DNA from: a virus
IMG/VR virus record: IMGVR_UViG_3300025767_000073
Coordinates: 1 to 33,638 of that record
Length of the DNA: 33,638 nt
Direction: 5' to 3' (one strand)
A program made the translations under genes and the position numbers. The notes under the pieces are model-generated. The model worked only from the letters and a program-made list of their open reading frames with translations, ran no database searches and had not been told where the DNA came from. Numbering within the stretch: the first letter of the stretch is position 1; each line of letters begins with the position of its first letter. Below, in pieces: positions 1 to 33,638 of the stretch.

Positions 1-2224
1 TGAAAGCACCTAATTGCGAATATTTAGGCTGCTCAAAGAAATGCTTCATAGCAGTGTATAGTCTTGCTGTGATTATATTACCTAGCTGATTGTAGTAATC
101 AGCTAAAAGTTCTGAAGAGAAATGTCTAAATCCACTATCATGCAAAAACGTATCAGCGACTGCATATTTTTGCTGTGCATTTAGTTTCTTGTCAAAAAAA
201 TCTTCTCCAAACTTTTTATCATCAAAAATATCAAAATAAGTTTCAAGATCCTCTGTAGAATCTGTTAAAACTTTCTTCAAATTTGTAAAGTGGTCACTTA
301 AGTCATCTAATAAATCACTGTCATCAAAAGCTTCATCATCTTCAGGCACATCTATATACTCGTGATCTATTAGATCTAGTATTTCAAAAAGGTCAAAATA
401 CTTCTTTGCCATATATGATACAATTTCTGCTCTACCTTTAGGATTTACATTCATCCAGTTAAAAAGCTGAATTATATGTATTGTATCATGTCTTGCACCG
501 CTTGTTGCTTTTAATCTTCCACCTGTCAAAGCAGTCATTTCTCTATATACAAGTCCTCTTTTTCCGCTTTTTCCAGAAAATGATCTTTCTTTTAAGCTTT
601 CTTCTACTTGCTTAAGAACCTCTATAAAGTCAAACTCACCTGTAGTTGCAGCTTTATTTAGTGCTTCTCTGTATTTAACCATTACAGGATCATCAGCAAC
701 TTTTTGTCTTTCACCTTTCCATACTTTGTCCCACATCGCCTTGCTTTTTCGAAGTCGTTCAGCTCTACCTTTGTAAAACTCTACAGCTAGTCTAGCTCTC
801 TCTTTTTTATCTTCTTCATTTTCATCAAACATTTCAGATAATTCTTGTAAAAAGTCTGATTCATCTTTCTTAGCTAGTTTATCAATCTCTAATTGATTTT
901 CAAATTGTATGTCTTTTTCTGAAGGAATAGCAGGATTATCATCGCCATCAATTTCTGCAGGAGTTCCAGCTGCTAATGCTTCGTCTCTTATTTGTTGCAG
1001 GCTAGGATCTTCTCCTAGATCAAATTGTTTACTATACTTTTGATTAAGCTTAGACCTAAGACCTCTTATCAATAATTCAATATTTGACCTTTTATCTCCT
1101 AATGACTCTGACTTTTCTATGTCATCCAATATTTCATCAACCTCATCAGGAGTTAGTGTACTATCTCTTGACTCGCCTACAGCAAAATCTATAGCTGATT
1201 TATACGCTTGTAATCCTGTATAAGGAGACTTTGCTTCTTTTTCCTGCTCGCTTTTCCAAGCCATGAAAGCTTTTGCTTTCTTTTCTAATAACTCAGGATT
1301 ACTTCCGTACATAGTTTTGTCTAAAAGTTCATAATAAGCTTTTTCTGCAGTATTATTAGCTACATACTTTATTTTTTCGTGAACTTTGTCCCATAAAGAA
1401 ATTAACTTTTTATCAAATTCTTTGTTTTCCTTGTCCTTTACTGTATCGCTAGTCAATTCAATTACAAGTTTATCTAGATCTCTAATGTAGTTTTCTATCT
1501 CTTCATACGCTAAAAGTGTTGCAGGGGAGAGTTTAAATGTTGCAGCATCTTTTGCATGATCATAATTTCCTTTAGGCTCATCATCTTTTTTCGTTTGATT
1601 TCTAAGATGTGTATCACCAGGCAAAACTACTAAAGCTTTTGTAAGCTTATTTTGTAAAGAAACAATCATTTCAAATCTAGCTCTATACATTGGCTTATGA
1701 GCTAATAATTCTTGCATAACATCAGGAAAAAGCTGAGAAAGCTCCATTTGTGCTTTTTTCGTGTAATACTTTGAAGTATGCATGTTTGCTGGATCTACAG
1801 TATCGTCTTTGTAAGGAGTAAGTCTTGATGGATCTATTTCTCTTTGGTTCCAGTACTCTTTAGTATCAGAGCCGCCTAAGTCTAATAATGAGTCTACATC
1901 AAAATCATCAGAATCTTTTGCTTTTGATTTTGCTATCTGTTTTGCTATACCTTTTGCAGTTTCTTTATCTATGCCTGCTTCTTCAGCTTTTTTGTTGTCG
2001 CCTGAAAATAACGACTCAAAATCAAAATCATCAAAATTAACAAAGTCATTATTAGCATCTTTTGATGTAGAAGATGATACATTATTTTCTGCTTTTTCAG
2101 TTTCTTTGTCATCGTCTGACAATAAAGCCTCAAAATCAAAATCATCAAAATTAAAATCATCATCACTATTTTCTTTTAAAAATCTTTCGACTTTTTTATA
2201 AAATAGATTATTTCTATTTTTCAT
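1..2224 (-). CDS. Large acidic protein of unknown function, C-terminus beyond the left edge
   Basis: An uninterrupted leftward reading frame runs from an ATG at 2222-2224 to the window edge, giving at least 740 residues. The start is supported by an ATGA overlap with the stop of the upstream gene. The first 18 residues (MKNRNNLFYKKVERFLKE) end in LKE, the leader type seen on many proteins here and compatible with T4-type prohead protease cleavage. Residues about 20-75 are very acidic and contain two copies of an NFDDFDFE-(A/S)-L element, about 35 residues apart. The remainder is charged, apparently helical and without membrane segments. I recognise no family. Its position in a run of leader-bearing genes suggests a virion or head-internal protein, which is an inference. 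The C-terminus is not visible, so a fused enzymatic domain cannot be excluded. Confidence 0.75.
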   Translation of the reverse strand, partial: MKNRNNLFYKKVERFLKENSDDDFNFDDFDFEALLSDDDKETEKAENNVSSSTSKDANNDFVNFDDFDFESLFSGDNKKAEEAGIDKETAKGIAKQIAKSKAKDSDDFDVDSLLDLGGSDTKEYWNQREIDPSRLTPYKDDTVDPANMHTSKYYTKKAQMELSQLFPDVMQELLAHKPMYRARFEMIVSLQNKLTKALVVLPGDTHLRNQTKKDDEPKGNYDHAKDAATFKLSPATLLAYEEIENYIRDLDKLVIELTSDTVKDKENKEFDKKLISLWDKVHEKIKYVANNTAEKAYYELLDKTMYGSNPELLEKKAKAFMAWKSEQEKEAKSPYTGLQAYKSAIDFAVGESRDSTLTPDEVDEILDDIEKSESLGDKRSNIELLIRGLRSKLNQKYSKQFDLGEDPSLQQIRDEALAAGTPAEIDGDDNPAIPSEKDIQFENQLEIDKLAKKDESDFLQELSEMFDENEEDKKERARLAVEFYKGRAERLRKSKAMWDKVWKGERQKVADDPVMVKYREALNKAATTGEFDFIEVLKQVEESLKERSFSGKSGKRGLVYREMTALTGGRLKATSGARHDTIHIIQLFNWMNVNPKGRAEIVSYMAKKYFDLFEILDLIDHEYIDVPEDDEAFDDSDLLDDLSDHFTNLKKVLTDSTEDLETYFDIFDDKKFGEDFFDKKLNAQQKYAVADTFLHDSGFRHFSSELLADYYNQLGNIITARLYTAMKHFFEQPKYSQLGAF

Positions 2225-2625
2225 ATTTTTTCACCTGTAAAACTTTCAATTTCTTTTTTGATTGCTTGCCAAACGTCTTCTATTTTGTCATCGATTTCTA
2301 CAAAAGAGTCAATAAAAACGCTTGTTGCTTTTTTAAGATCATTTTTTGTTGTAGGATAATAATCATCAGAAGTTATATGATCTATATCGTATGTAGGCTC
2401 GACATAATTAACAGATGCAACATAGTTTGTTTCTATAGGCATATTGTCTGAATGCAAATCTTCTCTATCGGAATCAGGATCAGGTCCAGGCTGATTATAC
2501 ATTCCGTAGTGAATACTAGTAAATTCACCACTATTACTATTAGAAGGACCCATATGCATTTCATTAATTGTATCATTAAACAATATAGTTCTAGCCAGGC
2601 TTCTTGCTTTAGCTTCATTTAACAT
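2221..2625 (-). CDS. Small acidic protein of unknown function
   Basis: 134 residues. The ATG is preceded by GGAG nine bases upstream, and the TGA overlaps the ATG of the next gene, so it belongs to the same transcription unit. The N-terminus has LNE at residues 2-4 and INE near residue 21, so it may carry the (L/I)xE-ended leader common in this region, though less clearly than its neighbours. The middle is rich in Asp, Ser, Asn and Pro and probably disordered. The last 45 residues look like a charged amphipathic helix. No recognised domain. Probably a minor virion or scaffold-like component judged only from context. Confidence 0.65.
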   Translation of the reverse strand: MLNEAKARSLARTILFNDTINEMHMGPSNSNSGEFTSIHYGMYNQPGPDPDSDREDLHSDNMPIETNYVASVNYVEPTYDIDHITSDDYYPTTKNDLKKATSVFIDSFVEIDDKIEDVWQAIKKEIESFTGEKI

Positions 2626-2674
2626 CTTTTAATTCTCCAAGTCTATTTATTATAAATAAATATTTTATTTTTTA

Positions 2675-2965
2675 TTAATTATCTACATCTTGCGGAGAAT
2701 TATCTTCAATTAAGTCGTATAAGTCTTGTCTGTTTATTCTTCTAAGAGAATCTAGTTCATTATTTTTTATTTCTTGACTTATTTCTTGTAAAACTTTTTG
2801 CATAGACTCTTCTTTGTTGTTTAACTTTTGTACAATAAATTGAAAAAACTGATTCATATTAAGTCCGTTTAAAAAAAGCTCAGATCTTAATTGTCTATGC
2901 TCTGACTCAGTCAAGTTAATATGAATAGACTTCTTTTTTGTAATATAGTCTATTTCTTCTTTCAT
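2675..2965 (-). CDS. Ribbon-helix-helix-like small protein
   Basis: 96 residues. Residues 12-50 fit the MetJ/Arc ribbon-helix-helix pattern: a short strand (KSIHINLT), a turn with SEHRQLRSE starting helix 1, then GLNMNQFFQFIVQKL as helix 2. In this fold two chains form a DNA-binding dimer with the strand in the major groove. The C-terminal 45 residues are helical and acidic and could mediate oligomerisation. An excellent ribosome site (GGAGGG) sits just before the ATG, overlapping the end of the upstream gene. It lacks the (L/I)xE leader, which separates it from its neighbours. It could be a repressor or activator of this operon. RHH folds also occur in structural proteins, so the DNA-binding role is only likely. 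Confidence 0.6.
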   Translation of the reverse strand: MKEEIDYITKKKSIHINLTESEHRQLRSELFLNGLNMNQFFQFIVQKLNNKEESMQKVLQEISQEIKNNELDSLRRINRQDLYDLIEDNSPQDVDN

Positions 2966-2966
2966 T

Positions 2967-3731
2967 TTACCCTCCAGATGAATTTGCTCCTGTAGCTATT
3001 TTATCTTTAGGGTTATCAATTGTATATTCTGAATTTGCAAGTTCTCCGCCTTCTTCTTTAATAATGTTTTGCATTTTAGCTTCAAATTCAGACATTACTG
3101 ATTTTAGTTCTGTAGGCTCATTAGGTCCGTTTAGTGTTATTTCAAGTTCTGCAAAGTATTTGACAATTTCATATTTGTCAACTGTTGAGTCAAAATTCAT
3201 ATACATATTAGCAGCCTTTTCAGCTATTCTATCTATATCCATATCTTTTTTAGCATTAAAAAACTCTTCATAAGGCTTTTTAATCAGTTCAAGCTTTTCT
3301 TTGAAATCTTCAGCTTTTTTCTCAGCAGAATCCCATGGGCCTTCAATCATAAAAGACTTCATTTTGTTTTTTGCTAATGATTTTTTAATAGACATATTGC
3401 TGTTAAAATCAAGCGGTGCTGATACAGCTCCTAGCCTATTTAGACTCTTGTCAACATTATTTAAAATATCAATAACTTCTTCTGCAGCAGCTTCTGGATC
3501 ATCATCAGGTTCACTATCATCTGACCCGCCAAATATTTCATCATCGCCTCCACTGTCGTCTTGCCCTGAATCATCACCACCTAAGTCTAGACCCTCATCA
3601 TCACCTCCAGATTCGTCGCCAGGCAAATCAAATCCGCTATCATCACCACCAGAATCTCCTCCGCCAAAGTCAAGTCTATCACTAGAATCATCTTCTAATA
3701 ATAAAAATTTCATGCTTTTTAAATAAGACAT
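2967..3731 (-). CDS. Asp/Gly-rich acidic protein with LLLE leader
   Basis: 254 residues. The ATG lies one base after the upstream stop, with AGGA in that gene's last codons as ribosome site. A second Met at residue 7 gives MKFLLLEDD. The leader ends in LLE at residue 13, a good (L/I)xE cleavage candidate. Residues about 14-80 are low-complexity Asp/Gly/Ser (repeats of GGDDSG and GLDLGGDD type) and must be disordered and highly negative. Residues 80-250 are more ordinary and helical. There is no enzymatic motif. Acidic disordered internal proteins are known in T4-like heads, where they help scaffold assembly or DNA compaction. That role here is inferred from composition, leader and position beside the dismutase-like gene. 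Confidence 0.7.
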   Translation of the reverse strand: MSYLKSMKFLLLEDDSSDRLDFGGGDSGGDDSGFDLPGDESGGDDEGLDLGGDDSGQDDSGGDDEIFGGSDDSEPDDDPEAAAEEVIDILNNVDKSLNRLGAVSAPLDFNSNMSIKKSLAKNKMKSFMIEGPWDSAEKKAEDFKEKLELIKKPYEEFFNAKKDMDIDRIAEKAANMYMNFDSTVDKYEIVKYFAELEITLNGPNEPTELKSVMSEFEAKMQNIIKEEGGELANSEYTIDNPKDKIATGANSSGG

Positions 3732-3732
3732 A

Positions 3733-4458
3733 TTATTTCCTCATTGCTTTCGATATTAATTCTGATTTTTCTGTTCTTGCTTCAATAATATCCCAATTTA
3801 ACTCTTTCATCATTGCATGAACATATTTTTTTCTAGCAGAAAGATAGTCTCTATAATAAGCATGCTCCCAACAATCTAAAACTACAATAGGAATAACACC
3901 TATCATAACGTTTTCTGAGTGCAAGTCTATAATAGTATTGACATATCTCCCTAGATAAATATTATACCCGGTTATTACCCAGCCATTTCTTGCAGACATT
4001 GCGCAAGCTATAAAGTCTTCTTGCCACTCTTCAAAAGAGCCAAAGTCTCTTGTCAATCTCATATAAGCTAATGAGTCAGTAGTAATTTGACTATTTAAGT
4101 CTGATATGTTTTCAAAATATAGACTATGAAGAAATACAGCATTATGATTATATGACTCATCTATCTTTAAAGATCTATAATTAGAGTGATTAAGATTAGC
4201 ATCTGATCTTTCTACACCATCTAACTTTGCTGATACTTCGTTTGTCTTTTTAACGTAATTTTCTAACAATTCTTGATGAGCAGATTTGTTTTTATCTGTT
4301 AACAATTCTGTTTTTAAATCAAATTTGTTTACTGTTAACGAATAGCTTTCTTTTAACAAGCTATTTTTAGGCTTATCATGATTTTTTTTGTTTTTTATAT
4401 AACCTTTTTTTGTAAGCTCTTCGTTAACAGCTTCGTTTATAATTTTATTAATATCCAT
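3733..4458 (-). CDS. Iron/manganese superoxide dismutase-like protein with cleavable-type leader
   Basis: 241 residues. The C-terminal half matches the Fe/Mn superoxide dismutase family. FGSFEEWQEDFIACAMSARNGW (138-159) corresponds to the stretch ending in the family's GSGW. LDCWEHAYYRDYLSARKKYV (194-213) matches the family signature D-x-WEHAYY-x-DY. Metal ligands appear present: D195 and H199, H111 in LHSLYFENI (the NHxFYWxNL position), and probably H61 seven residues before YV, where the family has eight. Family members convert superoxide to oxygen and peroxide. Unlike cellular enzymes it has an N-terminal extension of about 40 residues starting MDINKIINE, whose INE at 7-9 suits T4-type prohead protease cleavage. 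It may therefore be packaged in the head. Activity is uncertain because the N-terminal helical hairpin is diverged. Confidence 0.8.
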   Translation of the reverse strand: MDINKIINEAVNEELTKKGYIKNKKNHDKPKNSLLKESYSLTVNKFDLKTELLTDKNKSAHQELLENYVKKTNEVSAKLDGVERSDANLNHSNYRSLKIDESYNHNAVFLHSLYFENISDLNSQITTDSLAYMRLTRDFGSFEEWQEDFIACAMSARNGWVITGYNIYLGRYVNTIIDLHSENVMIGVIPIVVLDCWEHAYYRDYLSARKKYVHAMMKELNWDIIEARTEKSELISKAMRK

Positions 4459-4561
4459 TATTACTACAACCTCACGTGGTTTTTGATTATTCTTTTAATA
4501 ACTTAATTGCCTTTAATGCTAATTATAATTATGAAAAGAATAATATATACTTTTTACTATT

Positions 4562-5386
4562 TTAAACCCCGTAGTCAAAATCAAGTATAACAAAGTGCTC
4601 TGGACCAACTTCTGAACCTAATGTAGCACCTATGTTACCTGCATGCAAGTCATTAGTCTGAATATATTTCATACATCTAAGCAATCGTAAGATATCAGGA
4701 CAATCATGTGTAACCACAACGCTTCTTAAATACTCAATATCAACGTCTTCTTTATTTCCTACATTATAAGCAACATATGAAAATAGTCTTAAGAACTCTT
4801 TTGTACTCATCATATAAAATTTGCTTTGTTTGCAATACTGTATTAGTCTAACAAGAATATCTTCTATATTAATAGAAATATCATCCATAATATAATTCTT
4901 ATATATTTTAGCTACTGTAGGAAATAATTTTTCTATGTCGCCTTGATGCATTAGTGATAAAATTTGCACCTTTTCTGTAATTAGCCAAATAGAATTTTCA
5001 CTATAAACTTTATCGTACTCTATTGTTTTAGGAACAATATCTATAGCGTCAATTCCATGTACGCCTGTTGATACTTCAATCTCGCTTTTATTAGGCGTAT
5101 GTAACCCTTTATGTAAAACATCAGAAACTTTAATTACATAACTGTCTTGTGCTCTATGAAAAACTACTCTTGTAGCTCCTCTTCCTAGTATTACAAAACC
5201 ATTTTCCTTTAAAAACGAAATAATTTCTTTAACTGCTTCTTTATAACTGTCAATATTATTAATGTTTTTATGTCTTGTAGTTATTTCGTTAAGACTTTTT
5301 ACTAGATAATCAATTTCTTCATACAAAAAAGATTCAGCTATTATATTACTTAATGCTTTTTTTAAAGAAAATCTATTGTATTTCAT
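4562..5386 (-). CDS. Protein kinase-fold protein with cleavable-type leader
   Basis: 274 residues. Kinase landmarks occur in order: a glycine-rich loop LGRGATRVVF (67-76, G68 and G70), a VAIK-type lysine in YVIK (K86), a catalytic loop NDLHAGN (245-251, D246 and N251) and a metal-binding DFD at 269-271 in place of DFG. The DLHxGN loop resembles the ABC1, aminoglycoside phosphotransferase and RIO-like branches rather than Ser/Thr HRD kinases. The protein stops right after DFDYG, so there is no activation segment or lower C-lobe, and the target may be a small molecule or protein held differently. Residues 1-18 end in IIAE, the same IAE found at the T4 internal-protein cleavage site. The ATG overlaps the upstream stop as ATGA. 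I infer a virion-packaged kinase or pseudokinase. Confidence 0.75.
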   Translation of the reverse strand: MKYNRFSLKKALSNIIAESFLYEEIDYLVKSLNEITTRHKNINNIDSYKEAVKEIISFLKENGFVILGRGATRVVFHRAQDSYVIKVSDVLHKGLHTPNKSEIEVSTGVHGIDAIDIVPKTIEYDKVYSENSIWLITEKVQILSLMHQGDIEKLFPTVAKIYKNYIMDDISINIEDILVRLIQYCKQSKFYMMSTKEFLRLFSYVAYNVGNKEDVDIEYLRSVVVTHDCPDILRLLRCMKYIQTNDLHAGNIGATLGSEVGPEHFVILDFDYGV

Positions 5387-5781
5387 AAAATAAATTCTTT
5401 TTCAAATTTTTCCAAAGGTATAATAACGTAGTTTCTATCTGACTTTTTGTTTGAATGTCTGTCGTAATCAACATATCTTTCTTGATCGTCGACAAAAAAC
5501 TCTTCACCATCTAATTCTGAATATTCTAAAATAGAAGACATTGCGTCAATAGTTTCAAATCTACTCTCTTCAGGAACATACAATTTAACCTTGTCTTTTC
5601 CAACAAATTCACCAAAAGTAAATTCAAGTCCTGTTTTTTCATGTCTAACTTTTAGCATTTCTGCGTCGTCCCATACGTTTTTACCGTAATCAGACTTTAA
5701 CTGAATGCCCTCTATTAAACATCTTACTATTCTTTTTTCATACTCTTGCAAAAGAATATTTTTTATTGTATTCTTGTTCAT
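5383..5781 (-). CDS. Unknown protein with LLQE leader
   Basis: 132 residues, translationally coupled to the kinase-fold gene by an ATGA overlap. The N-terminus MNKNTIKNILLQEYEKR has LQE at 11-13, the same leader type as its neighbours. The rest is a mixed alpha/beta sequence with many acidic residues (EESRFETIDAMSSILEYSEL, then DGEEFFVDDQERYVDYD) and no motif I recognise. It is small, lacks Cys and lacks membrane segments. Because it is coupled to the kinase gene, it could be a partner or inhibitor, but nothing in the sequence shows this. Confidence 0.65.
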   Translation of the reverse strand: MNKNTIKNILLQEYEKRIVRCLIEGIQLKSDYGKNVWDDAEMLKVRHEKTGLEFTFGEFVGKDKVKLYVPEESRFETIDAMSSILEYSELDGEEFFVDDQERYVDYDRHSNKKSDRNYVIIPLEKFEKEFIL

Positions 5782-5833
5782 TCCATAAGCCTTTTTAATT
5801 TAATTATAATTTAAAATATGACAGGATATTTTT

Positions 5834-7426
5834 TTATTTAGTTAAAACAAGATTGTCAAATTCACTATTAAGATTGCTAAATGCTTCCCAAGTTGAAAAT
5901 TTATGCATGTTTCCTAAAACTTCCATGAATTTTGTCACAACTAATTTTTTATCTTCAGTTGACTCAATTATTAACTTGCAAATATCAGGTAGAGTAGGAG
6001 TATCACCTTTTCCTACTGCATATTTTCCTTCACTGTTTTTTCTAATTTTAGAACTCTCTGCAGTGCTAGAAACAATTTTTAGTGTTGCTTTTAATTTTTC
6101 TTTACTAGCGTCACTTGAAGAATCAATATTTGCGTTTACATTTGTCTTAATACCAAATCTTATATTTATAAATGAAGAAAGTTTTTTTGCAAAGTTAATT
6201 TCAATATCACTAAATTTTTCTTTATCCATATGATTATAGTGCATCATGTTTTTAGACTGCATAAAGTCAATTACATCTTTTAATATATCGTTATTTTTGC
6301 TAGGCCCTTCTTTTATAAGGCTTTTTTTGTTATTCCTATTATTTTCTTTTATAGAAATTATTGTTTTACCTATGTTCTGATATATAAAAAGTCCTATCGC
6401 TAAAGTAGTAGGCTTTGCTTTTATATTTCCAGCTATATCTATAGCTTTTGCTTTAGCAAAATTAAATAAAGCGTCAACACCTTTTAAAAACAGCGGGAAT
6501 GCAAAAACTGCAGCTAGTCCTATTGGGTTTGAAACACCAAAAACAAACTTAGCAAGAGGAATTCCTCCTTTTACAAGTGCAAATCCTTTTACAGAATTGT
6601 CAGCCATAATATTTATATTTGGACTTTTGTTACCTATAAGGTACTTTTTGACTAACTTATTGTTTTTTGCTACTAAGTTATTTAATTCGCTAATAGTCTG
6701 CTTTAAAAGATAGAAGTTAGAAAGTATAAGAGTTATAAGCGCACAAACCTTAATACCTTTTTCTACCATTTTCTCAGTAATTTCTTCTTTGTCAGTATTT
6801 TGAAGCTGATTATCTTCTTCTAATAAAAACTTAAGACCTAACTCTATCCCTTTGTTTTTTTCAATTAAATATTCTTTGTTGTATATCGCAATATCTTTAA
6901 TGCTATATACTTCATTTAAAATATTATATATTAAATTCTTAGATCGAGTAAGATCATTATGTACTAACTTTGCAAAACTTTTATCTCTAATAGAAAAAAA
7001 CTTTGTAACTCCTGCAGCTGATACAACAGCTTTAATTTCTTCTTCAAATTTTTTAGGATCTTTTAGTCCGCTTTCTATAGCATTAAAATATATTGTAACA
7101 GCAGAACCTAATATTTTCTTAAATGTTTTAGTGTCGTTAATAAATTCAGTAATAACTGAGCTTCCCCATACAGTATTGCTTTTTAACGAAGATATTGCAA
7201 TAGGCGCACATTTTTTAGCTATCTCTAACTGAGCAGTTTTTTTAAAGTTATCACTTAGTTCGCTTTTGTCACTACCAAAAGTTCTACTTGTGTTGCTACT
7301 CTTTTCATCGTCTGTCTGAGTATCTTTTAGATTTTTTTCTTCAACATCTAAGTCTTCGTTTAATGTTAAAAACTTTTTGTTAATTTTATCTAAGTCTTCT
7401 TCTAATAGCAGTTTTAAACTTGTCAT
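5834..7426 (-). CDS. Putative virion protein with central hydrophobic segments
   Basis: 530 residues. The leader MTSLKLLLEEDLDK has LLE at 7-9. A near copy, FLLEEDNQL, recurs at 200-208. Residues 25-60 are polar and disordered. Hydrophobic stretches lie near 227-241, 297-321 (rich in Val, Phe, Ala, Gly and Pro) and 338-350, enough for two or three membrane passes. The flanking sequence is Lys-rich and helical. There is no catalytic motif. A head- or tail-associated protein able to insert into the host membrane during genome entry would fit, but this is an inference. It is the first gene of the leftward block, and the 56 bases upstream separate it from the dCMP deaminase gene. Confidence 0.7.
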   Translation of the reverse strand: MTSLKLLLEEDLDKINKKFLTLNEDLDVEEKNLKDTQTDDEKSSNTSRTFGSDKSELSDNFKKTAQLEIAKKCAPIAISSLKSNTVWGSSVITEFINDTKTFKKILGSAVTIYFNAIESGLKDPKKFEEEIKAVVSAAGVTKFFSIRDKSFAKLVHNDLTRSKNLIYNILNEVYSIKDIAIYNKEYLIEKNKGIELGLKFLLEEDNQLQNTDKEEITEKMVEKGIKVCALITLILSNFYLLKQTISELNNLVAKNNKLVKKYLIGNKSPNINIMADNSVKGFALVKGGIPLAKFVFGVSNPIGLAAVFAFPLFLKGVDALFNFAKAKAIDIAGNIKAKPTTLAIGLFIYQNIGKTIISIKENNRNNKKSLIKEGPSKNNDILKDVIDFMQSKNMMHYNHMDKEKFSDIEINFAKKLSSFINIRFGIKTNVNANIDSSSDASKEKLKATLKIVSSTAESSKIRKNSEGKYAVGKGDTPTLPDICKLIIESTEDKKLVVTKFMEVLGNMHKFSTWEAFSNLNSEFDNLVLTK

Positions 7427-7482
7427 ATTTGTATTCCTAAAACTTTTTATATAAATATTACTGTATTTAGCTTTTATTGTAT

Positions 7483-7881
7483 TTAAGATATTTTAAAAAC
7501 ATTTACTCCGCATTCTTTTAAAATATCTATTCCTTTTCTAATTCTATACTCTTCTTTGTAATAGACGTTTTTTATTCCGCTATTTACTATACACTTAGCA
7601 CAATATTCACAAGGACTAAGTGTTAAATACATTTTTTTATTTTTGTGATTGTTATAATCTAGTTTTATTAAACAATTTATTTCTGCATGTATTAATCCAC
7701 TTTCACCAGGATTTTTAGAGTCAGGTTTGTTTGGAAGCCCTGAAGCATTGCCATTATAGCCTACTGCAAGGACCTGTGTATTGTCTTCAGTTACTACTAC
7801 AGCACCAACTTTAAATTGATCATGATGCGACTTGTTAGCTATTGTATTTGCAAATTCTATCCAAATTTCATTCCAGTCCAT
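7483..7881 (-). CDS. dcd: dCMP deaminase
   Basis: 132 residues. Zinc-dependent deoxycytidylate deaminase signature: HAEINCLI (H65, catalytic E67) followed by SPCEYCAKC (C91, C94). The N-terminal KVGAVVV and GYNGNASGLPNK also match the family. The enzyme deaminates dCMP to dUMP, the substrate of thymidylate synthase, and in T-even phages is allosterically tuned by dCTP and dTTP. The short length matches T4-type enzymes with minimal insertions. The second zinc region present between residues 20 and 60 in some family members was not seen. It heads a nucleotide-metabolism cluster with thymidine kinase and a nucleotide kinase, and supplying dT fits the AT-rich genome. The symbol is functional shorthand; T4 calls this gene cd. 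Confidence 0.9.
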   Translation of the reverse strand: MDWNEIWIEFANTIANKSHHDQFKVGAVVVTEDNTQVLAVGYNGNASGLPNKPDSKNPGESGLIHAEINCLIKLDYNNHKNKKMYLTLSPCEYCAKCIVNSGIKNVYYKEEYRIRKGIDILKECGVNVFKIS

Positions 7882-7917
7882 TTTTACTCTTTCTTTCTTG
7901 TAAAAAAAATACTACTG

Positions 7918-8784
7918 TTATTTTAACTTGAAATGCTTTTTCCAAGAGTCTATAACAGTAGTATTAAAGTTTTTTTGTTCTTTTAAAAGAACTCTATTCC
8001 ACGGGTATTCTTTTCCTGTATTCGTTTTTGCGCTTATTGTTTTACAGTTAAGTACTTCATATAGATATATTTTTCTATCTCTAGGCTTTTTAATTGTGCT
8101 CTTAAAGCACAAATTCATTGGAGGCCTACCTTCAACTTCACTAGTTTCATGCTCTGTATAAACAAGATCATTAGAAGACCAAGGTACTGCAAATGATATT
8201 GCATCTTCTTTATAAGGCGTAACGTAAGACCATTTCTTTATTTCGTCTAACTTTTTTGTAGAACCATGATAGTATACTCTTTTGTCGTATCTAGGTAGAT
8301 AGTAAACAGGTTTTACTTTAAAAGGTATAGAAATACAAACAGCACTATATTTTTCTACATTAGAACTGTATTTTTTAACAGCGTTTGCAAAACTTATAAA
8401 ACCTTTTCCTATAGATGATATACTTCCATCTAAATCTTTAATATAAAATATAGACTTGTCTATGTTTTCACGCGTCATTTTAAAGTAATATGTTTCATGT
8501 TCTGACGAGAATAAGATTTTAAAGTCTAAGTTTTTGCTAAAACCTGCAAGCTCTGCATGAATATATGAAGTATCTGATCTGTGCAAAGAACTCTTAGCTC
8601 TTATCTTGCTGTCATATTCCTTTATTAGATTGCTTTTATAAACACCATATTTTTTAGTAATAGAAGAATATGTTTCAGGTCTTAAAGTTTTTAAGACTTT
8701 TGAATGCTGATAAATAAAAAATATTTCTTCTAGCCTTAATATGTCTTCGTTTTTTGTCTCTATTGGAACATTAATTTTTATCAT
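7918..8784 (-). CDS. Putative ADP-ribosyltransferase-fold protein
   Basis: 288 residues. The N-terminal 150 residues are unrecognised. The C-terminal half carries a pattern common in ADP-ribosyltransferase-like domains: YYHGS (H173), a strand plus YVTPYKEDAISFAVPW (Y187, with the TP...A..FA helix), and a late YLYEV strand (E243), consistent with an H-Y-E triad. Phages use such enzymes (T4 Alt, ModA, ModB) to modify host polymerase, ribosomes or toxin-antitoxin proteins, though those use R-S-E triads. The substrate here is unknown. The ATG overlaps the stop of the thymidine kinase gene by one base (TAATG), so it is co-translated with nucleotide enzymes. There is no (L/I)xE leader, so it is probably made after infection rather than packaged. 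It could instead be a non-enzymatic relative. Confidence 0.5.
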   Translation of the reverse strand: MIKINVPIETKNEDILRLEEIFFIYQHSKVLKTLRPETYSSITKKYGVYKSNLIKEYDSKIRAKSSLHRSDTSYIHAELAGFSKNLDFKILFSSEHETYYFKMTRENIDKSIFYIKDLDGSISSIGKGFISFANAVKKYSSNVEKYSAVCISIPFKVKPVYYLPRYDKRVYYHGSTKKLDEIKKWSYVTPYKEDAISFAVPWSSNDLVYTEHETSEVEGRPPMNLCFKSTIKKPRDRKIYLYEVLNCKTISAKTNTGKEYPWNRVLLKEQKNFNTTVIDSWKKHFKLK

Positions 8785-9359
8785 TATGTTTGCTCATAAA
8801 ATTTATAATGTTTAAAACAGCGTGGTTCGTATTTATCATTAGAACCTAATCTATCTTCTTGCGAAGTACCACTCATTTCAAAAAGAGCGGCTGTAAAATA
8901 TGCATCGCTGTCACACATTGTGCAAACTGCAGGACAAACTTCTATTTTAGTTGCAAAAGGCATTAAATTTTTTATATTGTCGAAAGGAATTTCATTAGCA
9001 TCAAGCTGTATTGTGCTAATAATAATGCTATGTCCTTTTTTATAAAGATCAATAAGACATACATCTATATCTTGTATCATAAATGCTTCATCAACTGCTA
9101 TAGTTATTTTTTCATTTAGACCAAAAGTATTTTCTACCAAGTCAGTAATTTGACTACCACTATCTACACAAAAAGCAGGAACTCTTATAGAACTATGAGA
9201 AGTTATAAAGTTATTATCGTATCTTTTATCTATACTAGGCTTTAATACGAGAACTGTCTTCTTTTTGTATTTTAGCCTATCAATATCAGCAATTAGTCTT
9301 GTAGTCTTAGAACCGAACATAGGTCCTGTATAAATTGTAAAAGTTGGATTTTTATTCAT
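8784..9359 (-). CDS. tdk: Thymidine kinase
   Basis: 191 residues, the usual length for type II thymidine kinase. P-loop GPMFGSKTT at 12-20, Walker B-like IAVDEAFM (D90, E91; commonly DEAQF), then the zinc-ribbon region with CPAVCTMC and a later RCFKHY. The substrate-binding lasso with several hydroxyl residues (DAYFTAALFEMSGTSQEDRLG) is present. It phosphorylates thymidine to dTMP and so salvages host thymidine. The gene ends in TAATG, overlapping the next start, and begins seven bases after the upstream nucleotide kinase gene, so the three form one unit. Confidence 0.9.
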   Translation of the reverse strand: MNKNPTFTIYTGPMFGSKTTRLIADIDRLKYKKKTVLVLKPSIDKRYDNNFITSHSSIRVPAFCVDSGSQITDLVENTFGLNEKITIAVDEAFMIQDIDVCLIDLYKKGHSIIISTIQLDANEIPFDNIKNLMPFATKIEVCPAVCTMCDSDAYFTAALFEMSGTSQEDRLGSNDKYEPRCFKHYKFYEQT

Positions 9360-9366
9360 TTTTCTC

Positions 9367-10245
9367 TCAAGGTATCATATGTGCTGATCTTATACGGAGA
9401 CGCATATCTATATTTGTTGTCCACAATTCAAAAATATCAGCACAGCTAAAGCATAATATTTTTAAAAATTCATAATCAGACCATAAAGTATGCAAAACAT
9501 TTGAAGACCTCATTGTAACTTCGATATTGAATTTGTCTTCTCTAAACATTATGTGAATCATAGATATACATGAATCTGAAGAATACACAAATTGTCTCGA
9601 GTTTAAATCTTGAATTTTACCTGTAAGACCTATTAGCTTTTTCTCTATAGAAGTAGTAAAGTCTTCTAATATTTTTTCATAATACTCTCTTTCTAAAGGA
9701 TTAAACATTACACTTTCACGTAATGTTTCTCTAGATAAAGACTCAGTTATTTCTATATCAACAAGTTCGTTAAAGCCAGAACCCATAACAGTATCAGTAA
9801 TAATTGAACTTCCAGGTAGATTATTTAGTTTTTCTAATCTATTAATAATGCTTTTTATATTTTCATTGACGTCTATGTCTTTCAAGATTATTACTTGCGG
9901 TAAATTTTTTACAACTTCAGAATTAGACTTAAAGATTTCGTAAAGCTTGATAATAGATTTGTCATCTTGAAACTCATCTCCTCTTTTAGAAAGTCGTCCC
10001 TTAATAATGTCTATGCTAGGCAATAATATAACGTATAAAGTATTGTTTGTTTTAATATCTTTCCAAAACAGTTTATTCCAAAAGCTTACATCATCTCTAT
10101 TGTATAACTCAGAGTAGACTTTCATAGAAAGGTAGCTTCTATCTTGTATGTTAAACTTAAAGTTTGTTTGCTTGTGAATTTCATTGTAAAGTGTAGTTTT
10201 TCCGCTACAATCTGGACCTTCAATGCAAATATTATAAAATCTCAA
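9367..10245 (-). CDS. Nucleotide kinase with extra C-terminal domain
   Basis: 292 residues from a TTG start at 10243-10245, chosen because GGAG lies six bases upstream and because it starts the protein directly on the first kinase strand (RFYNICIEGPDCSGKTTL). An ATG 54 bases upstream is possible but has no good ribosome site. Residues 1-150 look like a deoxynucleoside or thymidylate kinase: P-loop GPDCSGKTT, a DR motif (QDRSYLS) and a lid-like GRLSKRGDEFQDD. Residues 150-292 form a second domain. Its MRSSNV-x-L-W-x-DY segment and the final RIRSAHMI are faintly like the MRS-x-DV and GDAH regions of thymidylate synthase or dCMP hydroxymethylase proteins, but the catalytic Cys region is absent. 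The kinase call is fairly safe, the second domain is not. Confidence 0.65.
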   Translation of the reverse strand: MRFYNICIEGPDCSGKTTLYNEIHKQTNFKFNIQDRSYLSMKVYSELYNRDDVSFWNKLFWKDIKTNNTLYVILLPSIDIIKGRLSKRGDEFQDDKSIIKLYEIFKSNSEVVKNLPQVIILKDIDVNENIKSIINRLEKLNNLPGSSIITDTVMGSGFNELVDIEITESLSRETLRESVMFNPLEREYYEKILEDFTTSIEKKLIGLTGKIQDLNSRQFVYSSDSCISMIHIMFREDKFNIEVTMRSSNVLHTLWSDYEFLKILCFSCADIFELWTTNIDMRLRIRSAHMIP

Positions 10246-10363
10246 TTTGTTCTCCAATTTTATATTATTATAATTAATATAGTAATTAAATACACACATT
10301 TAATAAACAATTTTTTAACAACTTGACAAAAACTAAGAAAATATTGTTTGTTTAAAAAAAAAG

Positions 10364-10396
10364 TAATATATAAAATAAAATAATATATAAAATAAA
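10364..10396 (+). repeat. Two-copy 17-bp AT tandem repeat before a cargo gene
   Basis: The unit TAATATATAAAATAAAA occurs twice in direct tandem, the second copy ending in G, just upstream of the AAGGAG ribosome site of the gene at 10414. A related element, TAATATATAAAAATAAAT, lies at 25173-25190 before the gene at 25204. The position suggests a promoter -10 or 5' UTR element shared by some rightward genes. The base composition makes chance similarity possible. Confidence 0.35.
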
Positions 10397-10413
10397 GTAA
10401 GGAGAAATTAAAC

Positions 10414-10890
10414 ATGAGAATAACAGAAAGTCATTTAAGAAAAATTATTAGAAACGAGTTAATCAAAGAGAACATGACGTGGAAAAATCTTAATCATACA
10501 ATGAATGCAGTAAAGTCTGCATTGCTTGCAGCAGGTATTACACTTACACCTGCTGCAATACAACAAATTGCTAAAACTATAGAAGCCGCAGATACTACTC
10601 GTGCAAGCTCTTATAATCATTATTTAAATTTGTCTCCACGTGATAAAGCAATAGTAGATTATCATGAATCGAAAAATTTTAGACCGAGCGGTCCTCCATC
10701 ACACCACGGCTCACAAAGAAGTAGAAATGAAAGAAAAATGAAAGAAGCACTTGAAGTATTAGAAGCTCATGGTGTTGCTTTAGAAGATGTGCCAGACGAA
10801 TACAAAAAGATTGTAAGTAGAAATGAAATGTATAGAGGTGACGTAACTTTTGATGAGTTAAAGTATAGAAAACATAATGAAAATAAGTAA
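10414..10890 (+). CDS. Small leader-bearing protein of unknown function
   Basis: 158 residues with a strong ribosome site (AAGGAG, ATG nine bases on). The leader MRITESHLRKIIRNELIKEN is a basic amphipathic helix ending in IKE at 17-19. Very similar openings (MRIT-x-x-x-LR-x-IIR-x-EL) are common on uncharacterised phage proteins. Residues 25-55 are Ala/Thr-rich and helical. The middle is polar with His, Ser and Pro (GPPSHHGSQRS), and the C-terminal 60 residues are charged and helical. No catalytic motif. It is a lone rightward gene between two leftward clusters, convergent with the last dnaE fragment, which suggests an independently acquired cassette. Confidence 0.75.
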   Translation: MRITESHLRKIIRNELIKENMTWKNLNHTMNAVKSALLAAGITLTPAAIQQIAKTIEAADTTRASSYNHYLNLSPRDKAIVDYHESKNFRPSGPPSHHGSQRSRNERKMKEALEVLEAHGVALEDVPDEYKKIVSRNEMYRGDVTFDELKYRKHNENK

Positions 10891-10938
10891 ACAGCTAAGT
10901 GAGTATGAAGAATCTGATTATTGAATTTTTTCATATAT

Positions 10939-12846
10939 TCAATCATGAACATCGATCTTTTTCATTTTAGCGATTGATGCTTGCATTCCCCAGTTAGGAT
11001 CGTTTTTAACTTCAGCAAGCCACAATGTGTAAGTTATATCCTCATTAAAAGATCCCCACACTCGAATCCAAGAAGTATTAGACTCGTTGTCGATAACTTT
11101 AAGGCGCATAAATTCTTTTCCATTCTTTGTAGTTTTTAGTATAACTTCTGAAACCATAAACCAACCTATACCACTCGTACCAGGTGCTATTTCCATTACA
11201 GACTTAACACCTTTTTCGTTTATTTTGTTTATAAATGAATCTGGAAAAAGAATAGAAGTATCAGCATCGTTTGATAGTTCCATAAAGTTTTTAATCTTTT
11301 CTGTTCTGTTCCAGTCTTCAATATGTTGAGTTTCCCTTAATAGCTTATCAACAATAAGCTCTGGGTTCTCGCCTTTTTTAATTGCACGTTTATATTGTGT
11401 AGGCGTAATTCCCCATTTTGTCTTCTTAAGAACGTTATAGTTTTCAATAATAATATCTAGTAGTTGCCTATGATTTCTTAGCTCACCATTTTTAAACTCT
11501 AACAAAGATGACATTGCTTCCATTTTACACAATGAAGTGAAAGCTGTCTTGTTAAGCTTTGAACTTTTCCACATTCCTTCGCTGTTATAAAATAAATCAT
11601 CTAGACATCTATAAGGTCTGAACATAAAGATTTCCTCTACAGCTTTATCACCTACACCTTTTAATGATGTAAGAGGAGGTACAAACGCATTAATTTCTTC
11701 TGAATATTCCCATTCAATACCTGAGTAGTTAATGTCTACAGGCGCAATCACATAGCCATACGATTTGATCTCTGCGATAACTTTTGACATTTCTTTAGGA
11801 TTACCATTAGCAGTCTGTAAAATTGTCGCCAGCCATTCTTTTTCATAGTGTGTATGAAGCCATGCAGCGTAGTAAGAATCAATCGCGTAAGAAATAGCGT
11901 GACTTTTATTAAAACCGTACAAACTGAAGAATACGATTTCTTCCCAAAGCTTTGAAGACACAGACTCTGGTACATTATTTAGCTCTTTAGAACCTTTAAT
12001 AAATTTTTCTCTTGCAACGTCACGCTCAGAACCTTTAGAATGCAATGTGTCAAGTGACTTCTTGACAAGAGTCTTTCTAAGCTTGTCTGACTCGCCTGGA
12101 TCAAAACCTGCAAGTTTCTGTGCCAAAAGCATAAACTGCTCTTGAAACGTAATAAAACCTAACGTAGGCCCTAGAATTTCTTCGATAATAGGGTGATCGT
12201 ATTTGATTTGATCTTTGTTCTTTTTAGTCGCAACATATTTTCTATGTACGTTTGCCTTAAGAGGTCCTGGGCGATAAATAGCAGTAAGCGCTGCAAGCTC
12301 TTCAATATTATCAGGCTTAGCTTCCATTGCAAAGTTACGTGCACCACTTGCTGTAAACTGAAATACTCCTGTAAATCTTCCATCTTCATAAACATGCTTC
12401 CATACTTTTAAATCATCTTGCTTGTGAAACCTGCAATTTAAATGATCGTCAAAAAACTTTTTAGCTTCTAAAAATGTTGGATTTTTGTTACCTTGTTTTT
12501 TAAGAATTCTATAGATACAATTCTCAACATCTTTAAGAAGTGTAAGACCTAAGAAATCAAACTTTAGAAATCCGTTATCTTCTAGATTTCGAAAGTTCAT
12601 ACCTTCTGTCCAAGGCGTTTGAAGCTCACCACGAACGCCAACAATAGGCATTGATTTTGAAAGCTCATCTGCGTCAGCGATTATAACGCCTCCGGCGTGT
12701 CTTCCGCAATTTGATATTGTAATATTGTTTGCAACAATGTTAGGATGAGAATCATAAAAGTTTTTACTATCAATATTATGATGAATATCATATACTGGCT
12801 TAATTTCTTTTGTATTTTTAATGCTTTTGATCTTTAATAATTCCAC
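10939..12846 (-). CDS. dnaE: DNA polymerase III alpha subunit, C-terminal fragment with split-intein C part
   Basis: 635 residues from a GTG start (AAGGA nine bases upstream) that overlaps the end of the homing endonuclease gene by 29 bases. Residues 1-46 are the C-terminal half of a split intein ending in ISN, followed by Cys+1. The extein (589 residues) begins CGRHAGGVIIAD, matching the DnaE H-x-AGVVI region. It continues with the rest of the polymerase core (GVFQFTASG, IYRPGPL, FQEQFM, FNKSHAISYA), the helix-hairpin-helix region (LKGVGDKAVEEIF) and a short OB-like tail (GWFMVSEVI, then MRLKVIDNES). This fragment binds the template and incoming nucleotide and continues fingers and beta-binding regions. 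After trans-splicing the polymerase would total about 1,190 residues, normal for DnaE. It is the third large piece of a gene broken at least twice. Confidence 0.93.
   Translation of the reverse strand: MELLKIKSIKNTKEIKPVYDIHHNIDSKNFYDSHPNIVANNITISNCGRHAGGVIIADADELSKSMPIVGVRGELQTPWTEGMNFRNLEDNGFLKFDFLGLTLLKDVENCIYRILKKQGNKNPTFLEAKKFFDDHLNCRFHKQDDLKVWKHVYEDGRFTGVFQFTASGARNFAMEAKPDNIEELAALTAIYRPGPLKANVHRKYVATKKNKDQIKYDHPIIEEILGPTLGFITFQEQFMLLAQKLAGFDPGESDKLRKTLVKKSLDTLHSKGSERDVAREKFIKGSKELNNVPESVSSKLWEEIVFFSLYGFNKSHAISYAIDSYYAAWLHTHYEKEWLATILQTANGNPKEMSKVIAEIKSYGYVIAPVDINYSGIEWEYSEEINAFVPPLTSLKGVGDKAVEEIFMFRPYRCLDDLFYNSEGMWKSSKLNKTAFTSLCKMEAMSSLLEFKNGELRNHRQLLDIIIENYNVLKKTKWGITPTQYKRAIKKGENPELIVDKLLRETQHIEDWNRTEKIKNFMELSNDADTSILFPDSFINKINEKGVKSVMEIAPGTSGIGWFMVSEVILKTTKNGKEFMRLKVIDNESNTSWIRVWGSFNEDITYTLWLAEVKNDPNWGMQASIAKMKKIDVHD
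12709..12846 (-). other. Split intein 2, C-terminal half (IntC)
   Basis: 46 residues ending NITISN before Cys+1 (codon 12706-12708). The block F-like part is KPVYDIHHNIDSKNFYDSH-PNIVANN. The penultimate residue is Ser rather than the usual His, as in the cyanobacterial DnaE split intein (ASN). It pairs logically with the IntN half at 13853-14128 to join ...QNRS to CGRHAGG of DnaE. Confidence 0.85.
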
Positions 12847-13804
12847 TAATATATTCCTTTAATTGTTGATTGTCAAATTTTTTGACATTACTTTCCCATA
12901 TTGTTATAATATTATAACCTGATTTAACTACATTTGCACACTTGTTGTTATCATATTCCCATATTTCTCTTGCTAGTAATTTTTTATGTGGGTGATAATA
13001 ATTTTCTTTATAAATAGATGGGTTTGCATGCCAGTAGTCGCCATTAAATTCAATATATAGATTTAAGTCTTTTATATAAAAGTCGTATCTATACTTCTTG
13101 TTACAAGACTTTTGCTGAACGAATTCTACATTTAATGACTCAAGTATGTTTGCTATTCTTTTCTCATAGCTAGAAGTATAACTTTGCTTTTTAATGGTAC
13201 CGTTTTCTAATGCTTTAAAGTATCCTGCTAACATTTTTCTATGTATTTCTAAATACTTAGAAGGATTAGTTTTAGATATGTGTACTATTTTTCCTGCGTC
13301 GTATCCTTCCTTTAAAGTCTTAGATATTTTACGCCTTATTATTTTGAGATCTTCTTTAGACTTAAACTTCCAATAATATATCTTTTCTTCTCTTTCTTTT
13401 TCTGTTAAAGAATATATTGGGTTCTTTTTTCCAGTTCGACTATCGGCATATTTTTTTATGCTTTCATGATCATGTTTAGTTAAACCTTTATTCCATACTT
13501 TATTTTCTTTAAAGTATTCTTTTCCTGCTTCTGACGTTGTTCTTTTTTTAATTTTCATATGCTTTAAAAAATTTAAAATATCACTTTTTTGAACAGGAAA
13601 AGGATTAAATAATAGTGTAATTTCTTCTGATATTGTCCTAGCAGACTTTTTGTTTTTAAGATACTCATGTACAATGTCGTACTCTTCTTTGTATACATCA
13701 TAAAAATAAATCATTTTTTTTGATTTAGTTTGTATATTTTTATAGTGAACACTTACATGTCTTCCTAGATTTTTATATTCTTTATTGCAAATTTTACATA
13801 ACAT
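12818..13804 (-). CDS. Free-standing Vsr-like homing endonuclease in the fractured dnaE
   Basis: 328 residues from the ATG at 13802-13804, which has GGAGGA ten bases upstream. Residues 2-25 form a C2H2-like finger (CKICNKEYKNLGRHVSVH). The middle is Lys-rich with NUMOD3-like DNA-binding segments (VWNKGLTKHD, SRTGKKNP, GYDAGKIVH). The C-terminal 110 residues are a Vsr/EDxHD-type nuclease: SYEKRIANIL, YRYDFYI, LYIEFNGDYWHANPSIY, EIWEYDNNK, GYNIITIWES. This family was described in marine metagenomes inside fractured genes whose two parts carry split inteins (Dassa and colleagues, 2009), exactly the position here. It would cut intein-less dnaE alleles in competing phages. Its end overlaps the start of the C-terminal dnaE fragment, implying coupled translation. 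Confidence 0.88.
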   Translation of the reverse strand: MLCKICNKEYKNLGRHVSVHYKNIQTKSKKMIYFYDVYKEEYDIVHEYLKNKKSARTISEEITLLFNPFPVQKSDILNFLKHMKIKKRTTSEAGKEYFKENKVWNKGLTKHDHESIKKYADSRTGKKNPIYSLTEKEREEKIYYWKFKSKEDLKIIRRKISKTLKEGYDAGKIVHISKTNPSKYLEIHRKMLAGYFKALENGTIKKQSYTSSYEKRIANILESLNVEFVQQKSCNKKYRYDFYIKDLNLYIEFNGDYWHANPSIYKENYYHPHKKLLAREIWEYDNNKCANVVKSGYNIITIWESNVKKFDNQQLKEYISGIIKDQKH

Positions 13805-13849
13805 ATAATTATTCCTCCAGCAATTAATTATATGCAAGCGGTTTAATCA

Positions 13850-14626
13850 TTAAAATTTAATTAAGACATCACTTTGACTTAATTCGCAAACTTTTTTATA
13901 TCCTTCTTGCGTCATTACTTCATGATCGCCAGTTAAATTTAATTTCTTTCCACATTCTGTTTCTATTTCAAATACTTCTTTTTTGCCCATATAATGTAGT
14001 TCATAGTCATGATTAAATTTTTGATTGCCTTCATTGTCAATATAAGCAACGCTGTCTGAAGATGGATCAAGCTCTTCTATATCCATATAACCACTATCAG
14101 TTAAAATATGTGTGTCTTTAGTAAAACAACTTCTATTCTGCATGAATAATGACTCAACATGCTTTTCAACTTCTGGGTATTTTTGCATAAACTCTTTATA
14201 CTCAGGAGAGTATTTCATGCAATCTTCGTGCTTAAGAACGAATACAGACTTTTCTTGATCTTCGTCTCTAGCTAAAGCCATTACTTGGTCATGAAGAGGA
14301 CCTGTAACTTTATTAACTTCTTCAAATGGTACATCATAAAACTTAGCAATGTCTTTTACAAGTGACTTAAGCTTAAGTGTATTAAAATTAGAAACAGGAA
14401 TAACAGCATCATTTCCATAAAGCTCACGAGCTGCATTAATTAATTCGTCACGATCACCTGCGTCTGTATCAATATCAGGCCAAGATGTATTATGTGTTAA
14501 CACAAAATCTTTGTCAATGCTTTCTGAAATGTAAAAGGTATGATCACCTTCTACTTCAATATCGATCATGTCACGCGAATAATGAACGTAATTGATTTCT
14601 TGAATTTCATATAATTTATCAGACAT
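13850..14626 (-). CDS. dnaE: DNA polymerase III alpha subunit, middle fragment flanked by two intein halves
   Basis: 258 residues: IntC of intein 1 (1-46), extein (47-166) and IntN of intein 2 (167-258). The extein begins TSWPDIDTDAGDRDEL, the DnaE catalytic motif with the first two active-site aspartates, and runs to ESLFMQNRS, just before the H-x-AGVVI region. It alone holds the catalytic aspartate pair, so the polymerase cannot work until both trans-splicing events occur. The weak ribosome site (AAGAAAG) may limit its supply. The 120-residue extein is short and needs two reactions, making it a natural bottleneck. The gene lies between a rightward cargo gene and the homing endonuclease. Confidence 0.93.
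   Translation of the reverse strand: MSDKLYEIQEINYVHYSRDMIDIEVEGDHTFYISESIDKDFVLTHNTSWPDIDTDAGDRDELINAARELYGNDAVIPVSNFNTLKLKSLVKDIAKFYDVPFEEVNKVTGPLHDQVMALARDEDQEKSVFVLKHEDCMKYSPEYKEFMQKYPEVEKHVESLFMQNRSCFTKDTHILTDSGYMDIEELDPSSDSVAYIDNEGNQKFNHDYELHYMGKKEVFEIETECGKKLNLTGDHEVMTQEGYKKVCELSQSDVLIKF
13853..14128 (-). other. Split intein 2, N-terminal half (IntN)
   Basis: 92 residues starting at Cys (codon 14126-14128): CFTKDTHILTDSGYMDIEEL is block A, and LTGDHEVMTQEGYKKVCEL is block B with the TxxH-type motif (GDHE). It ends at the stop codon without an endonuclease domain, so it is a split mini-intein half. Its partner is at 12709-12846. Confidence 0.88.
14489..14626 (-). other. Split intein 1, C-terminal half (IntC)
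   Basis: 46 residues with block F (MIDIEVEGDHTFYIS) and block G (FVLTHN), followed by Thr+1 of the extein. Thr is a permitted +1 nucleophile. It joins ...FLGRHR of the N-terminal fragment to TSWPDIDTD, directly at the catalytic aspartate motif. Confidence 0.88.
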
Positions 14627-14717
14627 ACAATACTTTCTTGATTTTATTTTTTTATTATATTATATTATATAATAGTTAAAAATACACATATTATTTAAAT
14701 TCTAAAAGGAAAATTTT

Positions 14718-15692
14718 ATGAGGACAAAAGAAATATTGCAAGCTTGGCGAACATTTACAAATCAATCTCATATTAATGAAAGAGTTTCATTAAACATGAA
14801 TCAAAAACTAAGAGACATATCAAGTTCTAATACGGACTTTTTAAGTCAATATAATCTACAGTTAAAAATGAACAGCCTGCCTGTTTTAATAATAGACATA
14901 AACAATAATATTACAAAAAGAGATCCTGACTTTTTACAATTACTAAATATGTTCGAAGAAGACCCGAACTTAAGCAACAGATATGAAGACACTGAAGATG
15001 TTGCTAATGGGATTGATGGTCGTCTTCTTTTCCAGTGGGAAAACAATAAACAAGTTTTATCATCTTTATTAAAAGTATTACAACATTTTGATGCTTTAGA
15101 CGCTAGCACTTTAAATCAGCAAGATATTCAAAATAGCTCTCTTATTATATTTAAAGAACAATCATTTAATGAAGACGACCCTTATTCAAGAGATTCTTCT
15201 TCTATAGAAAAAGGCGTATATGACAATGCTATGTGGACACTACATGATGTAATGCACAGAATAAATGAAGACCTATTTCCTGATCAAAATAGGACTTTTA
15301 TAGATAAGTCATTTGAATATTTGCCTGAATTTGAATTTTCAGAAAGATTTTTTAAAATTGTAAGTCAGGCAATTTCTCATAGTAGCGATAAATTTACAAA
15401 GCACTTATTTAGCACAGGAGAAGACTTTACTCCATCTTTTATGATATTCTTGTACATGTATATCATAGAAGTAGATAATAATAAAATAAACGTCACAAAA
15501 AGCCATTTAAATCTCAAACAATTCTTGAGAAGTGTTTATAAAATAGAAAGCGGTGATATTAGCCAAAATGAATTAGAAAGAATGAAATTTGTTTCAAGCA
15601 TTGCTAAAGTCACAAAAAATATTTTAACAGATATCAATATTGTTTTGGAAAAGAATAAAAGCATACAATTGCAATTGTATAAAAAATTCTAA
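14718..15692 (+). CDS. HDxxH-family leader-bearing protein, paralog 1
   Basis: 324 residues. A clear ribosome site (AAAAGGA) precedes the ATG. The leader MRTKEILQAWRTFTNQSHINE ends in INE at 19-21. A central motif AMWTLHDVMHRINE places W173, H176, D177 and H180 in a W-x2-HD-x2-H arrangement shared with the proteins at 18808 and 19899. A second shared element near the C-terminus (GEDFTPSFMIFLYMY) corresponds to DHFATIVPY and DLFPSIISY in the others. HD..H could bind a metal, so a hydrolase is possible, but no known family is recognised. The gene lies rightward between the first and second dnaE fragments, where the related fractured genes carry a homing endonuclease. It may be a cargo gene that replaced one. 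Confidence 0.75.
   Translation: MRTKEILQAWRTFTNQSHINERVSLNMNQKLRDISSSNTDFLSQYNLQLKMNSLPVLIIDINNNITKRDPDFLQLLNMFEEDPNLSNRYEDTEDVANGIDGRLLFQWENNKQVLSSLLKVLQHFDALDASTLNQQDIQNSSLIIFKEQSFNEDDPYSRDSSSIEKGVYDNAMWTLHDVMHRINEDLFPDQNRTFIDKSFEYLPEFEFSERFFKIVSQAISHSSDKFTKHLFSTGEDFTPSFMIFLYMYIIEVDNNKINVTKSHLNLKQFLRSVYKIESGDISQNELERMKFVSSIAKVTKNILTDINIVLEKNKSIQLQLYKKF
15663..15680. repeat. Perfect 18-bp palindrome at a convergent gene end
   Basis: ATACAATTG followed by CAATTGTAT, within the last codons of the cargo gene and 35 bases before the end of the first large dnaE fragment. As RNA it could form a 7-bp stem with a TGCA loop. No U-run follows on the plus strand, so a terminator role is doubtful. It may be a protein site or chance. 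Confidence 0.3.
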
Positions 15693-15714
15693 GGATTAAA
15701 TACAGCTATTGTCT

Positions 15715-17304
15715 TTATAGTTTAATTAGTTTATCACCTTTTTGTAAATGGCACGCCATAGTTTCTACTTCTTGACCGTTTCGATTAACTATCCATCTAT
15801 GATTAGGAGAGCAAACAATCTTTCTTCCATTAAATATAATTTCAATAGCAAGGTCATGCTGAGTCACTGCTTTGTCAAGAATTTTCTTGTACTGACCTGT
15901 ATGTGTTAATACTTTTTCACCTTCGACAACATCTTTGATTTTCTTTTTGCCAGCTTCAGACATAACATAAGTATCTTCGTCTAAACACCTATGTCTACCT
16001 AAGAATCTACTCCAAAGCAAGTTATAAGGAATAGGATCAAGCTGAGTAATGCCTAATAAGTAGTTAATCAAGCTGCCTGCGCCGCTGCCTCGCCCTGGAC
16101 CTAAAAGAGTTTTTTGCTCTGCTTTTTTAAAGATCTCATACATAGTAATAAAGTAAGCTTCGTGACCAAGATACTTAATATCAGATAACTCTTCTTTGCA
16201 TCTTTCAATATATTCTTTATTTGTATGAAGGTTATGCGAGACTAGCGCATCCTTGACAAGATCAGTTAAATGTTGAAAAGGTGTCTTGTTAGGTACAGAG
16301 ATTGTAGGCAACTTAGCGCTTGTATCGATCCATGTATCTTCGAATTCATTCCAAACAATATCATGCGTTCTATTAATAGCGTCACGTACTAGTTCTTCAC
16401 TTCCTTTGTAAAAATCATATACAGGATATGCTGAAAGGAATTCGTCCCACATTTGTGAAGCATTCTTAGGGTATAGCTCGCACTTTAGATCTTCAAACTC
16501 TGGTAGAGTTAGACCGTCTTTCTTGCCAAGCCAGCCTAATTTTTTATAGAGCTCTCGAGCCTGCCACTTATCTGCTGTAGGATAATGCGAGTCAGGAGTG
16601 CAAATTAGAGGAATTCCTGTAAGCTTGTGATGCTCAATAAGATAGTCATTTACTGTATGCTGCTTCTCTAGCTTGTTAAACTGTAGCTCTAGCTTAAAGT
16701 TGCTTTCACCTACACAATCAACAAATCTATCAGTTAGGTTAGAAAGCTCAGCTTGAATTTGATCTCTGCTTTGACCATGAACTTCGCCACGAAGAATTCT
16801 GTTGCTGTAGATACCGCCAAGGCAAGCTGTAGATACATGCAATCCTTCACCAAATTGTTTTAACATAGCAAAGTCAATACGAGGATATCTGTAGAAGCCA
16901 TCCTTGTACGACAGCTTAACTAGATTAAATAAGTTTTGCAAACCTACACGATTTTTTGCAGTTACAACTAGATGATAACGTCGTTTCCATTCATCTTGTA
17001 AAACATCAACTGACTTTGTTTCGTCCTCGTCTTCAACAACAAGACCTCCACTTTCATCGTCTGCGTCAATATCAACTTTTTCTTTAAGCTTTTTCTCTTC
17101 GCTTTTAGTTGCTTTTGCAGCTACAACTGCATCTTTATGCGCTTGATAGTCGCTTTTCCACTGTTGAAGTGAAGGAACAAAATAAAATTCTACGCCATAT
17201 ACTTGGCGAAAGTTACGACCACTTTTTTGCATTTTAACAGCATGTGAATGTGCGTGTGCTAGACCGTTACCGTTGCCGTGGTCTGTCAAAGCCCAAGCGT
17301 CCAT
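15715..17304 (-). CDS. dnaE: DNA polymerase III alpha subunit, N-terminal fragment with split-intein N part
   Basis: 529 residues from the first in-frame ATG, but DnaE-like coding continues upstream in frame to 17370 (STFDGLGYPADHINFVLSES), where a TAG at 17374-17376 blocks it. That ATG has no proper ribosome site, and starting there would lose the PHP-domain HAH metal motif. Visible parts: PHP domain (ALTDHGNGNGLAHAH, acidic insertion near 75-110, HLVVTAKNRVGLQNL, HVSTACLGG, CTPDSHY), then the palm start with GPGRGSGAGSLINYLLGIT, the DnaE glycine-rich G-x-GRGSGAGS motif, and LLWSRFLGRHR. Residues 440-529 are intein IntN. PHP domains in DnaE are structural or proofreading. The true N-terminus probably comes from one of the two leader-codon copies upstream, by an unknown mechanism. 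Confidence 0.92.
   Translation of the reverse strand: MDAWALTDHGNGNGLAHAHSHAVKMQKSGRNFRQVYGVEFYFVPSLQQWKSDYQAHKDAVVAAKATKSEEKKLKEKVDIDADDESGGLVVEDEDETKSVDVLQDEWKRRYHLVVTAKNRVGLQNLFNLVKLSYKDGFYRYPRIDFAMLKQFGEGLHVSTACLGGIYSNRILRGEVHGQSRDQIQAELSNLTDRFVDCVGESNFKLELQFNKLEKQHTVNDYLIEHHKLTGIPLICTPDSHYPTADKWQARELYKKLGWLGKKDGLTLPEFEDLKCELYPKNASQMWDEFLSAYPVYDFYKGSEELVRDAINRTHDIVWNEFEDTWIDTSAKLPTISVPNKTPFQHLTDLVKDALVSHNLHTNKEYIERCKEELSDIKYLGHEAYFITMYEIFKKAEQKTLLGPGRGSGAGSLINYLLGITQLDPIPYNLLWSRFLGRHRCLDEDTYVMSEAGKKKIKDVVEGEKVLTHTGQYKKILDKAVTQHDLAIEIIFNGRKIVCSPNHRWIVNRNGQEVETMACHLQKGDKLIKL
15718..15987 (-). other. Split intein 1, N-terminal half (IntN)
   Basis: 90 residues starting at Cys (codon 15985-15987). 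Block A is CLDEDTYVMSEAGKKKIKDV and block B is IVCSPNHRWIV. The length and style match the fast gp41-type split inteins known from phage metagenomes. The stop follows block B with no endonuclease. The partner IntC is about 1.1 kb downstream at 14489-14626, beyond the cargo gene. Confidence 0.9.
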
Positions 17305-17367
17305 TCCTTGCGATTCAGATAGGACAAAGTTTATGTGATCTGCTGGATATCCTAAACCGTCAAATGT

Positions 17368-17454
17368 AGATACCTAGGAGAAGGTTGAATGCGCATGCAA
17401 ACCAACGAATCTGTTGGGTCTAAGCATATCAAGTTCAACCTTCTCTAGATACCT
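17368..17454 (-). promoter_or_regulatory. Long nested RNA hairpin around a duplicated dnaE start region
   Basis: On the minus-strand RNA the arms at 17434-17454 and 17368-17389 pair over about 21 bp, with two G-U wobbles and one bulge (core AGAAGGUUGAA with UUCAACCUUCU). The loop contains a second stem, CCAAC/GUUGG (17402-17417), and an AUGC/GCAU pairing. A perfect Shine-Dalgarno (AAAGGAGGT, 17451-17459) overlaps the 5' arm. The 3' arm contains the TAG stop and ends exactly where uninterrupted dnaE coding resumes. Confidence 0.7.
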
Positions 17455-17481
17455 CCTTTCTGTGTTAAATGTATTATTCAT
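17374..17481 (-). pseudogene. dnaE: Second copy of the dnaE N-terminus, stopped in frame (35 codons)
   Basis: ATG at 17479-17481 opens a 35-residue frame ending RPNRFVGLHAHSTFS, then TAG. Next come GTA and the continuing dnaE codons TCT ACA TTT GAC GGT. DnaE proteins have HS-x2-S-x2-DG here, so HSTFS + TFDG would be canonical if nine bases (TAG GTA TCT) were skipped. It is in the same frame as the 15715-17304 fragment. Compared with the copy at 18497-18562 it encodes the same RFVGLHAHSTF but with mostly different synonymous codons, so it came from a diverged allele rather than a fresh duplication. It may be a relic, or a functional start if the stop is bypassed. Confidence 0.6.
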
Positions 17482-17549
17482 TATATACCTTTTTAATATG
17501 TTTAAATTGTGATTTATTATAAAATACAATGTTATTATTTACACGTATT

Positions 17550-18458
17550 TTATTTACCTTCCCATAAAATCTTATCCGAGTAATCTCTTCTTAACAAATC
17601 ATATTCGTCTCCTGAAATTATTGCTAACATTAAGTCTGGGTGCGACTTCTTAAATTCAGAAATTTTTTCCGCTGATCGATTGTCCATATATCCTTTAATT
17701 TCAAAATATATGTTTCCAACCTTAAAGTCTGGTGTATAAGTTATACCTCCAGGTATTTCAAACGTATCTGGCTCATATTGAAATTTTATTTTATTATACT
17801 CCAAAACTCTAGCAAAGTTAGCTTCCCAGTTGCTCCTAACATAAAGATTTATGTCCTCTCTAAAACCTCCGCTGCCAAAAGAGTATATTTTATATTTTTT
17901 AATTCTTTTTGCAGCAGCTTTTGACATGTTACGTCTAACTTCTTTTGAAAACTTAAAACCTTTTCTTGCGTTTGAAAGTTTTATTTTTGCTTGACTTGCC
18001 TTCGTCCAGTGATCGACACCATATTTTTTTAAACAAGTTTCTTGAGACTTGTTTTTCATTTCTCCAGAAGCCCATCTTTCTGTTAGACCTTTTGAAAGCT
18101 TTTCTAAAGCTTCTTTGCTAAATTTTCTTTCGCCATTATCATATTGTCTTTTTAAAGTTTTAGACAATTTTTTATTTTGTTCTTCAGTTCTTTCATAAGA
18201 TCCGTTTGTCTTTCTTGTTTCAACACCTTTTTTAAGTTTACAAGATTTACATTCCGTCTGTTGTTTAAGTTTAGTTTTATCTAAAAATTCTTTATTGCAA
18301 ATATTACATTTTTTTTGTTGTAATGGTGATGTGTTCTTGTTTTTCTTTCTAAGCTTATAAGCACATTGTTTACTACATGTCTTTTGTGACCTCTTCTTAT
18401 AAATTACTTCAAATTCTTTATTACATATTTCGCATTTGTTTTTAACGTATCTTGGCAT
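17550..18458 (-). CDS. Homing endonuclease-like protein with zinc fingers and PD-(D/E)XK-type nuclease
   Basis: 302 residues from ATG 18456-18458, with a perfect AAAGGAGGT ribosome site. Two Cys4-type fingers start the protein (CEICNKEF ... CSKQC, and CNICNKEF ... CKSC). Lys-rich NUMOD3-like segments follow (YDNGERKFSKEALEKLSKG, ARKGFKFSKE). The C-terminus is a nuclease: RSNWEANFARVLEYNKIKF, YTPDFKV and YFEIKGY give an E...PDF...EIK core. Such proteins spread by cutting uninvaded alleles. It lies precisely between two copies of the first dnaE codons, at the PHP HAH motif, showing that dnaE was the target. It differs in nuclease type from the Vsr-like enzyme at 12818. No group I intron core was seen around it. 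Confidence 0.82.
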   Translation of the reverse strand: MPRYVKNKCEICNKEFEVIYKKRSQKTCSKQCAYKLRKKNKNTSPLQQKKCNICNKEFLDKTKLKQQTECKSCKLKKGVETRKTNGSYERTEEQNKKLSKTLKRQYDNGERKFSKEALEKLSKGLTERWASGEMKNKSQETCLKKYGVDHWTKASQAKIKLSNARKGFKFSKEVRRNMSKAAAKRIKKYKIYSFGSGGFREDINLYVRSNWEANFARVLEYNKIKFQYEPDTFEIPGGITYTPDFKVGNIYFEIKGYMDNRSAEKISEFKKSHPDLMLAIISGDEYDLLRRDYSDKILWEGK

Positions 18459-18496
18459 ACTACCTCCTTTAAGGTAAATATGCACATACTAAGTTT

Positions 18497-18562
18497 TTAA
18501 AATGTGCTGTGCGCATGAAGCCCGACAAATCTATCAGGTGGAATAATATTGCTTATTGACAA
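18497..18562 (-). CDS. dnaE: First copy of the dnaE N-terminus, a 21-codon fragment
   Basis: A TTG start (18560-18562) follows an AGAGGA ribosome site and opens 21 codons ending PPDRFVGLHAHSTF, then TAA. This is the normal beginning of a DnaE PHP domain. Its last codon TTT (18500-18502) joined to TCT at 17370-17368 would give HSTFSTFDG, the canonical DnaE spacing, so 1,129 bases (17371-18499) behave like a precise insertion between two codons. As it stands the frame makes only a 21-residue peptide. An ATA or other upstream start is possible, but TTG has the best spacing. Confidence 0.65.
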   Translation of the reverse strand: MSISNIIPPDRFVGLHAHSTF

Positions 18563-18807
18563 TTTATGTCCTCTCTTTTTTATTTATTATAATATAATTA
18601 ATATTAAATTTACACTTAAAAGATATACAAAAATGAATACAATAAAAAACAAACTAATAGTTGATAATTGAATAAATTTTTTAAAACAACTACTATAGAA
18701 AAGTTTTTATGTAGAAAAAAATAATAGCTCAAGCTATTAATGACAAAATATGTCTAAAATAATAATTAGAATATGTTATATGATTAGATTGAAGGTAAAA
18801 TGTTGAA
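18563..18807. promoter_or_regulatory. Divergent intergenic region between dnaE and the rightward cargo block
   Basis: 245 bases of very AT-rich sequence with no open frame longer than 12 codons. On the minus strand a TATAAT-like hexamer lies about 25 bases before the dnaE ribosome site, with no good -35. A palindrome sits at 18722-18739. This must hold the promoters for leftward dnaE and rightward 18808-25749, but no consensus promoter can be assigned. Confidence 0.45.
18722..18739. promoter_or_regulatory. Operator-like palindrome
   Basis: TAATAGCT-CA-AGCTATTA is a perfect inverted repeat with 8-bp arms about 70 bases upstream of the first gene of the rightward cargo block. The symmetry and position suit binding of a dimeric regulator, for example a ribbon-helix-helix protein. 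There is no second copy in the same intergenic region. Confidence 0.4.
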
Positions 18808-19794
18808 ATGACAAAGTTAAACAAAAAAGAATTTAAGCAACTTTTAACAGAATGGAATGCTTATATTAATGAAAGATCAATTAAAGACTTTGGCAACTTT
18901 ACAGGCATAAGAGACGAACAGGATAAATTTGTTAAGACTGTTCCTGTAGACTTAAATTTGTATGCAGTAGGTGACTATTATGTTGACGAAAAAATGAGCA
19001 TGCCTATTTCTTATGTTTTATTAGAGTCTATGAAAAATAGCTCGTATGTTTTTCAAGAAATAAATAAAGGTTTAATTTTAGAAAAATCTGCCATTAACGA
19101 AATGATTGAAGTACTAGAGACTATTTTAAATAACTCTAATTTTACATATAAAGATAGAAAAAATAATTTAATAAAAGATGAGAAAATAAAAGAAAACTTA
19201 ATTGTAAACTTAAAAACAATGAAGTCAGATCTTATTTCGCTAAGGTCAGATAAAGCTGGAATAATGTTGTATTTCCCTAGAATGGATAGCTTTGTAGATG
19301 ATATGGCAGACGGTTCTATAAATAAAATAGGTAGTATAACAGACGAAGCAGTATGGAAAAATAGCTTGTCTTGGGAGTTAAAGCATGATGTTTTTCATTA
19401 CTTTGAATCAATACTAGAAAACTCAAAATCAAATAGTTACAAATTTCTAAGAAATGCTTTTCTACAAAAAAATATATACAAAATATTAGTAAGCTTCGTG
19501 GTTCCTGATCAAATGCTAAAAAGCAAAGATCCATCTATAAGATTTGGTAGTAGCTTAAATGATGGAGATCATTTTGCAACCATAGTTCCTTATATAAGGT
19601 CACGTGAAAACAACGAGTCAAACAAAAAAGCATTTGTAAACAAGTGTTTAAAAATATCTAACGATAAAGGGATTACTCTTTCACAAAACGAGATTAATAC
19701 TTTAAACGACTTTTTTGTAAACGCGCATAACTGCTATGATGAGATTGAAGTTATATTACAAGACAAGATTGTTATTCAACTAGCACATGGTTAA
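18808..19794 (+). CDS. HDxxH-family leader-bearing protein, paralog 2
   Basis: 328 residues. The leader MTKLNKKEFKQLLTEWNAYINE carries LTE and INE (20-22) and is almost the same as the leader of the unrelated protein at 25204. The family motif is WELKHDVFHYFES (W189, H193, D194, H197), preceded by a hydrophobic strand (GIMLYFPRM) as in both paralogs. The C-terminal DGDHFATIVPYI matches the second family element. There are no membrane segments and almost no Cys. It is the first of five rightward genes. The ribosome site GAAGG is a little far (12 bases) from the ATG. A three-codon ATG frame overlaps the start, so translation may be modest. The function is unknown; a metal-dependent hydrolase is one possibility. 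Confidence 0.75.
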   Translation: MTKLNKKEFKQLLTEWNAYINERSIKDFGNFTGIRDEQDKFVKTVPVDLNLYAVGDYYVDEKMSMPISYVLLESMKNSSYVFQEINKGLILEKSAINEMIEVLETILNNSNFTYKDRKNNLIKDEKIKENLIVNLKTMKSDLISLRSDKAGIMLYFPRMDSFVDDMADGSINKIGSITDEAVWKNSLSWELKHDVFHYFESILENSKSNSYKFLRNAFLQKNIYKILVSFVVPDQMLKSKDPSIRFGSSLNDGDHFATIVPYIRSRENNESNKKAFVNKCLKISNDKGITLSQNEINTLNDFFVNAHNCYDEIEVILQDKIVIQLAHG

Positions 19795-19805
19795 TCAATA
19801 ATAAG

Positions 19806-19858
19806 TTAAATGTTTTTAAGAAACTATATAAAGCTTTTAGTAAATTAAATGTTTTTAA
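19806..19858 (+). repeat. Direct repeat and remnant of a paralog gene end
   Basis: TTAAATGTTTTTAA occurs at 19806-19819 and 19845-19858. Between and overlapping them, 19816-19836 is identical over 21 bases (beginning TTAAGAAACTAT) to the last codons of the gene ending at 22831 (22799-22819). Both are followed by a similar AGTAAATTAA. This intergenic stretch looks like the 3' scar of a deleted WCTS/LRV paralog. Confidence 0.55.
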
Positions 19859-19898
19859 AATATAATTAATTGTCAACAAATAAACAAGGAAGATAAAA

Positions 19899-20831
19899 AT
19901 GAAAAAAACTTTAGAAACAAAATTAATACTTGAGACATGGGACAGATTTTTAAACGAGAGAGGTAATGGTTACGTATATACTTCTATCTTGAACAAAATA
20001 GAAAGAGAATGCGCTATTATATGCACTGATGCTAGCAATGGGGATATAATAAAAGAGCTACAAGAGTCAGGAGTTGAATTTAATGATGCGTCAATAGGTT
20101 CTGACGCGATATTTTTCGACAAGAGAAAATATCCTGAAGCAATAGACTATCTTGAAAGAAATCTTAGTTTTTACTCAACAAGTGATCATGAGGAACTTGA
20201 TAGTGGTGACTCTGCACCAATTTTTATTGTAGACATTGAAAACTATGCAGGAGATTTTAATGAAGCAAGTTCATCACCTTCTTTTTCTGAGAAGTTTGAG
20301 TGGCTTATACATGATATAGGTCACATTCTTTATGAAAATAGTCATGGATTTGAAACGTTACCTTACTTTAATGAGTTGGACGAAGATACAATTAATAATT
20401 ACAAAAAATTCTTAAATAATTCTTTAAAAATAAAAGATCATCAAGTAGATGTAGTAAACAAACTTAGACCAGATGCTGGCAAAACTGATGAAATTAGTCC
20501 TGACGAGATAAAAAGTGGAAAGGTTAACACAAGAAAAGGTGCGTCAGATCTAGTAAATGAACTTGCTTCTTGGTTTACTGAAATTAATTACACGAAATTT
20601 GTAGGTCATGATGACTTATTTCCAAGTATCATCTCTTACTGTCTATTAAGAATGCCAGCTCCTAACAACTTATCCGAGCTTAAAAAGCACATAGACTCTT
20701 TGCAGCTTTCTGACGTAGCAAAGCTTTATTTATTATTGGTAAACCACAAAGTCAATGAAGACTTTGACCCAGAAAATTCAAACTCCATACTGTTTTCAAG
20801 ATTTAATAATAAAATAGTATTTTTTAATTAA
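19899..20831 (+). CDS. HDxxH-family leader-bearing protein, paralog 3
   Basis: 310 residues with a good ribosome site (AAGGAAG). The leader MKKTLETKLILETWDRFLNE ends in LNE at 18-20. The family motif is FEWLIHDIGHILYE (W135, H138, D139, H142), again following a hydrophobic strand (APIFIVDI). The second element is GHDDLFPSIISYCLLR. Between them a short insertion (GKTDEISPDEIKSGKVNTRKG) distinguishes it from the paralogs. Overall identity to the other two is low outside these motifs, so the family is old. HDxxH with a following Glu is compatible with metal binding. The function is unknown. It lies between the likely deletion scar and the WCTS-family gene at 20882. Confidence 0.75.
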   Translation: MKKTLETKLILETWDRFLNERGNGYVYTSILNKIERECAIICTDASNGDIIKELQESGVEFNDASIGSDAIFFDKRKYPEAIDYLERNLSFYSTSDHEELDSGDSAPIFIVDIENYAGDFNEASSSPSFSEKFEWLIHDIGHILYENSHGFETLPYFNELDEDTINNYKKFLNNSLKIKDHQVDVVNKLRPDAGKTDEISPDEIKSGKVNTRKGASDLVNELASWFTEINYTKFVGHDDLFPSIISYCLLRMPAPNNLSELKKHIDSLQLSDVAKLYLLLVNHKVNEDFDPENSNSILFSRFNNKIVFFN

Positions 20832-20881
20832 TACTGGGTTTCTACTTAAGCAATACACTGTGCATAAAAAAGGAACAACGC

Positions 20882-22831
20882 ATGAGAGATTTATTAAATG
20901 AGTGGAGAAACTTTCTAAATAGCGACTTGCTCAATGAAATATCAATTAAAAGATTTCAAGAGAATTATCCTGAATTTGACACATCTAAATTTACACCACA
21001 GCTTAAAGGAAATACTGACTACTTAGATGTTATTTCAAACTCAATTAGAGCCGGACAAAATCACAGTCCAGATGATTACATTCAGCAGTTTGAGTTTTTT
21101 AAAAATTCTATTGAGCCTAGTAGAAATGACGAAGAGTTTTTGACTGTAAGAATTCCAGGTGACGAAGATATTTCTTTAGTTGGTAAAATAAATCAAGGAT
21201 TTTGTTTAGCAACATACGATGATATACAACAGTTTCAACAAGCTAGAATGTATGTGCTAGGAAAAGGTAGCAAAAGAAATTTGACTTCTGCATACGTTTC
21301 ATCGCTAGCTGAAGCTAACGAAGAAGACTTTGAGCTAGTTGCAGAAAATGAAAATTGGATTGTGTTTTATCCTAAGACAATAAAAGGATCAATAACTTTA
21401 GCAAGATCATACTGGGATGGTAGTAAAGTTTCTTATGATGAAACATTTAATCCTAGCAAAGGTTTTGGACAAAATACAGGAAAAATAAGCTGGTGTACAT
21501 CTGTTTCTGGCGGCGGAAACATGTTTAATAACTATCATAGAAAACTTAATCTTCATATGTATTACTGCATTAATAAAATGCCTGGTAGTATAAATGATCC
21601 TGCAAGAAAATTATGTGTTAGCTTTGTAAAACAATCAGGAAATGTTGTCTTTCAAGGAGGCTCAGCATCTGTAGATGGAGATAACAAAGAGATTGACGAG
21701 AACGCAGCTAAATCTTACTTGGGCAGCATTTTAAGAAAATTAGTAGAAGATTCTTCACAAGAAAAGCGTCTAGAAATTGATTTTGAAAGTTATTATAGCT
21801 CTATTAGTTTTGAGCAATATTTAACAATGAGAGCTGCAAACGAACAAAATATAGAAGACTTTACACAAGAGTTCGGACAAATTGTTAAATACTCTAAAGA
21901 CAAAGAAAAAATATCTAGACACGCTTTGTATGAAGACAAATCAGATATAATGAAGTCTTACGGTGAAATTGCTGTTGCTAGTAATAGAAATTCTAGCACT
22001 GACTTGTTGGAAGACTTAGCTTATAATGGAAGCCCTAGAGCACAAGTTGCTGCAGCAACAAACCCAAGTACTCCGTTAGAAGCAGCAATACATGTTGCAA
22101 ACAATTCAGGAGATCAAGGAAAATGCACAATAGCAAAAAATCCTGATACTAATCCTTCTGTATTGTCTGTTTTATCAAAAGATAAGTCTGTCATGGTTCT
22201 TCTCTTTGTAGTTAAAAATCCTAACACGCCAAAAGAAGATCTTTTAAGATTAGCAAAGTATGGAGAAGATGGAATTAAATTTAAATTAGCTTCAAATAAA
22301 AATCTAAGCAGAGAAATAATAGACGTATTATATGAAGATGGTGACGAAATGGTTCATTTAGCAATTGCTAAAAACCTAAACACACCTACACAAATTTTAT
22401 CAGACTTAGTTAATTACGACAACGAAAGAATACTATGCGCAATTGCAGAGAATGAAAACACACATCCTGATGTGTTATCAGGCATTGCTGAAAGAGGTAA
22501 AGAAAAGGCGAAAGCTATTGTTGCTAAAAACCCAAACACACCTACAGAAGTATTAACAAAACTTTCTAGACACGCTTCTTTAAATGTAAAATCAGGCGTA
22601 GCTATTAATCGCAATACAGACCCAGAAATTTTGGCAATGTTTGCAAAGTCAGGCGATCATAAACTAATCAAATGCATTGCAGGCAATACTAGCACACCTT
22701 ATAAAATCTTAGTATCATTATCAGAATATGGTCCAAGTGATGCAAAAGAACTAGTTCGTAATAATCCAACTTATATTGCTAATCAAAATGAAAGCATGTT
22801 AAGAAACTATATAAAGCTTCTTATTGTCTAA
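20882..22831 (+). CDS. WCTS-family protein with C-terminal leucine-rich-variant repeats
   Basis: 649 residues, ribosome site AAAAAGGA. The leader MRDLLNEWRNFLNSDLLNE ends in LNE at 17-19. A core at 150-255 is shared with the genes at 22976 and 31145: FYPKTIKGSITLARSYW, then ISWCTSVSGGGNMFNNYH (W204, C205, T206) and RKLCVSF. The invariant Cys in WCTS and surrounding small residues look like an active site, but I know no matching enzyme. Residues about 363-630 hold roughly ten 23-27-residue alpha repeats of the form VAxNPNTPxEVLxxLA, the leucine-rich variant (LRV) type that builds a curved binding solenoid. A virion-packaged effector whose repeats bind a host target is one reading. The repeats could alternatively be structural. 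Confidence 0.78.
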   Translation: MRDLLNEWRNFLNSDLLNEISIKRFQENYPEFDTSKFTPQLKGNTDYLDVISNSIRAGQNHSPDDYIQQFEFFKNSIEPSRNDEEFLTVRIPGDEDISLVGKINQGFCLATYDDIQQFQQARMYVLGKGSKRNLTSAYVSSLAEANEEDFELVAENENWIVFYPKTIKGSITLARSYWDGSKVSYDETFNPSKGFGQNTGKISWCTSVSGGGNMFNNYHRKLNLHMYYCINKMPGSINDPARKLCVSFVKQSGNVVFQGGSASVDGDNKEIDENAAKSYLGSILRKLVEDSSQEKRLEIDFESYYSSISFEQYLTMRAANEQNIEDFTQEFGQIVKYSKDKEKISRHALYEDKSDIMKSYGEIAVASNRNSSTDLLEDLAYNGSPRAQVAAATNPSTPLEAAIHVANNSGDQGKCTIAKNPDTNPSVLSVLSKDKSVMVLLFVVKNPNTPKEDLLRLAKYGEDGIKFKLASNKNLSREIIDVLYEDGDEMVHLAIAKNLNTPTQILSDLVNYDNERILCAIAENENTHPDVLSGIAERGKEKAKAIVAKNPNTPTEVLTKLSRHASLNVKSGVAINRNTDPEILAMFAKSGDHKLIKCIAGNTSTPYKILVSLSEYGPSDAKELVRNNPTYIANQNESMLRNYIKLLIV

Positions 22832-22975
22832 TCTTAAGTAAATTAATATGTCAAGAATGCAACATAAAGTATTTACACTTACAATAAAATAATAAATAGC
22901 AGTTATGTAACTTTAAAATTTATTAGATAACTTAATTACTCTATAATATTTATATTTATAAAAAAGGTTGTGTAT

Positions 22976-25117
22976 ATGAGCGATTTTTACGCGATATTAA
23001 AAGAATGGAATAAATTTTTAAATAGCGAACTATTAAATGAAGTAAAAGTTTCTGATTTTTTTTCAAATGAAAATGTCATTAATAAAATAGGACATGAAGT
23101 TTTTGAAAAAAAAGTTTACAATAGTAAAAAAAACAAATGGATAAAGCCTTTTAACGATAACGATTACGCTCAAATTCTTTACAACACTTTAGAATCTGAT
23201 GAAGAAGTAGATATTCAAAAAGTAATAGACAATTTTGACATTGTAAAAGAAAAGATTTTAACGCCGTTTAATTCTTCAAATAGACCTATTACAGCTGAAG
23301 GTGGCAGAAAGTCTATAACTATATCTTCATTAAAAGATTTAACTTTCTCTAAATGCAATGAGTACATAGAGATAAAAAAAATAGGATCTTTAAGAACAGC
23401 TTCTTATATTAAGTGTCTTTCACAAAACTACAACAACAAAGACTTTGAGCTAGTAGGAAAAACAAGTAAATATTTAATTTTTTACCCTAAAACAGTGATA
23501 GGATCTATATCACTTGCTAGATCATATTATGACTTGCGTGCAAAAAAACTAGTATATGATACTAGCTTTAATGAAGGAGAAAAGTTTGGAGAAAAAATAG
23601 GCTCAATGGAGTGGTGTACTTCTATAAGCGGAAGTATAAATTATTTTAACAATTATCATGTAAATCAAAATATACACATGTATTACTTTATACAAATAAA
23701 CTACAATATGTATGACAGTCAAAGAAAATTATGTGTTGGGTTAAGCAAAAAAAATGGCGAAATATCACTTGCAAATTCTCGTGATGTTTTTGTTGACGCA
23801 AATAATGATGCATTAGAAATAGAAAGTCTAGAACATTACATAGGTGAAGAAGGAAAAAGAATTATATTTAGCGATGCAAAAAAAGATTCAAGAAAAGAAT
23901 TTACTAAGGAACAATATTACGTAGAAAAAACTTTAAAAGATTATATTGATTTAAGAAATCAGAACAACCAAAACCCTGAAGATATTTCAGAAGAGGTTGC
24001 TTTGATTATTAAATTTTCTAATGAAAAAAAAGAAATTGCAAACTATATCTGTGAGAATGATAACAATACTACATTGATCAAAATAGCTTACGAATCAGGC
24101 TTGATTGACTCTACGAATCATGAAAAAATATTGGAACATTTAGGTCATAATGAATTTATTTTGAGAAATATTCTTAGAACAACTGACAACAATAATATTA
24201 TATCTAAAATAATAAATACAGGTTCTGAAAAAGAAAAAAAATATATTTCTGCTAATAAAAACGTGCCAATCGATATTTTGCAAGAACTATCCAAAGAAGA
24301 TGTGTTTTTAATTAACTTGTCAGAAAATGAAAGCATAAATATGGAAATTTTTAAAAAAATAATATTTAGCAAACAGATAAATTATGGCATCGGTATTAAA
24401 AGAAATCTTTTATTGAACAAATCTGTTCCTTTGTCATTTAAAGTAAGCTTTGCGAAAACAGCTACGGAAGACGATGTACTTGATATTTTAATATCAGCAA
24501 ACAATACTGACAAAGAGATAGAAGAAAAAGTATTGATTATATTTTTAGAAAGATATAAAAGCAAAAAAGATATTGTTAAATTTGTTCTATCTAATAGTGG
24601 CTTAAGTGCTGATAATTTTGTAAAATACGGAGAAAATATTATAGGTGCTTCAGCAATTGTATATAGAAAAGATATTCACGCCGACCTTGTCGCTGACGAT
24701 ATGACGCGAAGCATATACATTTTGGCGAACATTGCAGAATATACTGATGATACGAAAGTCATTGACTATATTTTAGAATCAAAAAAAGAGGTTATGGTTT
24801 TAATATCTATTCTTCACAATAGAATATGTCAAGAAAGTCATCGTGTTAAAATTGCTGAGTTGTGTATTAAAAGAAAGAGTAGATATGATGTCGTAAAAAG
24901 TTCAGAACATTTAGAGATTTTAAGAATTATATTAGCAGTCTCTAGAGACCCTAATACTATTGATAGAATATCTAAAGTAAGAGGCTTAACAGACACAGAA
25001 TACAGAACTATTATTAGCAATAATGCTGCAAGAGTTGAAACTTTAAAATATGTTTATACAGTATGCTCTAAAAATTTAAAGCATGATGCACAAATTGCTA
25101 TAGCTAGAAATAGATAA
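22976..25117 (+). CDS. WCTS-family protein, second paralog
   Basis: 713 residues from ATG 22976-22978, chosen because AGG lies eight bases upstream. A GTG two codons earlier is less well placed. The leader MSDFYAILKEWNKFLNSELLNE matches that of the gene at 20882 and ends in LNE at 20-22. Core: FYPKTVIGSISLARSYYD and MEWCTSISGSINYFNNYH (C214), then RKLCVGL. A WIKPFND segment near 55-61 is shared with the gene at 31145 (WVKPFND). The C-terminal 350 residues contain degenerate versions of the alpha repeats (ISANKNVPIDILQELSK, INLSENESINMEIFKK) in which the NPNTP turn is mostly lost. No transmembrane segments. Function unknown. Confidence 0.78.
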   Translation: MSDFYAILKEWNKFLNSELLNEVKVSDFFSNENVINKIGHEVFEKKVYNSKKNKWIKPFNDNDYAQILYNTLESDEEVDIQKVIDNFDIVKEKILTPFNSSNRPITAEGGRKSITISSLKDLTFSKCNEYIEIKKIGSLRTASYIKCLSQNYNNKDFELVGKTSKYLIFYPKTVIGSISLARSYYDLRAKKLVYDTSFNEGEKFGEKIGSMEWCTSISGSINYFNNYHVNQNIHMYYFIQINYNMYDSQRKLCVGLSKKNGEISLANSRDVFVDANNDALEIESLEHYIGEEGKRIIFSDAKKDSRKEFTKEQYYVEKTLKDYIDLRNQNNQNPEDISEEVALIIKFSNEKKEIANYICENDNNTTLIKIAYESGLIDSTNHEKILEHLGHNEFILRNILRTTDNNNIISKIINTGSEKEKKYISANKNVPIDILQELSKEDVFLINLSENESINMEIFKKIIFSKQINYGIGIKRNLLLNKSVPLSFKVSFAKTATEDDVLDILISANNTDKEIEEKVLIIFLERYKSKKDIVKFVLSNSGLSADNFVKYGENIIGASAIVYRKDIHADLVADDMTRSIYILANIAEYTDDTKVIDYILESKKEVMVLISILHNRICQESHRVKIAELCIKRKSRYDVVKSSEHLEILRIILAVSRDPNTIDRISKVRGLTDTEYRTIISNNAARVETLKYVYTVCSKNLKHDAQIAIARNR

Positions 25118-25203
25118 GAAGCTACAACAATAAAATCATTTTTTATCTAAACATACACTTTGCTAATTAATTTAATATATAAAAATAAATAAAAGGAAAA
25201 AAA

Positions 25204-25749
25204 ATGTCGAGAATGTCAAATAAAGAATTTAAACAACTATTAACTGAGTGGACTAGAAAAATAATTAACGAGTCTGATGCAGCTAATTTAAAAGGAGAAA
25301 GACAAAAGCTTGAGTTTGTAAAAAATGCAAATCCTAGTAGCACACAAGACAGAAAAACTTTAGCTGTACTCTCTCAAGACAAAAGTGGAGAAGTTAGAAA
25401 AGCAGCTGCTTCTACGCAAGGTCTTAATGCGGAGCAACTTGCAAAATATTTCTCAGACGAAAGAAATGAAGCTGGAGACTTAACGTCAGTATTTTCTGCT
25501 AATAGAGAAAATTTTAATACTGCTGTATTAGATCATATATTTGATGCTGTAAAAAAATCTAAAACACTCGCTTATTTGTCGAATGTTTTTGCAACTCACG
25601 AAGATACTTCTGAAGATGTACTTGAAGAGTTAGCTGAAATTGGCATTAAAAATAGTAGCAGCATTTTGCTTAGAAAAATATTAGGTAATAGAAACTGTCC
25701 TTCTTACGTTAAAAAGAAAATACAATCTTCGATTAAAGACATGAAGTAA
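25204..25749 (+). CDS. Small leader-bearing alpha-repeat protein
   Basis: 181 residues, ribosome site AAAAGGA. The leader MSRMSNKEFKQLLTEWTRKIINE (INE at 21-23) has KEFKQLLTEW exactly as in the HDxxH protein at 18808, although the bodies are unrelated. The body carries two or three LRV-like helical repeats (NPSSTQDRKTLAVLSQDKSGEVRKAAAS, then FATHEDTSEDVLEELAEIG and ILGNRNCPSYVKKKI), related to the C-terminus of the protein at 20882. It may be a stand-alone binding module, or a remnant of a larger WCTS-family protein supplied with a new leader. It ends the rightward block, convergent with the two-TM gene. Confidence 0.72.
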   Translation: MSRMSNKEFKQLLTEWTRKIINESDAANLKGERQKLEFVKNANPSSTQDRKTLAVLSQDKSGEVRKAAASTQGLNAEQLAKYFSDERNEAGDLTSVFSANRENFNTAVLDHIFDAVKKSKTLAYLSNVFATHEDTSEDVLEELAEIGIKNSSSILLRKILGNRNCPSYVKKKIQSSIKDMK

Positions 25750-25770
25750 ATTTAAGAGTCTACCAAGCGT

Positions 25771-26244
25771 TTACTTATCTTCAGGCAACCATTCTTCTAC
25801 TTGTGGATGAAGCATTACTTGACTTTCATCAACAGTTTTAATATATTTTTCGTCACGAAACATAGATAGTTTTTTAATTATAGCATTTTGCAATTCAAAT
25901 TGTTGCTCTCTAAGAAGCTGCATTTGAATCTGAGCATCTCGTAATCTTGAAATTAAAGCGCCCCTATCAGCATTTGCATTAGCTAATTTTTCTTTTAACT
26001 CGTCAATTTCAGCAGGGTCTCTTCCTGCAGCTATAGCTATCATACTTCCAATGCTTCCTGTTATAGTACCAATCATTCCTACTATAATATCTCTATTGTC
26101 TGCTTGTAAAGGAACGTATGAAAGAAACAATATCATTACTAAAACAAAAAATAAAAATATAACACTAAATATCCATCCTTTTCTTGCTTTTTCTGACTGA
26201 TTGAACTCTTTTGATAAATCATCATCTTTATTTTTTTCTTTCAT
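25771..26244 (-). CDS. Two-TM coiled-coil membrane protein
   Basis: 157 residues. A charged N-terminus, TM1 at 24-43 (WIFSVIFLFFVLVMILFL), a short periplasmic loop, TM2 at 53-73 (IIVGMIGTITGSIGSMIAIA, glycine-rich), then a long coiled coil (76-128; LKEKLANANADRGAL, LRDAQIQMQLLREQQFEL). It follows the cyclase gene by 11 bases with its own TAAGG site. A holin or spanin-like part in lysis is possible given the nearby lysozyme, and so is a membrane partner or effector of the cyclase. It has no cyclic-nucleotide-binding domain, which argues against a Pycsar-type effector. The family is not recognised. Confidence 0.7.
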   Translation of the reverse strand: MKEKNKDDDLSKEFNQSEKARKGWIFSVIFLFFVLVMILFLSYVPLQADNRDIIVGMIGTITGSIGSMIAIAAGRDPAEIDELKEKLANANADRGALISRLRDAQIQMQLLREQQFELQNAIIKKLSMFRDEKYIKTVDESQVMLHPQVEEWLPEDK

Positions 26245-26255
26245 TTTTATATGCC

Positions 26256-27098
26256 TTAACTTATTTTTTGTTTTATTAAAAGTGTTATAAAGTATCTCAT
26301 GTTTTCATAAAAATAAATAATGTAAAAATGAATATTGTCTATTGTGTCAAAATATCTTAGCAAAGGCCAGAAAATATAAACAAAATATATCATATACAGA
26401 AAACTAAGTCTCCAAAAAAAATATTCTATTAACTCTTTTGTTTTCTTATGCTTTAATCTTGTTTTTATTTTTTTATTACCACCAAGTCTTTTAACCTTTT
26501 CGTTAGACTGTGGCGGTTGCAAGTGTTTTTCTTCTGTACCTAGTGCGTATATTTGTTCTGGCTCTTTAACACCTTTGAAAGAATATAATCCAACCAAAAC
26601 TACTAACGCATCTTTAGGTATAAAATTATTGCTTGATATTCTTGATTTAAAAACTAAAAAAGCCTTATGCGACATAAGAATTTGTTCTTCGCTGCATATT
26701 GACATTGTTCTAGCACATATATTTTTTCCTATACCTTCTATATTCATTCTTTTAGCGCCAACCTCTATTAAGCTTTGACTGGTCTTTGTTATTATCATTT
26801 CGTCCCAGTGAATGCCTAGTCTTGCCCTAAAAGGAAATTTATATTTAACAAGGCTGCGCTTGTAAGAAAATGAAAAAGAAATAGCATCAGATATAGTATC
26901 AAAATAACACAATGTGCCATCTGAAGCATCTATAAAAGTGCCGTTATTCTGATAAATTAAAGACATTATCAGTTTGTCATTTTTTGCAAACCACAAAGAA
27001 GATTTTACTGCACCATATCTTTGTACAAATCTAGTACTACCGATAATATCAGTCATTACTATAGCTATTTCTCTTCTTTTAATATCTTTTAATTGCAT
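26256..27098 (-). CDS. Class III nucleotidyl cyclase with C-terminal membrane anchor
   Basis: 280 residues from ATG 27096-27098, one base after the upstream stop. A TTG 18 bases earlier is an alternative. The catalytic domain matches class III cyclases: IVMTDIIGSTRFV (metal D17), FIDASDGTLCYF (second metal D60, normally GDG), RARLGIHWDE, IGKNICARTM (N126 and transition-state R130), and a C-terminal LYSFKGVKEPEQIYALG (the family's LKGV...Vy). The lysine that selects ATP, four residues before the second Asp, is replaced by a hydrophobic residue, so the base preference may differ or activity may be low. Residues 228-247 and 257-275 are membrane segments, placing the domain at the inner membrane. 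Members make cAMP, cGMP or, in Pycsar, cCMP or cUMP. Phage-encoded examples are rare. Confidence 0.75.
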   Translation of the reverse strand: MQLKDIKRREIAIVMTDIIGSTRFVQRYGAVKSSLWFAKNDKLIMSLIYQNNGTFIDASDGTLCYFDTISDAISFSFSYKRSLVKYKFPFRARLGIHWDEMIITKTSQSLIEVGAKRMNIEGIGKNICARTMSICSEEQILMSHKAFLVFKSRISSNNFIPKDALVVLVGLYSFKGVKEPEQIYALGTEEKHLQPPQSNEKVKRLGGNKKIKTRLKHKKTKELIEYFFWRLSFLYMIYFVYIFWPLLRYFDTIDNIHFYIIYFYENMRYFITLLIKQKIS

Positions 27099-27099
27099 T

Positions 27100-27333
27100 T
27101 TATTTGTCTTTGTCAATAGAACATTTACAGTCTACAGGTAAATACTGACATTTGTCGCACAAATTATCAAAACATATACATTCTGTAGCATATTTTAAAC
27201 ATTTTTCACAATTAAGTATCTCGCATTTACATTCTTGACTTACACCACACATTACACAGACTGTAGGCTCTAAAGACCAGTCTACACTAAAATTTTTTTG
27301 ATACTGACTAAGCTGTCTAGACTTTTTTTTCAT
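27100..27333 (-). CDS. Small protein with three Cys4 repeats
   Basis: 77 residues, 12 cysteines arranged as three tandem units of CxxC-x5/6-CxC: C26, C29, C35, C37; C42, C45, C52, C54; C59, C62, C69, C71, each unit five residues from the next and with Glu or Asp before CxC. Each unit could bind one zinc, so the protein would be a string of three small zinc knuckles. The N-terminus is basic (KKKSRQLSQYQK), the C-terminus acidic. The stop lies one base before the cyclase ATG, so the two are coupled. A nucleic-acid-binding or protein-bridging role is possible. A metal store is less likely for a phage. Confidence 0.72.
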   Translation of the reverse strand: MKKKSRQLSQYQKNFSVDWSLEPTVCVMCGVSQECKCEILNCEKCLKYATECICFDNLCDKCQYLPVDCKCSIDKDK

Positions 27334-27385
27334 ATTGTGTAAACCCTTAAGTAGTCTTTAATTAAGTATCAAAAAAACTAAAGTT

Positions 27386-28504
27386 TTAGTGTATTTGCTG
27401 TTCAAGATCACTAATAACTAGTTCTAGTCTTTCTATGTGAAGCTCATATCTTGTTTTCCAAGTAGCAGCGTTAGGGTTGTTGTTTATGTAATTGTTTCTT
27501 GCTTCAACTCCAGACCTATATGCATTACTATCTTTTATTTCTTTTACGACATTATATAGATTGTCTATAGCATCTATAATATCTTTTTGATCATTTGATT
27601 TTTCATACTCAGTTAAAGCTTTAGAAAATTTTTCAAAATAGCTTCCTGTTTTCTTAAAAAGTCTAGAAAATACAGCAGGTCCTATATTATAAGACATATC
27701 GTACATTACAAAAAGTACATTAGTCGGTATATCATTGTTTGAAATCCAAGGTGAATATCTGTGTAAAAGACTAATATGGTCATCTAAAGAATAGTCTAAA
27801 ATAGTTTTTGCATCTTTCTCTGATAATCCATCTACAGTAGCAATTTTTGTTTTATTTCCTTGTTTTATTCCATAAGATTCATAAGCTAGATTTACAGCTT
27901 TTTTAATAGCTTTTTCTTTTACATCAGCATTAGAAGAATTTAAGCCTGGGTGATTTACTTCTTTACCTGTTTTCCCATTTTTGTCAACATTTGTTCCGTA
28001 GCCTATAGTAACATTTCCATTATCATAATAAGGTAACGCACTAAAACTTTCATGATGTTTAATAAAGTCAATAAGCTCATCTTTGTCGACGCCTTTTGAC
28101 CACATAATATCTTCTACGCTAAACTTTTCTTTGTAGTCTGGGTCGCCAACGTAAGAAAGATAATTAACAACCTTTTTTGCAGCATTATTAGCCCTAACAT
28201 CGCTAGGATTGTTATCAGCTTTGTTTAGTGTAGACTTTTGTGAAACAGTTAGGCCAATGCCAGAAGCAGCTGCAAGAGCAAGAGCTATTTTCATAAGCTT
28301 GCCATTTTTTTGTTTTTTTATTTTACTTGTACTTGCTGCTTTTTGTATAGGCAAATCTGTTTTAACGTCATTATGAACATACTCGTCTTCTTCTTCTTCT
28401 TTACTATTAAAATTAGAAATAATAGGCAAGTCTGTTCTTACGTTTTGTCTGTTTTCGTTTTCTATTAAAAATCTGATATAGTTTTCTATTAAAATATCGC
28501 TCAT
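27386..28504 (-). CDS. T4-type lysozyme with leader and membrane segment
   Basis: 372 residues. The C-terminal domain (about 143-370) is a glycoside hydrolase family 24 muramidase: HHESFSALPYYDNGNVTIGYGT gives the catalytic E152, D161 and T166, spaced as E11, D20 and T26 of T4 lysozyme to within one residue, and VLFVMYDMSYNIG is the second family signature. It cleaves peptidoglycan. Unusually it starts with MSDILIENYIRFLIE (LIE at 13-15), a leader like those of the cargo proteins, then an acidic linker with VRTDLPI/VKTDLPI repeats and a hydrophobic helix at 70-87 (LMKIALALAAASGIGLTV) that could be a signal-anchor. This suggests a virion-associated entry lysozyme or an anchored endolysin. The leader and helix together favour the former. 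Confidence 0.85.
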   Translation of the reverse strand: MSDILIENYIRFLIENENRQNVRTDLPIISNFNSKEEEEDEYVHNDVKTDLPIQKAASTSKIKKQKNGKLMKIALALAAASGIGLTVSQKSTLNKADNNPSDVRANNAAKKVVNYLSYVGDPDYKEKFSVEDIMWSKGVDKDELIDFIKHHESFSALPYYDNGNVTIGYGTNVDKNGKTGKEVNHPGLNSSNADVKEKAIKKAVNLAYESYGIKQGNKTKIATVDGLSEKDAKTILDYSLDDHISLLHRYSPWISNNDIPTNVLFVMYDMSYNIGPAVFSRLFKKTGSYFEKFSKALTEYEKSNDQKDIIDAIDNLYNVVKEIKDSNAYRSGVEARNNYINNNPNAATWKTRYELHIERLELVISDLEQQIH

Positions 28505-28546
28505 ATTTTCCTCTTTAAAACTAATTATCAGACTTAATTGTTTTAT

Positions 28547-29527
28547 TTATTTTTTAGGAAAATATGAGAGTAGGTCTACGTTTTTATTTCTAGCTTCTTC
28601 AAGGTAAACTAGTGGATTATAATCTGTAATGTCATTTTCGATACCTGCGATTGATAACGCAATACCTTCTTGAAGTGTTATAGGCTCTCTACTAAATCCT
28701 ATTTTTGATCTAAACTTTTCGCAAGACAACAAGTGATTACCTAGATAATCTGTCTGTGGGTGCCAGTTAAGAACATCTATTTTTTTGTTAAGCTGAATTG
28801 ATATTTCTTGAATTATCTCTGACGTCTTTTTTGGACTTTCTACTGAAACATTAAAATCATTATTTCTCTCGTTACTTTCAATTGCTGAAACTATTGCATC
28901 GCAGAATGTAAAAACATGCATATAGTCCTTCATTTTCTCTGGGTCTAAAAACATATCAACGTTTTTTATATTGTTTTTAACACTGTATATTGTTTTAGCA
29001 ATAAGTGAGTTAGGATCACCTACTCCTCCGTAAGCGAAAAGCGGTCTAAGAACAAGCCATTCTTTTGCTGAATTTTTAACAGTCATTTCTCCTGCATATT
29101 TTTGAACAGCGTAATGCGTAGAAGGATTAATGACGCTGTTTTCGTAAATTAATGAATCTTGATACCTAGGCGTGTCGTAAATAACAGTTGTACCGATATA
29201 AACGTTTAATATACCAGCTTCATTCGCAGCTTCAGTAATATTTTGTGTACCTAGCAGGTTTGTATTTACAGCTTTTTTAGAGTTAAGAGCAACAACATCT
29301 GTACCTACAACAGCTGCATTATGAATTACTACATCTATATTTTTTTCTTTAAAAGTTCTAGACCACAAGCTTTTATTGTTTCTATATACACATGGTTCGC
29401 CTTTTTTATTTTTATATGGCAGTATATCAACGCTTAGCAAAGAGATAAACTTATGACCTCTTCTTGTTATCTCTGTAATTAGATTTTGCGCGATAAAGCC
29501 TTTTTCACCTGTTATTGCAATGTTCAA
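28547..29527 (-). CDS. NAD-dependent epimerase/dehydratase (extended SDR)
   Basis: 326 residues from TTG 29525-29527, chosen because GGAG lies nine bases upstream and the protein then starts MNIAITGEKGFIA, the usual position of the Rossmann GxxGFI motif. An ATG 15 bases upstream is the alternative. Other family marks: VVIHNAAVVG, YAVQKYAGEM (catalytic Y-x3-K), WLVLRPLFAYGG. Such enzymes epimerise, dehydrate or reduce nucleotide sugars with NAD(P). In a phage it could modify surface sugars or DNA-linked sugars, or divert host envelope precursors. The substrate cannot be told. It is the last gene of a short unit after the 48-aa gene. Confidence 0.85.
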   Translation of the reverse strand: MNIAITGEKGFIAQNLITEITRRGHKFISLLSVDILPYKNKKGEPCVYRNNKSLWSRTFKEKNIDVVIHNAAVVGTDVVALNSKKAVNTNLLGTQNITEAANEAGILNVYIGTTVIYDTPRYQDSLIYENSVINPSTHYAVQKYAGEMTVKNSAKEWLVLRPLFAYGGVGDPNSLIAKTIYSVKNNIKNVDMFLDPEKMKDYMHVFTFCDAIVSAIESNERNNDFNVSVESPKKTSEIIQEISIQLNKKIDVLNWHPQTDYLGNHLLSCEKFRSKIGFSREPITLQEGIALSIAGIENDITDYNPLVYLEEARNKNVDLLSYFPKK

Positions 29528-29543
29528 ACTATTATTCTCCATT

Positions 29544-29690
29544 TTATTGTTCAATTTTTTTCCAGCAAAACATAGTAGTATTTACTAATGTTCCATTTAC
29601 AAGCAAAGTAAATACAAAATCAGGATGTGTCTTAACAGAATTTTCTGTTATTAGCAATCCTATTTCTTTACTTATTGTATTAATATACAT
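29544..29690 (-). CDS. 48-residue protein of unknown function
   Basis: ATG 29688-29690 overlaps the stop of the T5orf172 gene as TAATG, and the frame ends 16 bases before the epimerase start, so it fills the gap exactly. The sequence begins MYINTISKEIGLLITENSV and ends FCWKKIEQ. It predicts two or three short strands and no membrane segment. The position and coupling support a real gene. No family is recognised. Confidence 0.55.
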   Translation of the reverse strand: MYINTISKEIGLLITENSVKTHPDFVFTLLVNGTLVNTTMFCWKKIEQ

Positions 29691-29983
29691 TATTTTTCCC
29701 ACCAATCATCAAATTGAGTAGGATCATCTATCATTTCATAAATAACAGCAGGTATAGAACCTACACATTTATAGTCAAACCACTCTAGACGAAGTTTAAA
29801 ATCTTTTAGCGACTCATGAAGTTTTTTTTCTAAATGACCTTTTCCTTCGATGACTGATATGAGCTTTATTTTGTGCGGGTTTCCTGTCTGTAGATCACCA
29901 AGACGTCTTTTAGGATTGTTTGATCTGCCAATTTTTATTGACCCTGTAACGTCACTTTGAATAAAATATAAATGATCACTCAC
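29690..29983 (-). CDS. T5orf172/GIY-YIG domain protein
   Basis: 97 residues. LYFIQSDVTGSIKIGRSNNPKRRLGDLQTGNP is the T5orf172 (Mug113-like) variant of the GIY-YIG nuclease fold: the first strand FIQS, then IKIGRS with the catalytic-type Arg of RRL, followed by a helix and IKLISVIEGKGHLEKKLHESL with the family's E-x-x-LH. Many are stand-alone in phages and may act as endonucleases or DNA-processing factors. Ribosome site AGGAGAA. It begins a three-gene coupled unit with the 48-aa gene and the epimerase. Whether it cuts DNA cannot be judged here. Confidence 0.8.
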   Translation of the reverse strand: MSDHLYFIQSDVTGSIKIGRSNNPKRRLGDLQTGNPHKIKLISVIEGKGHLEKKLHESLKDFKLRLEWFDYKCVGSIPAVIYEMIDDPTQFDDWWEK

Positions 29984-30014
29984 ATCATTCTCCTTTTTTA
30001 AAATAATATATCAA

Positions 30015-31064
30015 CTATGATTTAATAGTTGACGTTTCATATATTCTATTTAACTGATTATTTACTCTAAAGAATGTTGCGCACTTAGGCATTTCTTTAA
30101 TGTTTCTTGCGCCTATGTAAGTGCAAGTACTTCTTACGCCGCCTAGTATGTCTTCTAGCGTAGAAGAAATATTGCCTTTATGTCTCATTCTAACAACCCT
30201 TCCTTCACTTGTCCTGTATTTTCTTATAGACCCTTCGTATTTATTCATAGCCTCAAAAGAAGACATTCCATAAAATACAGGCTCACCTTCAGCATCAGTT
30301 ATCAGATTTTCAGTGTGGCCTGCCAACATTCCTCCTAACATAACAAAGTCTGCCCCACCACAAAATGCTTTTGAAATATCACCAGGGACAGTACATCCTC
30401 CATCTGACATAATTCTACCACCAATACCATGTGCAGCATCAGCGCATTCTATCACTGCTGATAGTTGAGGGCATCCTACACCTGTTTTGATTCTTGTTGT
30501 GCAAGCACTTCCGCTTCCAATGCCTACTTTAACAATATCTGCGCCTGAAAGTATTAGTTGTTCTGTAATCTCAGGCGTAACTACATTTCCTGCAATAATA
30601 ATTTTATCTGGGTATTTGTCCCTAATTTTTCTTACAGCATCTACAAATTTCTGTGTATAACCATTAGCAACGTCAATGCAAAGAATTTTAATAGCATCAG
30701 ATCCTGCTTTGCTAATCACATAATTTAATTTTTCTATATCTTCACTTCTAATACCTGTTGAGTAAGCTACATAATTTTGCAAATTGCTTTTCTTTACATA
30801 GCTAAAAAAATCAATAAGAACTTCGCTTTCGTAGTGTTTGTGAAGGCAAGTAATCATATTGTATTTAGCTAGCTCTATTGCAGCTGCAATAGAGCCTACA
30901 GTATCCATATTTGCTGCTACGATTGGCGTTCCTTCCCAAGAAGTTTTGTTTAAAAACTCTATTGATCTTGTCAGATTTACTTGACTACGTGAAGAAAGTG
31001 TAGATCGTTTAGGTTTGATCAAAACATCAGAGAAATCAAGTTTTAATTCATTTACTATTTGCAT
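30015..31064 (-). CDS. guaC: GMP reductase
   Basis: 349 residues, the normal length for GuaC. Flavin-free TIM barrel of the IMP dehydrogenase/GMP reductase family without CBS domains. GMP-reductase-specific marks: GIGSGSACTTRIKTGVGCPQ (catalytic C188), LSAVIECADAAHG, IMSDGGCTVPGDISKAF, FVMLGGMLAGH and ILGGVRSTCTYIGA. It converts GMP to IMP and ammonia with NADPH, feeding the adenylate branch. The gene has an AAAGGA site. It lies near an adenylosuccinate synthetase gene at the right edge, which uses IMP. It carries no leader, so it acts in the infected cell. A purA/guaC pair would move guanine nucleotides to adenine during growth of an AT-rich phage. Confidence 0.94.
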   Translation of the reverse strand: MQIVNELKLDFSDVLIKPKRSTLSSRSQVNLTRSIEFLNKTSWEGTPIVAANMDTVGSIAAAIELAKYNMITCLHKHYESEVLIDFFSYVKKSNLQNYVAYSTGIRSEDIEKLNYVISKAGSDAIKILCIDVANGYTQKFVDAVRKIRDKYPDKIIIAGNVVTPEITEQLILSGADIVKVGIGSGSACTTRIKTGVGCPQLSAVIECADAAHGIGGRIMSDGGCTVPGDISKAFCGGADFVMLGGMLAGHTENLITDAEGEPVFYGMSSFEAMNKYEGSIRKYRTSEGRVVRMRHKGNISSTLEDILGGVRSTCTYIGARNIKEMPKCATFFRVNNQLNRIYETSTIKS

Positions 31065-31144
31065 TTATATCCTTTTATAAAAAAAACCTTATATTTAATA
31101 ATATAATATTTTAGTACTAAATTACACAAAAATGGTGAAAAATT

Positions 31145-33277
31145 ATGAAAAACTTTAAAGAAATATACAAAGAATGGCAAAGCTTTATAAACGAAGCAAA
31201 ATTTAAAGACTTTGACAAACTAATTATAGATGGGGAAATTCCAGAAGAAGTTATTAATACTTCAGTTATAATAACAAAGGGCAACGGGCAAAAAAAATGG
31301 GTTAAGCCTTTTAATGACCCGATATTCTCTGATATTCTTGTAAATACAATAAAGTCAGGTTCATTTAGTTCGATTGAAGATTTCATATCTTCATATGAAT
31401 ACTATAAAAAGTTTTACGATAGAATTCTAGCATCAGAGAACAACAGCATAACTATCTACCAAAAAGACTTTGATATTGAAACTTTAAAAACTCTAACAAT
31501 AGATCAAATCAAAATAATAGCTAGAAATGATGATCTTTACTCTTTCGGCGGAAGTTCTAGCAGATATGAAAAAATACTATCTACAAGAGATGCTAATCAT
31601 ATTACTGTTGTATACGAAGATGAAAAAACAATGCTTGCTGTTCCTACAACAACTTCTGGGTCTATAGCTTTGGCAAGAAGTTATTTTGATCAACACGGAA
31701 ACTGGAGATATGATGAAGTAGTAAATGGTAGAGGCAAAGTAATAGGTAGAATGTCTTGGTGTACTTCAATAACAGGCCAAAGTAATATGTTTAATAATTA
31801 TATCACAGGAACTTTTAATACATTTATATACTACACGTCTAAAGATATGAGAAAATTCGTAAACAATGACAAGTTCAGAAAGGTTTGCTTTTGCTGGGAA
31901 CAAGACGATGATTCTCCTGATCAAGTAATGATAACTAAAGACTCACATAAATTTGTAGATGGTGACAATAATCCTGTAACAGAAAGTGATGAAAATGGTT
32001 TTTCTTTTCTAAGAAAAATAGCAGGACAAGACGCCGTAGATGTGACTAAAAAGTTTCTTGGCACTGACGAAAGATTTACCAAGCTAACAAAAGACATACT
32101 AGAAGTTGTATACAGCGGTAACCCAAGTAAAATCAAAAGAATGTTAAGCATTATTTTTAGTCCAACTATTAAAGCCTTACAATCAGTCACAAAAAATAAA
32201 AACGCTGAACAGTTTGACTATGACTCACTCTTTTCTGAGTTAGAATCTAAGACTATTGAGCATTTATGTTTCCAAAGAGATGTTGTTAATAGTGACGCTT
32301 ACTTTTATATTTTAAAGCACTATCACGGATCTTATGTGAATATTACTCCGTGCAAAACACCACCAACTAAAAAGGCTGAGGATGATATCGTTGAATATCT
32401 TGAAAGCAAGATAGAGAGTAACGATATCGGAACAAAAGAAGAAAAAATTATTATTGGATTCAGCAGATTTAAATCTGTCATGGATAGATTAGACCTAAGA
32501 AGACCCGCTATTGATTTTTTTGAAAAGTTATCAATATCAGCTAGTAGAAGAAGTATATCTTTAGACGCTAAAAAAGATGCGTCCGACAGCAAATTATTTC
32601 CAGCATACTATATTTTATTAACAAAATATGAAAACATTAAATATAAAAAATCAATAATTTATACACTATATTCGTTTAAGTATGATTTAACTGATAGCTT
32701 AATTTCTAAGCTTAAAGAAAACAGTAAGGTGCTATTTGATTCTGACGAAGAAAAATTAATGTTTGTCAACAAATACTATAATGCTGCATCAGCAAATATT
32801 AAAAATTGCTCAAATGAACGTTTACATAATATTTATAACTTTTCAACAATATTAGGAGAAGAAGCATTAAATATGCATGTAAACGTAATAAAAGAAAATG
32901 TTAGAACAAAAACGAAGAATAATTTAGAAATTTATATTTATATGATTGCTTTTAGCATCTTTGAAAATGCAATTAAATCAAGCGATGATAGATCAATGTC
33001 AATGTATAACTACATTATAAAACAAGCAAAGCTTGTAGATAAAAATGTTTTACTAAAAAAGAGTAGAAATTTAATACAGCGAATAAATGACAGTAACATA
33101 GACTTTAACGTATCAATGCAATTTACTAATGCTTTTATAAGACTTTTAGAGGCGACGCCTGATGATGAGATTTTTTCTACTGGTCTAATTGTTTTAGTTC
33201 ACTTTTTCTTTAAGTGCAAAGGCGAACTTGGTGCAAAGTGTACTGCTATCATAAACAGATTTAACAATGCACAGTAA
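31145..33277 (+). CDS. WCTS-family protein, third paralog
   Basis: 710 residues. The leader MKNFKEIYKEWQSFINEA ends in INE|A at 15-17 and is the closest of all to the T4 internal-protein leader MKTYQEFIAEA. Core: VPTTTSGSIALARSYFD and MSWCTSITGQSNMFNNYI (C206), then FRKVCFCW. WVKPFND at 52-58 is shared with the 22976 protein. After residue 300 it departs from both paralogs: no NPNTP repeats, but helical sequence throughout. The weak ribosome site (GGTG) suggests low expression or another start signal. It is a lone rightward gene between leftward guaC and purA. Function unknown. Confidence 0.76.
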   Translation: MKNFKEIYKEWQSFINEAKFKDFDKLIIDGEIPEEVINTSVIITKGNGQKKWVKPFNDPIFSDILVNTIKSGSFSSIEDFISSYEYYKKFYDRILASENNSITIYQKDFDIETLKTLTIDQIKIIARNDDLYSFGGSSSRYEKILSTRDANHITVVYEDEKTMLAVPTTTSGSIALARSYFDQHGNWRYDEVVNGRGKVIGRMSWCTSITGQSNMFNNYITGTFNTFIYYTSKDMRKFVNNDKFRKVCFCWEQDDDSPDQVMITKDSHKFVDGDNNPVTESDENGFSFLRKIAGQDAVDVTKKFLGTDERFTKLTKDILEVVYSGNPSKIKRMLSIIFSPTIKALQSVTKNKNAEQFDYDSLFSELESKTIEHLCFQRDVVNSDAYFYILKHYHGSYVNITPCKTPPTKKAEDDIVEYLESKIESNDIGTKEEKIIIGFSRFKSVMDRLDLRRPAIDFFEKLSISASRRSISLDAKKDASDSKLFPAYYILLTKYENIKYKKSIIYTLYSFKYDLTDSLISKLKENSKVLFDSDEEKLMFVNKYYNAASANIKNCSNERLHNIYNFSTILGEEALNMHVNVIKENVRTKTKNNLEIYIYMIAFSIFENAIKSSDDRSMSMYNYIIKQAKLVDKNVLLKKSRNLIQRINDSNIDFNVSMQFTNAFIRLLEATPDDEIFSTGLIVLVHFFFKCKGELGAKCTAIINRFNNAQ

Positions 33278-33292
33278 AGCTTGATGTAATAT

Positions 33293-33638
33293 TTATTCTA
33301 TAACAATTATATCTTCTCTATTAGGACTATAAGAAACATACTTTACATTTATCCCAGTCAGATCCTCTATCATGTTAACGTATCTATTAAAGTTCCTATT
33401 TAAAGAACCGTCGATTTCTATTAAACACTTCCAGCCGTCTAATTCGATTTCTTTGTTACTATATTTAACAATAACTTTTTCGAGGCCACACATTACGTCA
33501 GCTTTTGTTAATGCTAGACACGTGTAACCATTTAACATGTTAGTATAGATGAGCTGATCTAGATCAAGCCATCCGCATCTTCTTTTTCTTCCTGTTACTG
33601 TGCCAAACTCATTTCCTTTTTCGACAAGAATATTACTT
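33293..33638 (-). CDS. purA: Adenylosuccinate synthetase (PurA or PurZ type), C-terminal part
   Basis: The frame continues without a stop to the right edge; the N-terminal two-thirds lie outside. EFGTVTGRKRRCGWLDLDQL is the substrate-binding TTGRxRRxGWLD region, followed by NGYTCLALTKADVMCGLEK (the guanine-binding LTKxDVLDG, with K and D kept) and the C-terminal ITGINV...VSYSP region (usually STGP). The enzyme joins IMP and aspartate using GTP to give adenylosuccinate. The tail between LTKxD and GW is short, as in archaeal PurA and in the phage PurZ enzymes that act on dGMP. The discriminating active-site residue (Asp13 of PurA, Ser in PurZ) is not in view. An ATG in the frame at 33536-33538 is internal. 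Confidence 0.87.
   Translation of the reverse strand, partial: SNILVEKGNEFGTVTGRKRRCGWLDLDQLIYTNMLNGYTCLALTKADVMCGLEKVIVKYSNKEIELDGWKCLIEIDGSLNRNFNRYVNMIEDLTGINVKYVSYSPNREDIIVIE

What the first reader, a model, noticed from the sequence alone, without database searches (positions are those of the whole stretch)
10939..17304. dnaE broken into three big pieces joined by two split inteins
Fragment order is PHP...FLGRHR-IntN1; IntC1-TSWPDIDTD...QNRS-IntN2; IntC2-CGRHAGG... The extein edges fit DnaE without gaps, giving about 1,190 residues. The catalytic aspartates are on a 120-residue middle piece that needs two trans-splices. Split inteins in fractured phage genes are known (Dassa et al. 2009), but a doubly fractured dnaE with different intein pairs is notable and offers natural orthogonal intein pairs.
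Basis: partly seen in the sequence, partly recalled or inferred. Interest (0 to 1): 0.86.

Follow-up and report, generated by a model that had tools for sequence, protein, structure and literature searches.

The report
Phage polymerase gene broken three ways

Summary
Confirmed: on the minus strand dnaE is in three ORFs carrying two unrelated split-intein pairs. Spliced in silico, the exteins align without a gap, 76-80% identical, to uninterrupted dnaE of marine phages. This is the known "fractured gene" type. About 20 of 80 related loci carry inteins at five dnaE sites; six, besides the window, are fractured at two or more, and one (L013) at three. One correction: only two of the three catalytic aspartates lie on the middle piece.

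A homing-endonuclease cassette splits it at the PHP motif HAHSTF|STFDG. The cassette supplies a recoded second copy of the N-terminus ending in an in-frame stop (TCC TAG GTA TCT). About 40 contigs carry this element. All three stop codons occur, and the gene resumes in any of the three frames. A covarying hairpin ends at the take-off serine codon, a Shine-Dalgarno-like motif abuts it, and the landing triplet matches the take-off codon (p=3e-5). I infer a mobile ribosome-bypass ("stop-hop") cassette, analogous to T4 gene 60. DnaE here would need one ribosomal hop plus two trans-splices. Both are inferred from sequence; nothing was tested at the bench.

The parts
18500..18562 (-). copy 1: displaced original dnaE 5' end, (TTG)SISNIIPPDRFVGLHAHSTF then TAA; cassette insertion point follows HSTF
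   Evidence: same copy-1 remnant upstream of the HEG in L002, L006, L043, L053, L081, L082
17550..18458 (-). HEG0: homing-endonuclease-like ORF, PD-(D/E)XK / T7 endonuclease I-like, cassette gene
   Evidence: PHROG endonuclease and resolvase hits; family 36-100% identical sits just upstream of dnaE copy 2 in 16 elements including the window; invariant SxWEAN, PDF, ExKG
17516..17544 (-). promoter-like GTGTAAAT-N-TATAAT carried by the cassette in front of copy 2
   Evidence: motif scan, 3 hits in window against 0.31 expected in shuffles
17377..17481 (-). copy 2: recoded dnaE N-terminus, 35 codons MNNTFNTERRYLEKVELDMLRPNRFVGLHAHSTFS, stop follows; 11 of 33 nt differ from copy 1, all synonymous
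   Evidence: N/S ratio 0.17 over 20 distinct copies
17452..17457 (-). Shine-Dalgarno-like AGGAGG at the 5' base of the hairpin, inside the ORF
   Evidence: anti-SD pairing upstream of the stem in 19 elements, sum -153.9 against null mean -81 kcal/mol
17434..17453 (-). hairpin 5' arm GGTATCTAGAGAAGGTTGAA
   Evidence: fold z -5.3 and -6.3; covariation over 13 families, 19 double-change cells against 5.6, 0/500
17369..17389 (-). hairpin 3' arm, covers take-off codon, stop and gap
17368..17379 (-). take-off TCC, stop TAG, GTA, landing TCT; decoding inferred to resume at ACA (17367)
   Evidence: table of 30 elements, additional types, take-off/landing test
15988..17367 (-). dnaE extein 1 after the hop: TFDGLGYP...FLGRHR
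15718..15987 (-). IntN1 (90 aa), site c
14718..15692 (+). unrelated 324-aa ORF between fragments 1 and 2, opposite strand, no family match
14659..14687 (-). promoter-like motif in front of fragment 2
14489..14626 (-). IntC1 (46 aa) ending LTHN, +1 Thr
14129..14488 (-). dnaE extein 2 (120 aa), PDIDTD with two of three catalytic Asp
13853..14128 (-). IntN2 (92 aa), site d
   Evidence: TIGR01445 E 6e-9
12818..13804 (-). HEG1: free-standing homing-endonuclease-like ORF between fragments 2 and 3
   Evidence: phrog_22677, 3339 and 559; sub-threshold PF18741
12709..12846 (-). IntC2 (46 aa, GTG start overlapping HEG1), ends ISN, +1 Cys
   Evidence: intact relatives have Ile/Val at +1
10942..12708 (-). 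dnaE extein 3 (589 aa), KFDFLGL third catalytic Asp, fingers, HhH

Best explanation
The dnaE gene of this marine phage has been invaded at three conserved sites and is mended in two ways. At GRHR|TSWPD and QNRS|CGRH, two unrelated split inteins would join three separately translated polypeptides by trans-splicing. At HAHSTF|STFDG a mobile cassette sits in the gene: homing endonuclease, promoter, recoded N-terminus, Shine-Dalgarno-like motif, hairpin, Ser codon, stop, short gap. The ribosome is inferred to translate copy 2 to the Ser codon and pause at the stop. Re-zipping of the hairpin behind it then carries the peptidyl-tRNA-Ser forward to a matching triplet at the foot of the stem, and decoding resumes at TFDG. 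The recoding and gap probably also make the carrier gene immune to its own endonuclease. Shown by sequence: gene structure, gapless junctions, hairpin covariation, stop and frame pattern, matched take-off and landing triplets, association with the endonuclease. [quoted passage not shown]
For: Junctions gapless against intact relatives. L071 has the site-c intein contiguous, with PDB sequence hits including gp41-1 and fold matches to inteins and Hint domains. Stop element: 30 tabulated, with TAG 16, TAA 11, TGA 3; the resumed frame is 0 in 16, +1 in 9, +2 in 5, and L043, L030 and L104 have a second stop in the target frame. N/S ratio is 0.17 for copy 2 and 0.32 downstream in the inferred frame against 1.3 or more in other frames. 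Four elements lack the Met at MDAW (L102, L110, L116, L117). Hairpin 87% paired, 19 double-change cells against 5.6 shuffled, 0/500; absent from endonuclease-adjacent dnaE without the stop. Third-base purine/pyrimidine class of take-off and landing agrees in 21 of 22, p=3e-5, including AGT to AGT in L144. Shine-Dalgarno-like motif near the stem base. Stop and hairpin kept where the endonuclease ORF is lost (e.g. L005, L014, L052, L078, L079).
Against: No protein or RNA data. Elements are related by descent and horizontal spread, so counts are not independent. Downstream constraint may partly predate insertion. Landing triplets in seven element types match at only two of three positions (ACG, ACC, GCC, TTG). 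No conserved nascent-peptide signal like that of gene 60 was identified. IntC2 lacks the usual penultimate His. In the in-frame class, simple readthrough would give a product with two or three extra residues.
Confidence: 0.74

Rival explanations
1. No bypass: the stop truly ends copy 2, and DnaE is made from the ATG at 17304 (MDAWALTDHG), lacking the first 43 or so residues; copy 2 is a leader peptide or a complementing fragment.
For: The ATG at 17304 is in frame, and most elements keep a Met there.
Against: L102, L110, L116 and L117 have no Met there; in these the in-frame start codons lie elsewhere (ATG or GTG at codons 4, 11 or 14, TTG at codon 4, or ATG at codon 30 after the gap), so there is no common restart site. 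The stretch between stop and MDAW is conserved as protein in the resumed frame. This model predicts neither matched landing triplets nor a covarying hairpin ending at the take-off codon.
Confidence: 0.12
2. Recoding other than bypass: stop readthrough or suppressor tRNA in the in-frame class, and +1 or +2 frameshifting at the stop in the others, leaving extra residues.
For: Several out-of-frame elements are open in the target frame right after the shift (L041, L052, L103, L114; sequences). A related element, L145/L146, looks like a pure +1 shift (TTT C) with no stop.
Against: L043, L030 and L104 have a further stop in the target frame. All three stop codons are used. No tRNA gene in the window. 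Take-off/landing match.
Confidence: 0.12
3. The N-terminal insert is a self-splicing intron that removes stop and endonuclease.
For: Endonuclease ORFs are common in phage introns (general knowledge).
Against: No Rfam match at gathering and only chance-level matches at E up to 10. Copy 2 lies downstream of the endonuclease, and the stop-to-landing gap is only 5-12 nt in 30 elements.
Confidence: 0.02
4. dnaE is decayed, or the assembly is wrong.
For: Stops and split ORFs are what decay would look like.
Against: The same sites and the same stop element recur in tens of contigs from different samples with compensatory changes; coding constraint is retained.
Confidence: 0.02
5. The intein halves are inactive and the DnaE pieces work as a non-covalent complex.
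For: IntC2 ends ISN rather than HN.
Against: Cys1, the block B His, terminal Asn and Thr/Cys +1 are all kept. At site d the +1 residue is Cys where intact relatives have Ile/Val.
Confidence: 0.05

Closest known systems
Fractured genes with split inteins and free-standing endonucleases (Dassa et al. 2009, NAR 37:2560; reference confirmed in PMC7090010, paper itself not held, content from memory)
   Same: Conserved replication gene broken by a split intein, free-standing homing endonuclease in the gap at site d, metagenomic phage, promoter-like element before a distal fragment
   Different: Two different split inteins in one dnaE (three in L013); the site-c gap holds an opposite-strand non-endonuclease ORF; a third, non-intein interruption in the same gene
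T4 gene 60 ribosomal bypass next to homing endonuclease mobA (PMC5009743, PMC2988022)
   Different: dnaE not topoisomerase; Ser not Gly take-off; gap 5-12 nt (35 nt in L021) not 50; long hairpin whose 3' arm ends at take-off; cassette brings its own recoded gene start; tens of natural variants
Short ribosome hops over stop codons in synthetic constructs (Weiss et al. 1987, listed in PMC5009743)
   Same: Hop of a few nt over a stop to a matching codon; L079 TCG-TAG-TCG is the plainest case
   Different: Natural, conserved, hairpin-linked; the 2016 review says no natural in-frame stop hopping was known
gp41-1 split intein
   Same: Sequence and fold similarity to the site-c intein
   Different: Different host gene and insertion site; sequence match only E 0.004

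Membership tests
Split intein / fractured gene | Extein halves rejoin without gap to an intact homologue | tested here: met
Split intein / fractured gene | IntN with Cys1 and block B His; IntC ending in Asn followed by Cys/Ser/Thr | tested here: met
   C...SPNH / C...TGDH; LTHN|T and ISN|C; penultimate His missing in IntC2
Split intein / fractured gene | Contiguous intein counterpart at the same site | tested here: inconclusive
   Site c met: L071 contiguous mini-intein. Site d: only L013 found, also split
Split intein / fractured gene | Free-standing endonuclease gene in the gap | tested here: inconclusive
   Site d yes; site c no in window, endonuclease-like ORFs in the gap in L031, L052, L067, L078 (by resemblance)
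Split intein / fractured gene | Protein trans-splicing activity | not testable with these tools
   needs co-expression
HEG-linked translational bypass (T4 gene 60 type) | Matching take-off and landing codons | tested here: met
   21 of 22 agree in third-base class, p=3e-5; 50 of 66 positions identical; seven types match at two positions only
HEG-linked translational bypass (T4 gene 60 type) | Stop codon directly 3' of take-off | tested here: met
   30 of 30 tabulated, though most were found by a pattern that requires the stop; elements found independently through the endonuclease profile also have it
HEG-linked translational bypass (T4 gene 60 type) | mRNA stem-loop at take-off, conserved by covariation | tested here: met
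HEG-linked translational bypass (T4 gene 60 type) | Downstream coding resumes in a frame unrelated to the upstream frame | tested here: met
   14 of 30 out of frame; window itself in frame
HEG-linked translational bypass (T4 gene 60 type) | Nascent-peptide signal | not tested
   leader peptides read by eye only, no common motif seen
HEG-linked translational bypass (T4 gene 60 type) | Demonstrated single polypeptide from both ORFs | not testable with these tools
   needs reporter or mass spectrometry
T7 endonuclease I-like PD-(D/E)XK nuclease (HEG0) | Family match and acidic/Lys catalytic residues | tested here: met
   phrog_29037, 9019 and 945; T7-like endonuclease tblastn hits; invariant E212, D244, E253, K255. 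No Pfam family above cut-off

The most novel reading that the evidence does not exclude
Marine phages carry a widespread, diverse family of mobile ribosome-bypass cassettes. Each is a homing endonuclease with a recoded start of dnaE, a stop codon after a serine take-off codon, and a hairpin that both pushes the ribosome forward and delivers a Shine-Dalgarno sequence next to a matching landing codon, so that translation hops 5-12 (once 38) nt. In the window this is combined with two split inteins in one essential polymerase.
Probability: 0.7. Interest if true: 0.92.

Novelty: new variant of a known kind. Interest (0 to 1): 0.8.

Why it matters
Programmed ribosomal bypassing is firmly known in phages from one gene (T4 gene 60), with one further likely case (Hau3 terminase) in the 2016 review. 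A family of about 40 natural variants with covarying hairpins and codon-matched landing sites would turn a curiosity into something that can be studied comparatively. It would also support the idea that bypass arises as protection against a homing endonuclease, and it offers short natural hop sites for engineering. The split-intein pairs of dnaE (sites a to e) are new candidate orthogonal inteins.

Tried and rejected
Group I or other intron at the N-terminus: no Rfam support and the stop-to-landing gap is too short. Stop reassignment: TAG, TAA and TGA all occur at the site. Re-initiation at MDAW: no Met in four elements. Cultured counterparts: no isolate in the phage collection reaches 60% identity for dnaE or HEG0, so host and biology are unknown. 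First alignment for folding the intein failed because the short C halves were misaligned; using N halves only gave pLDDT 69 with a poor C-terminus, so the intein fold match is supportive only. First hairpin scan with a 14-nt arm and rigid register missed bulged stems and was redone. A first SD test that excluded nucleotides paired in the minimum-energy fold was uninformative and was replaced by a fixed window. Dassa 2009 and Bonocora 2011 are not in the library.
Full report
WHAT WAS CLAIMED AND WHAT IS THERE. The three dnaE ORFs with split-intein ends are present at the stated coordinates. DnaE and intein-N domains are found on them by Pfam and NCBIfam. The junctions FLGRHR|TSWPD and FMQNRS|CGRHAGG close without a gap against uninterrupted genes of related marine phages.

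RELATIVES. A scan of IMG/VR with fragment 3 gave 80 loci. In most, dnaE is one uninterrupted ORF. About 20 are interrupted by inteins at five sites that I call a (STA|CLGG), b (GRG|S), c (GRHR|TSW), d (QNRS|CGRH) and e (FNKS|NSHA). Most are split inteins with an endonuclease-like ORF between the halves. L071 has a contiguous mini-intein at site c, and L013 is fractured at a, c and d, giving four pieces. Besides the window (c, d), the loci fractured at two or more sites are L013, L030, L067, L068, L075 and L078. The window is therefore one member of a heavily invaded gene family. The site-c and site-d N halves share only 19% identity and the C halves show no match. The site-c intein resembles gp41-1 in sequence and Hint/intein folds in structure. 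At site d the +1 residue is Cys where intact relatives carry Ile or Val, as splicing would require.

A THIRD INTERRUPTION. Upstream of the ATG at 17304 the frame continues back through VSTFDGLGYPADHINFVLSESQG to an in-frame TAG, preceded by ...RFVGLHAHSTFS. About 1.1 kb upstream lies a first copy of the same N-terminus ending HSTF-TAA, and between the copies an endonuclease-like ORF. The two copies differ at 11 of 33 nt, all synonymous. Intact relatives read HSTFSTFDG at this point. The same arrangement recurs: pattern and profile scans found it in about 40 contigs.

ANATOMY OF THE ELEMENT. In 30 tabulated elements a Ser codon is followed at once by a stop, TAG 16, TAA 11, TGA 3. After a total of 5-12 nt, counted from the stop through the landing triplet, the gene resumes at TFDG or its equivalent, in frame 0 (16), +1 (9) or +2 (5). 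L043, L030 and L104 have a further stop in the target frame. The 5' arm of a hairpin lies in the cassette-specific N-terminal extension; its 3' arm ends at the take-off codon and, in the window and several others, continues through stop and gap. Across 13 families the stem is 87% paired with 19 double-change cells against 5.6 in shuffles, 0 of 500. Endonuclease-adjacent dnaE genes that lack the stop (L134, L136, L143, L147 and others) lack the hairpin, so hairpin and stop go together rather than hairpin and endonuclease. A Shine-Dalgarno-like motif sits a few nt upstream of the stem; over 19 elements its summed anti-SD pairing energy is -153.9 kcal/mol against a shuffled mean of -81. A formed hairpin would bring it next to the landing triplet.

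CODON MATCHING. The landing triplet is the three bases where the Ser codon stands in intact genes. It matches the take-off codon in third-base class in 21 of 22 element types (Fisher p=3e-5; 18 types after removing close relatives, p=2e-5). Types include TCG to TCG over a bare TAG (L079), TCT to TCT (L052, L135), AGT to AGT (L144), and TCG to TCG over 35 nt (L021). Where the landing triplet is not a Ser codon it keeps the third base of the take-off codon (ACG, ACC, GCC, TTG). This is what re-pairing of the same peptidyl-tRNA predicts.

CONSTRAINT. The nonsynonymous to synonymous ratio is 0.17 in copy 2 and 0.32 in the 21 codons downstream of the gap in the inferred frame, against 1.3 or more in the other frames. 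The downstream value may partly reflect the time before insertion. Four elements have no Met at the position of the window's ATG 17304. Where the endonuclease ORF is gone (L005, L014, L052, L078, L079) the stop and hairpin persist, which suggests the carrier gene depends on them.

MECHANISM. I infer programmed bypassing as in T4 gene 60, where matched codons, a stop next to take-off, a stem-loop and hairpin zippering are described (PMC5009743) and where a homing endonuclease, mobA, is inserted in the gene (PMC2988022). The likely evolutionary role is to keep the essential gene working while destroying the endonuclease target in the carrier. In the window, one DnaE would need one hop and two trans-splices. 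None of this has been tested at the bench.

NOVELTY. The split-intein part is a new member of a known kind. The cassette is a new variant of HEG-linked bypass: different gene, different codon, short gap, self-supplied gene start, many natural versions. The 2016 review states that no natural in-frame stop hopping was known; nothing newer was found in the library searched, which does not cover most subscription journals.

LIMITS. Contigs are uncultivated; no isolate in the phage collection is close. Counts of elements are not independent events, and the first set was found with a pattern that requires the stop; the set found through the endonuclease profile is the fairer sample.

Noticed in passing
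L013 3908-10791: dnaE in four pieces with three split inteins (sites a, c, d), more fractured by inteins than the window
   Followed up: partly
L071 8221-8643: Contiguous mini-intein without endonuclease at site c, a likely unsplit form of the window's first intein
   Followed up: yes
L145 and L146, 60-110 nt after the endonuclease ORF: Endonuclease-adjacent dnaE with no stop but an apparent +1 shift site TTT C (HSTF then SLGDG), possibly a frameshift version of the cassette
   Followed up: partly
L021 about 7186-7240: HAHS TCG TAG, a GC-rich terminator-like hairpin, then TCG GGTTTCTCA: 35-nt gap with identical take-off and landing codons, no HEG0-like ORF seen upstream
   Followed up: partly
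window 14718-15692, 18808-25749, 31145-33277 (+ strand): Several plus-strand ORFs share, by eye, an N-terminal motif like LLxEWxxFLNE; one of them sits between dnaE fragments 1 and 2; no family match for the one tested
   Followed up: no
window 10295, 14687, 17544, 18615 (- strand): GTGTAAAT-N-TATAAT promoter-like motif, also upstream of dnaE in related loci
   Followed up: partly
L043 4880-8670: Site-c split intein with 3.4 kb of several ORFs, including a large endonuclease-like ORF on the opposite strand, between the halves
   Followed up: no
L134, L136, L143, L147-L149, L154-L157, L159-L161: HEG0-family ORF directly upstream of an intact dnaE start without stop or hairpin
   Followed up: partly
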